Source of the DNA: Photorhabdus luminescens subsp. luminescens
Lineage (GTDB): Bacteria > Pseudomonadota > Gammaproteobacteria > Enterobacterales > Enterobacteriaceae
NCBI RefSeq assembly: GCF_001083805.1
Contig: NZ_JXSK01000001.1
Location: forward strand, 558,001 to 622,000
Direction of reading: 5' to 3'
Length of the DNA: 64,000 nt
Positions 1 through 64,000 of this stretch are shown here, piece by piece. The notes under the pieces are model-generated. The model searched no databases. It saw only the letters and a list, made by a program, of their open reading frames with translations, and was not told where the DNA came from. Within the stretch, counting starts at the first letter, position 1; each line of letters starts with the position of its first letter. A program made the translations under genes and the position numbers.

Positions 1-3000
1 ACATAGTGATAAAACAGCATCATAAGCAGGCGCATATAAGGCAGAAAGTCGTCCCATCAGCCACTGATATGTCGGTACAATAAGGAAACTTGTCGTCATA
101 AATTCATACAACTCGATAGCGGCGTTTCGCTGTGCTTTCGCTTCCCGTAATGAAGTTTGAGCAGTTTTAATCAGTAACTCCTGTTCTTTTAACTGCTTAT
201 CAATGATATTGATTTCACTTTGTGCTTGCTTCCACTCAATTTCCCAATCCTGACGACGCCGCTGATAGTTTGCCCCATCTTGCAGCCGATCCGCTGTCGT
301 GCCTAATGTCAGGCCTGTGATTTCCGCAACCAGCGCTGTTTTTACCAGCGGGGCTGAATATTTACTCCCCCCGGCCGCCAGACCAAAAATATTGGGTAAA
401 GTTTCCAACGCCGCACTCATGATATGGAAAGGAACCGCTGCCATTCTGGTGACTTCCGATGTGGTTTTAAGGGCTATAGCTGATATTTCCAGGCTGGAAA
501 GATTCTCCTCATATAAACCATAGTAATGCTCATACCGTTGTTGTGCCATATTTTTACTTTCTTCTAAAGCTACTTTACCAGCCTGAGCAATTTCAATAGC
601 TTGTTGTTGTAGTTCTATCGTGAAAGCAGACAACTTAACGATTTGCGATTGTTCCAGTACTGCCTGTTCAGCGTCAACCTCGCTTTCTATCGCACTAAAT
701 AGTCGGTGTCCCAGTTGTATCAGTTGTTTCACTGAATCACTCGCGCGTTTTAACATCACCGGGAAACGGTACGGAGGAACTTGTTGCAGCAAACTATTAG
801 GCGTGCCGGTGACATTACCTGAACGTCGCCGAATCAGACTCTCTGCATCCTCAGATTCAGCATAGAGAGGCAGAGGTAACGCCTTACCATCCAGCGTTAA
901 CCCGTGACGAAGATTGTAGAGACGACTTTTCAGCGTTTTTTGATATTCAATTAGCCGGGTATTAAAAGGAGACATAAAATTGCTATCAACAGCCCGGATA
1001 TTTGGCTTAAATTTTGCTTTGATCTTTTCAAGGTTCTCTGGATGCCAGCGAGTGGCAGTGACACCTTCCGGTAAGGTTCCTAATAGTTGTAAAGCTTGCT
1101 GATAACATAAACTGGCTTCATTCAGACTGTCTCGGGTCAGTTGTCGGTAAAGGTTGTCACCTTCTTGTGTCCAAAGCTTGATAAGAAATTGGAACAGGGC
1201 TTTTTGATAGTGAATTGGTAAATTATAGGCCACGACATCTGGATCATCATTCTTTATAGAAGGAGGAAGATTGCTGCCACGTTCATTTATCGGGCGCGAA
1301 TTCCAGAGTCGGCTACCGTAAGGGTCAAACAAATAGCTAAAAAACCAGCGCCGGGCATCATAATAACGGCGTTCTTCTCCAAGCCGATGGGATACCAAGA
1401 AAGGCAGGTGGAAGAATAATTCCCAGAAATACTGTCCGTTAGCACCTCGGAAATCGACAGGGGATGATGAAGTAGATTGAGAGCCTGTACCTAATGGCGG
1501 TTCGGATAACCACTGGGTATCCCATTCCAAAACACGTTCTATTGATTGAGTTGCACGAGCGACTAGCTGTGTTCCAAATAGAGTGTTCAGGCGAATAAAG
1601 GGATAAGGGAATTTTAATGTTTGAATATCCAGATATTGAGCCTGTTGGCTATTACGGCGCAATGTAATAGCCGGAATCTTATCCATTTCTTCAATAGAAA
1701 GGGTATATTCACTTGAAATTTTACTGACGTATTCTTTTTGACCACCAGACCTAATGAATATTTCCTGTGTTGCCGTCAGGAAAAAGGAATATTGATTCAC
1801 CGCTGACTCTATCGGGAAGGTTATTTCCCCGGTGGTAGCTGTGCCATTTAGTCGAGTTATTGCAGAAGAAAGCGTTTTTTGTCCAGAAGATGCGGTGACA
1901 ACGCCAAGTTCCAGCTTTGATTCTACATATTCCCAATCAGCGGATATATCAAAATCAATACGATCAAATACTTTGTTATCCACAGATATGGAAAGTTCTT
2001 TGACAATACCGCTTTCTTTGATACTCCTTTGAAAGTAAAAGCCATTTATCCAGGAAAAATTAACTGTCTCAGAGATCTTATTATCTTCCCAATCTTCAGG
2101 AAGCAGATCAATAATCCCTCTTCCAGCATAATATATCTCTAATTCTTTTGTCGGCGGTTCCTTTCCTTGCCACTGAAAATTAAAAGTCTTGAAGGTAGAT
2201 TCCCCTGCGGGAACATTGACCGTTATAGGGAAATCCTGACTTTTTATTGTCCAGTTAAGCTCTTTGGAAGAAAGAGGTCGTGGCCTATTTCTCCCCAGAT
2301 ACCACTCTATTGTCCCTAACTCTATAGGATTGCGTTTAATCAGAGTATTTGTACCCGTCAGGATAATTTTGGTCTTATCTGTACTCAGTTTTGCCTGAAT
2401 TTCCAGATGAGAATCATTATTATCCTCAGGTTTTAATACGATGTATTTTGTACTGCCGGCATATTGATGCTGCAAGGTTCCTGAGTCCTGATATAACTTA
2501 TACCAGCTAGATACCAAACTTTTTTCCTCCGTTGCAGTTAACGTTTTTTTGTCTACCAGCAGTAAGTCACGTAATTCCAGGAAATAGTCTTTGTTTTTTA
2601 CCCAAATATCACTGTTCTTTTTCCCTGTATCGTAAAGCAACACCCCCATCCACGGGTTGTTCTGGCGCTGTACATCAACCATTGCGATCAAACCCGGTTT
2701 ATAACTTTCATCTTTCATATAAGGATTAAGATTATCGGGCACACGTTGGTCAGTAGGAGGAATTTTGGGGTATTCGCCATTGGCATCTCTGCCATCCAGA
2801 CGAAATAGCTTATTAGGAGCACTCCATTCACCGTTACTTTGTTTATAGATAAATTGCACATTGATAGCGCGGTAAGCTGACGGTTTTTGGTCTGAGCCAA
2901 GCAGGGGAGTAGGTTCACGTTCAACCCATACGGCATATTGACGCCCGGAGATAACAACCGGTCTCAATGCCAGAAGGTCTCCTGTCAGTGATAACGTAAT

Positions 3001-6000
3001 TTTTTCCCACTCGCTCCAGGCCAAAGGCGTAATGAGATCCTGGCTATCACGCAATTTGATATCAAGAGTACGCCAATAATACTCCACCGGTTCAGCATTG
3101 TTTTTACCAATAAAGTGGTATCGGTCACTTTTGGGATCGGTGCCATCAATATAACCACTGACTAATTGGAGATTACTAAGCCGTTCAAATTCGGTCAGGT
3201 AACGCAAGATAGCCGTTTGTATCATGTCGTTATTTAACCGAGACTGGCTTAAATCGTTTTCCAGATCGGCAAAGGCGCGGGTTTTTCTCATCCTTTGAGT
3301 AGGATCGATAACGTTTTCCGGGAAATTATTTTGCTTTTGCCAGGCTTGCCAATGGGCGTATTGGCTAAGATAGCGATTCCAGTTTTCGATCTGTTCCACT
3401 GGGATAGTCATACTGCCATAACCGGGTTCCAGATGGGCAAAGAGACGGAAAAGATAGTGTTGCAAACTGGCGATACAGAAGGCTACTGGGCTGGTTTTTA
3501 CCTCAGAAGAAACTTGTAAGTCGGTCAGGAAATAGGTTGATAATGCATCAATATCTGAAATATCAGACAATTTCTCATCAGAAGGCGCCCATTGACCTAG
3601 CAGATAGTCAACAAGAGCATCGCGCCAAGCGCTATTTAGTGAACCTTCGAGTGTAACTTGTTCTTCGGGAGAACAAGCTGCAATCAGAGCGCTACTTACT
3701 TGTTGCCAATTATCATAACTTGACGTTGGAGTCAGTCGAGTAACATCCAATAAAGGTTGAGCAGAAAGCTCACTTTGATTTGCTAGTGTCTGAATGCGCA
3801 TGACAAAACTGATGCCAATAACACTTTGCGCCACGCTATGGTTGAAATCACGGGTTACCCTCAATACCTCGCTATTTGACCAACCGATTAACTCTGCCAG
3901 ATTGTCGGCGGCTTGTTGTGGCGTCCAGATTTCTTCGTCCGGTGTCTGCGGTGTTTCTCCGATTCGGTTAGCCTGACGCAGATAATAGAGAATATCGTCT
4001 TCAGTTTTGGTTTCCGGCAACAAATTCAGCCAATCACCATAGCGGCTAAGGCGGTGCAGGGCAGTCAAATCCAAGGGGCGGAGCTTACCATCAGCCAAAT
4101 TCAGTCCAAACCAAGCAGGATAATCAACCAGTGTTTGTATCCCTTTTGCCGTGAGTTTAAACAACTTACTCACCGTGACATAACGGCTCAGGTCGTACCA
4201 TGTGATAACAGCGCTTGCTATCAGTTTATCCCCTTTAATGTTTTTCCCAAGCGCAAGCGATTCACGTATAAAATCCGCATGACTTTTGCCGGCCCAACCT
4301 AACAGTGGTAAAGAAAACAATTCATCTAAGTCAAAAGCATGACTGACAGATTTAATAATCAGATCTTCCTGAGCGACAAATGCATCCTGAATAAGCGTAG
4401 TCAGTTTCTGCGACCAAGTATCACCTTGTTCCTGCCATGCCGCTTCATCAGCCAATGGTTGCAGGATGGCTTTGACTTTTTCAGTTAGTACATCTTCCAA
4501 GGTTCTACCCGCAGGAATAACAATAGTTTCGATTATTCCTTGTGGATCAATCAATTCAAACAGTTTAGTTAGCCAGGTAAGATTGGGTTCCTTTGCCTTG
4601 AAACCCACCATCACAGTGGCAATTTTATCCTCACTCAGCAACGCATAATTGGGATCAGGCAAAATAGATTTAATCTTCTCAAACCAGTCGATATTTTCGA
4701 TGTCCGCGTTTTCAGTTCCGCCGACATTGTAAGGTGTGAGCAAAGCATTCAATAACGGCGCAGACAGACGATGGCGTTTAAGCCATTGCGCAGCGTTCAT
4801 AAAAGCGATTAATGCATCAAGGATATCAAAAGCCTTAGGTTCTTTTGTCGTATCAATTTTCTTTAATACTGGGATACCCGCTAGTTGTTTCAGATAATCT
4901 GAATTATCTCGATCCAGTAATAAGAATAAACCCAACCCATCTGCCAGAGGCAGTTTCAATAAACGAGGTAAAGAAACTAGCCGGTATAAAGCGGAAACCA
5001 CAGAGAGTGAACGGGTAGGTTTTTTTATCCCTAACGCTTTTATTACCCAGGCCAGCAGAGTTTGGCAGGTAACATCATTAATATTCAGCCCAACACATAA
5101 CTGATTAACGGTTAATGCATCCTCTCCTTCGGTAGCCGTTGGATCAAATTCACTGTTATCCAGATTAAGTACCGATGCTGAGGAAGCTCGTTTTGACAAC
5201 CCTTGCGCATTGAACAGTCGATCAAAGAAGGAGAGATGATTATCTAGCGCATAAGGGGTGATTTCATTGATAAATGCAGAAAATTGTTCAGTATTAACCT
5301 GATATTCTCGATGAAAATGTAAAAATACGCCTAATGCACGTAATGTAGATTCGGTGATAGTAAAATTTTTCTGCTTTTCAGCTTGCCGCGCTGCTACCAA
5401 TAATTGATCAAGTTGTTCAAAGGTCAGTTTCGATATCCGTTGAATATGTAGAAAACGCTGAATACGGTCAAAGTGATCATTCTTAACTCCTTTAATCCAG
5501 ACCACTTTTTCTCCCGTTTCTTTATCTGTGATTTTTTCCAGATATAGTGCTGGATCGGTACCCGCATTGATAAATGATGCGCCGTAATTGGCTCCAGAAG
5601 GAAATTGTTGTCCGGTATTTGCAGGTTTAGCCACATTTGCAGAGAAAGTCACTGAGCTGTGCGTCAGGTTATTGTCGGTCAAACCATTGGTTGCCAGCAG
5701 ACGTTCAACATCTTGGGGATTCAGACCCGTTTGCTGAGTGAATACCGTGAGTTGAGATAATGCCAATGCTGCCTTAGCGGCATCACCAGATATGCCATAA
5801 TATTTAGCAAAGAAATCTTGCTGATTACTTTGGGAAGCTTCAAGCAGTAATTCCTGTAGTTTGGGCGCCAGAGAATTGCTGACCATCATGGCATTCTGTA
5901 ATGAAGGTAGATGTAGATTATTATCGATAAAATTAGGAAACGCGCGATCAGCTTGCTGAATAAGCTCTAATAACGGGATCTTCTTTTTCTCCAATACAGC

Positions 6001-6402
6001 CGTTGTTTGATGGAGAGGGAAGTGAAATGGCAGTGAAAAAGGATAATAAATTTTTGCCAATGTATCGGTTAAGGGTTGATTATTGTTTAAATGAGCCTGC
6101 GCTTTTTGCGCTAAAACTTCGATGATAAGTGGTAATATGCTACTGATTTGGTTGATGCTTTTACTATCGAGTAAGAGTTTTTCAATATCCGGTCGCCGCT
6201 GGCTAAGCAGTCTGGCGCCATTTTTATCAGCGACGTTTTCAAAAATTAGCGCTTGTTGGTACAAATCAACCAAATAGGCCAAGGGCCCATCATTAGCTTC
6301 AGGTGAACCGGGAAAACAGTAAAGATCTTTATTGTCGTTAAAGAGTGTTTGATAACTAGGGGGTTTATCTAATAACTTAGCAGAATTAATATCATTTACC
6401 AT
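1..6402 (-). CDS. TcA-type insecticidal toxin complex subunit (partial, C-terminus off the left edge)
   Basis: The frame is open for 2134 codons from an ATG at 6402, preceded by an AAGGA site 7 bases upstream, and runs off the window. TcA proteins (TcdA, and TcaA+TcaB when split) form the pentameric receptor-binding, pore-forming part of Tc toxins that carries a TcB-TcC cocoon into insect cells; this is family knowledge. The N-terminus (YLVDLYQQA, then RRPDIEKLLLD) and the segment near residue 1700 with DPDVVAYNLPIHYQKALF are typical. Towards the left edge there is a long helical, coiled-coil-like stretch and a hydrophobic alanine/glycine-rich segment (RMAAVPFHIMSAALETL to AAGGSKY), as expected for the pore-forming helices. 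TcdA-type proteins are about 2500 residues, so roughly 370-380 C-terminal residues including the TcB-binding end are missing. It is one polypeptide, not split like TcaA/TcaB. No TcB or TcC gene is visible here. Confidence 0.9.
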   Translation of the reverse strand, partial: MVNDINSAKLLDKPPSYQTLFNDNKDLYCFPGSPEANDGPLAYLVDLYQQALIFENVADKNGARLLSQRRPDIEKLLLDSKSINQISSILPLIIEVLAQKAQAHLNNNQPLTDTLAKIYYPFSLPFHFPLHQTTAVLEKKKIPLLELIQQADRAFPNFIDNNLHLPSLQNAMMVSNSLAPKLQELLLEASQSNQQDFFAKYYGISGDAAKAALALSQLTVFTQQTGLNPQDVERLLATNGLTDNNLTHSSVTFSANVAKPANTGQQFPSGANYGASFINAGTDPALYLEKITDKETGEKVVWIKGVKNDHFDRIQRFLHIQRISKLTFEQLDQLLVAARQAEKQKNFTITESTLRALGVFLHFHREYQVNTEQFSAFINEITPYALDNHLSFFDRLFNAQGLSKRASSASVLNLDNSEFDPTATEGEDALTVNQLCVGLNINDVTCQTLLAWVIKALGIKKPTRSLSVVSALYRLVSLPRLLKLPLADGLGLFLLLDRDNSDYLKQLAGIPVLKKIDTTKEPKAFDILDALIAFMNAAQWLKRHRLSAPLLNALLTPYNVGGTENADIENIDWFEKIKSILPDPNYALLSEDKIATVMVGFKAKEPNLTWLTKLFELIDPQGIIETIVIPAGRTLEDVLTEKVKAILQPLADEAAWQEQGDTWSQKLTTLIQDAFVAQEDLIIKSVSHAFDLDELFSLPLLGWAGKSHADFIRESLALGKNIKGDKLIASAVITWYDLSRYVTVSKLFKLTAKGIQTLVDYPAWFGLNLADGKLRPLDLTALHRLSRYGDWLNLLPETKTEDDILYYLRQANRIGETPQTPDEEIWTPQQAADNLAELIGWSNSEVLRVTRDFNHSVAQSVIGISFVMRIQTLANQSELSAQPLLDVTRLTPTSSYDNWQQVSSALIAACSPEEQVTLEGSLNSAWRDALVDYLLGQWAPSDEKLSDISDIDALSTYFLTDLQVSSEVKTSPVAFCIASLQHYLFRLFAHLEPGYGSMTIPVEQIENWNRYLSQYAHWQAWQKQNNFPENVIDPTQRMRKTRAFADLENDLSQSRLNNDMIQTAILRYLTEFERLSNLQLVSGYIDGTDPKSDRYHFIGKNNAEPVEYYWRTLDIKLRDSQDLITPLAWSEWEKITLSLTGDLLALRPVVISGRQYAVWVEREPTPLLGSDQKPSAYRAINVQFIYKQSNGEWSAPNKLFRLDGRDANGEYPKIPPTDQRVPDNLNPYMKDESYKPGLIAMVDVQRQNNPWMGVLLYDTGKKNSDIWVKNKDYFLELRDLLLVDKKTLTATEEKSLVSSWYKLYQDSGTLQHQYAGSTKYIVLKPEDNNDSHLEIQAKLSTDKTKIILTGTNTLIKRNPIELGTIEWYLGRNRPRPLSSKELNWTIKSQDFPITVNVPAGESTFKTFNFQWQGKEPPTKELEIYYAGRGIIDLLPEDWEDNKISETVNFSWINGFYFQRSIKESGIVKELSISVDNKVFDRIDFDISADWEYVESKLELGVVTASSGQKTLSSAITRLNGTATTGEITFPIESAVNQYSFFLTATQEIFIRSGGQKEYVSKISSEYTLSIEEMDKIPAITLRRNSQQAQYLDIQTLKFPYPFIRLNTLFGTQLVARATQSIERVLEWDTQWLSEPPLGTGSQSTSSSPVDFRGANGQYFWELFFHLPFLVSHRLGEERRYYDARRWFFSYLFDPYGSRLWNSRPINERGSNLPPSIKNDDPDVVAYNLPIHYQKALFQFLIKLWTQEGDNLYRQLTRDSLNEASLCYQQALQLLGTLPEGVTATRWHPENLEKIKAKFKPNIRAVDSNFMSPFNTRLIEYQKTLKSRLYNLRHGLTLDGKALPLPLYAESEDAESLIRRRSGNVTGTPNSLLQQVPPYRFPVMLKRASDSVKQLIQLGHRLFSAIESEVDAEQAVLEQSQIVKLSAFTIELQQQAIEIAQAGKVALEESKNMAQQRYEHYYGLYEENLSSLEISAIALKTTSEVTRMAAVPFHIMSAALETLPNIFGLAAGGSKYSAPLVKTALVAEITGLTLGTTADRLQDGANYQRRRQDWEIEWKQAQSEINIIDKQLKEQELLIKTAQTSLREAKAQRNAAIELYEFMTTSFLIVPTYQWLMGRLSALYAPAYDAVLSLC

Positions 6403-7095
6403 AATGTTGTTCCTTAGAATAGAAAAATAAAGCGTGGTTATACTATGGCTTTAAAATTGATGATAATCAGCCAAAAAATATATTTGAACTATAACTTGTT
6501 TTAAAATTTTGTTAATTATTTTTAATTCAATTACAGGGTGATATTAAAAATTTTACTTTTAATTTTTTAGTGATTTTATTATATACGCAATTAATTTTTA
6601 CTATTTATTATTAAATAACTTTTCAAAGTTGCATTTACTGAATAGTAGATTACTTGAAGAGAATTACACTCGATTTTTGCAATCTGAAAGCTTGTTAGAT
6701 AATCTCAAGCGCTAATATTGTCATTCCTAAACACTCAATTAAGCTATTGTTTTTACAGGTTTACTTTCCTTTTCTGAATGTAATAAAACGCCTGTAGTAA
6801 TTTTCACGCGAAACTGTAACATGCAACCATTATTGTTAGTTTATGAAGCATGAGATTTAAAAAATAAAGTTTTTGACAGTCACTTTGGTTAATAATTTTC
6901 TTAAATTAAAAGTATATGTTTCCGATGTATCCCATTACACTATTATTGCCTATCCCAATAGGGCTATTTTATTTGCCATTCTTTTCCATAAAGAGCGGAC
7001 CTGGGTAGTGGTTCAGACAAAAGTAAGCTCTTAGATAAGTAATATGCAGATAGTTAACATAGATATTGTTATTCTAGTAAAGGTCTCGTCGATAT
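6403..7095. other. AT-rich intergenic region between divergent TcA and acyl-CoA oxidase genes
   Basis: I see no gene here. It holds the upstream regions of two divergent genes and one copy of a diverged direct repeat (6433-6511). An 11-base string CTCTTAGATAA near 7029 also occurs upstream of the PI-PLC gene near 16976. No convincing promoter could be chosen because most of the region is A/T runs. Confidence 0.5.
6433..6511 (+). repeat. Diverged direct repeat, copy 1
   Basis: About 79 bases align with 16726-16803 in the same orientation. Shared blocks include CTTTAAAATTGA, AGCCAAAAA and TATATTTG. By eye roughly three quarters of positions match, with one single-base gap, and many of the differences are transitions. 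It lies about 30 bases upstream of the TcA start codon. The two copies bracket the whole 9-kb biosynthetic island. Confidence 0.65.
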
Positions 7096-8856
7096 ATGAA
7101 TAAATCATTATGCAATTCAGAGTCAAAATTAAAGTCTTATTTAGCCATAGAATATATAGGGATATCTGATAATCTTTTAGAAATACTTAAAAACAGTTGT
7201 GACAGTTACTCGTCATCAGTAAAAAAGTTCATAGAATTACTTAAATATATTCAAAATAATCATATTCATATGACATCATTCAAAGAGTTAGTTGCCCTGC
7301 ATGAACTTGTAGCCCCCCATGATTCTGCTGTAGTTTCTATGATGTCAATTCATTTTAATTTAGCCATAGGTACTATTGCTAATTTAGGAGCGCAAACGCC
7401 ATATGTGGAAGATCTCTACCAAAAACTTTGTTCCGGTCGTGCCATTGGAGTCTATCTGGCGACTGAATTGGCTCACGGTAATGATCTAATCGCAATCGAA
7501 ACACAGGCTAATTATCTGCCGGAAAAAGGTGTATTCATATTGAATTCACCCGGCCCCAATGCATATAAATTTATGCCTAATACCACACCTTGTGAACTAC
7601 CAAAAGTAGCTATAGTTTTAGCCCAGTTAAATGTATCAGGAAAGAAATATGGTATTTTCCCATTTATTTTCCCACTATCCGTTAATGGTAAATTAACTCC
7701 TGGCGTTAAAATTACTCCACTTAGTGATAAGCCAGGACTTTATTTAGATAACGCAATAACCTCATTTGATAATGTTGAAATTCCTTTTGAAGGACTCCTT
7801 GCTGGCAATATGATAACGCTGACCAAGGAAGGTAAAATATCATTGCATATTAAAGAATTAAAAGAAAGATTCTCGTTAATTACAAATAAAATACATTCAG
7901 GTAAGTTATGCATGGCAGTGAGTTCAGTCGCAGCAGCCAAATCAGCTCTTCATATAACCAGCACATATGGAAATAAACGAAAAACATTCGGTTATTCAGG
8001 TGCTATGCCAATAATTAATTATTCTCATTTTAAAGAGGGTATTGCTTGGGATACGCTGAGCACGATTATTCACGCGTTATATTTAAAAGAATTAACAAGA
8101 AAAGTTTCAGTTATATTATCAGAATCAGTTAAAAATTTTAAATTTAAAGATGAACTACTTATTGAAATCATTTCCGCTAAGTCCCTGTGCACATGGCGCA
8201 CCCAAGAAATATTAATTAATTGTCGTGAACGTTGCGGTGCACAGGGTTTATTTACGCTTAACAAGATATCCCCTTATCTAATATCTAATTTTGGTGCGAT
8301 TACTTCAGAAGGGGACAACCTTGTGTTATCACTAAAAGCGGGAGGAATGATTATTTCCAATAACATGAAAGAAATAGACGAAACATATTTCCAGTATAAC
8401 CTATTTTCTATTTTAAATAATTACATGGACTTTTTATATAAAAAATTGAATAGATTAATAGTGAATAACAATAAAAAAATAAACTTAGATATACTTAATA
8501 AGTATAGTGGGGATTTTCTAGAATTAAGCCAAACATATGCCGTTCTATCTGTGGTGACGACAACTATTGATACGTATCATAATAATGATGATGAATTTGA
8601 TATGATCATCGAAGGTTATCTTCTCGACTGGATTCATCGTACTATGAGCAATCTCCTGAGAAGTGAAGTAATCAATTTACAGGAATCTCAAAAAATAAAC
8701 GACAGACGCATTGAATATATACATAAGCATGCAGACAGAATAAATGATTATATTTCTAGCTTTGGCGTGGATAAGGCTGGAATTGAAACGCCAATATCAA
8801 GTCATGATTATATTTCCTGGTATGCAGATAATCACCACCAATTAAATAACAATTAA
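7096..8856 (+). CDS. Acyl-CoA oxidase / acyl-CoA dehydrogenase family flavoenzyme
   Basis: 586 residues. Acyl-CoA oxidases introduce a trans-2 double bond into an acyl thioester using FAD and O2. The signature ELAHGNDLIAIETQA near residue 130 matches the acyl-CoA oxidase motif E-x-G-H-G-[ST]-[ND]-x-x-x-x-E-T-x-A. It is followed by a VFILNSPGPNAYKF segment and by a C-terminal CGAQGLF...SEGDNLVL segment. Glu405 in SEGDN sits where the catalytic base lies in this family (hand alignment). It is shorter than peroxisomal oxidases (about 660). A possible ribosome site AAAGG is rather far (about 12 bases) from the ATG. It is convergent with the P450/carbamoyltransferase operon and inside the same pair of direct repeats, so it may tailor the acyl chain used by the FAAL-oxoamine synthase. 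Whether it works as oxidase or dehydrogenase cannot be told from sequence. Confidence 0.8.
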   Translation: MNKSLCNSESKLKSYLAIEYIGISDNLLEILKNSCDSYSSSVKKFIELLKYIQNNHIHMTSFKELVALHELVAPHDSAVVSMMSIHFNLAIGTIANLGAQTPYVEDLYQKLCSGRAIGVYLATELAHGNDLIAIETQANYLPEKGVFILNSPGPNAYKFMPNTTPCELPKVAIVLAQLNVSGKKYGIFPFIFPLSVNGKLTPGVKITPLSDKPGLYLDNAITSFDNVEIPFEGLLAGNMITLTKEGKISLHIKELKERFSLITNKIHSGKLCMAVSSVAAAKSALHITSTYGNKRKTFGYSGAMPIINYSHFKEGIAWDTLSTIIHALYLKELTRKVSVILSESVKNFKFKDELLIEIISAKSLCTWRTQEILINCRERCGAQGLFTLNKISPYLISNFGAITSEGDNLVLSLKAGGMIISNNMKEIDETYFQYNLFSILNNYMDFLYKKLNRLIVNNNKKINLDILNKYSGDFLELSQTYAVLSVVTTTIDTYHNNDDEFDMIIEGYLLDWIHRTMSNLLRSEVINLQESQKINDRRIEYIHKHADRINDYISSFGVDKAGIETPISSHDYISWYADNHHQLNNN

Positions 8857-8906
8857 TCATAAAACAGGTCTAAATACGAGACACTGTTGTGAGCATATAG
8901 AAAATC

Positions 8907-8936
8907 CGGTGACCAGATAAAAGGTCACCGTTAATT
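8907..8936 (+). terminator. Hairpin after the acyl-CoA oxidase gene
   Basis: CGGTGACC at 8907-8914 pairs perfectly over 8 bases with GGTCACCG at 8923-8930, around an 8-base loop. TTAATT follows. The run of T is short, so termination strength is uncertain. Confidence 0.55.
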
Positions 8937-8950
8937 AAATGACAATTACT

Positions 8951-9077
8951 TATACCCTATGGATTTCAAGTTGCATCGCGACGGCAAGGGAACGAATCCC
9001 CGGGAGCATAGATAACTATGTGACCGGGGTGAGTGAGTGCAGCCAACAAAGAGGCAGCTTGAAAGATAACGGGTATA
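8951..9077. repeat. ERIC (enterobacterial repetitive intergenic consensus) element
   Basis: 127 bases, the classical ERIC length, bounded by TATACCC at 8951 and its complement GGGTATA ending at 9077. The core GAATCCCCGGGAGC ... TGACCGGGGTGAG matches the well-known ERIC core that ERIC-PCR primers target. The element is imperfectly palindromic. It sits in the gap between the convergent oxidase and SDR genes and may act as a structured 3' region for either transcript (inference). Confidence 0.9.
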
Positions 9078-9090
9078 TATTATTTTTATT

Positions 9091-9865
9091 TTAATGCAAC
9101 AATATACTGTAATAATCGTGGAAAAAATCGATTAAGGTATACACCGATGATTTCTCTATTACCTCCGGGATATATCTCTCTTTTTCTCTAATGATTGCCT
9201 TAACAATTTTTCTAGCGCATAAATCGACTGATATACCATGTTCCAGTTCACTATCAATGTGTTGATAAGGCTCGCCATTTCCAGTGAGGGATCTCATAGT
9301 AATATCGGTATTAATAAAACCGGGCAAACAAGCGTAACATTAATATTATCTTTCGTATGTTCAGCACGCAGAGACTCAAAAAACCATGTAATGCACTCTT
9401 CGATGCTGCATAGCCAGAGCGATTCGGAGTACCAAACTTACCTGCCACACTGGAGAGAACAACAAAATGTCCGCTCTTTTTCTCAATCATCGAAGGAAGT
9501 GCAGTTAATGCTATGTTAACAATAGATAAAAAATTTAAATTCATCAATTTGTCATAGACAAAGAACTGTGTGTCTGTGATTAAAGAGCGTTGACTGACGC
9601 CAGCAGTAAAAATGATACAGTCAATATTCCCCATCAGTTGAAGTACTTTATGTACCGCTTCTTTCGCTTCGTCATGATGTGTAATGTCGAAAGGGATAAC
9701 ATTTTCCTCTGGAAGATTAATTTCCGTCGCCAATTTTTTCAGCAAATCTTCTTTCCGGCTAGAAATAACCAGGTTTGTTGTATAAGAGCCAAGTTCCTTA
9801 ACTAAGGCATGCCCAATCCCCATAGATGCGCCAATTACCCAGATGTTTTTTCCTGCCAAATTCAT
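9091..9865 (-). pseudogene. Short-chain dehydrogenase/reductase, frameshifted
   Basis: Classical SDR in two frames. The first part starts at an ATG at 9865 with an AAGGGAG site, one base after the P450 stop. It carries the Rossmann motif GASMGIG and the active-site pair Tyr/Lys in SGYAASKSAL. The frame then breaks at a six-base homopolymer (A6 on the plus strand, 9378-9383). Adding one base restores a continuous product reading GFFESLRAEH, then CPGFINTD and a normal C-terminus ending at 9091. The joined protein would be about 258 residues. In the family this enzyme would reduce a ketone, and its position after an oxoamine synthase suggests a 3-ketosphinganine-reductase-like role. The break may be a true mutation, phase variation or a base-call error. 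As read, the first frame ends about 30 codons after the break, after losing the substrate-binding C-terminus. Confidence 0.85.
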
Positions 9866-9866
9866 T

Positions 9867-11192
9867 TTATACTCCCTTATTATCAGCCAGACACCGCCAA
9901 ACACCATTAACACCTTTCACAGGTCTGATAGTAATACCTGCTTTTAGTTCCGGATATCCCTGATAACTGGTTTCGAAAAATCCTCTTTTACAAAACTCAC
10001 CGATAATAATCGGTAAAACCATGCGAGCATAATTCATACCCAAACATATTCTAGGGCCGGCGCCAAAAGGAATAAAAGTACGGTTAAGCTTATGGTTATA
10101 TAGTTCGCCTAGCCAGCGCATAGGGATAAAGTCGTCAGCTTTTTCCCAGTAGTCTGGATGTCTCTGCAAACAATAAGGGGAAATAACCACCATTTTCCCT
10201 GCGGCAATCTTATATTCACCGATAGTGACATCTTCTTTAGCCGTCCGGGAAAAAGACCATACCGGAGGTAAAAGACGCATGCTTTCATTAATAACCGCGT
10301 TGGTATATTTTAATTCAAAAATATCATTGGTCTTTTCCAATACAGCTTGTGTATATTCATCTTTAATAATTTTATGCCAGCGTTCATAGCGGGAAATGAA
10401 ATAAAATGTCCAGGTGGCTGCGGATGCAATCGTTTCGTAAGACGTTAGAAAAAAGGTAAGTAATTGATTCTTTATCTCATCATGATCAGTTTCATTTTCT
10501 AAGATCATATTTAACAGACAGTCTTTCCCGCTATGATGGTCATGATTTTTAATCATTTCAATGATTTGTCTGTCAAGTACAGATTTTTCCTTCCTGAATT
10601 TTAATGCAGCAAATGTAGGAATGTTAGGCGGCAGTTTAATAATCGCCTCAAGACGTTTAATGACATAATCAGAAGCATTTTCAAGCGCTATTGAAACGCT
10701 GTGCCTATTGATATCACTACTACTTTGTCCAAAGAGCGTTTTCAAGGCAATGTTCATGGAAAGATCAAGCATATCTTTGAATATGTCACGTCGATGCCCA
10801 TCTAAAACAGTATTGTGAGAAAAGTTCGTGACGATATCTTTTATCGGAGCGATCAACGTGTTTAAACTGGATATAGTGAAAGCATGCCTGGCATTATCGC
10901 GTTGTTTTTTCCATACTTCACCTTCTGTAGTGACCATTCCCTGACCAAGCAATAACTCTAATTCGCGATAACTGGGGCTTTTAACAAAAAAATCCATCCT
11001 TTTTGCTAATATTTCTGCTACCCAATCTGGGTTGTTAATGAAAATGATACTCTCCGGGCCCATTCTTATTGTGCAAATATCCCCATTCTCTCTTGCTGCA
11101 TTAAGGAATAGTGATAAAGCATCCGATTTATAATCCAATATTGAGCCAAATAAAGGTAAACCTTTTACTGCCTTAATCTCTTTATAGTTCAC
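9867..11192 (-). CDS. Cytochrome P450
   Basis: 441 residues. The haem-binding motif FIPFGAGPRICLG is present, with the thiolate Cys383. The K-helix ExxR is seen in NESMRL, followed by the PERF-like segment FIPMRW. The I-helix reads SYETIASA in place of the usual AGxxT region. Family members hydroxylate or desaturate small molecules with a redox partner; no ferredoxin or reductase gene is adjacent. The start codon is GTG at 11192, with AGGAG 9 bases upstream, and no better ATG exists. It lies 25 bases after the carbamoyltransferase stop and one base before the SDR start, so it is third of four genes in one transcript. The substrate is unknown; an alkyl chain carried on the ACP or the free amino lipid is plausible. 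Confidence 0.92.
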   Translation of the reverse strand: MNYKEIKAVKGLPLFGSILDYKSDALSLFLNAARENGDICTIRMGPESIIFINNPDWVAEILAKRMDFFVKSPSYRELELLLGQGMVTTEGEVWKKQRDNARHAFTISSLNTLIAPIKDIVTNFSHNTVLDGHRRDIFKDMLDLSMNIALKTLFGQSSSDINRHSVSIALENASDYVIKRLEAIIKLPPNIPTFAALKFRKEKSVLDRQIIEMIKNHDHHSGKDCLLNMILENETDHDEIKNQLLTFFLTSYETIASAATWTFYFISRYERWHKIIKDEYTQAVLEKTNDIFELKYTNAVINESMRLLPPVWSFSRTAKEDVTIGEYKIAAGKMVVISPYCLQRHPDYWEKADDFIPMRWLGELYNHKLNRTFIPFGAGPRICLGMNYARMVLPIIIGEFCKRGFFETSYQGYPELKAGITIRPVKGVNGVWRCLADNKGV

Positions 11193-11217
11193 TCTTTTAC
11201 ACTCCTTTTATATTTTA

Positions 11218-13137
11218 TCAAAAGTTGCCGATAATAAGAAAAGGCTTACGGATACCCGCTTTTTCAGCTTTCCTGCACTGATAATCGAAGTCGTAATATG
11301 CATGTTGCATCCGCTGAACGGTAGAATAACCATGAATGTTGAAAGAGGTATTGATTAACGCTGCATAACCAGTTTCATTTTCAACTTTCTTTAGCATTTC
11401 AATATCAACGTCTGATTTAACCACAAGCGGCCTGCCAGTGGTTCTACCATCATGCATTTTATGCATCACTCCTTCATATTTTTCTTCGGGTATATTATCG
11501 TTATAACTTAGCGCAATAATCATGCCATGAAGGGAGCCTGTTATTCTGTTTACTTCTTTAATGTTAAAGAGAACCGGCAAATTTTCTGATCTTAATACAG
11601 GGGCCATTGGCATATGGTCATCCCGGCCATTAAGAAGGTTAATTTCTTGCTTCAACTCACCCGTCGGTAAACACAGCGTGGAATTTGACATAAGTGCTCT
11701 GGGACCTAATTCCCCCCAGTTTTTTACTGTATTGACAATATATCCCTTACTCACATAGTGAGCTGTATTTTCAATAAAATCAGCTTGATTATCTGTATAA
11801 ATGATATTCTTTGCATACTTACCGTTGTACGGCAAAGATAGATCACGCTTTAGCAATAACAGATTTACGCTTCTATGAGATAATGTATTATCAAGAATAA
11901 CAGCGCCTGTCAGTGCATGCACAATATCACCAGCAAGGGGAGAGCAGCAGATATCTCCCTTTATACTATTCAATAAAACATTATTGAGTTTGACATTGAA
12001 ATGAACGCCACCGCCAACAATCAGGTTTTCAGCTTTTTCATTAGCAATAAGTTTTACCAAGTAAGTTTCTAAAAATTTGTTAGCAATATAGGAGGAAATA
12101 ACACGGATCTCATATTGACTTAATCCATTTAAGTGCCGCAACAACCACAACGGCATTCTCACATGCTTCACGGCCATTTCCTGCATATATTTAACAGAAA
12201 AGCCATGTGAAAAATGCTGATGTTCACTTTTTTCTAACAGAATTTCTGACGGAGACTTCTTTATCCCCAATAGGGTAACAGGCTTACGAGAACTGCTCCA
12301 TTCAAGCTGGATTTTATTACGTTCGTGGTAATACGCCTTCTTTTTAGAAAAGTTTTCATCATTAACGCCGGGTAGGAAAGATTTAATATCACTTCTAATC
12401 GCTGACATCAAACCACATTGCTTATTTGACAGAAAACCATCGGATAATTTTATTATAATTCGGTTGAGTTTATTAAGTTTATTATCATCTAACAGGCGTG
12501 TTATTTCCGTTTCGTAACCAAGTGACTTATATTCGTCTTTCAACGGCGAAAAACCGGTATCGGCGTTGCATACTAGACGGGCAAATAATATTCCACATGA
12601 AAGATCTGCTGCGGAAATTCTTTTCACCCGCTGTAATGTCTTTATGCAATCTGCCAATGCTTTGTTTTTATCGATTATCACGGTATAGAGAGTTGTTGAT
12701 TCATAATCATCTCCCGTACCATCAGTAATCAATATATGGTATTTTTTAGGTAGGCTGTTTTCTTTATGATGTTCCCAGGCTTCAATGATGCCATTTATCG
12801 CATGGGTAGCATGATGGTTTATTTTCAATTCATACAATTTTACTCTTTTTATGAATTTTTCAAATATTTCTCTATCGTTGCCACATAAAGCCTTTATAGT
12901 ATGGTTATAATCAATCTCGCCAAGAAAATTAATGACATTCAATTCATCAATGTCATATTTCATCAATTTCAATATTGTGTGGATGGGGACATATTCTCCA
13001 CCTTTTGAGCGACTCTCTTTTTCATCTTCAATGGCAAACATATCATCGGCATTATTCCATATGACCGCTGAAGCATTATGCCCTAAAAAGAGACATGCGT
13101 TCTTATAATGCTCTCTTTTTTTCATCATCGTGCTCAT
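11218..13137 (-). CDS. O-carbamoyltransferase (NodU/CmcH/TobZ family)
   Basis: 639 residues. These enzymes make carbamoyl-adenylate from carbamoyl phosphate and ATP and transfer the carbamoyl group to a hydroxyl, as in tobramycin, novobiocin, cephamycin or saxitoxin pathways (family knowledge). The N-terminal Kae1/YrdC-like half has the metal-site motif HHATHA at residues 108-113. The C-terminal half has the hallmark ELGPRALMSNSTLCLP segment, then a RDDHMPMAP block. The length is usual for the family. The start at 13137 has GGAA upstream; two further Met codons follow within five residues. It is second in the operon, 28 bases after the FAAL-oxoamine synthase. It implies that the island's final product carries a carbamate, possibly on a hydroxyl created by the reductase or the P450. 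Confidence 0.9.
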   Translation of the reverse strand: MSTMMKKREHYKNACLFLGHNASAVIWNNADDMFAIEDEKESRSKGGEYVPIHTILKLMKYDIDELNVINFLGEIDYNHTIKALCGNDREIFEKFIKRVKLYELKINHHATHAINGIIEAWEHHKENSLPKKYHILITDGTGDDYESTTLYTVIIDKNKALADCIKTLQRVKRISAADLSCGILFARLVCNADTGFSPLKDEYKSLGYETEITRLLDDNKLNKLNRIIIKLSDGFLSNKQCGLMSAIRSDIKSFLPGVNDENFSKKKAYYHERNKIQLEWSSSRKPVTLLGIKKSPSEILLEKSEHQHFSHGFSVKYMQEMAVKHVRMPLWLLRHLNGLSQYEIRVISSYIANKFLETYLVKLIANEKAENLIVGGGVHFNVKLNNVLLNSIKGDICCSPLAGDIVHALTGAVILDNTLSHRSVNLLLLKRDLSLPYNGKYAKNIIYTDNQADFIENTAHYVSKGYIVNTVKNWGELGPRALMSNSTLCLPTGELKQEINLLNGRDDHMPMAPVLRSENLPVLFNIKEVNRITGSLHGMIIALSYNDNIPEEKYEGVMHKMHDGRTTGRPLVVKSDVDIEMLKKVENETGYAALINTSFNIHGYSTVQRMQHAYYDFDYQCRKAEKAGIRKPFLIIGNF

Positions 13138-13165
13138 TGTTGGTTTCCATTATATTGAAAGTTAA

Positions 13166-16100
13166 TTAAATGTGCTCTTTTATGATATTAAGAACTTTAT
13201 TGATGTCCTCAACCGTGTGTCCATAGTTAATAAAAAAACGTAACCGAGCTTTATTCTCAGGTACGGCTGGATGCAAGATAGGCTGCACATTAATTAAATT
13301 CTCCCTCAACTTTTGATAAATATAGATACATTTATTCTCGTCGCCTATCATAAGAGGGATAACTGGGGTATCTTTACTGAATCCTGTATCTAAGCCAAGT
13401 GCATTCGCTTTATTAACGAAATATTTTGATAATTCTTGTACTTCATGAACTCGGTATTTTTCCTTTTGTATCACTTTAATGGCGGCAAGCGCCGATGCGG
13501 CGGCAGCCGGCGGCATGCCTGTGGTATAAACAAAACCCGGCGTCGTATATCGTAGATAAGTTATAAAGGATCGCTTGCCCGCGATATAGCCACCACAGCT
13601 TGCAAAGCTTTTACTAATTCCACCCATACAAATATCTATTTCCGATGGCATGACATCGCAATGTTCACAAACACCCCGTCCACTTTCTCCCAAAACCCCA
13701 ATGGAAAGACATTCATCTATCATCAACAATACTTTATGCTTTTTCTTTATTTCGACAAATTTCTGCAAATCAGGAATATCACCATCCATGCTATAAGCAC
13801 CTTCTATAAAAAGCATGACTTTCCTGTAATGTTTCCTTTTCTTATTAAGAAGTTCCTCAGCCATTTGCCAATTATTATGCGCAAACGGCAACATATCCGC
13901 CTGAGACAATTTTCCGCCCTGGAGAAGGCTGTCATGGCTATATTCATCGTACAAGATAAGATCGCCACGCTGCATTAAATGACCAATAACGGTAACGTTG
14001 CAAAAATTGCTGCTAACAAAAGTAATGGCGTCCTCATGACCGGTAAACTTCGCTATCTCGGCTTCCAAATCAACATGAACAGGGCGTTGACCCGCTACAA
14101 TCCTTGCCGCAGAAGGGCTGGTGCCATATCGATTGATGGCTGCTATGGAGGCTGCTTTAACCTCAGGATGTTGAGCCAAGCCAAGATAATTATGGTTAGA
14201 GAAATTGAGGTAGCTTTTCTCATTCATTACTGTATGAGAACCATTCACGCCTTCATGGGTTGTAAAGAAGGGGAGACTAACGCCTTTCATTGATTCGAGA
14301 CGAGCCTCAATTTCTTTTACACCTTTCAAATGTATAGGATTAAAGAACTCTTCGGGTATAGCATTAATATCTTCAAATACCTGATGATCACCTTCATTTT
14401 CTAGCTGACTCGTAATCTGCGTACGTAACTCAGGCGGTAGTTGGTTGTATCCGCTGATAAAATTGTAAATGGCTTCTAACTCATTTAAAAAAGACCCCAA
14501 ATATTCATGACGCTCAAAAATATCTGAAGGTAATTGATGAGAGGTCAAATCTGAAAAATCGGCAAGCAAAGTCGCTTTCTGAAGTGAATCGATCCCGAGG
14601 TTATAGAGCTGAATTTCTCCAGCCGTTATATCAGGCAACCCTTCTCCCGTTTCTCGAATTAACCAGTTGTCAAACCAGTTTATAACGAAGGATTTATTCG
14701 TATCCTGATGGTTATTTTGCTGATCACGACTTGCAGACTGGGCATTCCATTCATCGATTACCGTTAATTTTCCAGAGAGAAGCAACTCCTGCATAGCCTT
14801 GCGACGTACTTTACCACTTGATGTCTTGAGTATTCCGCCAGGCCGGATAAGAATAATTTTACTAACCGAGACTTCATGGTTATTAGTAATATTAACTCTT
14901 ATTTTCTTCATTATTTCTTTGACATCGATTTTCTTAATGTCGATTCTTTTTACTTCTTGTATGACGATGACCCCTTTTTCATCCGCAAAAGCGACACATC
15001 CCCCTGAAATAAGCGCAGCATCAGACATCTGTGACGTATTTTCTATATCTTGGGGATAGTGATTTTTTCCTCTGATAATAATGACGTCTTTGATCCTGCC
15101 ACTAATATATAACTCTCCATCAAATAAAAATCCCAAATCGCCTGTTCGCAAATAAGGGCCTTTATTATCTGAGGTATACTGATTGAACGCACCGCTGGTG
15201 GCATTCTCATTATTCCAGTAACCGTAAGTCACGGAAGGCCCTTTCAACCAAATTTCGCCGACTTTACCTTCAGGCAATACATCTGCCATATCATTTTTGC
15301 AGATAATAATCTCTTGATTTTCGTATGGTTTGCCATGACTGACCAATGCGGTGTTGCCATTTACGCTGTTGGCTTTAATAGCGTTTCCTTCACTCAATGC
15401 TCTCGAATTAAAATTCTCTATTTTCATTCCGTAGTTATTAGTTACAGGCCCTGAAACATACAGGGTACTCTCTGCCAACCCATAACAGGGGTAAAGAGCG
15501 TTCTTGTTAAAACCGTGAGAGCTAAATCGTTCGGAAAAACGTTGCAGGATATCCGCTCTGACTGGCTCTGCTCCACTAAATGCATTCTTCCAATTTGAAA
15601 GATCAATAGACTCCAAATCTTTATCGCTTATTCTTTCAACACTTTGCTCATAGATAAAGTTAGGTCCGCCGGAAATGGTCGCTTTATATTTTGAAATGGC
15701 TTTTAACCACAATGCGGGTTGCTGAATGACTACGGTAGGCGGCATCAATACAACCGGAACGCCGCTATAGAAAGGCTGGAGTATACCGCCTAATAAGCCC
15801 ATATCATGGTAGGGCGGAAGCCAAATAACGCCACAGGCCTCTTCTGAACATGCAAACCTATTTTTTATTGCCTCCAGATTATTGATTAAATTTTCATAAC
15901 CGACCATGACGCCTTTAGGCTCACCGGTTGAACCCGAGGTATACTGGAGCAATGCCAGATTTGATCCGCCCCGGTAAGATACATCTTCCTGCGCCGCTAT
16001 TAATTCATTTGCTGATATTACCTTTACTCCATTAAAACCGCTTTCTTTTGCAAATACTTCTTTTATTTTCTCACTCTGTTTTGAGGTTGTGATAACTAAT

Positions 16101-16429
16101 CGGGCGCCACTATCCATTATAATTTTCAGAATAGTATCCCAACCTCTTCCCTCGGGGCGGGCGCTATTCACGGGTACCGCGACCACACTTGAGTATAAGC
16201 ACGCGGCCATTGTCTGAACAAAGAGCAGACCGGAAGGCAACATAACTATTACCCGATCGCCAGGCTGACAGTATTGCTGTAAATAATAAGCGATACTTTT
16301 TTGACCTCGATGTAAATTCTTCCAGCTTAATTGTTCTTCTTCTCTTTCTCCGTCGGAAAGGAACTTAAAAATTAACTCGTGAGCATTTTCCGATGCTCTT
16401 TTTTCAATCATTTGACAAATGGTGTTCAT
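13166..16429 (-). CDS. Trifunctional fatty acyl-AMP ligase - ACP - alpha-oxoamine synthase
   Basis: 1087 residues with three domains. Residues 1 to about 580 are a fatty acyl-AMP ligase; the ATP loop LLQYTSGSTGEPKG and the following GVMVGYENLINN fit FAALs rather than acyl-CoA ligases. About 590-665 is an acyl carrier domain with the phosphopantetheine serine Ser615 in LGIDSLQ. About 700-1087 is a PLP-dependent alpha-oxoamine synthase (BioF/SPT fold) with Lys940 in GGISKSFASCGGY. Such an enzyme would activate a free fatty acid, load it on its own ACP and condense it with an amino acid, releasing CO2 and an alpha-amino ketone. One oddity is that the usual DxAH motif reads DECL (905-908), so the histidine that contacts PLP in BioF is replaced by leucine. 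First gene of the island operon. ATG at 16429 with AAGG upstream. Product unknown to me. Confidence 0.9.
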   Translation of the reverse strand: MNTICQMIEKRASENAHELIFKFLSDGEREEEQLSWKNLHRGQKSIAYYLQQYCQPGDRVIVMLPSGLLFVQTMAACLYSSVVAVPVNSARPEGRGWDTILKIIMDSGARLVITTSKQSEKIKEVFAKESGFNGVKVISANELIAAQEDVSYRGGSNLALLQYTSGSTGEPKGVMVGYENLINNLEAIKNRFACSEEACGVIWLPPYHDMGLLGGILQPFYSGVPVVLMPPTVVIQQPALWLKAISKYKATISGGPNFIYEQSVERISDKDLESIDLSNWKNAFSGAEPVRADILQRFSERFSSHGFNKNALYPCYGLAESTLYVSGPVTNNYGMKIENFNSRALSEGNAIKANSVNGNTALVSHGKPYENQEIIICKNDMADVLPEGKVGEIWLKGPSVTYGYWNNENATSGAFNQYTSDNKGPYLRTGDLGFLFDGELYISGRIKDVIIIRGKNHYPQDIENTSQMSDAALISGGCVAFADEKGVIVIQEVKRIDIKKIDVKEIMKKIRVNITNNHEVSVSKIILIRPGGILKTSSGKVRRKAMQELLLSGKLTVIDEWNAQSASRDQQNNHQDTNKSFVINWFDNWLIRETGEGLPDITAGEIQLYNLGIDSLQKATLLADFSDLTSHQLPSDIFERHEYLGSFLNELEAIYNFISGYNQLPPELRTQITSQLENEGDHQVFEDINAIPEEFFNPIHLKGVKEIEARLESMKGVSLPFFTTHEGVNGSHTVMNEKSYLNFSNHNYLGLAQHPEVKAASIAAINRYGTSPSAARIVAGQRPVHVDLEAEIAKFTGHEDAITFVSSNFCNVTVIGHLMQRGDLILYDEYSHDSLLQGGKLSQADMLPFAHNNWQMAEELLNKKRKHYRKVMLFIEGAYSMDGDIPDLQKFVEIKKKHKVLLMIDECLSIGVLGESGRGVCEHCDVMPSEIDICMGGISKSFASCGGYIAGKRSFITYLRYTTPGFVYTTGMPPAAAASALAAIKVIQKEKYRVHEVQELSKYFVNKANALGLDTGFSKDTPVIPLMIGDENKCIYIYQKLRENLINVQPILHPAVPENKARLRFFINYGHTVEDINKVLNIIKEHI

Positions 16430-16486
16430 TGATTAACCTTGTAGTGAAGCCCGCGTTGATGATTCAATGTTCTTTAATTTAGAATG

Positions 16487-16509
16487 ACACTTAAGAATAT
16501 GTAAAGTGT
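16487..16509. promoter_or_regulatory. Inverted repeat, possible operator of the island operon
   Basis: ACACTT at 16487-16492 and AAGTGT at 16504-16509 form a 6-base inverted repeat with an 11-base AT-rich spacer. It lies 58 bases upstream of the megaenzyme start codon. Its place and symmetry fit a regulator-binding site, but short AT-rich repeats arise by chance, so this is only a candidate. Confidence 0.25.
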
Positions 16510-16725
16510 TGTACATATTTAAGCTTGCAAAGAGTTTGAGGACTAGTGGAACGAAAACGATACGCTAAAATCGTCAGAACACTTTCATTAACTGCTTGAC
16601 TGAATGGCCGTAGTTCTCCTTTCATCACTTGCCCAGACCGCGTAAACACTGCACCCTAAAATAGAAAAAGGGATAGATCTTTCTATTTTAAATATATAAA
16701 TAATGGTTATATTATGTATGTTAAT

Positions 16726-16803
16726 CGCGGTTACGCCATGACTTTAAAATTGACGGTGAATAGCCAAAAATATATTTGTACTACAATTTATTTTAAATGA
16801 TTT
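16726..16803 (+). repeat. Diverged direct repeat, copy 2
   Basis: Partner of 6433-6511 in the same orientation. CTTTAAAATTGA, AGCCAAAAA and TATATTTG are common to both. It lies about 205 bases upstream of the PI-PLC start and about 300 bases upstream of the divergent FAAL gene. Weak similarity may continue further on the right, but it is AT-rich and hard to judge by eye. Confidence 0.65.
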
Positions 16804-17007
16804 TAGATTAACGGTAATATCTGTTTATTCTACTATGATTAACCTTATAATATAATCACTATATTTTTCAATAATTACTTTACCGAATTTCCTATTATTA
16901 GTGAGTTTCTGATTTTTTCAGAATAATAGCTATACTTGAGAATAATAATGCCGCTCTATGCCATACGTTAAATACCTCTTAGATAACTTAAGTTAATATA
17001 GTGAGAA

Positions 17008-17946
17008 ATGAATATGGATAATAACAGTAATAATACCGATGAAAAATTAGACATTGAGCGTTCTCTTTCAGGATGTGCTCCTAATGCTTGGATGGGACAA
17101 TTGCATGATGATAATCGACTTTTGAGTCATATCACTATTCCTGGAACACATGAAAGTTGCGCTCATAGAAACATATCGGGGCTTGCTAAATGCCAAGATT
17201 TGTCAGTATCGGACCAATTGCAGCTAGGAATTCGCTATTTGGATATCCGATGTCATGCAGAGACGAATAATAGAGGATTTGTTATTGATGGCTATAAGGA
17301 CAGATGGATTTTTGAAATGCATCATGGGATCATCAATGAATACATCGTATTCGATAAAGTCGTTATTGACTGTCAGAATTTTCTTAAAGCTAATCCATCA
17401 GAAACAATTCTGATGAGTATCAAGCAAGAGCAATCAACGGAACCAGACGAACTATTCAATGCAATTTTCAAGCATTACAAGGACAAATACTCTCCGCTCT
17501 TTCATGATGACAGCCAAATTCCAAAGCTTGGTGATGTCAGAGGGAAGATTGTTGTCATCTCAAGGAATAAAGGGTTGCCCGGGATTGCCTGGACATCAAT
17601 AGATATTGAGGATCACTATGATGACCCTGGGAAGGAGGAGAAATATCATTTTGTCGTTGCTCATCTCGAAAAGGCGTTAAAGTATCGCGGGGATACTCTA
17701 TATCTGACTAACACGAGTGCATACAGTGGCCCTGATTTCACTCTTGATTATGCTTTTTACATGTACAAAAGTCTTAAGAATTGGATCATTCACACCTACC
17801 AACCTGAACACCCGGGCCACGATAAGCCAACTCTCGGAATCGTAGCGATGGACTTTGTTGGCAGATGGAATAACGGCGATATAGTTTCCCTACTTTATGA
17901 AGGCTGCAATTCCAACAAAATACCAGGTTGTTCAAAGGAACACTAG
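17008..17946 (+). CDS. Phosphatidylinositol-specific phospholipase C-like protein (PI-PLC X domain)
   Basis: 312 residues. Bacterial PI-PLCs cleave phosphatidylinositol, or GPI anchors, through two histidines. Both are visible: His48 in IPGTHES and His105/His106 in EMHHG. The active-site arginine region is in YLDIRCH (Arg81). The order and spacing match the single-domain bacterial enzymes of about 300 residues. No signal peptide is visible; the first 25 residues are rich in Asn and Asp, so export, if any, would need another route or host-cell lysis. It is an isolated gene between the biosynthetic island and an Rpn nuclease. A role as a virulence lipase acting on insect membranes is inference. 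The ATG at 17008 is chosen; a second Met lies two codons later. Confidence 0.85.
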   Translation: MNMDNNSNNTDEKLDIERSLSGCAPNAWMGQLHDDNRLLSHITIPGTHESCAHRNISGLAKCQDLSVSDQLQLGIRYLDIRCHAETNNRGFVIDGYKDRWIFEMHHGIINEYIVFDKVVIDCQNFLKANPSETILMSIKQEQSTEPDELFNAIFKHYKDKYSPLFHDDSQIPKLGDVRGKIVVISRNKGLPGIAWTSIDIEDHYDDPGKEEKYHFVVAHLEKALKYRGDTLYLTNTSAYSGPDFTLDYAFYMYKSLKNWIIHTYQPEHPGHDKPTLGIVAMDFVGRWNNGDIVSLLYEGCNSNKIPGCSKEH

Positions 17947-18608
17947 CTGTCCTGATGCTGGTGTTCGGAGCCATCCACGGATGTTGTAGGATTTCAGCAT
18001 CGGCAAAACGGTTCAACGCACTCTGTGCAGCGGGAACATGGTGTAGTTCTTCTTTTAGCATGGGGACTACATGATCGAATGAGTTCATAGTTGGGCCTAT
18101 ATTTTTGTTAGATTATTAATTCCCAATTCCGATACTCAGGATTGGAATGTTCAAGTTTTAGGTCAGACACTCAAATGATATATAAAGACTAGAAGCCCGT
18201 TATAGAATGTCAAGAATCGTTGAATGGTTTTAGAAAAATATCTTTTTATTTCCTTGATAAAGTTATTAAACATATAATTAATTTTTCATCATTTTAAATA
18301 TATGGTTATCCCATTTTGTGCATAATCAAACGTAGTTTTTTATAAAAACGGGATAACGGTTGGTGTTTAAGAGGATAAATGTGGTGGATACAGTTAACAA
18401 TAGCCAAAAGGCGATAACACTATTCATGGTAATGGATAATCATCGAAAAGAAAGGTTCTGAGAAGGAAATCATATTCAGTAATGGAACTAATTGATTGGC
18501 TGGAGGCAGATGATAATATGTTGTACATTGGTTGCGGATCTCTTCCAGAGATATTATAGCTTTGACAATGAGCAGCGATGACTAACTGATAAGACAGAGA
18601 AACGGATT
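17947..18608. other. Intergenic region with possible gene debris
   Basis: No intact gene was recognised. An open frame on the minus strand (18088 to beyond 17947) starts MNSFDHVVPMLKEEL but runs antisense into the PI-PLC gene and matches nothing I know. On the plus strand around 18379-18559 two short overlapping frames (ending KERF, then VMELIDWLEADDNMLYI) could be a frameshifted small gene just before the Rpn gene. These are suggestions only. Confidence 0.3.
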
Positions 18609-19511
18609 GTGGCAAAGAAAGAAAAACAACCTCACCATGACGCGTTATTCAAACATTTTTTAACGCAGCCCGAAACGGCCAGGGAGTTTCTATCCCTTTA
18701 TCTGCCCGAAGAGATCCAGTCGTTGTGTGATTTAGCCACATTGAAACTGGAACCCGGCAGTTTTGTGGACCGGCATTTACGTCAACTGCACAGTGATGTG
18801 CTGTACTCGGTTAAAACGGTCCAAGGACCAGGTTATATCTACTGTCTGATTGAGCATCAGTCCACCCCTGACCCGTTTATGGCCTGGCGGTTGATGTATT
18901 ACGCCATGTCAGCGATGGCGGCTCACCTGAAAAAAGGCCATACTGAACTCCCTTTGGTGGCGCCTCTGCTGTTTTATCATGGCGAGGTTCGACCTTATCC
19001 TTACTCAAACCGGTGGCTGGATTGTTTTACGCTTCCTGAACAGGCTGCTCGCTTATACCGTCAGGCGTTTCCGTTGGTGGACGTCAGTGTGCTCAGCGAT
19101 GAAGAAATCCTGACACATAAAGGCGTTGCCCTGATGGAGCTGGTGCAAAAACACATCCGCTGTCGGGATATGCTGGAATGGGTCCCTCAATTGGTGGAAC
19201 TCTTGAATGCGGGGTATAATACAACCGAGCAGCGCAATATTGCGTTAAGCTATATTTTACTGAATGGACATACGCTGGATCTCTCCCAATTTGTCCATCA
19301 ACTGATTGAACAATCTCCGGAGCATGAAACGATGTTGATGACTATTGCAGAACAGCTTGAACAAAAAGGGCGCGAGCAAGGCCGAGTTGAAGGTAGAGAG
19401 GAAGGTAAACTGGAAACGGCTCGTGCCTTATTACGGCATGGAGTGAGTTTGGACATTATTGTCACCAGTACCGGACTGAGCCGGGATAAAATTGAAATGT
19501 TAAAGCATTAA
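18609..19511 (+). CDS. Rpn family recombination-promoting nuclease (YhgA-like, PD-(D/E)XK)
   Basis: 300 residues beginning at a GTG (18609). The N-terminal opening HHDALFKHFLTQPETAREFL and the core LHSDVLYSV ... YCLIEHQST are characteristic of Rpn/YhgA proteins. These are PD-(D/E)XK endonucleases once annotated as transposases and shown in E. coli to promote RecA-independent recombination. The aspartate of LHSDVL and the E-x-Q of IEHQS are the expected metal-site residues. The C-terminus has the usual charged EQKGREQGRVEGREEGK tract. Family members often occur in multiple variable copies. No partner gene is adjacent. A strong terminator follows directly. Confidence 0.88.
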   Translation: MAKKEKQPHHDALFKHFLTQPETAREFLSLYLPEEIQSLCDLATLKLEPGSFVDRHLRQLHSDVLYSVKTVQGPGYIYCLIEHQSTPDPFMAWRLMYYAMSAMAAHLKKGHTELPLVAPLLFYHGEVRPYPYSNRWLDCFTLPEQAARLYRQAFPLVDVSVLSDEEILTHKGVALMELVQKHIRCRDMLEWVPQLVELLNAGYNTTEQRNIALSYILLNGHTLDLSQFVHQLIEQSPEHETMLMTIAEQLEQKGREQGRVEGREEGKLETARALLRHGVSLDIIVTSTGLSRDKIEMLKH

Positions 19512-19533
19512 ATTAATCTCCTCTTTCGCTGCA

Positions 19534-19565
19534 AAATGCCGATATTCAAGATCGGCATTTTTGTT
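19534..19565 (+). terminator. Rho-independent terminator after the Rpn gene
   Basis: A perfect 10-base stem, AAATGCCGAT at 19534-19543 with ATCGGCATTT at 19551-19560, and a 7-base loop, followed by TTGTT. It begins 22 bases after the stop codon. Confidence 0.85.
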
Positions 19566-20037
19566 ATTAAATTCAGGTGGTCAGGAATTCAATATTATGT
19601 TTCAGATCCATTTTTCTCCTTAGCTAATTTATCAGCCATTTCTTTAGCAAACTAATTATCGCTATCAGCATTTTTTAGTGCCTGACAATAATTTGTTTAT
19701 GATAGCCAATCCGTATTTCTGTTATGAATGTGTACGATTAAAGGGTCGTAAAAGGGGTTGATATCGAACTATTTATATGAGACAACTTTATCCGAGATCC
19801 AACCGCAGTGACGAAATTCATTTTCACTATCCGGTCAGCGATCCTCATACGGATATGATTTACATGGGATCAGGATGATGACTCGTCATATAGACCAAGC
19901 TACCAATAAAACACAAAGGCTTCTCGCCGAACATCCGGGCGCCATTCTACTGAAACGCCTGCGTCCATTCCAGCTAACATTCGATACTGATAGAAAGCCA
20001 GTCGGTCTACATTTTATTTTTAAAAGGATGAAAGTGA
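19566..20037. other. Intergenic region with probable gene relics
   Basis: No intact gene recognised. On the minus strand 19595-19696 reads as a plausible C-terminus (CQALKNADSDN, in-frame stop, FAKEMADKLAKEKNGSET, stop), which looks like a decayed gene end. On the plus strand 19777-19878 encodes a short frame starting MRQLYPRSNRSDEIHFHYPV, and 19875-20102 another that overlaps the SGNH gene. I could not identify any of them. Confidence 0.3.
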
Positions 20038-20694
20038 ATGTCTTATATTCAATCGCATTTGAAGGGAGGGTGTTGGTTTGCCCTCGGAGACAGTATAACT
20101 GAAAGAGGGTGGTATCAACCAATAGTGACTAAAGATTTAAGTCTAAAAGAATGGAAAAACTACGGAATAGGGGGAACATGCATAGCCCAAAAAGATAAAA
20201 ATGACAATTCAGCCATTTGTTTAAGATATGAAAAAATGGGAAGTAATCCAGATATTATTACAATATGGGGAGGGGTAAATGATTTTGGATTTGACTTTGG
20301 CTCCTATGGGGGTGTGGAAATAGGCGATTATAAAGATAGAACCTCCTTGACATTTATTGGAGGCATGAAGTTATTAATGACTGGCATTACCAAAAAATAC
20401 CCATTAGCGAGAATAGGGTTTATTATAACAACACCAATATCAGTACAAAGAGGTATGAATAGTAAAAACGCCAAAGGGTACTACTTGTCTGACTATTGCA
20501 ACGTTTGTCGGGAAATTTGCGAAAAACACTCCATCCCATATCTGGATTTGTTAAAACAATCTGGATTCAATGAAGGAAATATCGATATTATGACCAGCAA
20601 TAGCTTGGGCACAGTGTCCGATGGTTTGCATCCATCAAAAATAGGTATGGCCAGGCTTGCCCCAAAAATTTCAAACTTCATTTTATCCATTTAA
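20038..20694 (+). CDS. SGNH/GDSL-type hydrolase
   Basis: 218 residues. The four SGNH blocks are present: the nucleophile Ser19 in ALGDSIT, a glycine in NYGIGG, Asn in WGGVNDFG, and Asp195/His198 in SDGLHPS. These enzymes are esterases or acetyl-transfer/deacetylating enzymes acting on glycans, lipids or cell-wall sugars. No signal peptide is visible. It is followed after 10 bases by an acyltransferase 3 membrane protein, a common partner in O-acetyl modification of surface polysaccharides, so the pair probably decorates or edits an acyl group on a surface glycan (inference). An AAAGGATG site precedes the ATG. Confidence 0.85.
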   Translation: MSYIQSHLKGGCWFALGDSITERGWYQPIVTKDLSLKEWKNYGIGGTCIAQKDKNDNSAICLRYEKMGSNPDIITIWGGVNDFGFDFGSYGGVEIGDYKDRTSLTFIGGMKLLMTGITKKYPLARIGFIITTPISVQRGMNSKNAKGYYLSDYCNVCREICEKHSIPYLDLLKQSGFNEGNIDIMTSNSLGTVSDGLHPSKIGMARLAPKISNFILSI

Positions 20695-20704
20695 GAGACA
20701 AATA

Positions 20705-21748
20705 ATGAGAATATTAACCATAGATTTATTAAAGATCGTTTCTATATTTTTCGTTGTAATTTCTCACGTTACTTTATTTTTCTTGTTGCGCGATGATAAT
20801 GACGTGGTTTTGTATTTTTTTAGGCAGATCGGTCAGTTGGGAGTCTCGTTGTTTTTTATGTGCAGTGGCTATTTTTTACTAAACAACAAGCATGAAAAGC
20901 AGGTGGATTACATCATTAATAAAGCCAAAGGGATATTAACTGTATTGTTGTTTTGGCTTATCTTTTATTATCTTTATGACACATGTTTTATCAGTAAATT
21001 TACAACAGTACCTACTGTTGATTTTTTAAATTATATTAATGTTAGTAGAACCACATCAGACGCCACCCATTTATGGTTTATATTTGCAATTGTCTCTCTC
21101 TACATATTAACACCACTAATGCGTAACACATTTAACGAAACAAATGCAAAGGGGATTATGAAAATACTTGTCATAATGCTTATAATTTCTAATCTTACAT
21201 TGCTGAATGCACTAACAGATTACCAATTCTCTTTTTCCCTAATTCCATTCAATATTTTGCTTCCGTTCCAAGTTGAGGGTTTGATTAGTTTCTTGATAGG
21301 CGGATATTTAGGGCTAACTAAACCTCAAATAAAGACTTTTTCCTGTAAACACATAATGCTGCTGGTGTTTTTTATTATATCATTGATATCTTTATCAATC
21401 ATTTCATCCAGGACGGGGATGACCTTCTTTTATGGGAAGTTTTATAATATATTCCTTCAGGTTTCTTCGGTTTGCCTGTTTTTATTCTTGGTTAATTTGA
21501 ATATCAACGAAATACCATTATTAATAAATGATATTAGCAAGAATATACTAGGAATATATCTCGTTCACAATATTTTTGTTATTGAAATACATAACGAATT
21601 TGTCCATAATTTATTTTTAGAAAAATTTAATTACATAAATATATATGTTTACATAATAGCCTATTCTTTGCTGGCTTTTACTCTGTCATATATATTATGT
21701 GTTTTGCTACGGAAATCAAAAATAACATCAAAAATTATAACCATCTAA
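20705..21748 (+). CDS. Acyltransferase 3 family integral membrane protein
   Basis: 347 residues from the ATG at 20705. An upstream in-frame ATG at 20657 lies inside the SGNH gene and would add 16 charged residues, so it was not chosen. The N-terminal RILTIDLLKIVSIFFVVISH has the R/D/H pattern of the family's first transmembrane helix, with the conserved histidine at its end. About ten hydrophobic segments follow. Family members (OafA, WecH, Oac) transfer acetyl or other acyl groups to sugars on the periplasmic side. It appears co-transcribed with the SGNH hydrolase. Base composition is strongly AT-rich, and transposase debris follows, suggesting acquired DNA. Confidence 0.85.
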   Translation: MRILTIDLLKIVSIFFVVISHVTLFFLLRDDNDVVLYFFRQIGQLGVSLFFMCSGYFLLNNKHEKQVDYIINKAKGILTVLLFWLIFYYLYDTCFISKFTTVPTVDFLNYINVSRTTSDATHLWFIFAIVSLYILTPLMRNTFNETNAKGIMKILVIMLIISNLTLLNALTDYQFSFSLIPFNILLPFQVEGLISFLIGGYLGLTKPQIKTFSCKHIMLLVFFIISLISLSIISSRTGMTFFYGKFYNIFLQVSSVCLFLFLVNLNINEIPLLINDISKNILGIYLVHNIFVIEIHNEFVHNLFLEKFNYINIYVYIIAYSLLAFTLSYILCVLLRKSKITSKIITI

Positions 21749-21780
21749 CGTTATATTTTCGTTGGCAGTAAAATGTATTA

Positions 21781-21917
21781 GCTAAATGGAAGGCGTTTTG
21801 CAATTATCACAGACCACACAGTGGTTTGAAAGGTAAAACGCCTTATGAGGCTTCCGTTGAAAAAATGTTTCATAGAATATTCTCAATTATTAATTTATTC
21901 GTGGATAATTATTATTT
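21781..21917 (+). pseudogene. Transposase (rve/IS3- or IS481-like) C-terminal fragment
   Basis: The frame starting at 21781 reads WKAFCNYHRPHSGLKGKTPY then EASVEKMF, the conserved C-terminal signature of DDE integrase-type transposases (YNxxRPHxxLxGxTPxE). Nothing upstream encodes the catalytic core. It is therefore the tail of a deleted insertion sequence, and marks a past insertion and deletion between the acyltransferase and the rhomboid gene. The family (IS3 or IS481) cannot be fixed from this piece. Confidence 0.75.
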
Positions 21918-22532
21918 TCAAATAACAATATTATCAAAATAAGATTTATTTTTCCTATAGAAAAACAAACTCATTGCAAGCCCAATACAAATAGAAAGAA
22001 CATGACCTGGCTTAGGGTAGTGAGCATAAATAAAATCTAAAGCCATCGCCGGCAGCATGGAAAAAACAACAGCGAACTTTAATATACCAGAGGTATGTTC
22101 TTTGACAAAAACCAACAACAATGCAAAGGAAGATACGCCCAAAACAGCTTGTGATGCTCCTGTACCAATATTCCAAGGGTAACTAACAAAGTTAGTACTA
22201 TAAAGAGTTCCCAAAGCACCAGAAGTAAACCATAAAACTAATAAAAATTTAGATCCAAGATGTTTTTCTAATAAAATTCCCAGTATGGAAAATGATAGCA
22301 CATTGTAGACCATATGCAGTTGTTTAACATGTATGAACTGAGAAACCAGAAGTCGCCAATATCCAAATTCATATAATTTACTTGGTGTTAACCCTCCATA
22401 TTTCTCTAGATCTATAATACTTATTTTACCGATAAAGCTACCTGTTAATGAATATGAAACAAATGTGGAATAAACAATTGTCACACATACTATAAATAAT
22501 GTTGTTATAGGCGTTTTTTCAATTTGGAACAT
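21918..22532 (-). CDS. Rhomboid family intramembrane serine protease
   Basis: 204 residues with about six transmembrane segments. Rhomboids cleave membrane proteins with a Ser-His dyad. Ser127 lies in GTGASQAVLG (usually GxSG; here the last Gly is Gln), and His177 in the last helix, in GHVLSICIG. The family segment WRLLVSQFIH...HMVYNVLSF (residues 59-81) is also clear. No cytosolic or ankyrin domain is present. Substrate unknown. The gene stands alone, with its 3' end abutting the transposase remnant, so its present neighbourhood is likely recent. Confidence 0.85.
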   Translation of the reverse strand: MFQIEKTPITTLFIVCVTIVYSTFVSYSLTGSFIGKISIIDLEKYGGLTPSKLYEFGYWRLLVSQFIHVKQLHMVYNVLSFSILGILLEKHLGSKFLLVLWFTSGALGTLYSTNFVSYPWNIGTGASQAVLGVSSFALLLVFVKEHTSGILKFAVVFSMLPAMALDFIYAHYPKPGHVLSICIGLAMSLFFYRKNKSYFDNIVI

Positions 22533-22729
22533 TCAATATTTCCTTCATAATCATGAGATGTCATCATAAATTATATCAAGTAAATCTTTACATGTAATGT
22601 CTATATCATCAATTTTACTTGATTCTATGTTACGCTTTAAAGTTAGTTACAATCTCAGGATTATCCAACCCTCTTTTTATTGGTAAATATTAAGATTAAT
22701 ACCTACCTGTTTAATCATTTTTACTACTG

Positions 22730-22757
22730 TTAAATAAAGCCCCGTGTAAACGAGGCT
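22730..22757 (-). terminator. Terminator of the bicupin gene
   Basis: On the minus strand AGCCTCGT (22757-22750) pairs with ACGGGGCT over 8 bases, including one G-U pair, around a 4-base loop, and TTTATTT follows. It lies about 55 bases after the bicupin stop codon. Confidence 0.75.
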
Positions 22758-22811
22758 ATTTCTGATATACAAGGTTATGTAAGTTTCTTCAATACACCAC
22801 GGTGTAATATC

Positions 22812-23978
22812 TCAACTCCTACGGCGTGATATAACTAACTTATCCTTAGGACGATCCACCCAATCGGAAGGCTTATTGTTGAAGTTATCCGCCAGCAGAT
22901 AAGACGGAGTTTTAGCTAGCCAATCAGAGAGTGAAATATCTTCGTAAATACCATTATCCAGTACAACCAGCACTGTAAGATCATCATTGCCAATATTTTC
23001 GATATAGTGACCAAATCCTTGTGGCACATAACCAACATCAGTTGGCCCATATTTTGCGGTTTGTGCGTGTCCGTGGGAACTAAACACGGTCATACGTCCT
23101 TTGCCTGAAATGTAATATTGCCACTCGTTGGCATTCGGATGCCAATGTAATTCACGTATTGCGCCAGGTTTAACCGTCTCTATGAGACCGGTGATCGTTG
23201 TAGAAATAGGAAATTCTTTCGATGATGCCCGATAAATACTTCCTGCATCGTTTTCAAAGAAGGGTTTGTTCTTCAAAAGTTCATAACGGTGGGTGAGTGG
23301 AGCATCATTCAATCCCCCATCGTCAGCAGGTAGAGGAAGTTTTGGCGGTATGGCGCCACCAACGATGTAAGCTTCACCCTGTTTAATATTAGAAAAAACA
23401 GATGCCGGCATGTTAACGCTTTTCTCAAGCACCTCTTTCGGCATATGCGTTATCCAATCAGTGATGCTGAAAGTACCAAATTCTGAGAAGTGCCCGTTAT
23501 CAAAAGCCAGAATAAAATGCGCGCCATCTGCAAGCGCCTGAATGGAATGACCATGACCTTTGGGAAAATACCATACATCGCCGGGGCCAAAATCGGCTAC
23601 TTCACTTTTGCCTTCCGGATCGATAATGGTAATACGCGCATGACCTTCAAGCATATATGCCCATTCAGCGGCAATAGCATGCCAATGAAGTTCACGGACA
23701 CCACCCGGTTTAAGTAACATATCAACACCAGCAACACCTTCAGATATCGGAAATTGTTCTACTGTAGCTTCCCGTGCCCATCCATTTTCCAATATCCGTT
23801 TTTTGCTATCGGTGAATTTATATTTATACAAACTTTTGGCATTTGTTGGCGGTTTATTATCACCAGCAGTGATTGTATTGTGTTGTTCATCAGCAGCGGC
23901 AGCTTTAATCATACCGCCCATGCTAGCGGCTGCCGCGCCAATTGCGGATGCCTTCAAGATATCACGACGAGAGAACAT
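22812..23978 (-). CDS. Tat-exported bicupin of the oxalate decarboxylase family
   Basis: 388 residues. The start MFSRRDILKASAIGAAAASM is a twin-arginine signal, so the protein is predicted to be periplasmic. Two cupin domains each carry a metal site: His98, His100, Glu105, His144 (HWHAIAAEW) and His278, His280, Glu285, His324 (HWHPNANEW). This is the layout of manganese oxalate decarboxylases. The flexible lid that reads SENST in Bacillus subtilis OxdC is SEFGT here (165-169); the glutamate used for proton transfer is retained but its neighbours differ, so oxalate as substrate is not certain. It lies 184 bases after the siderophore operon on the same strand, with a hairpin between. A direct role in iron uptake is not established. 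Confidence 0.85.
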   Translation of the reverse strand: MFSRRDILKASAIGAAAASMGGMIKAAAADEQHNTITAGDNKPPTNAKSLYKYKFTDSKKRILENGWAREATVEQFPISEGVAGVDMLLKPGGVRELHWHAIAAEWAYMLEGHARITIIDPEGKSEVADFGPGDVWYFPKGHGHSIQALADGAHFILAFDNGHFSEFGTFSITDWITHMPKEVLEKSVNMPASVFSNIKQGEAYIVGGAIPPKLPLPADDGGLNDAPLTHRYELLKNKPFFENDAGSIYRASSKEFPISTTITGLIETVKPGAIRELHWHPNANEWQYYISGKGRMTVFSSHGHAQTAKYGPTDVGYVPQGFGHYIENIGNDDLTVLVVLDNGIYEDISLSDWLAKTPSYLLADNFNNKPSDWVDRPKDKLVISRRRS

Positions 23979-24117
23979 ATTTATTGCCTCCAGGTAAAAT
24001 GGGTATCAGCAGGAATAAAGCTGATATCTATTTGTTTGGGTTTTTTTAAGTTAATGGTTGTCACAGAAGGAAAAATTAGAGGTGACCTGTTAAGCATAGT
24101 AGAAAATGAGTCGTCTA

Positions 24118-24147
24118 GGGAAAACCAGAGACAACTCTGGTTTTCCC
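24118..24147. terminator. Strong hairpin at the end of the siderophore operon
   Basis: A perfect 13-base stem, GGGAAAACCAGAG paired with CTCTGGTTTTCCC, around a 4-base loop. In the direction of the operon (minus) no run of U follows, so it may be an attenuator, an RNA-stabilising 3' stem or a weak terminator allowing some read-through into the bicupin gene. Confidence 0.55.
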
Positions 24148-24162
24148 GGAAGTGTTATTACT

Positions 24163-27096
24163 TCATTCTTTTTTGCCAGAATAAGGGCGAACGTATTTCA
24201 TAATGCAGTCAAGTTTTTCACAAGTTTCCTGCCATTCTCTTTCTGGTTTTGAATCTCTTACCAATCCTGCACCCGCCTGAAGCCAACAGCGCCCTTGATA
24301 TTGATAGAGAGAACGTAATACCAGCGCCGCATCCAGTTTACCTGAGCTATCTAGTAACATGACACAACCGCTATAAAGCCGGCGTGGTTCGCCTTCATAA
24401 CGTGAAATTGCCTGTAAAGAAGGTTTTTTCGGTATCCCAGAAGCGGTTACTGCCGGGAATAGGGCGATAAACGCATCCCAACAATTTTTGTCTGTTTGTA
24501 GTAATCCTTTTACCCGTGATGCCAAATGTTGTACTGAACCCCGTTCACGAATCGCCATAAACTCTGACACACAAAGTGTTTCAGACTGACAAATCGGCGC
24601 CAGCTCTTCTAATGCCAATTTGGCTGAAACGGCATGTTCTGAGATCTCTTTCGGGTCAGAAAGCAAATCTGCTCTCAATCGTTGATCCTGATCTTTGTCA
24701 TGTGTCAATGCTCTAGTTCCAGCCAATGGTTGCGTGCTGACCCAACCTGAACCATCTGCTTCAACCACGGTTTCTGGGCTGAAACCATAAACAGAGAAAT
24801 CTTCATCCCGTAAGAAGAAGGAGCGGGCAGGTGTATTAGCCTGACGACCTAACCAGTAACTGTGCGGCATATCAATGTCTGAGCCAAGTTCAACCCGACG
24901 TGACAGGATCACTTTCTGGTAGTGGCCCGCAGCAATATCCTTAACCGCATTGGCGACGTTATCCTGATAATATTTCGCTGCGTCTGGCTTATTAATGATT
25001 TCCATATCTTCTGTACATGAGAAAACGGGTGTGCCTAATTGATCAGCCTGGCTAATTTTCCCACTCAATATGGCAAGTTGACCTTCTTCGAGCGTTCGTA
25101 TCAGAACCTGTCCTTGAGTTATGCGTAATTCATGTTGTGGAATGGTGATTTTTATTAACGCTTCGTTTTGTTGTGCTAATGGCAACCCATATGTCATGTG
25201 GGAGAATTCAAATAAAGTTCTTCCATAGGCCCGCCAATCCTGAATGGGGAGGGCATTAAGCGCCTGTTCCAGTTTTTGGCTCAATGTGCTGATATCGTAT
25301 GGATGACAATTACCTTGTGCATCAAGCAATTGTCCCGATGCATCCGCGCAGATGGTCGCTGCACAGCCTATCCCCAATGACCATTCACCTTTCACTTCAT
25401 AAAGCATATAAGGTTGTGCATTGTCATCCGAAAGCAAATGCGTAATTAAATCTAACGGAGTGCTGGCAATCGAGACGGTTTGTTCATGATATTGCTGCAT
25501 CGGACAGCCATGTTCTGCCTGTGCCATCTGTACCAAGCGGCGTTTATCGATTTTTCCCACAGTGGTGAGTGGCCAATATGGGACAAACAACCATTGATCA
25601 GGGATTTTATGACGCTGAACGCCTTTCTGCTGTAGAAATTCCTCTATTTGCCCCGGTTCTGGTTGATTACCGTTGTTAGGTAAACAAGCGCAAGTTCGTT
25701 CACCCAACAGTTCATCAGGCACAGAAATGACAACTGCATCATCAATGTCAGGGTGTTGTAACAACAAGGTTTCAACTTCTTGGGTCGAAATTTTTTCACC
25801 ACTGCGGTTAATCTGCTCTTTAATTCGGCCTTCAACGATCAGGTTGCCATCTGAGGTCATTCGCACCAGATCGCCAGTACGATAGAACCCATCGGTGGTG
25901 AAAGCCACAGTATTATGCTGTTCTGCACGGTAATATCCCGTGATGGTGTAGGGGCCACGTGTAATCAGCTCCCCGACCTCACTGGGCGCCACAGGTTGCA
26001 AATTGGCATCAACAATCTTGATTTCATCTTCTTCTGATAACGGACGCCCTTGAGTATTAATAATGACCTCATGAGGATCATCCAATCGGGTATAACAGAG
26101 CAATCCTTCTGCTGTACCAAACACTTGCTGCAAAGGTCCAAGGCGTGCTATTACCTGTTCCGCCAGTTCTGGCGTCAACCTGCCTCCACCTACTTGCAAA
26201 CAGCGTAAGGATGAAAGATCGCTTTGTTCCCAGTCGCGAGCCTGTTCCCAGAGCCGCGCCAGAGCCGGAACTAATGCTAGATGGGTTACCTTGTACTGTT
26301 CGATCAACGGCATAGCTTCATCACAACTGGCGGTATCACTCATAAGAACACTGCCGCCTTGAGAAAGGGTACCCAGAATACCGGGGCTGCCTAATGTGAA
26401 GTTATGTGCAACAGGCAGCACAGCTAAATAAACGCTTTCCGTGTTTACTGCACACAGGCGAGCAGAGAGCACAAAATCATAAGTATAAGCATCGTGAGTA
26501 CGGGGAATTAATTTCGGTGTACCGGTCGTTCCCCCTGAAAGCAACAATACGGCAATATCGCCATAGCTTGGACCGGGAATATTTGCCGGTTCATCATCAA
26601 TGGAGGCCAATGCGGTAAATTCCTCCGCTTCTCCGTCAACAATAATATGTTTCAAATCGGGGCAAGATGCCGCAATTTCTCGCGCCATTTCCCGGTAGTC
26701 AAAATCATGGATGCAATCAGGAATAATGTAAGCGACCGGGCGGGCAATCTGGCAAAGGGCATGAACGTCATGTGTCCGCTGTGTCGGCATTAATAACACA
26801 GGATGAGCGCCTAACCTAAACAGGGCAAAACAGGTAACGACAAAGGAGATACGGTTAGGCAGTTGTACCATAACGTTATCCCCGCGACGGACCCCACGAC
26901 GAAATAGTCCACTAGCCAATCTCTCTGCGGATTGGTGCAATTCACGGTAAGTTAGTTGTTGTTCTTGATAGATCAGCGCTGTTTTATCGCCCCAAATACC
27001 AGACCATCCGGCAAGTTGTTGGTCTAGCGTTTTGCCATTCCAAAGATAGTCTGGCGTCATAGTAAGTGTTTTCCCTGGAATAGAAAAAGGTGCCAT
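24163..27096 (-). CDS. ybtE/ybtS: Fused salicyl-AMP ligase and salicylate synthase (YbtE-YbtS type)
   Basis: 977 residues. Residues 1 to about 545 are an aryl-acid adenylating enzyme of the DhbE/YbtE type: LLLSGGTTGTPKLIPRTH is the ATP loop, VAHNFTLGSPG the aryl-acid signature, and YRTGDLV follows. Residues from about 550 to 977 are a chorismate-using salicylate synthase (YbtS/Irp9, MbtI): SVYGFSPETVVE, the QPLAGTRALT block, DPKEISEHAVSAKLAL and LYSGCVML. Together they would make salicylate from chorismate and load it on the ArCP of Irp2. In Yersinia these are separate genes (about 525 and 434 residues), so a single chain of matching total length points to a clean fusion. The start codon overlaps the stop of the thioesterase gene (TAATG). 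Last gene of the core operon. Confidence 0.92.
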   Translation of the reverse strand: MAPFSIPGKTLTMTPDYLWNGKTLDQQLAGWSGIWGDKTALIYQEQQLTYRELHQSAERLASGLFRRGVRRGDNVMVQLPNRISFVVTCFALFRLGAHPVLLMPTQRTHDVHALCQIARPVAYIIPDCIHDFDYREMAREIAASCPDLKHIIVDGEAEEFTALASIDDEPANIPGPSYGDIAVLLLSGGTTGTPKLIPRTHDAYTYDFVLSARLCAVNTESVYLAVLPVAHNFTLGSPGILGTLSQGGSVLMSDTASCDEAMPLIEQYKVTHLALVPALARLWEQARDWEQSDLSSLRCLQVGGGRLTPELAEQVIARLGPLQQVFGTAEGLLCYTRLDDPHEVIINTQGRPLSEEDEIKIVDANLQPVAPSEVGELITRGPYTITGYYRAEQHNTVAFTTDGFYRTGDLVRMTSDGNLIVEGRIKEQINRSGEKISTQEVETLLLQHPDIDDAVVISVPDELLGERTCACLPNNGNQPEPGQIEEFLQQKGVQRHKIPDQWLFVPYWPLTTVGKIDKRRLVQMAQAEHGCPMQQYHEQTVSIASTPLDLITHLLSDDNAQPYMLYEVKGEWSLGIGCAATICADASGQLLDAQGNCHPYDISTLSQKLEQALNALPIQDWRAYGRTLFEFSHMTYGLPLAQQNEALIKITIPQHELRITQGQVLIRTLEEGQLAILSGKISQADQLGTPVFSCTEDMEIINKPDAAKYYQDNVANAVKDIAAGHYQKVILSRRVELGSDIDMPHSYWLGRQANTPARSFFLRDEDFSVYGFSPETVVEADGSGWVSTQPLAGTRALTHDKDQDQRLRADLLSDPKEISEHAVSAKLALEELAPICQSETLCVSEFMAIRERGSVQHLASRVKGLLQTDKNCWDAFIALFPAVTASGIPKKPSLQAISRYEGEPRRLYSGCVMLLDSSGKLDAALVLRSLYQYQGRCWLQAGAGLVRDSKPEREWQETCEKLDCIMKYVRPYSGKKE

Positions 27097-27899
27097 TATG
27101 CAAACTCCTGTACATATTGTATAAATTGTGTAATGTGACGAATAAAACTTTCAGGTTCTTGAGTAATATAAAAATGGTCGCCTACAACCTCCTTGTAGCG
27201 ATATGAAAGATGTCGCTCTCCGTCTACAAGCCATTGCTGCCATTGCTGAACCTCTATCGCGGAAGCCTCTTTGTCTCCACTGCCATAAAGCAGCAATGTT
27301 GGTGTTTGCAGTTTTACCGCATCAGTCTGCATGAGCCGGTAATAGCGTTCTGTAGCAAGGAAATCAGCTCGCAACATTGGTAAAAATAGCGCAAGCAAGC
27401 TGGGATCTTCCCGCAAAATCGGGCTACAACCGCCGATATCAATCAATTGTTCGAGAAACTCATGATCAGGTAATCCGCTAAGTTGACGGCGAGATTGAAG
27501 ATGAGGAGCATGGCACCCCGAAAGCACCAGCGCCTTGGGTGAGCAGTTTTGTTGCTCAAGGCGATAGCAAGTTTCAAAAGCAACTTGTGCCCCCATACTG
27601 TGACCGACAAGTATCAGGCTCTCTCTTTGCGCAGGGGTGAATGACACCATCAGGTCAGAAAGTGACTGTGCCAATGGCGCAATACTGGCGGCAGCCTTTT
27701 CCGCCATGCGACTGTCACGTCCGGGGTAAATCACCAATGAAGCCGCGATCTCTGAATTTTCCAGTGTGGACCAACGGCGGAACGCACTGGTACTGCCCCC
27801 GGCAAAGGGGCAGATTAACAGCGTGTATTTGGGTTTGCCTTGAGTCGTCAGGCAAGGACGAATCATCGGGTGTGTAGGGAGTGCCCACGTCATCAACAT
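27096..27899 (-). CDS. ybtT: Type II thioesterase of siderophore synthesis
   Basis: 267 residues with an alpha/beta-hydrolase fold. The opening ICPFAGGSTSAF and the nucleophile GHSMGAQVAFE are typical of external thioesterases that remove misloaded groups from NRPS/PKS carriers. The C-terminal catalytic histidine is in GDHFYI. In Yersinia the equivalent YbtT (Irp4) sits in the same position after the imide reductase. The start at 27899 overlaps the preceding stop by seven bases; an alternative Met lies two codons later. Confidence 0.92.
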   Translation of the reverse strand: MLMTWALPTHPMIRPCLTTQGKPKYTLLICPFAGGSTSAFRRWSTLENSEIAASLVIYPGRDSRMAEKAAASIAPLAQSLSDLMVSFTPAQRESLILVGHSMGAQVAFETCYRLEQQNCSPKALVLSGCHAPHLQSRRQLSGLPDHEFLEQLIDIGGCSPILREDPSLLALFLPMLRADFLATERYYRLMQTDAVKLQTPTLLLYGSGDKEASAIEVQQWQQWLVDGERHLSYRYKEVVGDHFYITQEPESFIRHITQFIQYVQEFA

Positions 27900-28990
27900 T
27901 CTTCCTCAGTTAACATCAATTTTGCTGGTTCAATCCAAACAGGAGGCGGCAAGTCCTGAGTAATAGGCTCTCCCATAATGCGCAAAATTTGTTGCCATAA
28001 ACCTGCTAACCGCAGTTGATAATCGTAAGCAAAAGCAGACGGGCAAGGAGCGCCGTTCAATACAGAACTTAAGGTATTGAGTAGAAATGCCACACCTTTA
28101 GCGCCATCACATTCAAATGCCGTCATCCAGTTTTTGGTTGCCGGACAAAGAATTTGTGATGTTGCCTGGTGCAAATAGTTACCATCCGGCTGACTGGCAT
28201 TCAGGTAGAGGCTTTGTTCGTTATTCAGATGATCAGGAGCATGAAGGACGGGAGTCCAAATGACCGGCCCATAACTGGCTTCCTGCGTAAGATAACCGGC
28301 AGGCCAAATCAGCGTCATTTTATGCATCACCAGATTGTGCATATCGGGATCTCTCGGGTCCAGATAGGATTGCACGTTCAATGTTACTGTTGTTCCTGCG
28401 AAGCTAAGTTCAAAGCAATGAAATGCGTTGCTTCGCTGACCAACATAGACTATCTCCATCTGTTCTGGACAGTGACATGCCTGTAACAACAGATCGAGCG
28501 CGGAAAACAGCAATTGGCGACTGGTTGTCAGATAACCGCTTACCGGACGCTGCTGTGATAAGCGACTAATTTGCCGTGCCGCGTGTAACCAACTTCTTCC
28601 AGCATGACATTGGCTATAAAAGCTATTTACCAAAAACACCGCATTATGTTTGTTGGCGGTTAATTGATGTCTTTTGATGGCTTCGGCGTCAAGGGGGTGT
28701 TCCTGGATGACAGAAATTCCACGCGCCAAGAGTGCCTGAGTGAGCTGATCGCCTTTGCCGCCAATAACCTCTGCCCGTATTACTACGCAGGCAATATCAA
28801 TATCGTCTGGTAACTCATCCAATGAGCGGAATAGCGGCACATTGAAATCACGAGCAAGTTGCTGCGAGCGAGCGCTGCCCTGTGCCAAAATACCAGCCAG
28901 TTCCAGACCAGACTGAGGTTGTAGGAACGCATTAAGATATAATTCGCCAAATTTCGAACCGACAATCAGAACCCGCCGTGGCTTTATCAT
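27893..28990 (-). CDS. ybtU: Thiazolinyl imide reductase
   Basis: 365 residues. An N-terminal Rossmann fold (VLIVGSKFGELYLNAFL) precedes the Gfo/Idh/MocA-like segment. YbtU (Irp3, PchG) reduces one thiazoline ring of the growing siderophore to a thiazolidine with NADPH while the chain stays bound to the synthetase. The motif IQEHPLDAEAIKRHQ is characteristic. The start overlaps the irp1 stop as ATGA. Its presence fits one reduced ring in the predicted product, as in yersiniabactin. Confidence 0.93.
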   Translation of the reverse strand: MIKPRRVLIVGSKFGELYLNAFLQPQSGLELAGILAQGSARSQQLARDFNVPLFRSLDELPDDIDIACVVIRAEVIGGKGDQLTQALLARGISVIQEHPLDAEAIKRHQLTANKHNAVFLVNSFYSQCHAGRSWLHAARQISRLSQQRPVSGYLTTSRQLLFSALDLLLQACHCPEQMEIVYVGQRSNAFHCFELSFAGTTVTLNVQSYLDPRDPDMHNLVMHKMTLIWPAGYLTQEASYGPVIWTPVLHAPDHLNNEQSLYLNASQPDGNYLHQATSQILCPATKNWMTAFECDGAKGVAFLLNTLSSVLNGAPCPSAFAYDYQLRLAGLWQQILRIMGEPITQDLPPPVWIEPAKLMLTEEEC

Positions 28991-31900
28991 ATGTTCTCCT
29001 TAACAAGATTAGTGGTTGGTGCTGAATTCAAGATATCTTTCATACAAGTAACCAATGAGCCAACATGTTCATGTTGGAACAAGGTGTAATGATCGCCCGC
29101 AAGTTGGGTCACATGGACTGGCCCAAAAGCCTGCCAGCCAAGATCAATTGAGGCGATGGTGGTTGGATCGAGATAATCCATAAAATCAGGTAATGCCTGC
29201 GCTGCCCGAATAAGCCAGAAACGCTGTGAAGTCTGCGGTGGACAGTAGTCAAGCAACGCATTCAAGTTATGGCGCCACACGTCATAAAGCGCGGTCAGAG
29301 AGCTATCAATCTGGGCAGATTGCGGCAAAGCATCGTGCAATGCATTAAGGAAAGTTTTAGTGTCGGCAGCGATAACATGATTATCCAACGTCAGATCGGG
29401 GAATTGTCCCTGCAAATCAAGCAGGAAATGACGATGACAAAATGTTTCATTCAGCGTCAAATCAGTGCGCACATTTGGCGCAAAGCTGTCAATTAAGATA
29501 CATTGAGAAACACTTTCACCCATCGCTCGTAATTGATGAGCCATTTCATAGGCCACCAATCCACCGAAAGACCATCCTGCCAAAGCATAAGGTCCTTGCG
29601 GCTGGAAGGCGCGGATTTGATTGATATAATCAGCCGCCAACGCCGCCACGGAAGGGGTATCGGTATTTAAATTATCTGGCGAAAACGCCAGTCCAATCAT
29701 GCGTTGGTCGCCGAAATTGGCTGCCAAATGGCGATACCCCAACAGATGCCCGCCAATAGGATGGACGATAAACAGGGCTGGTTGCTCAACGCTTCCCTCA
29801 TTCAATATCACCCCTTGGCAAGGGCTTTCTGGTTGATGTTCAATAAATTCAGCCAAAGAATGTACGGTATCGTAAGTTTGCAGCAGACTGAGTGGGTATT
29901 GACGGTTAAACGTCTGGTTGATTTTCACCATTAACCGCACCGCCGCCAGAGAATCGCCGCCTAGCGTAAAGAAACTCTCATGCACACTGATAGATTGTTG
30001 TGCCAATACCGATTGCCAAAGATCCAACACAGTTTGTTCTGTCACACTGAGAGCAACTGATGTTGGATTGGCTTCCTGTGCAGTTTCCTCAACCAAAACC
30101 GCCAATGCGCGTCTGTCAATTTTGCCGTTGTCTGATACAGGTATGGTATCGAGAATGATAAAGCGCTGTGGACACATCCAAGCAGGTAAGGTTTGTTGCA
30201 ACCAATGAGGCAAAACCGGTAAAAGTTCGGTAGATAGCGGCGCTTCATCAGATAAACGCACACCTGCGACAAGTTGCAATGCGCCGGTTGACGTAGTATG
30301 CGCAAACGCTAACGCCTGTTGTATATCTGGGTGCTCACATAAACGATGTTCGATCTCGCCTAGCTCAATCCGGTAGCCACGAACTTTAATCTGATGATCA
30401 TTGCGCCCCAAGAATTCAATATTACCGTCTGGCCGCCAGCGCCCTAAATCACCGGTGCGGTACAACCGTTCACCGGTTTGAGGATGAGTAATAAAGGCTT
30501 GGGCGGTTTTTTCTGAATCAGCCCAATAACCTAAAGCTAACCCTTGTCCGCCAATATAAAGTTCCCCCGTTACCCAGACCGGGCAGGGTGAAAGCGTTGC
30601 ATTGAGCACATAGAAAGTCTGATTAGCCAATGGCTTTCCATATGGAATGCTGCGCCAGTTTGGATCAATCTGAACAATAGGATAAGCAATAGACCAAATT
30701 GATGCTTCGGTTGCACCGCCCAAACTGAGAAGATTCAGCGCAGGGTTAAGGATAGATAATCTTTCCGGCAAACTGATCGGTATCCAATCACCACTCATCA
30801 ATACCCAACGCAAACTATCCAAGGAATGTGGATAATCTCTGGCGTATTCCTCAAGCAGTTGCACAAATGCCGGAACGGAGTTCCAAACTGTAACCGATTC
30901 TTGCTGTAACCACGTCAGTAATTTGTCGGGTTGTCGGCTGTCACCGGGAGAAGGAATAACCAGTTTTGCTCCACAACTTAAAGTACCGAACAGATCATAA
31001 ACTGAAAGGTCGAATGTCAATTCTGAGATTGCCAGTACGCTATCGTGTTCATTGAGGGCAATGCGTTGGTTAATATCGAGGATAGTATTAACCGCGCCCT
31101 GATGATCTATCATCACGCCTTTGGGTTTGCCGGTAGAGCCTGATGTGAAGATCACATAAGCCAAATCCTCAGCACAAGCAGATAAGCTCTGTACACCAGT
31201 ATTTTTCGGCAAGCAGTTAAGTAATATTTCATCCAGAGAAATAACCTGTACACCATCAGGCCAACTCATTTGTTGAGTAAACTTAGGTTGAGTTAATACC
31301 GTATCAACTTCCCCTGATGCCAATAGCTGATGGATGCGCTGTTGCGGGTAGCTGGCATCAATAGGCAGATAAGCCCGTCCTGCCAACAAAATCGCCATAA
31401 CCGCGACAATCTGTTGCCAACCTTTTTCCATCACCACGCCAATCAGAGACGAATGCTGATTTTCTTGCGCTTGTAGATGGGCGGCCAGCGCCAGGCTTTG
31501 TGACCACAAAGTGCGATAATCGATTTGACGATCAGCATCGACTACCGCGGTACGTTGTGGGTAACGGTTTACCGCCTGTTCAATCAACGAGCAAAGCGTA
31601 TACGGCGGAAAAACTTCCTTTGTCGCATTACTGTCTTGGCACAAAATCTGATCACTTACCGGGAGCCACTCTGGCAGTGGAGCGTTCCATTGGTAATCGG
31701 GTTCAAGCAGGGCGGCGACGCTAGCCTGATAATGAGCAAACATGTTTTCTGCAACTTGTGGCTGGAACAGTTGCGGCAAAATTGCCCATTGAATGATAAC
31801 GCCGCCGTCTGAGCTAGAAATCAGCATACAGTCGAGATAAACATGCGGTGTTTGTGCGCCAAAAAGATTCAGCGTTCCCAATCCTGATGGCCCTTGACCC

Positions 31901-34900
31901 GCAGTACCAGTTGTATCGTTGAACACGATCGGCATACCGGCATTGAGATTGTGGCGGTGCTGATTTTTCTCTCTGAGCACTAATTGTCCGTCAAATAGCG
32001 CATGTTGCAGATCAGCTAACCACTGTTTCTGTATCCGACTTACCGCGTCGCTGAATCCAGTGTTATTGCGTAAATCCACTTCCAATAATGACGTGGTGGA
32101 CAGATTTCCTACCAGCGTATCGCAATGTTGCGGCATTAACAGCCGGTTGCCATGCAGGACATTGATGGTGAAATGCTCACTGTTGCTCCATACCGCCAGA
32201 ATATGGGTGAATAACGTCAACATAACCTGTGATGGCGACACTCGGTATTCTGCTGCACGCTGTTGCAAACGTTGCCATTGCTGTGGGCTGATATAGCCTG
32301 CCAGACATTGTTGATTAAGCTGTTGTGACTGATGATCTTTTAATGGTAATTCAGGAGCATCAGGCAGATGAGGTAAACGATTAAGCCAGTATTGCCGGCT
32401 TTGTCGCCAAACTTCCCCTGCTTTCTCATCTTCCAGTGCTTGAATATAGTCACTAATCGTCGCTGCTGGTGGTTCTGGCTGCCAGTTAGGTTCCTGATAT
32501 CCACGTTGCAAATCCCCTAGGATTAACGTCAAACTTTTACCATCAGCGACCAACAGGTCGATAGTCAAATGCAATAAATGTGTCCGGTCATCAGTATGAT
32601 ATAGAATTAAATCAAACAGCGGCCAGTTATCGCTAGGAACACCTTTAGTGCGCAGGATATCGCGGGCATCAGCGAGTTTGGTCTCGCGTTGAGCAGGCAT
32701 CATGTTACGACAGTCGATTACCGTTGGGGTATAGCAGGGAACTTCCGGCAAAATATGATATTGTCCCTCCTTCACATAACCACGTAATTGCGCATGATGG
32801 TTGATCACACGGTTCCAGGCGGTAGTGAAACGTGGCAGATCAAGATCATTGATAGCCAGTTCAGCGTAGAAATGTGCAATACCGTTACCAAACTGAAACA
32901 GTTGGCTTTCACCTAACCAATAAGCATATTGCAATGCAGTAAGTGGAAGCGTCTGCTCCGATGCTGGCTTAGTCTCAAGTGGAATAGCCTGTGTAGCGGG
33001 TGTTGTTTCAACTACTCGCAAGGTACGACAAAACTCACTCAACTTAGGATGTTCAAACAATTGTTGCAGATTTGCCTGTTTGTAACCTTGACGACGCAAT
33101 TGCACCACCATCCGGGTAGCAATTAAGCTGTCACCGCCACTCTGGAAAAAGTCACTGTGACGCTGTATTGGTTGAGGAAGCAGTGAACACCAGAGCGCGA
33201 TTACCTGCTGTTCTATATCATGAAGCTGGTCATCCGCGGTTTCCGATTGCACTGTTCCCACAGTTGATGACTGTGCCACGCTCTCTTTAGCGGTCACAAT
33301 CAGCGGCAATTGTTCTTGTTGTTGAATATGCAATGAGTAAGGCAAAGTGGAAAATTGCGCCGCTATTTCACTGACATCAAGCCGCGCTTGCCGTTCAGCC
33401 CGCGCCAGAATCAGTTGTTGATGCAGTTCTGGCCCATCTTGCCCCGGCCATTCCAATGAAACCCGATAGCCGGATTTCTCCAGACATTGACGCCAATCAT
33501 CAAGCGCCATTAATGCGCTATCACCGCGATCATCACTCCAGGCATTAATGCCTTCAATAAAGCCGACACTGGCGAGTTGCATCGCGCTTTCGGATTTCGT
33601 TGATTCAATAATCAATAACCATCCACCCGCTTTCAGTAACCGTGACAGACGTTGTAGGGTATTTCGCAGATGGGTTGCATCATGTAGCACGTTAACCGCC
33701 ATAATCAGGTCATAACCGGATTCAGGATGCTGGCTAAAATCAATATGCTGATTAATATCGAACAACGCAAATTTTACGGTTTCGCCATAGTGATTAAGCA
33801 ACTGGCGTGCATCATCCAGAAATAGCGGCGAAACATCGGTAAAGTGATAGCGTTCAATTGATTGTGCATTGTGCTCAAGTACCTTCGCTGAGGTTGCGCC
33901 AGTCCCTGCGCCGACTTCCAGGACAGTGAAATCGTTAGATACCTGACTCAATTGCCGGATAATTTCAGCGGCAGTTTGGTTCAGGCATCGTAACGCGGGA
34001 TTCTCGCTATAAAGGCTGGCAGTGGTCTGTTTATCGGCAAACAACAGTTCCAACGCATTACCTCGTCCGGCAAGCAGGGCGTCATGTTGCTCGATACATG
34101 TCGCTACATAGCGGCTAATTGTTTGACACCACCCTGCGTCATCCAGTTTTGCCGTAGGGGCAGGAACATGATTAAGTGGTTGCAAACAGCGGTATCCATC
34201 AGCGGTTTTCTCAATAAATCCTTGGTTGTTTAATAACGTCAACCATTGGGTAAGAAGACGCTGATACTGTGGCGCAAGTTGTAAACGTTGTTCAATCTCC
34301 TCATGGGAGTGACATTGCTGAGGATAAGTGAATAGGTTATGGCGCAGTAATGTCTGGATCAGACCAAATAACGCTTGCTGTTCAATGTGTTGCCAAGAGC
34401 GCTCAAACGCCTGTTGCTCTGCCAACTCAGGCAGCGGTAACACATCGGTGTTTATTGCCAATGGTTCTGGTAGCGATAACGGCAAATTGTTTTCTGCCAC
34501 CAGCCATAAATTATAACCTTGCGTGTCGTCCTGACGTGGCTGAATCTCTGCCAGTCGGATTTCAGGCTTGGAACGCAAATATTGCTCGACCTGACGTAAT
34601 TCAGGTTGTTGCGGCCAGAAATCATAACGGGTATGACCAGAAGGTGGTGTATGAAGATCATAATGTTCTATGTGGTCAGGCTGGCGGCAAATTTGCACTA
34701 ACAGCGCGTTATAAGCGGTAAACAGCGCCTCAATAACCCCCGGTTCCAACACATCATCCATGCAGTACCAGTTAAACAGTAAATCACCATCCACTTCCAT
34801 GACCTGATGATCCAGCCAGACTTGTGGGGTTTGACTCAGAACAAAAACCGGGTCCCCCAGTAACTGAGTGATAGATTGTTTGATGGCGACGCCTTCTTGC

Positions 34901-37900
34901 GCCATTCCTAACATGCTGGTGAAAACCACCGGCGTCAGCGGTTGTCTGCTTTGCGCTTCACCATTTTGCTGGCGGCCAAGTTCCCGCAACACTTCAACGC
35001 CATTGATATAGTTATGGCTCAGTCGTTGCCATAGCAAAGCTTGTGTTTTCTCCATGCTGGCACGCAGGGAAGTTGTCTTACGTAAGTCAAAATCCATCAA
35101 CATGACGGAGGTAAAATCACCAATCAGATCTTGAACCTCTGGATGGAAAGGCTGACGGTTAAAGAATGTCAGGTTAAGAGTAAACAACGGATGGCGGCTG
35201 TACCATTCCAGAGTATGAGCAAACAGCGTCAACAGACCGGCAGAAGGCGTTACGCCCCATTGTTGCCAGCGTTGTTTAAGCATTTGCCAATCAGATTGTG
35301 CTAATCGACCTTCATAAGTCGTGAATTGCGGCTGACTACGCTGAGGCAGTTGTGGATTCAGCGGCAATCTTGGCGCCGGAGGCAACGAAGGCAATTGTTC
35401 CTGCCAGTATGCCCATGATGCCCGCCACTCTTTACTTGCCCGTTGAGCTTGTTCGGCCATCACATAGTCACGGAAAGTAAACACCTGTGGAGCCAGTGGT
35501 TGCTGGTGGTAAGCGCGTTGCAAATCGTCCATCATGATTCGGAAACTCTGGACGTCAAACTGCAACAGATCCAGATTCATGTGTAAGCGACAGTGCGCAT
35601 TCGGTAACAGGGAAACAGAAACTTCAAATAACGGCCATTGTTCTGCTGGCGGGACTTGGTAGGAAAGCGTGTGACGACGCTGAACCAGCGCCTTTTGGCA
35701 AGCCGTTTCATCCAGCATACGCAAATCATCTTGTGATAAAGCGTACCAAGGGGTTTCAGGCAGAATTCTTTGTTGTCCGTCTTCATCCACTACCATGCGC
35801 AACATGCCATGACGCTGAATTAAAGCATTCCATGCCTTCTCAAAACGCTGAACATTAAAACTATCCAGTGTCAGATCCCATTCAAATAAGACGTGACAAG
35901 CGACACCGCCAAAATCAATGGCCTGAGTACGACCAATCCAGTAAGCATGCTGAATAGGTGTCAGAGGGAATGGCGCATGACGCTGGGCGCTGTCAATAAT
36001 CATCTCAGGCGGAGAGGCGGTTACTGGCTGTTCAGGCAATGCATCTCCGATGAGCCCATTAAGCCCCTCTAAAGTCATATTCTGATAAGCCAATTCGGCT
36101 GTTAATCTGAACCCAAATTGCTGGTGGATCACCGCATTTAGCTCCAGAAATAACAGGGAATCCAAACCAAGTTGCAGTAAATCCTGTTGCGGTTCCAAAC
36201 CTTCAGGCTGTTCTAACCGTAACAACACAGAGATACGTTGACGCAACCAACTAAGCCGTTCCTCATTATCCTGATACAGCATGTTATCGACTGAGTGCGA
36301 AGGAGAAGGAATAAGCGTTGTCGTTGTTATGTCAGCCTGTAAACGGCGCAAAATATCGGGATGATGCTCATCTAACCGTATCGCCAGATAGCAGGGAGAT
36401 GCGGTACGCAGAGATTGATTAAAATGCCAGATACCTTCATTGACGCTGAACGGCAACATGCCATCTTGCGCCAATTTTTCCACTAATCGCTGGTCGCTGG
36501 CCATACCAATGCCACCCCAAACACCCCAGACCAGTGTTTTTACCATCAACGGATTCGATGCTGTCAGCGCTAAAGATTCTAAGTACGCATTAGCAACAGC
36601 ATAAGCGCCTTGCCCTTGAGCGCCTAACATGGATGCGGCAGAAGAATGAAGCAACAGATAGTGTGCATTATGTTGCTTAAGAGCAGTTTGCAACGCCGAT
36701 GCACTCAGGGCTTTCACCGATAACATCTGTGACAGATGTTGAGGTCCAAGTTCTGCCAACCGGGTGTGATCTGCGATACCCGCTGCATGAATTGCCCCGG
36801 CGATACCATCCTCTTGCGCCAGCGACTCTATTGCATTTAACAAAGCTGGCGTATCAGTAACATCAACGTTAATCCAGCGTATCTCACATTCAGTATTCAG
36901 TGATAACTCTTGTACAAAAGTCTCCCAATCTGCATGTTGACGACGGGCAAATACCGCAATCCTACGTGCGCCTTGGGCCAACAACCAACGGATAGAAATC
37001 TGACCAATTCCTCCCATACCGCCGGTCACGATATGCCAACCCTGATGGGGAATCGCCATCGGCTGTTGGGAAAGCAGTAAGGATTGACGTTGTAAAACCG
37101 GTACCGAGACTTGACTTCCGCGTACTCTCAGCCAACGGTTATGTTCATTCAAATATCCAAGCGCCAATGATAAAGAGTCAGCATCGTTGATATCAGCAAT
37201 ATCAATCGCTTGAATATGGCGGTGGGGATACTCTTCAACCGCGACACGCAGCAACGCCCAAACAGCATATTGAGCTGGATTGATATTCTCTGGTGATAAG
37301 GTAGTTTCCGGTTGAGCACAACAAGTAATAACAGTTAAAGATGTTGCTTCATCACGTTTTAATTCGGTAATAACCTGACTGCATAATTCAACTACATCAT
37401 TGCCGGTAAGCAGTAATAAAGTGTTTCCGCTTGCTGGCTGTAAATGAATACCCGCCTGACGCCAATGATTAACCATTTCGTCATTCGCAGTTGAAGAACG
37501 GAGAGTATATACCGTTGAAGATCTTGGGTTATCTGCGGTGTTTATGGTGCGCCAGTGTAGGGCATAATGAGTGTCAGGACACGGTTGTGGTGCAGGAAGC
37601 CATGAGTTGGTCATGACCTGTGTTGCCACAAACTGACGCGGCAGATCCGAACGATCGCTTAACAGGGCGAATAGACGCTCACCCGCATAGATCAAGGCAG
37701 GAAAAGCAGTGAGTAAACGTGACTCTAATAATCTGCGTTTGACATATGGCAAAGCGCGATCAGGGCGATACATTTTACTGGCTGTTGGCCCAGAAACTTC
37801 CCGGTAATAACCTTGCTGGACGCAATAGGTTAATAATTGTTCCAACAAAGGGCGCCAACAAGGTTGCAGTCGGCCAGCCCGAATAGTGTCGATGGCACTG

Positions 37901-40698
37901 AAACCTTGTTCAGCATCACGCCCATGACATTGATATATCAATGCATCGGTATACAGTACCCGTAGTGTTGCAGCATCGGGATTTTGCTCAATGGCAGGAT
38001 CGAGCAGAGCATTCACATCAAGTTCAGCATTGATATTGGTTGTAGACTGAACAGATTTGGCAGCAGGGAAGCGGTAATGCTGCTCATCAAATGGATAAAG
38101 CGGAGCGTGGCATTTTTCCCCAGTAAGTGGGAAAAGCTGCGGCCAATCAAGCTGTACACCAGCACAGTAAAGTTGCATCAGAGCCGTTTGCTGATTTGTC
38201 TCTGGAGAGCTTTGACGTTGTACGCCAGCAATCCAGGTTTCCTGTGGCAGACTAACACGCCGCCCAATGCCGGTTAATTGTGCATCAGCCCCCATCTCCA
38301 TAAATAATGCCACACCTTGCTGACGGGCAAATTCAATAGCCGGATAATAGCGTACAGTCTGACGCATATGGTTGCGCCAGTAATCTGGTGAAGCCAATTG
38401 TTCAGCCGTTGCAATATTGGCTGTTAGGGTAGAAATCAGCGGAATTTCCCCCAATGCAGGTTGCAACTGGCTACAACGTAGAGAAAATGCCGCTAGTACA
38501 CCATCAAGCATGGCTGAATGTGCCGCACAGGCAACGCTAAGACGCTGGCAACGAATCTGTTGTTGCTCCAGACGTTGTGCCAAAGTAGCAATTTCCGTCT
38601 CTGTACCGGCCCAAACCCAATGTTTCGGGCCATTGCAAGCCGCCAGATCTAATGTCAGTGAATGAGTGAAGGGGATAATCTCTTCTTCGTTGGCAAAAAC
38701 TGCCAGCATTGCTCCCCCTTGGGAGCAGCTTTGCATCAACTTGCCTCGTACCGCCACTAACGGCATCACCTGTTCAGGTGTGAAAATCCCGGCGACAACC
38801 GCAGCGGCAAATTCGCCAACCGAGTGCCCCAATACATAATCAGGTTTTAATCCAAGCGCCCGCCAATGTGCCGCCAGCGCAATTTGATGCGCCACAATCG
38901 CTAGTTGTGCATATTCGGTGGTGGCTAATGCGGCATCATGCTCTCCGAACATCACGGCTTTTAATGGCAATGCCAACTCTGACGCACATGCGGTACAGCA
39001 ACGATCCAACATAGCGGAAAAAACAGGGGAGCTGGCATACATTGCTTTTCCCATGCCAGACCATTGACAACCCTGGCCGCTGAATTGCCAAAGTTGCTTA
39101 CTTTCGCTATTGACTTGCCCACTGAAAATATTTTGTGTTGGATTTTTGTTGGCAAAGGCGGATAAATTTTCAGCGCCTTGTGGCGTTAGCATCAACGCTA
39201 AACGCCAAGGTAATGAAAGATCACGCCCCTGTAATGCGGTCCAGGCCAAATCTGCATGATGCTCTGGCGCATCATTAAATGCAGTCGCATAACGTTGCGC
39301 CAATTGACGCAACGAGGATTCAGAAGCGGCGGAGAGCAACAACGGGGCAAGTTGTGCATTATCGCTACGGCGACATTGTAATTCTTGCGGTAATGATTGC
39401 ACTACGACATGACAGTTGGTACCGCCAATTCCGAACGAAGAGACGCCCGCAGTACGTAATGCTTGTGTCCAGCGCTGCCCTTGTGTTGCCAGCCTGAATG
39501 GACTTTGTTCCAACCGTAACGCTGGGTTGGGTTGCTGAACATTGATTGTCGGTGGAATATAGCCATGCCAAACAGACAGAACCGCCTTAATCAAGCTGGC
39601 AATGCCGGCAGCCGTATCAAGATGGCCCATATTGCTTTTCACTGAGCCAAGATAACAAGGCGGTACCGTTGCACTACGGTCAGAAAATATGCTGCGTAGC
39701 GCATCAACTTCTATCGGATCGCCAAGAGGCGTTCCTGTACCATGCGCCTCGATCATACCAACATCATCAACACTGACATCCGCCAGTTGGAGTGCTTCGA
39801 TAATAACGTTGCGCTGACCGTTAACCGACGGGGCAGTAAAGCCAACTTTCTCATTGCCATCATTATTAATTGCGCTGCCACGTAATACAGCCATGATGGG
39901 ATCGCCATCACGCAAAGCATCGCTCAAACGTTTCAGTGTGACAACACCGACGCCGTTGCCGCCGTAGGTGCCATTTGCCTGACTATCAAAGGGGCGGCAA
40001 TGTCCATCAGGGGAGAAGATCATTCCCGGCTGATACGAGTAACCACTTTCTTGAGGGAAAGAAACCGCTACACCACCGGCTAACGCCATGTCACACTCAC
40101 CGGCACGCAGGTTTTCACAAGCCATATGCACGGCAACTAGTGAACTTGAACACGCTGTTTGTACCATCAACGCTGGGCCTTTTAGGTTTAATTTATAAGC
40201 GGTACGTGTCGCAAGATAATCTTTATCGTTACTGATTAACGCTTGAAGCCCTTTAACTTTGCCAACATCGGTCATGGTAAATTGTGACCATGAAGGCCAA
40301 GTACTGACCCGGCTGCTACCAAAAACACCGGTTTTCAGGGGGACATGACGTGGCGCATAACCGGCATGTTCAAGCGCATGCCAGGCGGTCTGGAGAAAAA
40401 GACGCTGTTGAGGATCCAGCATTTCCGCTTCCTGGCGGGAATAGCCAAACAGCGAGGCGTCAAATTGTTCCGCCTTCTCTAATATCGCTGCCCGATTGAC
40501 AAAATTTTCACTCTCAATGACTTCAGGAGGAATACCTGCATCTAATAATGTTTGACGGGAGAGTGGAACAGTACATTCAACTCCGTGTTGCAAGTTATGC
40601 CAGAAAACATCACTATCTGGCGCCTGCGGAAAACGGCAGGCAAGGCCAATCACTGCGATAGGATCGCAATTATCGTAGTGAGGCGTTAAATCAGTCAT
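28987..40698 (-). CDS. irp1: Mixed PKS-NRPS megasynthetase, HMWP1-like with an extra cysteine module
   Basis: 3903 residues. Domain order read by motif: KS (Cys183 in TACSSSL), AT (Ser626 in GHSVGE), KR (TGGMGGIG near 1225), ACP (Ser1514), Cy (DLLQFD near 1710), methyltransferase (VLEVGAGTG near 2260), PCP (Ser2524), second Cy (DLLVAD near 2710), adenylation (FTSGSTGKPKG near 3185), PCP (Ser3583), thioesterase (Ser3710 in GWSFGG). Yersinia HMWP1 (about 3160 residues) is KS-AT-MT-KR-ACP-Cy-MT-PCP-TE. The methyltransferase between AT and KR is missing here, leaving only a short linker, and Cy-A-PCP has been added before the thioesterase. The A domain's pocket residues read D-L-Y-N-L-S-L-I-W by alignment to GrsA, a cysteine code. 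It extends the Irp2 product with malonate and two cysteine-derived rings. Its start overlaps the irp2 stop by one base. Confidence 0.94.
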   Translation of the reverse strand: MTDLTPHYDNCDPIAVIGLACRFPQAPDSDVFWHNLQHGVECTVPLSRQTLLDAGIPPEVIESENFVNRAAILEKAEQFDASLFGYSRQEAEMLDPQQRLFLQTAWHALEHAGYAPRHVPLKTGVFGSSRVSTWPSWSQFTMTDVGKVKGLQALISNDKDYLATRTAYKLNLKGPALMVQTACSSSLVAVHMACENLRAGECDMALAGGVAVSFPQESGYSYQPGMIFSPDGHCRPFDSQANGTYGGNGVGVVTLKRLSDALRDGDPIMAVLRGSAINNDGNEKVGFTAPSVNGQRNVIIEALQLADVSVDDVGMIEAHGTGTPLGDPIEVDALRSIFSDRSATVPPCYLGSVKSNMGHLDTAAGIASLIKAVLSVWHGYIPPTINVQQPNPALRLEQSPFRLATQGQRWTQALRTAGVSSFGIGGTNCHVVVQSLPQELQCRRSDNAQLAPLLLSAASESSLRQLAQRYATAFNDAPEHHADLAWTALQGRDLSLPWRLALMLTPQGAENLSAFANKNPTQNIFSGQVNSESKQLWQFSGQGCQWSGMGKAMYASSPVFSAMLDRCCTACASELALPLKAVMFGEHDAALATTEYAQLAIVAHQIALAAHWRALGLKPDYVLGHSVGEFAAAVVAGIFTPEQVMPLVAVRGKLMQSCSQGGAMLAVFANEEEIIPFTHSLTLDLAACNGPKHWVWAGTETEIATLAQRLEQQQIRCQRLSVACAAHSAMLDGVLAAFSLRCSQLQPALGEIPLISTLTANIATAEQLASPDYWRNHMRQTVRYYPAIEFARQQGVALFMEMGADAQLTGIGRRVSLPQETWIAGVQRQSSPETNQQTALMQLYCAGVQLDWPQLFPLTGEKCHAPLYPFDEQHYRFPAAKSVQSTTNINAELDVNALLDPAIEQNPDAATLRVLYTDALIYQCHGRDAEQGFSAIDTIRAGRLQPCWRPLLEQLLTYCVQQGYYREVSGPTASKMYRPDRALPYVKRRLLESRLLTAFPALIYAGERLFALLSDRSDLPRQFVATQVMTNSWLPAPQPCPDTHYALHWRTINTADNPRSSTVYTLRSSTANDEMVNHWRQAGIHLQPASGNTLLLLTGNDVVELCSQVITELKRDEATSLTVITCCAQPETTLSPENINPAQYAVWALLRVAVEEYPHRHIQAIDIADINDADSLSLALGYLNEHNRWLRVRGSQVSVPVLQRQSLLLSQQPMAIPHQGWHIVTGGMGGIGQISIRWLLAQGARRIAVFARRQHADWETFVQELSLNTECEIRWINVDVTDTPALLNAIESLAQEDGIAGAIHAAGIADHTRLAELGPQHLSQMLSVKALSASALQTALKQHNAHYLLLHSSAASMLGAQGQGAYAVANAYLESLALTASNPLMVKTLVWGVWGGIGMASDQRLVEKLAQDGMLPFSVNEGIWHFNQSLRTASPCYLAIRLDEHHPDILRRLQADITTTTLIPSPSHSVDNMLYQDNEERLSWLRQRISVLLRLEQPEGLEPQQDLLQLGLDSLLFLELNAVIHQQFGFRLTAELAYQNMTLEGLNGLIGDALPEQPVTASPPEMIIDSAQRHAPFPLTPIQHAYWIGRTQAIDFGGVACHVLFEWDLTLDSFNVQRFEKAWNALIQRHGMLRMVVDEDGQQRILPETPWYALSQDDLRMLDETACQKALVQRRHTLSYQVPPAEQWPLFEVSVSLLPNAHCRLHMNLDLLQFDVQSFRIMMDDLQRAYHQQPLAPQVFTFRDYVMAEQAQRASKEWRASWAYWQEQLPSLPPAPRLPLNPQLPQRSQPQFTTYEGRLAQSDWQMLKQRWQQWGVTPSAGLLTLFAHTLEWYSRHPLFTLNLTFFNRQPFHPEVQDLIGDFTSVMLMDFDLRKTTSLRASMEKTQALLWQRLSHNYINGVEVLRELGRQQNGEAQSRQPLTPVVFTSMLGMAQEGVAIKQSITQLLGDPVFVLSQTPQVWLDHQVMEVDGDLLFNWYCMDDVLEPGVIEALFTAYNALLVQICRQPDHIEHYDLHTPPSGHTRYDFWPQQPELRQVEQYLRSKPEIRLAEIQPRQDDTQGYNLWLVAENNLPLSLPEPLAINTDVLPLPELAEQQAFERSWQHIEQQALFGLIQTLLRHNLFTYPQQCHSHEEIEQRLQLAPQYQRLLTQWLTLLNNQGFIEKTADGYRCLQPLNHVPAPTAKLDDAGWCQTISRYVATCIEQHDALLAGRGNALELLFADKQTTASLYSENPALRCLNQTAAEIIRQLSQVSNDFTVLEVGAGTGATSAKVLEHNAQSIERYHFTDVSPLFLDDARQLLNHYGETVKFALFDINQHIDFSQHPESGYDLIMAVNVLHDATHLRNTLQRLSRLLKAGGWLLIIESTKSESAMQLASVGFIEGINAWSDDRGDSALMALDDWRQCLEKSGYRVSLEWPGQDGPELHQQLILARAERQARLDVSEIAAQFSTLPYSLHIQQQEQLPLIVTAKESVAQSSTVGTVQSETADDQLHDIEQQVIALWCSLLPQPIQRHSDFFQSGGDSLIATRMVVQLRRQGYKQANLQQLFEHPKLSEFCRTLRVVETTPATQAIPLETKPASEQTLPLTALQYAYWLGESQLFQFGNGIAHFYAELAINDLDLPRFTTAWNRVINHHAQLRGYVKEGQYHILPEVPCYTPTVIDCRNMMPAQRETKLADARDILRTKGVPSDNWPLFDLILYHTDDRTHLLHLTIDLLVADGKSLTLILGDLQRGYQEPNWQPEPPAATISDYIQALEDEKAGEVWRQSRQYWLNRLPHLPDAPELPLKDHQSQQLNQQCLAGYISPQQWQRLQQRAAEYRVSPSQVMLTLFTHILAVWSNSEHFTINVLHGNRLLMPQHCDTLVGNLSTTSLLEVDLRNNTGFSDAVSRIQKQWLADLQHALFDGQLVLREKNQHRHNLNAGMPIVFNDTTGTAGQGPSGLGTLNLFGAQTPHVYLDCMLISSSDGGVIIQWAILPQLFQPQVAENMFAHYQASVAALLEPDYQWNAPLPEWLPVSDQILCQDSNATKEVFPPYTLCSLIEQAVNRYPQRTAVVDADRQIDYRTLWSQSLALAAHLQAQENQHSSLIGVVMEKGWQQIVAVMAILLAGRAYLPIDASYPQQRIHQLLASGEVDTVLTQPKFTQQMSWPDGVQVISLDEILLNCLPKNTGVQSLSACAEDLAYVIFTSGSTGKPKGVMIDHQGAVNTILDINQRIALNEHDSVLAISELTFDLSVYDLFGTLSCGAKLVIPSPGDSRQPDKLLTWLQQESVTVWNSVPAFVQLLEEYARDYPHSLDSLRWVLMSGDWIPISLPERLSILNPALNLLSLGGATEASIWSIAYPIVQIDPNWRSIPYGKPLANQTFYVLNATLSPCPVWVTGELYIGGQGLALGYWADSEKTAQAFITHPQTGERLYRTGDLGRWRPDGNIEFLGRNDHQIKVRGYRIELGEIEHRLCEHPDIQQALAFAHTTSTGALQLVAGVRLSDEAPLSTELLPVLPHWLQQTLPAWMCPQRFIILDTIPVSDNGKIDRRALAVLVEETAQEANPTSVALSVTEQTVLDLWQSVLAQQSISVHESFFTLGGDSLAAVRLMVKINQTFNRQYPLSLLQTYDTVHSLAEFIEHQPESPCQGVILNEGSVEQPALFIVHPIGGHLLGYRHLAANFGDQRMIGLAFSPDNLNTDTPSVAALAADYINQIRAFQPQGPYALAGWSFGGLVAYEMAHQLRAMGESVSQCILIDSFAPNVRTDLTLNETFCHRHFLLDLQGQFPDLTLDNHVIAADTKTFLNALHDALPQSAQIDSSLTALYDVWRHNLNALLDYCPPQTSQRFWLIRAAQALPDFMDYLDPTTIASIDLGWQAFGPVHVTQLAGDHYTLFQHEHVGSLVTCMKDILNSAPTTNLVKENI

Positions 40699-43600
40699 TA
40701 TGCAGCTCCTTTATGACGTTTTTCCCGTTGTTGCAAACGCTTCTGTTGTTGACGCTGACGAGCGGTAATCGACTGGCGATTTCCATCGTGGGAATCCTTC
40801 CGGCAGCGCAAACTGAGCGTCTCTGGTGTTGGATAAGCAAATAAATCAGTCACAGCCAGATGATAAAAACCCGCATGTTGTAATTTGCTATGCAATTGAA
40901 TTAGCTGTAGCGAGCTGGCTCCTGCCTCAAAAAAGTTTTGTTGTGCGTTAATAGGATGATTTGTTATGGACAAGAACAGGCGTTGAATTTCGCTGCATAT
41001 TTGAGGATCGAATCCCTCCGAATACAGTGATGGCGCAATGACAACAGCATTATTTTCAACCATCACAGATTGCTGGCGCGGCATCAGTTGTTCCAGTGCT
41101 GCATGCCAACTTTCTGGCTGTGCCGCAAGGGTACGCAATAGCGTCATGTAGCTATTGAACATGTTTTGTAATTGATGCGGTTCAAACAATTCTTCGACAG
41201 CATCCCAATTTAGACAAAGTTCATTATCAGATTCATAAACCTGGTGATCCAACCAGATTTGTGGTGTTTGTGAAATACCCCAAACAGGTTTCATCCACGA
41301 TGAATGCGAAAGGAATTGTCCTTGGCGTGTTCCCAATGCGCTGGTGAAAACAACCGGCATAATGGCCGCATCGGGGCCACGGCTCTGCGCCAGTTCACGC
41401 ATCACTCTGATTGCTGAAATGTGGCGGTGATCCAGATCCTGCCAGAGCTGTTGTTGCAATCTACGGGCACTCGACAACCAATTTTTCTCCGGGTGCCAGG
41501 CCAGTAATGACAGAGAAGTGAAATCACCCAGAATGTGATTAATATCTTCATGCCAGTGTGGACGATCGAACAGGGTAAGGTTGAGCGTTAACTCCGGTTT
41601 AGTACTGAACGCAGAAAGAACCGCCGCATAAGCCGCAATTAATAGCGCGGAAGGCGTTATCTGATAGGGAGCCGCATGTTGTTTTAACTGACTCCATTCA
41701 TGTGCAGACAATCGATCGCTATAGCGCACAAAACGTGGGGATTGAACACTTTCCGGGGCAATACGTAGTGGCAATTGGGGCGCCAGTGGTAATGTTTTCA
41801 CTTGCTCCTGCCAATATTGCAGCGAACTCTGATGCGCTGGCGCCTGTTGCTGACGTAGTACACAATCCCGGAATGTTACTTTCAATGGCGGCAATGCATG
41901 CTGCTCGTCGAGATAGAGCTGTTCTAACTCGGCCAGCAATATCTGCATGCTCAACCCGTCTAATAACAGATTATCCAGACTGACAAACAGTCGGGAGATA
42001 ATCCCATCGTCTTGCGCAAGCTGGAAATCGAATACCGGCCAGTTACTGGCATCTAATACCTGATGTGAAAGTTGTTCACGTAATGTATCTGCCTGCGTAA
42101 CGTCAGTGAATTGATGTTGTTTGACGGAGAACTGCGGGACATTTTCTAATACCTGTTGCTGCCCATTAACAACCACGGTTCTCAGCATTGGATGACGCTG
42201 GATCAAGCGATTTAACACCCGATTTAAACGTTGAACATCTAACCGCTCTATCCGGTATTCAATAAAGAAATGCGCCCCAACACCACTCAAAGCGAAACCC
42301 GGATGACGTCCGACCAGATAAGCCTGCTGAACTTCCGTGAGTGGGAAAGGCTGGTATTCATTTTGCTCTTCTGGCAGAGCGCACTCTGCTGATGAGGTTT
42401 CAGCCAAAGGAACCAGTGTAGCCGCAAATGCCGCCAATTGCGGGTGACGGAAAAGATGCCCCAGTTCACCTTTGAAACCTTGTTGTATCAGCTCACCAAC
42501 CAAACGTGTAGCCAGAAGACTGTCTCCGCCAAGCTGGAAAAAATCACTGTCACGGCCTAATTGCTCTGTATTGAGCAAGCGTTGCCAAATGCCAGCAACG
42601 GTTTGTTCCACCGCATTCAACAAAGTCATTTCATTCTGGCGTGGTGCTGCCTCTGTTTTTGTCGCTGACTGTAGTTCTTGCGACAACGCCTTACGATCAA
42701 TTTTGCCATTAGGTGTCAATGGCAAGCGAGGAATGATATGCAAGCGCTGTGGAATCATATATCCCGGCAGATGCTGTGCCAGTACCGATTTAATCTTTTC
42801 CCGATCAGGAATGGTGACACTGTCACTTGCTTGCATCAATAACACACTAAGGTTACCGATGGTAATTGGCGTTTCGGCCTGTAGTGGTAATAGTTGCGGT
42901 AATAGCGATAACCACTGTGACGCAGAGCGTAATTGAATACCTTGAGGTGAAAGCAATTCAGTCGTAATCAAGGAAAGAGACGATGTTTGTTGCAACTCCA
43001 TTGCCAATATCAACGCGCCAGGTTGAGCAAGCGGTACCAATTCCTTGATACAACGTGCGGGATCTGCTTCCCGATGTAATACGTTATTCAGCAAAATAAT
43101 ATCAGCCTGATGTTGCAGTGACTCAGGAACTTGTTCAGGCCAACGTTGCTCAGACCAATATTGTACTGATGCATGAGCATAACCGCTTAACCGTGTTTGC
43201 GCCTGATTAACCAGTGTCTGAGAACGTTCAAAGCCGAGATAACAGAGATGTTGATCAGTAATATGCTCTGCCAACCATTGTGCGCAGCGACCGCTACGAG
43301 CATCAAACTCTATCAAAGTCACAGGGCGTTGTAATCGCTGAGAAAGGGCAGTGATGACCTGTTGTAATCCTGCCAACCATTGCCGGGTTTCCGGCAACAC
43401 AAACAATTGTTGTTCCGGTGCGAATTGCGGATCATCAAGTAATGCGATTGCCGGCTGTTGACCAGTAAGAACATCACGTAGCACAGTATGCCAGCGTTCA
43501 GGGATGTATATCGCCTCATTGTTGGATGCAGCAGGTAACCATCCGGCTTGATATACATGCTGTGTGGATTCAGTCAGTGCTTTGCATTGGCAAAGATATG

Positions 43601-46600
43601 CCAACATACGGCCAAACCAATCATGATATTCCGGTTGGGGCTGGTAGCGCTTCAAGCAATCTGTCAGCGATTGTGGTGAAGTAAAGGTAATATCGTGACG
43701 AGATAGATGTTCTAGCAGGAACATTGCAACTTGAGGTTCATTGCTATTCGCGGTTATTGCATGCACTGCGGGGAACAGATCTCGATAGCCAGCGGGTAAC
43801 TGCGGCGCCCGATTTACTCGTCGGCATAAAGAATCACCTTCCAATTCAAGGAACGCCACCAGCGACTTCTCTTTTTCACCACTGGCTAATGCAACTCCTT
43901 TACTGATTCCAATTACTTGATTGAGGGCGGCATCAATTTCTCCCAACTCAATTCGATAACCACCAATTTTTACCTGGCTATCACGACGCCCCAGAAATTC
44001 AAGCCAACCTTCGGGATGGTAACAACCCAAATCACCGGTGCGGTACCAGCGCTCCCCTTGATCGACAACAAATTGCGCGGAAGTACGTTCTTCATCATTA
44101 AAGTAGCCTAATGCAACACCGGCGCCACCAATCCAAAGCTCACCGACAACCCAGTCAGGGCAATCACGACCATCCTCACCTACAACGCGGTAACGCTGGT
44201 TAGCTAAAGGATAGCCATACGGAATAGATCTCCACTGTGTTTTAACCTCTTTGACGATATATTCGTTTGACCAAATAGCCGCTTCTGTCGCGCCCCCCAT
44301 TGCACTCAAAACACCATCAGGGTTGAATGCTCGGTAACGTTCAGGCAGCGATAAACCTATCCAGTCTCCAGACAACATCACGGTACGAAGCGCTTTCGGC
44401 GCATCCACCTCCATCCCTTCACAATAGGTCAGTAGCATATCGAACAGGGCAGGCACACTATTCCACAACGTCACATGATGACGTTCGATCAACACTTCCC
44501 AAGTTGATGGGTCACGACGTTGCGCTTCATTAATTAATACCAGCGCGCCTCCCGCCGTGAGGATACCGAAAATGTCATAAACGGAGAGATCGAAATGTAG
44601 GGCAGAGAGGGCCAATAACCGGTCGCTACTTTGGACTTGATGACGGCGATTAATATCCAAACAGGTATTGAGCGCGCTTTGGTGGCTAATAACCACCCCT
44701 TTTGGCATACCGGTTGAACCAGAAGTATAGATGATATAAGCCGGATCAGTAACCGCACGTTTAGCCATGTTTGCCAAAGGCTGCCATTGCTCATCCTGAT
44801 GCCAGGAAACACAATGTACATCTTGTGACCAGTCATCATATTGTTGTTCTGGATTAATAATAACGACACGAATTCCAGCACTTTCGCAGATAGCACGACG
44901 TCGGTTTACTGGCTGATCAACCGGGACCGGCACATAAACGCCGCCGACATAAAGTATCGCTAATACCGCAACAATTTGTCCGACGCCTTTTTCCATGCTG
45001 ATGGCAACCCGATCTCCCGGTATCACCGACATTTTTTGCAACACAGTTGCCAACCGGCGGGCGGCCAAACTTAATTCACAATAACTAATTTCCTTACTAT
45101 TAGTCACCAAAGCAACAATATTTGGTGTACGTTCTGCCTGTAAAAACACACCTTCATGTAGAAGAGCATCCGGCAAAGGTTCAGTTGTGTCATTGATCTG
45201 AAACCGAAGCTGGTATTGTGATTCAGGCATCAGATCCGGTAATTCTTTACTCCACTGGGTGGCGTCTTCCGTTAGTCTCTCAATGAACCTCTGATAGGCG
45301 GTAAATAAAGTATCCATTAACCCATCGGGGAAGAGTTCGTCGTTACTATCCCACTGAATATTCAGCATGTTTTCATGTTCAAATGCAACGAAATCCAACC
45401 AGACCTGAGGGGTTTGCGATATTCCCCAACTTGGTTTTCCCAGAACATCACGGGTATTTTCGCCATACAAAGGTCGGCCTAAATTGCTGGTAAACACAAT
45501 TGGCGCACCATGTGGATGATTGCCGCGTTTTTTAAGTTCACGTAAAACTTCTACACCAGACCAGTGACGGTGTTCGTAAGCTTCGGCAAATGTTGACTGC
45601 GCATCTTGAGCCAGTTGGCGGAACGGCAAATTATCAGCGGGAATATCTAACAGCAGAATATTGGTAAAGTCAGCCAGCAGACTATCCACTGCGGTGTGCA
45701 ACGGCGCTCTATCAAACAACGTCAGGTTAAACAACAGGCGGGTTGCATGATTCCAGCGACATAATAAACCGGCAAATGCAGTCGCCAATGCCATTGTTGG
45801 CGTTACACCATTTTGTTGAGCAAGCTGTTTAAAACGTTGCCAATGTTCAGGCGCTAAACGAAAACATCTGCGTTGAATGCGGACGTTTTTTATCAGAGAC
45901 GGTTCCTTAGCTAACGGAAGTTGCGGAGCAGGGGGAAGGGTATCCAATCGGTTACGCCAAAATATTTCTGCTTCTTGTCGAGCCTGCGCAAATTGCGCCT
46001 GATATTGCGCCAAATAACGGCAAAAATCGTAGTCAGAAGGGATATCCGGTAGGCTGCGTTTAGCAATTAATGCCGCCAGTTCAGTAAAGAACAGGCTAAA
46101 ACTGGCGGCATCCATGATCAGTAAATCAATATTAGCGTGCAACCGGTGCTGACTCTCACCAAACAGACTTAGCTGAATATCGAACGTTTCCCCTTGTTCA
46201 ACCTGTAATACCCGATGGCTTAGTTGTTCACGTATATTATTCAGCGCTTGTTGCTGTTCGTCTGTTGTCAAACTGCGCAGGTTATGAACCGTTAATTTTT
46301 TCCAATAAGCGTCGGCCATCCCTTGCTGGCGACCATCCGGCAAAAACCGTACTCGTAACATCGGATGTCGTTGAATCAACCGATGAATTGCCGCTTCCAG
46401 TTGTTCAGGTTCCAGCCCGATACCGTCAAATTCTTGATATAAATGGCAGCCCACGCCGCCTAACGTCTGTTCCGGCGAACGTCCAACAAAATAAGCATGT
46501 TGTACGGCGGTCAGCGGGAACGGACAAGCATCTGCAATCAGCGGCTGCAAAGTCGCGTCGGGTTTAGGCGCCATCTGTGTGACAGGCGTATGACGTTGCA

Positions 46601-46820
46601 GAAGCTGGTTCCAAGCATGCAACGTGGGTTTTTGATACAGTTCACGAAGGGTGACGCGATATCCCTGACGTCTCAACTGGTTTAACAATGCCATCATTTG
46701 CATTGAATCCAGCCCTTTGCGAATTAAATCGTCGTTATCATTCACCAGTATATTTTTCTGATTAAGAAGGCCAGATATGATCTGGCGCAGTGAATCTGGA
46801 GAGACAAGATCCGTATGCAT
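40698..46820 (-). CDS. irp2: NRPS HMWP2-like: ArCP-Cy-A-(MT-like)-PCP-Cy-PCP
   Basis: 2040 residues, essentially the length and order of Yersinia HMWP2. The aryl carrier serine is Ser39 (GLDSMQ). The first cyclisation domain has DLLIMD. The adenylation domain has IIYTSGSTGMPKG with cysteine-type pocket residues (D-L-Y-N-M-S near FDLSVYDIFG). It is interrupted at about 1045-1340 by the methyltransferase-like domain that acts as an epimerase in PchE/HMWP2. PCP1 carries Ser1434 (GGDSLLA), the second Cy domain has DNLLLD, and PCP2 carries Ser1970 in GASSLQ. It would load salicylate and join two cysteines to give hydroxyphenyl-thiazoline-thiazoline, one ring then reduced by the imide reductase. 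It follows the ABC transporter genes by 47 bases and abuts irp1. Confidence 0.94.
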   Translation of the reverse strand: MHTDLVSPDSLRQIISGLLNQKNILVNDNDDLIRKGLDSMQMMALLNQLRRQGYRVTLRELYQKPTLHAWNQLLQRHTPVTQMAPKPDATLQPLIADACPFPLTAVQHAYFVGRSPEQTLGGVGCHLYQEFDGIGLEPEQLEAAIHRLIQRHPMLRVRFLPDGRQQGMADAYWKKLTVHNLRSLTTDEQQQALNNIREQLSHRVLQVEQGETFDIQLSLFGESQHRLHANIDLLIMDAASFSLFFTELAALIAKRSLPDIPSDYDFCRYLAQYQAQFAQARQEAEIFWRNRLDTLPPAPQLPLAKEPSLIKNVRIQRRCFRLAPEHWQRFKQLAQQNGVTPTMALATAFAGLLCRWNHATRLLFNLTLFDRAPLHTAVDSLLADFTNILLLDIPADNLPFRQLAQDAQSTFAEAYEHRHWSGVEVLRELKKRGNHPHGAPIVFTSNLGRPLYGENTRDVLGKPSWGISQTPQVWLDFVAFEHENMLNIQWDSNDELFPDGLMDTLFTAYQRFIERLTEDATQWSKELPDLMPESQYQLRFQINDTTEPLPDALLHEGVFLQAERTPNIVALVTNSKEISYCELSLAARRLATVLQKMSVIPGDRVAISMEKGVGQIVAVLAILYVGGVYVPVPVDQPVNRRRAICESAGIRVVIINPEQQYDDWSQDVHCVSWHQDEQWQPLANMAKRAVTDPAYIIYTSGSTGMPKGVVISHQSALNTCLDINRRHQVQSSDRLLALSALHFDLSVYDIFGILTAGGALVLINEAQRRDPSTWEVLIERHHVTLWNSVPALFDMLLTYCEGMEVDAPKALRTVMLSGDWIGLSLPERYRAFNPDGVLSAMGGATEAAIWSNEYIVKEVKTQWRSIPYGYPLANQRYRVVGEDGRDCPDWVVGELWIGGAGVALGYFNDEERTSAQFVVDQGERWYRTGDLGCYHPEGWLEFLGRRDSQVKIGGYRIELGEIDAALNQVIGISKGVALASGEKEKSLVAFLELEGDSLCRRVNRAPQLPAGYRDLFPAVHAITANSNEPQVAMFLLEHLSRHDITFTSPQSLTDCLKRYQPQPEYHDWFGRMLAYLCQCKALTESTQHVYQAGWLPAASNNEAIYIPERWHTVLRDVLTGQQPAIALLDDPQFAPEQQLFVLPETRQWLAGLQQVITALSQRLQRPVTLIEFDARSGRCAQWLAEHITDQHLCYLGFERSQTLVNQAQTRLSGYAHASVQYWSEQRWPEQVPESLQHQADIILLNNVLHREADPARCIKELVPLAQPGALILAMELQQTSSLSLITTELLSPQGIQLRSASQWLSLLPQLLPLQAETPITIGNLSVLLMQASDSVTIPDREKIKSVLAQHLPGYMIPQRLHIIPRLPLTPNGKIDRKALSQELQSATKTEAAPRQNEMTLLNAVEQTVAGIWQRLLNTEQLGRDSDFFQLGGDSLLATRLVGELIQQGFKGELGHLFRHPQLAAFAATLVPLAETSSAECALPEEQNEYQPFPLTEVQQAYLVGRHPGFALSGVGAHFFIEYRIERLDVQRLNRVLNRLIQRHPMLRTVVVNGQQQVLENVPQFSVKQHQFTDVTQADTLREQLSHQVLDASNWPVFDFQLAQDDGIISRLFVSLDNLLLDGLSMQILLAELEQLYLDEQHALPPLKVTFRDCVLRQQQAPAHQSSLQYWQEQVKTLPLAPQLPLRIAPESVQSPRFVRYSDRLSAHEWSQLKQHAAPYQITPSALLIAAYAAVLSAFSTKPELTLNLTLFDRPHWHEDINHILGDFTSLSLLAWHPEKNWLSSARRLQQQLWQDLDHRHISAIRVMRELAQSRGPDAAIMPVVFTSALGTRQGQFLSHSSWMKPVWGISQTPQIWLDHQVYESDNELCLNWDAVEELFEPHQLQNMFNSYMTLLRTLAAQPESWHAALEQLMPRQQSVMVENNAVVIAPSLYSEGFDPQICSEIQRLFLSITNHPINAQQNFFEAGASSLQLIQLHSKLQHAGFYHLAVTDLFAYPTPETLSLRCRKDSHDGNRQSITARQRQQQKRLQQREKRHKGAA

Positions 46821-46867
46821 GAAGATATCCTATAAATAATGACAATTACGAAACAGTAGGTTACACC

Positions 46868-48622
46868 TTAATTTGGTGTATTTGGGTATAGATGCCAGTG
46901 CTCTTCTGAGCCAAGATGGCTTTCCCAAAGAGATTGATAAAGTGAACAACGTCTTAACAATTCGTCGTGAGTACCACTATCACAAAGGGCGCCATGATCC
47001 ATCACCAATATTTGGTCAGCGCGAGTTATCGTGCTCAATCGGTGAGCGATAACAAAGACCGTTTTATTCTGGGTAAGAGAATCAAACGCCTGTTGTATCA
47101 ATTGTTCGTTTTCAGGATCGAGAGAAGCTGTCGCTTCGTCGAGGAATAAAACCGGAGATTGCTTTAAGATGGCGCGGGCAATGGCAAGGCGCTGACGCTC
47201 GCCGCCAGACAGCGTACCGCCATCCACCCCTAGCGGTGTATCGTACCCTTGCGGTAATGCCATAATCGTATCGTGAATATTGGCAAGGCGAGCAGCCTGC
47301 TCCAGTTCTAACTGGGTGGCATTAGGATCACCCAACCGAAGGTTATTAGCGACGGTATCCTGAAATAGTGCAGTTTCCTGAAATACCATAGTCACAGTGT
47401 CATACAGTGCCTGAGTTTGATAACGATGGATATCATTCCCACCCAGACGGATTTCCCCCTTATCCAGTTGATAGAAAGAGAGCAGCAGATAAGCCAGCGT
47501 GGATTTACCACTGCCGCTGGGCCCGACAATAGCAGTCATACTGCCTTGCGGAGCATAAAACGACACGTTTTGGATAGCGGGTTGATTCGTACCTGGATAA
47601 CTAAACGAGATATTATTCACTTCAACATCATATTTGTCAGGCGCCGCTAATGGCCCGGAAGCTTGCGTGGCAACAGCTTCTATTTCTGCAATATGAGTTT
47701 CTCCTACTTGCGTTAAGGCCGTGATATTGAGCAGGGGGATGACTCCACGTAGAGGGGTGATCGTGGCAAACAGCAACAGAATAGTGATAAGCATTTCCGA
47801 CAGCGTTAATGCTTCTGGTGCATTAAAGCGCAGGGCGCCCGCCAGAATACCAACAACCACGCTGGTATCAATGATGATGTAAAACAGGCTCAGTAGCGGA
47901 ATACTTCTGAATACCCCACGGCGAAATGCAACCCGTAATTGGTCGATTTCGCGATCAAAACGCTGTTCTACCGTCGTGGTCGCTGCCGCAGCACGAATAA
48001 AGGACATACCTTGAGCGTACTCGACAATCGCTTCGGATACATCAGCCATCATAGTGGCACGTAACCGCAATATTTCATTCAGTTTTTTACGGATAGCCCC
48101 CAGGATGAACATCCCAACCATCAGCACCAATAATGCACTGCCGGCAACTACCCAATCGAACCAGAATAAAGCCAAGTAGATGAGGGTCAGCATCATCACC
48201 TGACAAGCGATTTGCGGCGTGGTATAGGCTGACTGATTTTCTTGCCATTGCACATCTTCTGATAACGTCAACGCTATCTTTCCGGCACTCAATCCTCTAA
48301 TCGTGGCGATAGACATACTCACAAGGCGTTGTAGCAGGGCGCGACGGATTTCTATGCCCAAACCATAGGCGGCAATGGTGAGTTTGCGTAATGCGCGAGC
48401 CATAAAAGTAAATCGCAGCAACAGCAAAATAATCAATAATCCCAACGTGATAAGCGGCAGCATCACATTGTCACTTTCCCCCAGATGGGTAATAGCCCAG
48501 GCAGCAATAGCAAGTTGAGCCATAATCGCAACGGTATCAAATTGTTTATATAACAACCCTTTAAACCAAACTCTTTGCAGTTTTGGTGATAGATGTTGCT
48601 GGAGACGATTAAATAGCCCCAT
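46868..48622 (-). CDS. ybtQ: ABC transporter (fused membrane and ATPase), YbtQ-like
   Basis: 584 residues from the ATG at 48622, with AGGAG 8-11 bases upstream; a longer frame to 48709 lies inside the previous gene and lacks that support. About six membrane segments precede a nucleotide-binding domain with Walker A GPSGSGKST, signature LSGGERQR and Walker B VLFLDEATASLD. In Yersinia, YbtP and YbtQ have exporter-type folds yet are needed to use the ferric siderophore, bringing it or its iron across the inner membrane. It overlaps the stop of the ybtP-like gene by 14 bases, so the two halves are translationally coupled and probably form a heterodimer. Confidence 0.92.
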   Translation of the reverse strand: MGLFNRLQQHLSPKLQRVWFKGLLYKQFDTVAIMAQLAIAAWAITHLGESDNVMLPLITLGLLIILLLLRFTFMARALRKLTIAAYGLGIEIRRALLQRLVSMSIATIRGLSAGKIALTLSEDVQWQENQSAYTTPQIACQVMMLTLIYLALFWFDWVVAGSALLVLMVGMFILGAIRKKLNEILRLRATMMADVSEAIVEYAQGMSFIRAAAATTTVEQRFDREIDQLRVAFRRGVFRSIPLLSLFYIIIDTSVVVGILAGALRFNAPEALTLSEMLITILLLFATITPLRGVIPLLNITALTQVGETHIAEIEAVATQASGPLAAPDKYDVEVNNISFSYPGTNQPAIQNVSFYAPQGSMTAIVGPSGSGKSTLAYLLLSFYQLDKGEIRLGGNDIHRYQTQALYDTVTMVFQETALFQDTVANNLRLGDPNATQLELEQAARLANIHDTIMALPQGYDTPLGVDGGTLSGGERQRLAIARAILKQSPVLFLDEATASLDPENEQLIQQAFDSLTQNKTVFVIAHRLSTITRADQILVMDHGALCDSGTHDELLRRCSLYQSLWESHLGSEEHWHLYPNTPN

Positions 48623-50408
48623 GATAATTTGCTCCTGTCCCGGTTTTTTCTCCCCGCCAAGCGGCCCACTGTCTGGCGTATGCACCTTGCTGTACGACCA
48701 GTTCTTCATGGGTGCCTTGTTCGATAATCCGTCCTTTATCTAAAACCAGTATTCGATCAAGATGACGGATAGTCGGCAGGCGATGAGCAATGACAATCAC
48801 TGTCTTATTGCGGCATAAGGCATTGAGCGCCTGTTGCATCTCTTTTTCACATTCTGGATCGGCATAGGCTGTAGCTTCGTCTAATACAAGAATTGGCGCG
48901 TTTTTCAGAATAGCGGCAGCAACGGCAATACGTTGTTTTTCACCCACCGATAAACTTACGCCGCCGTTCAGTACCGTGTCGTAGCCTTGTGGTAATTGTC
49001 GAATAAATTGATCTGCTTGTGCTGCGATAGCCGCCGCTTCAACTTCCGACAGTGAGGCATTAGGACGGGCTAGTCGTATATTATTAGCCACCGTATCGTT
49101 GAACAGAAGCACACGCTGGAAAACAAAAGAGACGTTATTGCGTAGCGTCGGTTCATCCATATTACGGATATCAACACCGCCAATAGTCACCTGACCATGT
49201 TGCGGGTCCCAAAGACGGGCGATAAGACTCGCCACTGTAGATTTACCCGAACCACTGGCGCCGACTAAAGCTAATGAACTTCCCGCTGGTATAGAAAATG
49301 AAATGTTGTCTAATGCATTCTCCTGTTCATCCTGGTAGGAGAAACTGACATTATGCAGCGCGACACTGTGATCCGCCGGCGTTTGGCTTTGGGTACAAGG
49401 CGCCAGTTCAGGTTGATTCATTAACCAACGATAGCGGGTGATTAACGCCTCTTGCTGTTGCAAACGTGTCATCACAGCGAACATGGATGAGGCAATATTG
49501 CCAAATGCCATTGCCGCCAGAATAAAGAAAGTGAATTCGAATAACGTGATCTCTTGTCGATTTAATAGCCAGACCGCCAAAGGGAGGACAAACAACAAGT
49601 TAGCACTGGATAGCACGAAAAACCGACTGGATTTGACCTGCACTTTCTCAACCCAGACATCAATAATCCGTGTCAGGGCAGTGAAAGCTTCTTCAGCTCG
49701 TTGCAACGCAACCTTGCCGCCTGAGTAGGTTTTTACCACCGGAATCGCATTAATAACTTCACCCATTGTTGAAGCAATACGGTTTTGAGCGGCATAAAAA
49801 CGCTGAGTTGTTGTTTGAACTTTTATCTGGATATAGATGAATAACAGGCAAGCGCCCAAAGTTGGCGCGAATGCCGCCAAAGCTAACCGCCAATCAATAA
49901 CCAGCATGACGCTCAATGCGATCAATGGGCCAAACAGAGTAGCTGACATCTCTGGGATGATATGGGCAATCCCATCTTCAAGCTGTTCGACATCATCTAG
50001 CATCATCTTTTTTATTTCAGTGCTGTCAGTCAGCATGAAAAAGCCCAAAGGAACCGATTTCAACTTACTGCTAATGTTGCGGCGAACATCAGCCTGCACG
50101 TCGGCAGCAATCAAATGAGCAAAAAACGTTGAACCACTAAAGGTCAACATAGCGGCAAACGTGAATCCCAATAACATGACGCCATAATTCAATAGCGAGT
50201 CATATTGCCCGTCATAGATAGATTGGGTGATCAGCCCGGCCACTGCCGCCGGCAACATTTGCAAACCGGCGGAAAGAATCGCAAGTACAATCGCAACGTA
50301 ACTCAAGGTGCGATATGGACGCATCATATACCATAACTCTTTAATTACGCCGGCATCAGCCGCACGCTGCTCCGGCGAATTCTGAACAGAAGTATCATGG
50401 CTATGCAT
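48609..50408 (-). CDS. ybtP: ABC transporter (fused membrane and ATPase), YbtP-like
   Basis: 599 residues. I chose the ATG at 50408, seven bases after an AAGGGAG site; the ATG at 50414 is too close to that site and longer versions lie inside the MFS gene. Membrane segments are followed by Walker A GASGSGKST and Walker B ILVLDEATAYAD. The ABC signature reads LSVGEKQRI, with Val in place of the first Gly of LSGGE, so this half may form a degenerate ATP site in a heterodimer with the next gene (inference). The pair fits YbtP/YbtQ (Irp6/Irp7). Confidence 0.92.
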   Translation of the reverse strand: MHSHDTSVQNSPEQRAADAGVIKELWYMMRPYRTLSYVAIVLAILSAGLQMLPAAVAGLITQSIYDGQYDSLLNYGVMLLGFTFAAMLTFSGSTFFAHLIAADVQADVRRNISSKLKSVPLGFFMLTDSTEIKKMMLDDVEQLEDGIAHIIPEMSATLFGPLIALSVMLVIDWRLALAAFAPTLGACLLFIYIQIKVQTTTQRFYAAQNRIASTMGEVINAIPVVKTYSGGKVALQRAEEAFTALTRIIDVWVEKVQVKSSRFFVLSSANLLFVLPLAVWLLNRQEITLFEFTFFILAAMAFGNIASSMFAVMTRLQQQEALITRYRWLMNQPELAPCTQSQTPADHSVALHNVSFSYQDEQENALDNISFSIPAGSSLALVGASGSGKSTVASLIARLWDPQHGQVTIGGVDIRNMDEPTLRNNVSFVFQRVLLFNDTVANNIRLARPNASLSEVEAAAIAAQADQFIRQLPQGYDTVLNGGVSLSVGEKQRIAVAAAILKNAPILVLDEATAYADPECEKEMQQALNALCRNKTVIVIAHRLPTIRHLDRILVLDKGRIIEQGTHEELVVQQGAYARQWAAWRGEKTGTGANYHGAI

Positions 50409-51645
50409 GCACATTCTCCCTTTGGAAATCATGGAATTTACGCAATGTCCAAAACAGGGCAGTGAAGGTGCAGATGAGCGCAAGCATGAAAAGGGTAGAA
50501 TAGTCTGCTTTAGTTACAATCAATCCACCCAACACTGAACAGATAATTGCAATACCCATATCTGCGGATTGCATCAAGGCGAAATCCACACCGGACTGAG
50601 CGCCTGCGGCTAGCGACATCATTTGGGTATATAACGCGACAAATTTAGCAGCGGTGATTAAGGTGATGAAGACATACGCCGCTGAAAGCAGGGATAACGG
50701 CGCCTCTGGTTGCTTAGCAAGCCAGAAGATGCAGGCTAATACGATAGCTTCAAGCAACATGATAGCCAGTAATGTCTGGACAGCACCAAATTTACGGACA
50801 ATGATGCCGCCAAGCAAAACACCAGATAATCCAGCCAATGCGCCGCCACTGGCGGCAATGATACCGAGCTGAGCTAAATCTACGCCGCGATCTATCAGAA
50901 ATGGCGAAAGCATACCGAGTGAAAGGCGTGTACCGATCATACACAACAATATCAAAACCAGCGCTTGCCTAACCGGCGCCCGGCGGAGTGCATTCTTAAT
51001 AGAGGGGGCAACCGAGGCTTTTAAAACCGTTGGCGCTTTTTCTACCTGTGTTTCCCGTAAAAATAGGGCAGGCAATGACATCAACAGAATCACTATAGCT
51101 AACACTCCTGCGCCAATGTGCCAGCCATATAGTGAAACAAGGTATAGAAACAGGCCGCTGCCTATGATGGAGCCTAAATAACCGCCGCCAACTTGCATAA
51201 CATTGCACCAAGGGCGGTGCTTTGGTGATAACCGGTCAATAGCGTGACCGTCTGTAGTGGTATCCACCACAGTCAGACAAATGGTGATCAAAAACAGACC
51301 GACGATAATCAGCGGCATATGTTCGGCAGGTCTTGCCAATGACATTGAACAAAAAAGCAATGTTATTAGCAGATTACCGCAGATCATGATACGACGGGGG
51401 TTTGTATCCCCCGAACCCGCTTTACGGTAGCGCTCTATAATCGGCGCCCAAAGGAATTTAAACGCCCAAGGCAACATCAGCAAGTAGAGCAAGCCGATTT
51501 TATCCGGGGTTACGCCGTGGCTGCGCAGAAACGCCGGCATACTTTGTAACGTCAACATGCCAATCGTGCTTTGGAGGGTGTAAACACCCGCCAAAGTTAG
51601 CAGTAATAACGATATATGACGAGGATGGGAGATATTATGCGTCAT
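50401..51645 (-). CDS. ybtX: MFS transporter, YbtX (Irp8)-like
   Basis: 414 residues with about twelve hydrophobic segments, for example SHPRHISLLLLTLAGVYTLQ at the start and the PWAFKFLWAPIIERY loop typical of the AmpG/YbtX branch. YbtX lies in the Yersinia locus but is not essential for iron uptake there; related proteins export the siderophore or peptidoglycan fragments. Here it lies directly after the receptor gene (ATGA overlap) and before the ABC pair, so export of the apo-siderophore is plausible but unproven. Confidence 0.88.
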   Translation of the reverse strand: MTHNISHPRHISLLLLTLAGVYTLQSTIGMLTLQSMPAFLRSHGVTPDKIGLLYLLMLPWAFKFLWAPIIERYRKAGSGDTNPRRIMICGNLLITLLFCSMSLARPAEHMPLIIVGLFLITICLTVVDTTTDGHAIDRLSPKHRPWCNVMQVGGGYLGSIIGSGLFLYLVSLYGWHIGAGVLAIVILLMSLPALFLRETQVEKAPTVLKASVAPSIKNALRRAPVRQALVLILLCMIGTRLSLGMLSPFLIDRGVDLAQLGIIAASGGALAGLSGVLLGGIIVRKFGAVQTLLAIMLLEAIVLACIFWLAKQPEAPLSLLSAAYVFITLITAAKFVALYTQMMSLAAGAQSGVDFALMQSADMGIAIICSVLGGLIVTKADYSTLFMLALICTFTALFWTLRKFHDFQRENVHA

Positions 51646-53648
51646 AGTGCGACACTCACATCCAGCCCAACATTCAAGCCTTTATTGATCATACTGAGCG
51701 TATTTGGCCCCACGGTGAAACTGGAGACACGATACTTTTTATCGCCCAGATTTTCGCCATAGAGTTTTACACTAACCCCATGTGCCATTTCTAAACTTAA
51801 TGAAGCGTCATAAAGGGTGTATCCACCCTGTTCAAGGGTATTCGCTTCATTAAAGTAGCTTTTTGAATAGTAACGGGCACCGGCATTTAAATAGAGGTTA
51901 CCCGGTAACAACGTTTGATCAATCAAATAGTCAAAACTTGCATTGAGCATGACATCTGGCGCATAAGGCAGACGTTTATCGTTATAACTTATGCCATTCT
52001 CTGTATCGGTTACATCAGTGAAGTTTGATTTACCAACATTTCCCCCAAGAGAAAATTTCAGCCCTTTCATCGGCTTAATCTGGCTACTCAACTCAATGCC
52101 TTTGCTCTCTGCTTTACCCACATTGCGTATAAACTGTGCGCCGATCGGACCAACATAAATTTGTTTATCTTTCGAACGAATGTAGTAAACAGCGCTGTCT
52201 AATGTCACCGCGTTATCAAAGAACGAGGTATGCCAACCGAGTTCATAATTATCTGAGGTTTCAGTATTGTAGGGTTTTCTATCATTGGCGGAGGAGACAA
52301 TGTTATTGAATCCACCGGGTTTGTACCCTTTAGTGGCAGAGATATAGAAACGGGTATCTGGCGTCAATTGCCAACCCAATGCGGCCTTAGGTGTGAACTC
52401 ATTGCTGGAAACCTGGTTATCAAAAGCTTCGAGCGCCATCATGCCAGGACGGCCCGCATAATCTATCTGCGATTTTTCATGGGACAAACGCCCGCCCAAA
52501 GTCAAATCCCACTGAGCAGCAAACGGCAATTTGACTTCACCAAACAGCGCCAGCGATTGACCTTTTATTGTGTTAGCCGCATCGCCATAGTAACCGGGAT
52601 AACCACTGGTATGATGCTTATTCTTTTCATCTGAAAACCAACCGCCGAGAACACTGGTAATCCCATTTGAGAAATTGGAGTTCAAACGCAGCTCTTGCGT
52701 GGCGGCGTGGTGCTTCTCTTTCCACTTACCCCCGATGAAATCACGGTAAATATCGCGATCCTGATAAGAAGTCACACTGGTTAATACACTGTCGCCGAAA
52801 TCATATTCAGCCTTGAATGCATAACTGTTTACCCGGCGGGTTAACTCTGGAATAGGGCCATCGTATTCTTTTCGGCGAAATTGCTCGTCGGTTAAATAAA
52901 GTTCTTCATGGGAATCGAGATCTTCATGAGCAAAACTGAGTTCAGCACTGAACGAAGAATCCTCCGGCGCAAATGTCAGTTGCCCTCGACCGAGCCAGGT
53001 TTTGCTGGAATCAATATTTTTATCGCCGCGATTTGGCGCATCAATTTGCCCAGGCTCTTTTACCCAACGCAGACTGGTGCTGCCATAAAGGATATCTTCA
53101 ATAAGCGGTATTGATCCGCTGAAAGAACCGCCTTGTTTCAGCTTAGAGTAATTACCGGAGAGGTTAAGCCAGGGGCCTTCTTTCGGCGAACGGGTGACAA
53201 TATTGATAACACCAGCTTGCGCGTTTCCGCCATATAAAGTCCCTTGCGGGCCGCGTAATAATTCTACACGTTCTACATTAATTAATTCTTGTGTTAAGAA
53301 CTGGTGATCCTGAGGAACGCCATCGACATAAATTCGAACAGAAGGCGAGTAGAAGTCCGGTGAACTAATACCTCGAATGGTAGTTGCTGAATAGGTTCGG
53401 TTTCCCCGTGAGCGGATTTGTAAACCGGGGAAAGCGCGCTCAAGATCTTGTACTTGAGTGATACCCGCCTGCACAAGTTCCTCGCCAGTTTTAACCAGAA
53501 CGCTACCATCGACTTTATTTAATGCTTCTTCCCGTTTATTGGCCGTCACAATCAAAGCATCTTCTGTCGCGCCAGGCGAATGTTCTGCCCATACCACAGG
53601 CGAAATTAAACAACATAAGACAGACGCCTTAGCATATTTTTTTTTCAT
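51642..53648 (-). CDS. fyuA: TonB-dependent ferric siderophore receptor, FyuA/FrpA-like
   Basis: 668 residues, close to the 673 of FyuA. A cleavable signal peptide ends near VVWAEHSPG. A TonB-box-like EDALIVTA follows, then the plug domain with TTIRGISSPDFYSP and RVELLRGPQGTLYGGNAQAG. The beta-barrel ends in an alternating stretch closing with LDVSVAL. It would import the ferric form of the siderophore made by this operon. First gene of the operon, facing the AraC regulator across a 296-base gap with a Fur-box-like site. In Yersinia fyuA is at the opposite end of its operon, so the order has been rearranged. Confidence 0.93.
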   Translation of the reverse strand: MKKKYAKASVLCCLISPVVWAEHSPGATEDALIVTANKREEALNKVDGSVLVKTGEELVQAGITQVQDLERAFPGLQIRSRGNRTYSATTIRGISSPDFYSPSVRIYVDGVPQDHQFLTQELINVERVELLRGPQGTLYGGNAQAGVINIVTRSPKEGPWLNLSGNYSKLKQGGSFSGSIPLIEDILYGSTSLRWVKEPGQIDAPNRGDKNIDSSKTWLGRGQLTFAPEDSSFSAELSFAHEDLDSHEELYLTDEQFRRKEYDGPIPELTRRVNSYAFKAEYDFGDSVLTSVTSYQDRDIYRDFIGGKWKEKHHAATQELRLNSNFSNGITSVLGGWFSDEKNKHHTSGYPGYYGDAANTIKGQSLALFGEVKLPFAAQWDLTLGGRLSHEKSQIDYAGRPGMMALEAFDNQVSSNEFTPKAALGWQLTPDTRFYISATKGYKPGGFNNIVSSANDRKPYNTETSDNYELGWHTSFFDNAVTLDSAVYYIRSKDKQIYVGPIGAQFIRNVGKAESKGIELSSQIKPMKGLKFSLGGNVGKSNFTDVTDTENGISYNDKRLPYAPDVMLNASFDYLIDQTLLPGNLYLNAGARYYSKSYFNEANTLEQGGYTLYDASLSLEMAHGVSVKLYGENLGDKKYRVSSFTVGPNTLSMINKGLNVGLDVSVAL

Positions 53649-53725
53649 ATAAATAACTCGTTATGCACTGTTTAAATCATGTTTTACGAAAATTAAGTAT
53701 GGTAAAACAAAAAACCTAACGGGAG

Positions 53726-53737
53726 ACTATCGATAGT
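53726..53737. promoter_or_regulatory. Palindrome in the fyuA/ybtA gap, possible operator
   Basis: ACTATCGATAGT is a perfect 12-base palindrome, 78 bases upstream of the receptor start codon. Its place fits a regulator site for the siderophore operon. Which protein would bind is not known; YbtA-type sites are longer repeats and I could not match them. Confidence 0.3.
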
Positions 53738-53789
53738 ATTCCATCAGGGCTAACGGAATAGGGACAAAAGTAGCGCATTACGCACTATT

Positions 53790-53808
53790 GATAATGATTC
53801 TCATTAAT
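53790..53808. promoter_or_regulatory. Fur box
   Basis: GATAATGATTCTCATTAAT matches the 19-base Fur consensus GATAATGATAATCATTATC at 15 positions, including the full left half. It lies midway between the receptor gene and the AraC gene, so it could repress both promoters in iron-replete cells. Confidence 0.85.
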
Positions 53809-53944
53809 GATAAAGTGAGTGACATTCACAATATGCATATATATATAAAATAAAAATATAATGCCTTTAATATGCAAAAAACACTGTTTTAAGTGCGAAA
53901 GCACTTTTTAACCGGTATCCGATGCTAATTTTACAGGGGATCTC

Positions 53945-54922
53945 ATGAAGACGATCTATAGCAAGAAATTAGGAGTTTTCACGGCTGACCATTGCAATTG
54001 CATGCATTCACATGCGGAGAAAAATAACACACATACGCCTTTATTAACTGAGGAATTATCTGACGGAATTCATATAAACCGAATTCGCTTTGAGCTTAAC
54101 AAAGATGTCACAGAATATTGTGAAGGGCCGCCAACGGTATCAATTGCGTTTATTTTAAGCGGGAAAGGGAAAATGGCGATTGAAAATGGCGATGTTTTAG
54201 ATATCAATTCAGGAACGATGATATTTTTCCATTCCCCTAAAATAACGCGTGGCATGAACTTCTTTGGTTGCGGATCATGGCATATTCTCGATATCCGTTT
54301 TTCGTTGAACGAAATTGAAGCTCAAGAATTACCCCCATTCACCCAATTAGCGGCTGGCTTTGAGAAGAACGCCAGCTATAGTGATGTATTGATGATGGCA
54401 TGCCCCATTTACCCGCCATTTATGCAGATAGTGAATCAAATAGAAGAGTGCCAATTAAGTGGCAGTATAAGAAAGGTTTATTTAAAAGCAAAAGCGTTAG
54501 AAATACTCGCTTGCGTAGCGTCTCAGGTTTATGATTGTCAATATAATGTGATCAGCGGGTTGCAACGCCGGGCTGTTTATAATGCAATAAAAATAATTAA
54601 CAGTGATTATCATTACCCTTGGACGATAAAATCATTATCAAGAGCAGTTGGCTTGAATGAACGGAAATTAAAAGAGGGATTTCGTGCGGTTGTTTTTCGC
54701 ACTTTCCATCAATATCTGGAGAATGTCCGTATGACAACCGCAGAAGATTTATTGAAAAAAGGCATGAGTGTGATTGATGTTTCTACCGCAGTGGGTTATT
54801 CCAGTCCAAGTCACTTTTCTAAACGTTTCCGGCAACATTATTTGATCAATCCTAAAGCATGGCAGGCGAAATACGCTGTTAGTCACACCTTATTAACAGA
54901 AAATCTCGTAGCCGGGAACTAG
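53945..54922 (+). CDS. ybtA: AraC-family transcriptional activator, YbtA-like
   Basis: 325 residues. The C-terminal 100 residues carry two helix-turn-helix motifs: TIKSLSRAVGLNERKLKEGF, and SVIDVSTAVGYSSPSHFSKR followed by a typical AraC ending. The N-terminal part would sense the ferric siderophore, as for YbtA and PchR. It is divergent from the siderophore operon and shares its Fur-box-like control region, so it likely activates the receptor and biosynthetic genes when both iron is low and siderophore is present. The ATG at 53945 follows AGGGGA by about 6 bases. Confidence 0.92.
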   Translation: MKTIYSKKLGVFTADHCNCMHSHAEKNNTHTPLLTEELSDGIHINRIRFELNKDVTEYCEGPPTVSIAFILSGKGKMAIENGDVLDINSGTMIFFHSPKITRGMNFFGCGSWHILDIRFSLNEIEAQELPPFTQLAAGFEKNASYSDVLMMACPIYPPFMQIVNQIEECQLSGSIRKVYLKAKALEILACVASQVYDCQYNVISGLQRRAVYNAIKIINSDYHYPWTIKSLSRAVGLNERKLKEGFRAVVFRTFHQYLENVRMTTAEDLLKKGMSVIDVSTAVGYSSPSHFSKRFRQHYLINPKAWQAKYAVSHTLLTENLVAGN

Positions 54923-54943
54923 CTATTCAATTGACTCTAGCGC

Positions 54944-54971
54944 AAAGATGGCCATTTTACATGGCCACTTT
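54944..54971. terminator. Bidirectional hairpin between convergent ybtA and lipase genes
   Basis: AAAG-A-TGGCCAT pairs with ATGGCCA-CTTT as an 11-base stem with one bulged A and a 5-base loop. It lies midway between the two convergent stop codons. The tails are only moderately T-rich. Confidence 0.6.
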
Positions 54972-55000
54972 ACGGATAGGGGTATCGCATAATTTATATG

Positions 55001-56851
55001 TTACGCCAGTATTATATTATCTACCAATAAGCTGTCCATGCTGACGCCAATCAAAGTGACTGAGTTTTGGCCGAAAGTAAACACCAAATTATTGTCCACC
55101 ATAGAAGCATGATCCAGATAATTACTTTTATCACTGCTGCCTTCGGTACCCAAGAACACCAATTTATCGGTCTTATTGTAGCCATAGATGATATCTTGCC
55201 CAAACTCGCCGTTGAACAGGAAAGTATTGTTATTACCCTGACTTTTCATGACATCGTTGCCTTCACCACCGACGAAAACATTATTGTTGCCGAAGCCGAT
55301 CAACGTATCATCACCATCCAGACCGAACAGCCAGCTACCGGAGGTTTTAGAAGTCAGTGTATCATTCCCATCGTTGCCGGTTACTGAATTAGCGTATTTC
55401 GTTACTCCACGGCTGGAATACAAACCATCGGCTTTAACTTGAGAATCCACCTGTTTAGTCAGAAATAGCCAGGTACTTTCCTTACTTCTTATCGTCGAAA
55501 TATCCGTAGCAACGGTGATACCACCTTGTGCATCACGCACATACAATGTCCCTGCCTTGTCATAGGCTATTTCTGCATTTTTTAGTGACTTCTGTAAGTC
55601 AAAGGTATTATGACCTTTTCCGCCGGCAATCATGTTAAATCCCCCGTCATCACGGAAGATATCATTGCCATCGCGCCCTTCCAGATAATCGTTTCCTCTA
55701 CCACCTTTAATGAGGTCGTTGCCGTCGGTACCAATAACAAAAGTACTACCTGTGTGTTTCTCAGCATTCCGGTTCAAATCTTGTACCCAAGTATTTTCAC
55801 GGGTGACATTGGAAAGATTGCTGACAACAATAGTAGAGTCTTTATGAGTTAGATTGTAGAACGTTGACTCCATAATACGTTGCATGCCGCTCTGATAAAA
55901 CGGCGTCACATGCGAAACCCAGGTTGACAGATTAGCAATAGAGAAGGGCAATATATTCCACCAATTTGATGCATAGTGATCGTTAAAGTTAACAATATTA
56001 TTTGTAGCCGAATCCCTTGGTACATCGTGAACACCTGGGGAGAACGCATCAACGGTGGTGCCGTTTAATACACGGAATACGGGATCATTTTCATATCCTA
56101 CATTCAGCACCTTGTTACCTATTTCATACTGTGATGGCGAAGCGAAAGAGATATAATTCGACTGAGAGTAGAATCCCCCCCATTTCGTATCGCTAGACTC
56201 CGCCATACTATTCACAGCTAACCCACCCAAACTATGGCCGCTGACCACAACGTCATTGCCTGTCAAACCGTGAGCTTTGGCATAATTAGCCACATGGTCC
56301 AGCAGCCGACCAAAAGCGTTTGGCGTGTAGTCATTCGAATAGTCTTTCTTACCCAAAGCTACCAGCACATTATTCATAATGTCGCCGAATGTATCGGTAA
56401 TAACTGACTCTCGAGGACCACTCGTACCACGAAACGCAATGCCAATAGAAATCAAATTACCATCAGCATCATATTTTCCCATTACCTCTGCCTGAGCAGT
56501 GGAATGACTTGATTTTTCGCCAAAAAAAGTACCGCGGGCATCAGTTTTACCCTGATAGCCTAACTCATCAGCACTGATAGTAAACCATCCCGATTCATTG
56601 AGTTTATCTCGTGCCTGTTTTTCTGCGTCCGGATTCCAAGGCAATTTAGGTGTGATACCCTGCGATGTCGTGCTGCCGAGAAGTGCGGTCACCAATGTTA
56701 ATGGCATCCCTAAACCATAACCATAATTGTAATACCCCTCAGCAAATCCGCTGCCCAGATTATGGTAAGCATATCCGGAGATAATTTTTGCGTCGGAAAA
56801 TAACTCTTTGGAAGTAGTGTCATCAAAGTCTTTGTACTGAAAAACACCCAT
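55001..56851 (-). CDS. RTX lipase, family I.3 (Serratia LipA / polyurethanase type)
   Basis: 616 residues, closely matching the Serratia marcescens type I-secreted lipase in layout. The catalytic residues fall at the same numbers as in that enzyme: Ser207 (GHSLGG), Asp256 and His314. The oxyanion region IAFRGTSGPRES is intact. From about 371 come glycine/aspartate nonapeptide repeats (GTDGNDLIKGGRGNDYLEG and later copies) that bind calcium. The C-terminus ends in a hydrophobic stretch (SMDSLLVDNIILA) typical of uncleaved type I secretion signals. It hydrolyses triacylglycerols or esters outside the cell, useful inside an insect cadaver. No ABC exporter is adjacent, so it must rely on a secretion system encoded elsewhere. 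The ATG follows AAGGAT. Confidence 0.94.
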   Translation of the reverse strand: MGVFQYKDFDDTTSKELFSDAKIISGYAYHNLGSGFAEGYYNYGYGLGMPLTLVTALLGSTTSQGITPKLPWNPDAEKQARDKLNESGWFTISADELGYQGKTDARGTFFGEKSSHSTAQAEVMGKYDADGNLISIGIAFRGTSGPRESVITDTFGDIMNNVLVALGKKDYSNDYTPNAFGRLLDHVANYAKAHGLTGNDVVVSGHSLGGLAVNSMAESSDTKWGGFYSQSNYISFASPSQYEIGNKVLNVGYENDPVFRVLNGTTVDAFSPGVHDVPRDSATNNIVNFNDHYASNWWNILPFSIANLSTWVSHVTPFYQSGMQRIMESTFYNLTHKDSTIVVSNLSNVTRENTWVQDLNRNAEKHTGSTFVIGTDGNDLIKGGRGNDYLEGRDGNDIFRDDGGFNMIAGGKGHNTFDLQKSLKNAEIAYDKAGTLYVRDAQGGITVATDISTIRSKESTWLFLTKQVDSQVKADGLYSSRGVTKYANSVTGNDGNDTLTSKTSGSWLFGLDGDDTLIGFGNNNVFVGGEGNDVMKSQGNNNTFLFNGEFGQDIIYGYNKTDKLVFLGTEGSSDKSNYLDHASMVDNNLVFTFGQNSVTLIGVSMDSLLVDNIILA

Positions 56852-57458
56852 GATGCATATCCTTGTTAAGTTAAAATAAGGTTAAAAAAGTGTTTTAAAA
56901 ATATTAACCAGCTAGGTAAGTATAGATTGATGTAGATCATTTAAAGAGTAATTGTCTAAAAATTTATAAATTAGTGAGCCATAATGAAAATTTAATATTT
57001 TTACAAAACTTGTATTGAATAAATCTAGTTTATATGCTAATTGGTCTCGCGGGTGAGAATAAACACACTGACATATCTATTATCATCGTTGATAGTTTTT
57101 AGAAGTGACTAAATTAATAGATAACTATATGACATGACAAAGAGAGATTGATTCCATTTAATATTCTTGAAAAATATAGATGTGTGGATTGTGGTAGAAA
57201 ATATTATCGCTGATTTATTTAATTTAATTGATTAAAGAAAGATAATTAAAACCCGTTATTCCATATAATGTCTTAACGTTCTTGAATATTGATTCAATAT
57301 AAATTAATTCATGATATTGATATTCATTCTCCATATTAAAATAAGTCTCCATTACACCATCAATATAAACTCATTAATAAAAAATTCATGAAATAATTTA
57401 TTTTTCATTTAAAGCAAGTGGTTAAATTAACATTACGTGTTGCATTCAAACAAAAGGA
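56852..57458. other. AT-rich intergenic region upstream of the lipase
   Basis: I see no gene, repeat or RNA in this stretch. It presumably includes the lipase promoter on its left side. Confidence 0.5.
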
Positions 57459-57524
57459 TTATTTTAAATCGGCTAATGGATATATATCAGCGAAAGCAGA
57501 TGGAGACCAAATCAAACGTGGCAT
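57459..57524 (-). pseudogene. Truncated ParE/RelE-type toxin
   Basis: ATG at 57524 encodes MPRLIWSPSAFADIYPLADLK and stops after 21 codons. The opening I-W-S-P-x-A-x-x-D-I is the conserved N-terminus of ParE/RelE-superfamily toxins. It overlaps the end of the upstream antitoxin gene by 13 bases, as in intact modules. The rest of the toxin, including all catalytic or gyrase-binding residues, is gone. Confidence 0.75.
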
Positions 57525-57781
57525 TCAGGTAACTCCGCATCTTCTCCTGCTTCGAGCTTAGCTAACCAGTCATCCGCTTCTTCAAGCGTCAGGTGTAGTC
57601 CATTTTCTTGATATGCTTCCCAAGCATGCAACGCATCCTGTTTGAAAGATTCACGTTTTTCTTCACGCTCTACATAATCACATATAGCTTCACGCATTAT
57701 CCAATGAGCTGAACGATGTCGCACTTCTGCCAAATACTGGATCCGGCTTTTCAAGTTATCGTCATTTACTGAGGTTGCCAT
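57512..57781 (-). CDS. RHH antitoxin of a ParE-type module
   Basis: 89 residues. An N-terminal ribbon-helix-helix (DNLKSRIQYLAEVRHRSAHW then IMREAICDYVE) would bind its own promoter. The acidic C-terminal part (LTLEEADDWLAKLEAGEDAE) resembles toxin-binding tails. It is first of a two-gene module whose toxin is now only a 21-codon stub, so it is probably an orphan antitoxin. It could still neutralise related toxins in trans (inference). The promoter region contains AAAAGGTAATACCTTTT just upstream of the start, a clear self-complementary operator candidate. Confidence 0.85.
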   Translation of the reverse strand: MATSVNDDNLKSRIQYLAEVRHRSAHWIMREAICDYVEREEKRESFKQDALHAWEAYQENGLHLTLEEADDWLAKLEAGEDAELPECHV

Positions 57782-57799
57782 TTTCTTCCACCTTAGTAT

Positions 57800-57820
57800 T
57801 AAAAGGTAATACCTTTTAAT
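57800..57820. promoter_or_regulatory. Palindromic operator candidate of the RHH antitoxin
   Basis: AAAAGGTAATACCTTTT is a near-perfect inverted repeat (AAAAGGTA/TACCTTTT around a single base). It begins about 20 bases upstream of the antitoxin start, where RHH antitoxins normally bind to autoregulate. Confidence 0.6.
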
Positions 57821-57874
57821 ACTGTATCATGAAATCTCCGCTTTGCTACCAACCAGGTAAAGAAAACCTTCGTT

Positions 57875-57992
57875 TTTCACTTGGTTGGGGCATTGGCTGA
57901 ACTTGAACGTAATCTAACAAAGGGAAAGGACGCAAGCCAGACTTAAAGCTGCACGAGCCAGAGGGCAGAAGAGGAGGAATGACTAAAATTTG
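57875..57992 (+). pseudogene. Relic of a serine site-specific recombinase (invertase/resolvase)
   Basis: In one frame 57875 onward reads FHLVGALAELERNL, and after a one-base shift 57930 onward reads TQARLKAARARGQKRR. Together they match the conserved E-helix region of Hin/Pin/Tn3-resolvase proteins (FHxxGALAEFERNLIxERTxAGLxAARARG). No N-terminal catalytic domain is left. It is a decayed trace of a mobile element between the two toxin-antitoxin loci. Confidence 0.7.
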
Positions 57993-58053
57993 CTCCCCTT
58001 AGCATTATGTAGTAACGTACCTACATAAATTAGCGATTATACCGAGGTGCACC

Positions 58054-58308
58054 ATGTCAATCACAACCTTATCGAGTCGGGAGCTTAATCAAGACGTCAG
58101 CAGGGCAAAAAAGGCGGCTAAAAGCGGTCCAGTATTCATCACAGATCGTGGCAAACCGGCACATGTCCTGCTAACCATTGAAGAATATCAACGAATCACC
58201 AAGCAGCGTCGGAATATCGCTGATGCTTTAGCAATGCCCGGTGTTGAAGATATTGAATTCAATCCACCACGTGTTTCCATTAATAGCCGTCCAGCCAATT
58301 TCTCATGA
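58054..58308 (+). CDS. Phd/YefM-family antitoxin
   Basis: 84 residues. The opening LSSRELNQDVSRAKKAAKSG and the block GPVFITDRGKPAHVLLTIEEY are hallmarks of Phd/YefM antitoxins, which bind DNA with their N-terminus and toxin with their C-terminus. It overlaps the PIN toxin gene as ATGA, so the two are co-translated. Confidence 0.92.
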   Translation: MSITTLSSRELNQDVSRAKKAAKSGPVFITDRGKPAHVLLTIEEYQRITKQRRNIADALAMPGVEDIEFNPPRVSINSRPANFS

Positions 58309-58724
58309 TGTATGTTCTTGATACTAATATTGTCTCCGAACTTCGGAAAGTTCGAGTGGGTAAGGCTAATGCCGGTGTGGCTGCATGGGCTGAAAGTGTT
58401 GATGCAACAGAGCTCTTCCTGTCAGCCATTACCATTATGGAGCTGGAAACCGGCATCTTACAGATTGAACGACGAGACATAACCCAAGGCGCATTATTGC
58501 GCTCATGGTTCAACCACCATGTAATACCAGAATTTACTGGTCGGATCTTGCCAGTAGATATGGCTGTGGCTCAACGGTGCGCCCGGTTGCATGTCCCAGA
58601 TCCATGCTCAGAGCGTGATGCACTTATCGCCGCAACCGCGCTGGTTCATGGTATGACTGTCGTCACACGAAATGTGATTGATTTTGAATTGACCGGCGTG
58701 CCAATATTAAATCCTTGGGTTTAA
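58305..58724 (+). CDS. vapC: VapC-type PIN-domain toxin ribonuclease
   Basis: 139 residues. PIN acidic residues are in YVLDTNIVSELRK (first Asp), SAITIMELETG (Glu) and CSERDALIAATALVHG (Asp), followed by TRNVIDFE. VapC toxins cut tRNA or rRNA unless bound by their antitoxin. The pair with a Phd-type antitoxin is a common combination. Start at 58305 overlaps the antitoxin stop; a second ATG follows immediately. Confidence 0.92.
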   Translation: MMYVLDTNIVSELRKVRVGKANAGVAAWAESVDATELFLSAITIMELETGILQIERRDITQGALLRSWFNHHVIPEFTGRILPVDMAVAQRCARLHVPDPCSERDALIAATALVHGMTVVTRNVIDFELTGVPILNPWV

Positions 58725-58741
58725 GGATGATAAAATATTTA

Positions 58742-58783
58742 AATATTCATGTTTATATTAATCAGGAAATAAACATGAATATT
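58742..58783 (+). terminator. Long inverted repeat after vapC
   Basis: AATATTCATGTTTAT at 58742-58756 pairs perfectly over 15 bases with 58769-58783 around a 12-base loop, followed by GATTTATTTATT. Its place 18 bases after the stop fits a terminator; the stem is AT-rich. Confidence 0.6.
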
Positions 58784-59052
58784 GATTTATTTATTAAAAA
58801 TAAAAACGCTTTCATATTTCAACCTTAATGTCATATAAATTAATTTTCCATAAAAATATGGAAATAATAATTCATATACATCAATTTGTTTATTCTCTCC
58901 TTATACAAAAATAATTAACCCTGTAAGTTATAAAAACACTCCATTATTATTTTTATGAACTAGACTATGATTGGCGCCAATGGATAAAGTTATCTGCACG
59001 ATAATTTAATATATTGATTACATAAGAAAACAATTTAATTAAAGAGGGGTGT
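58784..59052. other. AT-rich gap upstream of the tail-fibre gene
   Basis: No gene seen. An AAAGAGGGG ribosome site lies just before the tail-fibre start. Confidence 0.4.
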
Positions 59053-60066
59053 ATGAGCCAAAAAAATGATTTTAAAGCTTTTTCCATTAGTAATAATGCT
59101 AATGTAGTGAGTCAAGAAAAATATGAAGAAAATCAGAGTTTGCAGGTAGGATTCCCACCAGAAAATATCTCTACACATGTATTAAATAAGGCGTTACGCC
59201 AATCATCAACAATAGCTTCTGTGATAGCTAATTTTATCGCGACACAATCTGGCGATGATGTTTTGGATGATGGTGATCTAGCTAAACTCACTGCCCAATT
59301 AAACCAAGCGTTAAAACAGAAAGTTACAACAGAAATTCCCAGTGCCTCATTGACACAAAAAGGCGTTGTTCAACTGACCAATGAAATTGGCAATAATGAC
59401 ACATTAGCAGTGACACAAAAGCTAGTTCAGGAAATTATCAATTCATTGCGTGAAAATATTGATAGCAAAGTATCCAATAGCCGGAAAATAAATGGTAAAG
59501 CATTGACTGAGGATATTAATCTGAATGCAAGTGATGTAGGGGCTTATACTCGAACAGATGTATACACTCGCTCAGAAGTATATACACGAGCAGAAGTAGA
59601 TAAACTGATTAAAACAGCCAGTGAAATTCCTATTGGTGCTCCTATTCCCTGGCCGTTAACGCATCCACCTATCGGCTATTTCACTTGTAATGGCTCCGCT
59701 TTTAATAAATTACAGTACCCGAAGTTAGCAGAAGCTTATCCTGATGGCAGATTGCCCGATTTAAGAGGCGAGTTTATTCGTGGTTGGGATGATGGACGTG
59801 GAGTAGATAGCGGGCGCAGAATTTTAACATTACAGAATGATGCGATTAGGAACATCACAGGTATAATCGATAACATAGCTCATGGAATTTCTCGTTATTC
59901 GTCAGCATCAGGGGCTTTTGTGAGAGTACATGGGAACGATACAGGTAACGCGCGAGGAGGAGGCTATACTGGAAAATTCACGTTGGATGCATCACGTGTT
60001 GTCCCAACAGCAAACGAAAACCGCCCCCGTAATATCGCCTTTAACTACATTGTAAAGGCGGAATAA
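59053..60066 (+). CDS. Phage-type tail fibre / tail collar protein
   Basis: 337 residues. The middle contains the tail-collar motif GAPIPWPLTHPPIGYFTCNG then RLPDLRGEFIRGWDDGRG, as in many prophage tail fibres and R-type bacteriocins, and the end NRPRNIAFNYIVKA is the usual C-terminus. Just before the collar lie three tandem six-residue repeats (YTRTDV, YTRSEV, YTRAEV; residues 165-182), encoded by three 18-base repeats. The N-terminal 90 residues would attach to a baseplate. No other tail gene or fibre-assembly chaperone is present, so it is an orphan, either prophage residue or a borrowed receptor-binding module. A clear terminator follows. Confidence 0.88.
   Translation: MSQKNDFKAFSISNNANVVSQEKYEENQSLQVGFPPENISTHVLNKALRQSSTIASVIANFIATQSGDDVLDDGDLAKLTAQLNQALKQKVTTEIPSASLTQKGVVQLTNEIGNNDTLAVTQKLVQEIINSLRENIDSKVSNSRKINGKALTEDINLNASDVGAYTRTDVYTRSEVYTRAEVDKLIKTASEIPIGAPIPWPLTHPPIGYFTCNGSAFNKLQYPKLAEAYPDGRLPDLRGEFIRGWDDGRGVDSGRRILTLQNDAIRNITGIIDNIAHGISRYSSASGAFVRVHGNDTGNARGGGYTGKFTLDASRVVPTANENRPRNIAFNYIVKAE
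59545..59598 (+). repeat. Three 18-base tandem repeats inside the tail-fibre gene
   Basis: TAT/TAC-ACN-CGN-NCN-GAN-GTA is repeated three times, giving YTR[TSA][DE]V. Synonymous differences show the repeats are not fresh duplications. Confidence 0.85.
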
Positions 60067-60085
60067 TAATGACCTAAGAATATAA

Positions 60086-60118
60086 AAGCTCATCAGGTAA
60101 GATGAGCTTGCTTATTTT
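60086..60118 (+). terminator. Terminator of the tail-fibre gene
   Basis: AAGCTCATC pairs with GATGAGCTT over 9 bases around a 6-base loop, followed by GCTTATTTT. It starts 20 bases after the stop codon. Confidence 0.8.
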
Positions 60119-60226
60119 CCAGCCACACTCAAATTTGGATTGAGCATTATCGCCATATTTAAAAATCCCTGATGGGCAAGAATACGGTTCCTATGCTCTG
60201 AAAAAGTAGCTTTCCAGTTCGGTATG

Positions 60227-60481
60227 TTATTGATGAGCAAGTTCATCATCAGAACGAGGCACTTCTCCACCTGTCCGGAACAGGATATCCCTGAATGCTT
60301 TCATATCAGCAGTTTTGGCACGGTCTGAAAAAAATCGCTCAGTTTCCAGAGCAGAAATTTTTTCCGCAACTGCGATAGCAATAAACTGGTTAACACTGGT
60401 ACGATCACGCTTTGCCACTCTTGTGACTTCCTCTCTCAAGGATTTCGGTAATCGCAGTGGATAGGTTGATGTTTCACTCAT
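60227..60481 (-). CDS. RHH-type antitoxin partner of the PIN toxin
   Basis: 84 residues. The opening STYPLRLPKSLREEVTRVAK then DRTSVNQFIAIAVAEKI is a ribbon-helix-helix DNA-binding domain of the HicB/Arc class. It starts inside the last codons of the PIN gene (8-base overlap), so the order is toxin first, antitoxin second, the reverse of most modules. Confidence 0.85.
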   Translation of the reverse strand: MSETSTYPLRLPKSLREEVTRVAKRDRTSVNQFIAIAVAEKISALETERFFSDRAKTADMKAFRDILFRTGGEVPRSDDELAHQ

Positions 60482-60902
60482 TTCTCACTCTCCTAATAGC
60501 AATGGCCGGTGTTAGAACCTCAATATTAAACGTTCTAGGTACAGTACCATAGTCGCGTAAATTAAAGGTTACAATGGCATTAGCTCTGCCATTAACCGCT
60601 GCCTCCAGTACCATTTCATCATTGGGATCACGGAGCATTGGTCGCCATAAATAATGCGTTTTGACCGGCTCAATCAATGCTGCAAGCCCATCAACGAAAA
60701 CATGAGCTTGCTTCTGAGTTAGGCCCGCCGCAATCCAATGCACAGGCATAGTACACTTTGCCTCATACTCAAAAAATAGCGGGACACTGGCCAATGACAC
60801 AATCTTGTTATCTAAGGCTGCCCCTAACAGAGCAGCAGATGCACCACTTGGGCTACGCATGGCAGCTACGATGACATCAGTATCTAAAACGAATCTATTC
60901 AT
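60474..60902 (-). CDS. PIN-domain putative toxin (COG1569-type)
   Basis: 142 residues. MNRFVLDTDVIVAAMRSPSG gives the first PIN aspartates, VPLFFEYEAKC the glutamate, and MLRDPNDEMVLEAAVNGRAN the later acidic pair, with IVTFNLRDY at the end. This PIN subgroup is paired with RHH antitoxins; target RNA is unknown. Third toxin-antitoxin-type locus within 3.5 kb. Confidence 0.87.
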   Translation of the reverse strand: MNRFVLDTDVIVAAMRSPSGASAALLGAALDNKIVSLASVPLFFEYEAKCTMPVHWIAAGLTQKQAHVFVDGLAALIEPVKTHYLWRPMLRDPNDEMVLEAAVNGRANAIVTFNLRDYGTVPRTFNIEVLTPAIAIRRVRNE

Positions 60903-61729
60903 GCTTTGAAATATATGTCACATCACATACGATGTCAAACTTTCAAAACGCATAAGTAAAAAAACCTCGTTTTATTAACCATCTCATGCAATCCCTAAAA
61001 ATCAATGAGTTTGATTAAAGTTAAATAATTTTCCAAAATGGTGCTACACCTTATCTACTAACAACCCTATGTATAACAATGGATTGAAGAAAACCACGTG
61101 TAGCGGAATTATGAAACCTTATTTAATGGTTAATATAAGTCGAATAGATATTTCATTAGTACTAAACATTAACTGACCTAAAAAGACATAAAAATAATAA
61201 CGCTAAAACTTTACCAACATCAAATATTAATAAAGCGCTGTTTTTCAGTCAGCGCTTTGATTCAATAAAAACTCGTAAAGTATTTTGTTTTTCTTCCAAA
61301 GCTCATCCAAAGTTAAATTGAATTTTAATTCCATCCATATTTATATTTTTCTGACTCGTCAGATTCTCATTATTAAAAACGGCGAAATGAAAAATAAGAC
61401 AAGTATGAAAATACATTTTTACCACGATGTGCTTTATCGATTTTTCCGCATAAATACAATCAGTTACAAAACAACACAAAATCGCAGATATTATATTTCA
61501 CCCTGAGACTATTGCATTAAACTAATATTCGTGAGAATTTATTCCCCGCCGAAATACGGTGGGTTTTAAATATCATTAAATGCGTCACGGCATATTTACT
61601 TGCTATAAATAGTATTAATTGATCTCTCCATTTATTTCTCATCTTATTATTCGGCTATTTAATCAGGTTTGGTGCGGTTTAACGTAAGTAAGTTTGCACT
61701 TCCTGTCATATATAAAGGTAAAAGGTGCC
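60903..61729. other. AT-rich region upstream of the T6SS genes
   Basis: No convincing gene. A 73-codon frame at 61285-61506 is lysine/isoleucine-rich and has no ribosome site, so I discount it. A 9-base hairpin AAAGCGCTG/CAGCGCTTT lies at 61232-61258 without a T-run. The T6SS promoter should lie in the right part. Confidence 0.45.
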
Positions 61730-62278
61730 ATGAATACTCAACGTAAGCTTGATAAAGTCAGACCGCCCCGAGTTCAGATTACTTATGATGTTGAATTAGG
61801 CGGCGCGGTCGAGAAAAAAGAATTGCCTTTGGTTATTGGTGTTGTTGGGCAATTTGCTGAGCAATCTATTCCCATGCGTGAACGTCGTTTCATGCATGTT
61901 GATAAAGATAACTTTAATGCAGTGATGGAAGGTTTGTCGCCTTCATTGGAATTACAAGTTGAAAGCGCGCTGCCGGGTCAGAGCGGATTTATTAATGTCG
62001 ATTTGCAATTTAAATCAATGGCTGACTTTACCCCAGAGAATTTGGCGAAGCAGATAGAACCGCTGCGCAATTTATTGGAAGTACGCAGCAAACTCAGTGA
62101 TCTGAAAGGCCGTGCATTGAGCAATGAAAAATTGCGTGACCGTCTGGCGGAAATTCTGGCTGAACATGCGGATAAATTACCGCCGATAAATGAAGAAGCA
62201 GAAACCACCACAGAAAATACAGCGGATGACGTCACTCCGGAAAATAACAATACCCCGGAAAATAACAATGCACAGTGA
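61730..62278 (+). CDS. tssB: T6SS contractile sheath small subunit TssB (VipA)
   Basis: 182 residues from the ATG at 61730 (a frame opening at 61694 has no ribosome site; AAAGGT precedes the chosen start). RPPRVQITYDVELGGAVEKK, ELPLVIGVVGQF and the later SMADFTPENLAKQIEPLRNL are highly conserved TssB blocks. With TssC it forms the cytoplasmic sheath that contracts to fire the Hcp/VgrG needle. First gene of the type VI cluster visible here. The C-terminal tail is Asn/Glu/Thr-rich with a short TPENNN repeat. Confidence 0.95.
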   Translation: MNTQRKLDKVRPPRVQITYDVELGGAVEKKELPLVIGVVGQFAEQSIPMRERRFMHVDKDNFNAVMEGLSPSLELQVESALPGQSGFINVDLQFKSMADFTPENLAKQIEPLRNLLEVRSKLSDLKGRALSNEKLRDRLAEILAEHADKLPPINEEAETTTENTADDVTPENNNTPENNNAQ

Positions 62279-62285
62279 GGACAGC

Positions 62286-63767
62286 ATGGAACAAAGCGTT
62301 GTTGAACAACAAGAATTGAAAACGACGGAAACAAGTGGTGATTTTCTTGATCAGATTATTGATAACACGCAAGCCATTCGTCGGGAAGCAGATCGTGATC
62401 GGGTAAAAAGCCAGCTTGACCAGTTTCTGGCCGAAGTCACTTCCGGTTCATTGGTGGTTTCCGGCGATTTGGTAAACAGCATTGAGGAACGTATCGCAGC
62501 AATTGATGCGCTGATGTCCGCTCAACTGAGTCTGGTATTGCATCACCCGGAATTTCAACGTCTGGAATCTTCTTGGGTAGGGCTCAAAGGATTACTTGAC
62601 CAAAGCGAAACGGATAATACTCAGATCCGCATGTTGAACGCGACAAAAACCGATTTGATTAAAGATTTTAAATCGGCATCGGATTTCGATCAGTCAATGC
62701 TGTTTAAGAATGTGTATGAATATGAATACGGTACGTTTGGTGGCGAACCTTATTCAGCGTTTGTCGGTGATTTCGACTTTGATAACAGCCCAGAAGATCT
62801 CTACTTACTGGAACAGATTTCTCATGTAGCAGCGGCAGCTCATGCGCCGTTTATCAGTTCAGTCAACGCGGGCATGTTGGGGCTGAATGATTTTGGCGAG
62901 CTACCACGTCCGCGTGATTTGTCCAAACTACTTGACACATCCGATTATCTGCGCTGGAAACGCTTCCGGGAATCTGATGACTCCCGTTATGTCGGCCTGA
63001 CTTTGCCGCGAGTGATTGGCCGTTTGCCTTATGGGGCAAAAACTATCCCGGTCGAACAATTCTGCTTCGAAGAGCAGGTAAAGGAAGGGGATAGCGGTAG
63101 TTATCTGTGGATTAACGCCGCCTATGCACTGGCAGGCCGTATGGTGGCTGCATTTGAACAGTATGGTTGGTGCGCGGCGATCCGCGGTGTGGAAGGCGGA
63201 GGATTGGTCGAAGCATTACCAACCCATCATTACTCTTCGGTGTCTGGTGAAAAGATGCTGCAATGCCCGACCGAGGTTGCCATCTCTGATCGCCGTGAAA
63301 AAGAGTTGGCAGAATTAGGGTTTATTCCTCTGGTTTATTATAAAGGGACTGACTATGCCGCATTTTTCTCGGTGCAGTCACCGAATAAGCCAAGAAAATA
63401 TAATTCTGACTTGGCAAATGCCAATGCAAAGTTATCAACCCAATTGCAATATATTATGACAACTTCTCGTTTCGCCCATTATTTGAAGATGATTGTACGT
63501 GACAAAGTGGGCAGTTTTATGTCCCGCGGAGAATGTCAATCTTATCTGCAAAATTGGATCAACCAATATATTGTTGGCTCGGATACCGTTGGCGCAGAAA
63601 TAAAAGCGAGTCACCCATTACGGGAGGCAAGAGTTGATGTTGTTGAAGTTCCTGGATCACCCGGAACATATCGGGCTGTAGCCTATTTAAGGCCGCATTT
63701 CCAATTAGAAGGGTTAAGTATGTCTTTACGGTTGGTGGCTGATTTACCACCGTCATCGGCGGCCTGA
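62286..63767 (+). CDS. tssC: T6SS contractile sheath large subunit TssC (VipB)
   Basis: 493 residues from the ATG at 62286, seven bases after the tssB stop with GAGGA upstream; longer versions overlap tssB. Conserved TssC segments include HHPEFQRLESSWVGLKGL, YGTFGGEPYSAFVGDFDF, LPRVIGRLPYG, and GEKMLQCPTEVAISDRREKE. The C-terminus RPHFQLEGLSMSLRLVADLP is typical. It forms the outer sheath layer that ClpV disassembles. Confidence 0.96.
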   Translation: MEQSVVEQQELKTTETSGDFLDQIIDNTQAIRREADRDRVKSQLDQFLAEVTSGSLVVSGDLVNSIEERIAAIDALMSAQLSLVLHHPEFQRLESSWVGLKGLLDQSETDNTQIRMLNATKTDLIKDFKSASDFDQSMLFKNVYEYEYGTFGGEPYSAFVGDFDFDNSPEDLYLLEQISHVAAAAHAPFISSVNAGMLGLNDFGELPRPRDLSKLLDTSDYLRWKRFRESDDSRYVGLTLPRVIGRLPYGAKTIPVEQFCFEEQVKEGDSGSYLWINAAYALAGRMVAAFEQYGWCAAIRGVEGGGLVEALPTHHYSSVSGEKMLQCPTEVAISDRREKELAELGFIPLVYYKGTDYAAFFSVQSPNKPRKYNSDLANANAKLSTQLQYIMTTSRFAHYLKMIVRDKVGSFMSRGECQSYLQNWINQYIVGSDTVGAEIKASHPLREARVDVVEVPGSPGTYRAVAYLRPHFQLEGLSMSLRLVADLPPSSAA

Positions 63768-63823
63768 TTTTTCTATTTATTAATATTTATCCTATTTATT
63801 ACAACTAACTGGAGTAGTTAATT

Positions 63824-64000
63824 ATGAGTTCTTCAATTTTTTTACAAATTGATGGTATTAAAGGTGAGAGTACCGACAGCAAACATAAAGAGTGGATTGA
63901 GCTGGAACATGTCAATTTTGGTGCATTTAACCATGCTCGTATTGCAGACAGCGGTAAACGCAAAATTACCTCTGGCGCAGCGGATTTCCGTACCATTGAC
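63824..64000 (+). CDS. hcp: T6SS tube protein Hcp (TssD), partial at the right edge
   Basis: The first 59 codons only. SSSIFLQIDGIKGESTD, WIELEHVNFGAFNHA and KRKITSGAADFRTID are characteristic of Hcp. The ATG follows CTGGAG. Hcp hexamers stack to form the inner tube. It lies 57 bases after tssC, continuing the cluster off the window. Confidence 0.93.
   Translation, partial: MSSSIFLQIDGIKGESTDSKHKEWIELEHVNFGAFNHARIADSGKRKITSGAADFRTID

Follow-up and report, generated by a model that had tools for sequence, protein, structure and literature searches.

The question raised by this locus is what is made by four adjacent genes on the minus strand (9091–16429) of the window, the whole 64,000-nucleotide stretch of Photorhabdus DNA analysed here, which encode a fused FAAL-ACP-alpha-oxoamine synthase (AOS), a carbamoyltransferase, a cytochrome P450 and an SDR. 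On balance, we favour a small lipid-biosynthesis cassette in which a fatty acid would be turned into an acyl-ACP and then an amino ketone, followed by reduction, oxidation and probable carbamoylation.

Gene content and inheritance of the cassette

The fused protein (13166..16429, minus strand; 1087 residues), recognised by family profiles, a solved-structure match and motifs, consists of FAAL (residues 1 to about 570), ACP (about 571–690) and AOS (691–1087) domains. Profile and motifs mark its N-terminal part as an adenylation domain of the FAAL type, the core motifs of which are intact: it scores 198.5 bits against AMP-binding (Pfam), the best matches of residues 6–561 are solved FAALs (7r7g at E 8.8e-134), and YTSGSTG and GKVRR are kept in all four Photorhabdus copies. 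The ACP segment reaches 17.8 bits against PP-binding, under the Pfam cut-off of 20.8, and for the ACP segment of locus L011 no Pfam match was reported at E ≤ 5; the phosphopantetheine serine, Ser615, lies in an IDSL motif that is kept in the four copies. The carbamoyltransferase (11218..13137, minus strand; 639 residues) and the P450 (9867..11192, minus strand; 441 residues from a GTG start) follow after gaps of 28 bases and 25 bases, respectively, while a single base separates the P450 stop from the start codon of the SDR. A sequence-only reading of this DNA had described minus-strand genes spaced 1–28 bases apart, and this holds; its open reading frames at 7096–8856 (plus) and 9867–11192, 11218–13137 and 13166–16429 (minus) are all present, and profile scores bear out the enzyme families it named, the ACP match being weak. 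The P450 gives 214.6 bits against its profile and has an ExxR motif at 303–306 and the heme motif FGAGPRICLG from residue 376, these motifs being present in all four Photorhabdus copies.

The SDR (9091..9865, minus strand; adh_short, 120.8 bits, Pfam) had been taken for an intact gene of 200 residues. The pieces that match 262-residue relatives are instead found in successive reading frames, the first at 9311–9865 and later ones, in other frames, to about 9091, so that the window copy reads as frame-broken or mis-sequenced; the gene is intact in L009 and L010 (262 residues each) and in L011. It is of a generic type, its best profile being NF004825 (206.7 bits against a cut-off of 215). Convergent with the cassette is an acyl-CoA-oxidase-like gene (7096..8856, plus strand; acyl-CoA oxidase C-alpha1, PF22924, 43 bits), to which a possible role in the route, desaturation of the chain, had also been given. 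This assignment is unsupported: the gene lies outside the conserved unit of the relatives, it was matched in 7 of the 11 genus genomes searched, among them four lacking a full-length fused protein (G002, G004, G005 and G007), and it had no match in G010, a cassette carrier. A repeat of about 127 bp (8951..9077, no strand given), present at several places in Photorhabdus loci, separates this gene from the SDR. An Rfam search at gathering level gave no match.

A full-length fused protein was found in four of 12 Photorhabdus genomes, the other eight being without it. All four loci that carry it have the same four genes in identical order, an association that, by comparison of these sequences, exceeds chance, and the separate inheritance that would have told against the sequence-only reading was not seen. 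Two more Photorhabdus genomes keep scars of the cassette, namely a carbamoyltransferase remnant of residues 277–639 only in G005 and a 45-residue SDR piece in G004. The dN/dS ratio is 0.04–0.19 across the cassette genes, with several dS above 1 that make those values rough, and 0.04–0.13 when the four genomes are compared for the fused protein, the carbamoyltransferase and the P450. Plasmid records matching the fused protein numbered 2084, all below 60% identity and two of them with coverage of at least 80% at a single place, and a scan of genome contigs by short peptide patterns found only the three Photorhabdus loci. Two short patterns run against viral contigs revealed no relative. No characterised cluster with this gene set was found in the open-licence PMC text searched.

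Kinship and cofactor pocket of the synthase domain

The AOS part matches aminotransferase I/II (Pfam) with 138.5 bits. In a tree whose outside hits were chosen by similarity to the query, the Photorhabdus AOS falls within a 28-row clade (support 100/97) that takes in all but one of the 25 outside hits. Gene neighbourhoods were inspected for 16 of these 25 hits, and in 14 a frame of 2,115–2,611 residues, each with a ketosynthase match, adjoins the AOS or is fused to it; three of these large frames were analysed with Pfam and are highly reducing PKSs, the AOS being part of the same protein in one of them. By sequence, the Photorhabdus AOS groups with these SgaB-like, PKS-linked synthases, SgaB of Pseudomonas fluorescens MYb115 itself being outside the tree and the alignment. 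The tree fixes no position for it within the clade; it has a long stem (1.11) and a letter composition that fails a chi-square check, and the best tree does not unite all 25 hits in one clade, yet such a grouping is not rejected (p-AU 0.0925). Descent from the AOS of the E. coli/Diaphorobacter FAAL operons was rejected by a topology test (grouping of Photorhabdus with L066 and L067, p-AU 3.79e-37). No ketosynthase match was found in L009, L010 or L011, and the only one in the window, at 39508–40659, is more than 20 kb away.

Alignment demonstrated that the PLP lysine (Lys940), the aspartate at the ring nitrogen (Asp905) and the ring-stacking histidine (His832) are present in all four Photorhabdus copies and all 35 comparators; the C-terminal Arg1064 is also kept. 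Before the lysine motif, Gly937 of the four copies replaces a threonine found in 34 of the 35 comparators, and a threonine preceding the SK motif is one we take to be a cofactor-site residue of serine palmitoyltransferase (SPT). Furthermore, Leu908 occupies, in all four copies, the position of a histidine found in 35 of 35 comparators. Gly807 is replaced by Ser and Ser775 by Ala, and all four replacements, at 775, 807, 908 and 937, lie in stretches with residues conserved among the 35 comparators. According to passages of PMC6148460, which give the roles of His234 and Asp231 in SpSPT, His234 binds the PLP hydroxyl; its correspondence to Leu908 is our own mapping. Because this histidine and the threonine before the SK motif are absent, the domain is classed from its sequence as SPT-like and is not filed as an SPT. 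It is nevertheless under purifying selection (dN/dS 0.043–0.132), an unexpected state for what appears to be an altered cofactor site. With Leu908, Gly937 and the neighbouring replacements condensation is not assured, and both this step and the amino acid are therefore less certain than the sequence-only reading assumed; the pocket may mean that the step is tuned differently from that of known SPTs. The predicted structure of the ACP-AOS part (mean pLDDT 38.2) was too poor for use.

A divergent carbamoyltransferase

The carbamoyltransferase, apparently a divergent member of class III (TobZ/NodU-type), matches Carbam_trans_C with 69.9 bits, its N-terminal part having no Pfam match. Motifs and a homologue alignment indicate that the metal-site residues His108, His112, Asp139 and Asp404 and His20 of the GHxAS motif are kept, and these motifs are present in all four Photorhabdus copies; the roles of the TobZ-type residues are described in passages of PMC9633730, and their transfer to the window protein is our own mapping. 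The protein resembles TobZ, GdmN and NovN in its His/His/Asp/Asp positions, GHxAS histidine and C-terminal domain, but differs from them in lacking the N-terminal Pfam match and in two C-domain arginines, conserved in all six aligned homologues (four from its own genome), which are replaced by Asn485 and Met509. It may still work as a class III-type enzyme despite these losses. The protein is remote from solved structures (best relative at E 1.7e-5), and its predicted structure (mean pLDDT 35.7) was too poor for use.

Searches with a profile of this protein found only the window's own genome, at E ≤ 1e-30 among 394 genomes of the order and at E ≤ 1e-12 among 369 of the class and 398 of the phylum, these samples being even and overlapping and other cassette-bearing Photorhabdus not surfacing there as matches. 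At E ≤ 1e-8, 11 of 97 relatives were matched, of which only G000, G001, G008 and G010, with the G005 remnant, are orthologues, the rest scoring at most 41.7 bits. Another genus of the same family had matches in 3 of 30 genomes (best 46.6 bits), and no close relative outside Photorhabdus was found in the genome samples searched. Plasmid records with a match numbered 58, all below 60% identity and one covering at least 80%.

The proposed route and its alternatives

We infer the chemical steps and the order in which they occur, as well as the amino acid and the chain, from gene content and homology, as follows. The FAAL domain would convert a free fatty acid to its acyl-AMP and load it on the built-in ACP, and the SgaB-related AOS would condense the acyl-ACP with an amino acid, most likely serine and next alanine or glycine, with loss of CO2, to give an amino ketone of the 3-keto sphingoid type. 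Reduction of this ketone to an amino alcohol would fall to the SDR, the P450 could oxidise chain or head, and the carbamoyltransferase would probably carbamoylate a hydroxyl (or the amine). Since the SDR frame is broken in the window strain, the ketone may there be left unreduced or depend on a different reductase. The altered PLP pocket, the uncertain position of the AOS within its clade, the weak ACP match, the remoteness of the carbamoyltransferase with its two lost arginines, and the generic and here broken SDR tell against this route. The order of enzymes first proposed is still the best reading, but the oxidase has dropped out of its core and the SDR is broken. That the route was unrecognised is likewise correct in part: no description was found in open-licence PMC text, but the AOS is SgaB-related and the logic of acyl-ACP synthetase, ACP and SPT is established.

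Two described systems come close. According to passages of PMC12134224, SgaB of MYb115 is a proven SPT with a strong preference for L-serine compared with alanine and glycine, and the step that follows is attributed, as a proposal, to a KDS-reductase-like SDR. The Photorhabdus cassette shares with SgaA/SgaB/SgaC a related AOS, a carrier-bound acyl chain and an SDR for the ketone; the Sga chain, however, is built by an iterative PKS, whereas the Photorhabdus FAAL would load a ready fatty acid and its loci have no monomodular PKS beside the AOS. Moreover, neither a carbamoyltransferase nor a P450 was matched (E up to 1e-4) in the 16 SgaB-like neighbourhoods, whereas the cassette has both, and the PLP-site residues differ from those of the aligned comparators, which do not include MYb115 SgaB. 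The SPT of Caulobacter and E. coli B is supplied by an acyl-ACP synthetase and an ACP that are dedicated to it, all three being separate proteins (passages of PMC9386255). This AasR-AcpR-SPT system is alike in loading a dedicated ACP and channelling free fatty acid to the synthase, but it is unfused, as in the E. coli example L066, has an epimerase-type gene, and belongs to a rhodobacterial SPT clade outside which the Photorhabdus AOS lies (p-AU 3.79e-37). A single polypeptide with FAAL, ACP and AOS also occurs in L103 (G902; FAAL-ACP-KS-DH-ACP-AOS), which differs by its extra KS and DH and by an AOS that is 35–36% identical and outside the 28-row clade. In the saxitoxin cluster, SxtA/SxtI combine an ACP-AOS fusion and a carbamoyltransferase with an amidinotransferase. 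By this description the cassette differs in its FAAL loader and in having no amidinotransferase among its four genes, and SxtA/SxtI are probably not its closest counterparts; the kinship of the AOS with SgaB-like, PKS-linked synthases, in a tree without SxtA, was the ground for setting aside a saxitoxin-like origin.

The altered pocket bears on two other readings. Condensation might work with an amino acid other than serine, be it alanine, glycine or one of larger size, and yield an amino ketone that is 1-deoxy or otherwise different and is later carbamoylated; the replacements at 775, 807, 908 and 937, the roles of the SpSPT residues as given in part of PMC6148460 and the retained constraint on the AOS agree with this, but we consider it rather unlikely, the closest relatives found outside Photorhabdus being like the strongly serine-favouring SgaB. 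The loss of two near-invariant residues while Lys940, Asp905 and His832 are kept, in a domain that purifying selection shows not to be decaying, could also point to a PLP reaction other than decarboxylative condensation, with a different acceptor for the carbamoyltransferase. This is very unlikely, as the domain retains its fold family together with Lys940, Asp905, the ring-stacking His832 and Arg1064, and the upstream FAAL-ACP is best explained by acyl transfer. A decaying cassette with no current role in the window strain, carried as a passenger that Photorhabdus is losing, would account for the broken SDR, the G005 and G004 remnants and the eight genomes without the full-length protein; against it, the other three window genes are intact and constrained over the four genomes, and we hold it unlikely.

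The favoured lipid cassette may be taken further, as a tentative proposal: a one-polypeptide synthase leading from free fatty acid to sphingoid, with FAAL-ACP in the place of the iterative PKS, an altered PLP pocket with a new co-substrate choice or chemistry, and a divergent carbamoyltransferase, could together yield carbamoylated sphingoid lipids, a class of which no report was found in the open-licence PMC text searched. If true, sphingoid-base synthesis would have been re-plumbed, in one protein, from de novo polyketide chains to ready fatty acids, and a natural AOS would work without the PLP-contact histidine of all 35 comparators. Photorhabdus is a nematode-dwelling, insect-killing bacterium. 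Sphinganines of the Sga pathway alter host sphingolipid metabolism and protection in Caenorhabditis elegans, according to passages of PMC12134224. Given this lifestyle and host effect, a carbamoylated analogue would be a candidate host-active lipid, and carbamoylated sphingoid lipids, if they are made, could target the sphingolipid pathways of insects or nematodes.

Gene content and distribution of the cassette

The cassette comprises four minus-strand genes, of which the first in reading order encodes a fused FAAL-ACP-AOS protein of 1087 aa (13166-16429), AOS being a PLP-dependent alpha-oxoamine synthase. Next come genes for a carbamoyltransferase of 639 aa (11218-13137) and a P450 of 441 aa (9867-11192), and the last gene, with its start at 9865, encodes an SDR. 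Each of these family assignments is backed by Pfam. From its N- to its C-terminus the fused protein consists of a FAAL, whose best solved match is 7r7g, a weak ACP and the AOS domain. The SDR had been taken for an intact gene; in the window, its 200-aa frame covers only the first part of 262-aa relatives and is frame-broken or mis-sequenced, since other matching pieces lie downstream in different frames. Whole copies are present in Photorhabdus sp. CRCIA-P01, P. namnaonensis and P. tasmaniensis.

Judged by its closest relatives, the window belongs to Photorhabdus. The full-length fused protein is present in 4 of 12 genus genomes, the copies from CRCIA-P01, P. namnaonensis and P. tasmaniensis sharing 95%, 92% and 81% identity, respectively, with that of the window; the match in genome G005 is a different FAAL (37%) and was not counted. 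At all four loci the four cassette genes occur in identical order. The proposed five-gene unit also took in an acyl-CoA-oxidase-like gene (7096-8856). This gene, with matches in 7 of 11 genus genomes, occurs without the full-length fused protein in G002, G004, G005 and G007, and P. tasmaniensis carries the cassette without it; it is a neighbour of the cassette and not a conserved member. Among genomes with window-type flanks, G005 retains as sole remnant the C-terminal part of the carbamoyltransferase and G004 a 45-residue SDR scar, while no cassette-gene match was found in the 20 kb read of G007. The cassette is real and conserved, and was found only in Photorhabdus within this analysis.

Flanking elements

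The window and CRCIA-P01 have in common a PI-PLC-X gene, a bicupin, a yersiniabactin-like cluster and the oxidase gene. The PI-PLC-X domain protein (17008-17946, plus strand) lies upstream of the cassette and adjoins the site in CRCIA-P01 and at locus L094 too. Near the P. namnaonensis cassette are the oxidase gene and two further genes, one for Rpn and one toxin-complex-like; these three also lie near the window copy, in a different arrangement; the flanks in P. tasmaniensis differ from those of the other loci. One long open frame at 1-6450 (minus strand), running past the window edge, resembles the gene near the P. namnaonensis cassette and is presumably toxin-complex-like. The cluster at 24163-53648 (minus strand), which we take to be yersiniabactin-like, includes a gene (24163-27096) joining a DHB/salicylate-type AMP ligase to a salicylate synthase (TIGR03494, 481.6 bits). 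Downstream of the P. tasmaniensis cassette, two genes (18073-19908 of that locus) resemble those for an isocyanide synthase and the oxygenase paired with it, which we assume to be rhabduscin-type. A repeat of about 127 bp (8951-9077) is present at several Photorhabdus loci; in CRCIA-P01 a copy (15220-15346 of that locus) separates the carbamoyltransferase gene from the P450 gene, in keeping with the larger gap of 150 bases at this point.

Relatives of the alpha-oxoamine synthase

A search of 398 phylum genomes with the ACP-AOS part gave matches at E<=1e-70 in 24, the own genome included, with 25 outside hits, and 16 of the 25 hit neighbourhoods were read (L069-L084). In 14 of them a frame of 2,115-2,611 aa lies beside the AOS or is fused to it, and all 14 frames match the ketosynthase of L071, itself the query; with this query no ketosynthase match was found in the other two, L083 and L084, which lack such a frame. 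Three of the large frames were analysed with Pfam, and each is a KS-AT-DH-ER-KR-ACP synthase, that of L073 carrying the AOS as a fused domain. A PKS beside an AOS is the layout described for SgaAB, the PKS and serine palmitoyltransferase (SPT) of the Pseudomonas fluorescens MYb115 sphinganine pathway (PMC12134224). SDR matches occur in 7 of the 16 neighbourhoods; matches to a carbamoyltransferase or to a P450 were absent from all 16 at E<=1e-4. At a further locus, L103, the seventeenth, a single protein has the order FAAL-ACP-KS-DH-ACP-AOS and adjoins a cNMP-binding-AOS protein (the pair at 371-8014 of that locus). On a Legionella lytica plasmid (L065, 8899-13770), an AOS gene lies beside a FAAL-like stretch within a gene annotated as phosphosulfolactate synthase, an arrangement that suggests a sulfonolipid-type route.

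In a tree of 39 AOS rows, with hits picked by similarity to the query and MYb115 SgaB absent, the Photorhabdus proteins join 24 of the 25 hits to form a clade of 28 rows (support 100/97). The tree holding all 25 hits with Photorhabdus is not the best and is not rejected (p-AU 0.0925), and the position inside the clade is unsettled; the Photorhabdus stem is long, as are some comparators, and its letter make-up is unusual. A topology that unites the Photorhabdus AOS with those encoded in FAAL operons of E. coli and Diaphorobacter was rejected (p-AU 3.79e-37).

Constraint, altered residues and the predicted product

Pairwise dN/dS within the fused protein is 0.092-0.103 for the FAAL, 0.054-0.132 for the ACP plus linker and 0.043-0.132 for the AOS; it is 0.084-0.125 for the carbamoyltransferase, 0.078-0.119 for the P450, 0.100-0.190 for the three intact SDR copies and 0.134-0.153 for the oxidase. 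In comparisons with P. tasmaniensis the AOS has the lowest values of all parts (0.043-0.054), apart from similar values in some ACP pairs; ratios against this genome are rough because most of the dS values exceed 1; in the window-CRCIA-P01 pair the AOS (0.132) is no lower than other parts. All four Photorhabdus AOS differ from the 35 non-Photorhabdus rows at highly conserved sites, namely Leu908 (His in 35/35), Gly937 (Thr in 34/35), Ser807 (Gly in 34/35), Cys907 (Ala in 34/35) and Ala775 (Ser in 30/35), and keep K940, D905, H832 and R1064. In SpSPT, as described in PMC6148460, PLP is contacted at its hydroxyl by His234 and at its ring nitrogen by Asp231; by our own mapping these would correspond to Leu908 and Asp905, respectively. 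As the domain is clearly constrained, the replacements are not decay, and the enzyme is therefore called SPT-like and is not filed as an SPT.

The carbamoyltransferase, mapped via homologues, keeps the histidine of the GHxAS motif as well as the His pair and the Asp pair of the class III metal site; the roles of these positions are taken from the account in PMC9633730. Its N485 and M509 replace arginines found in all six aligned homologues. Motif spacing would place N485 at R423 of TobZ, which PMC8670742 lists among the three positions with the strongest differential conservation when carbamoyltransferases from modified-DNA contigs are compared with those from unmodified ones, so the replacement may bear on specificity and not on activity. 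The genome samples searched yielded no orthologue outside Photorhabdus.

In Caulobacter and E. coli B, the dedicated acyl-ACP synthetase AasR is described as loading a dedicated ACP (AcpR) that feeds an SPT (PMC9386255). Photorhabdus appears to do the same in one chain instead of three proteins, with an AOS apparently of a different lineage. The cassette is a variant of known sphingoid-base synthesis and not a wholly new kind, and a carbamoylated sphingoid-type compound is its reasoned, predicted product.
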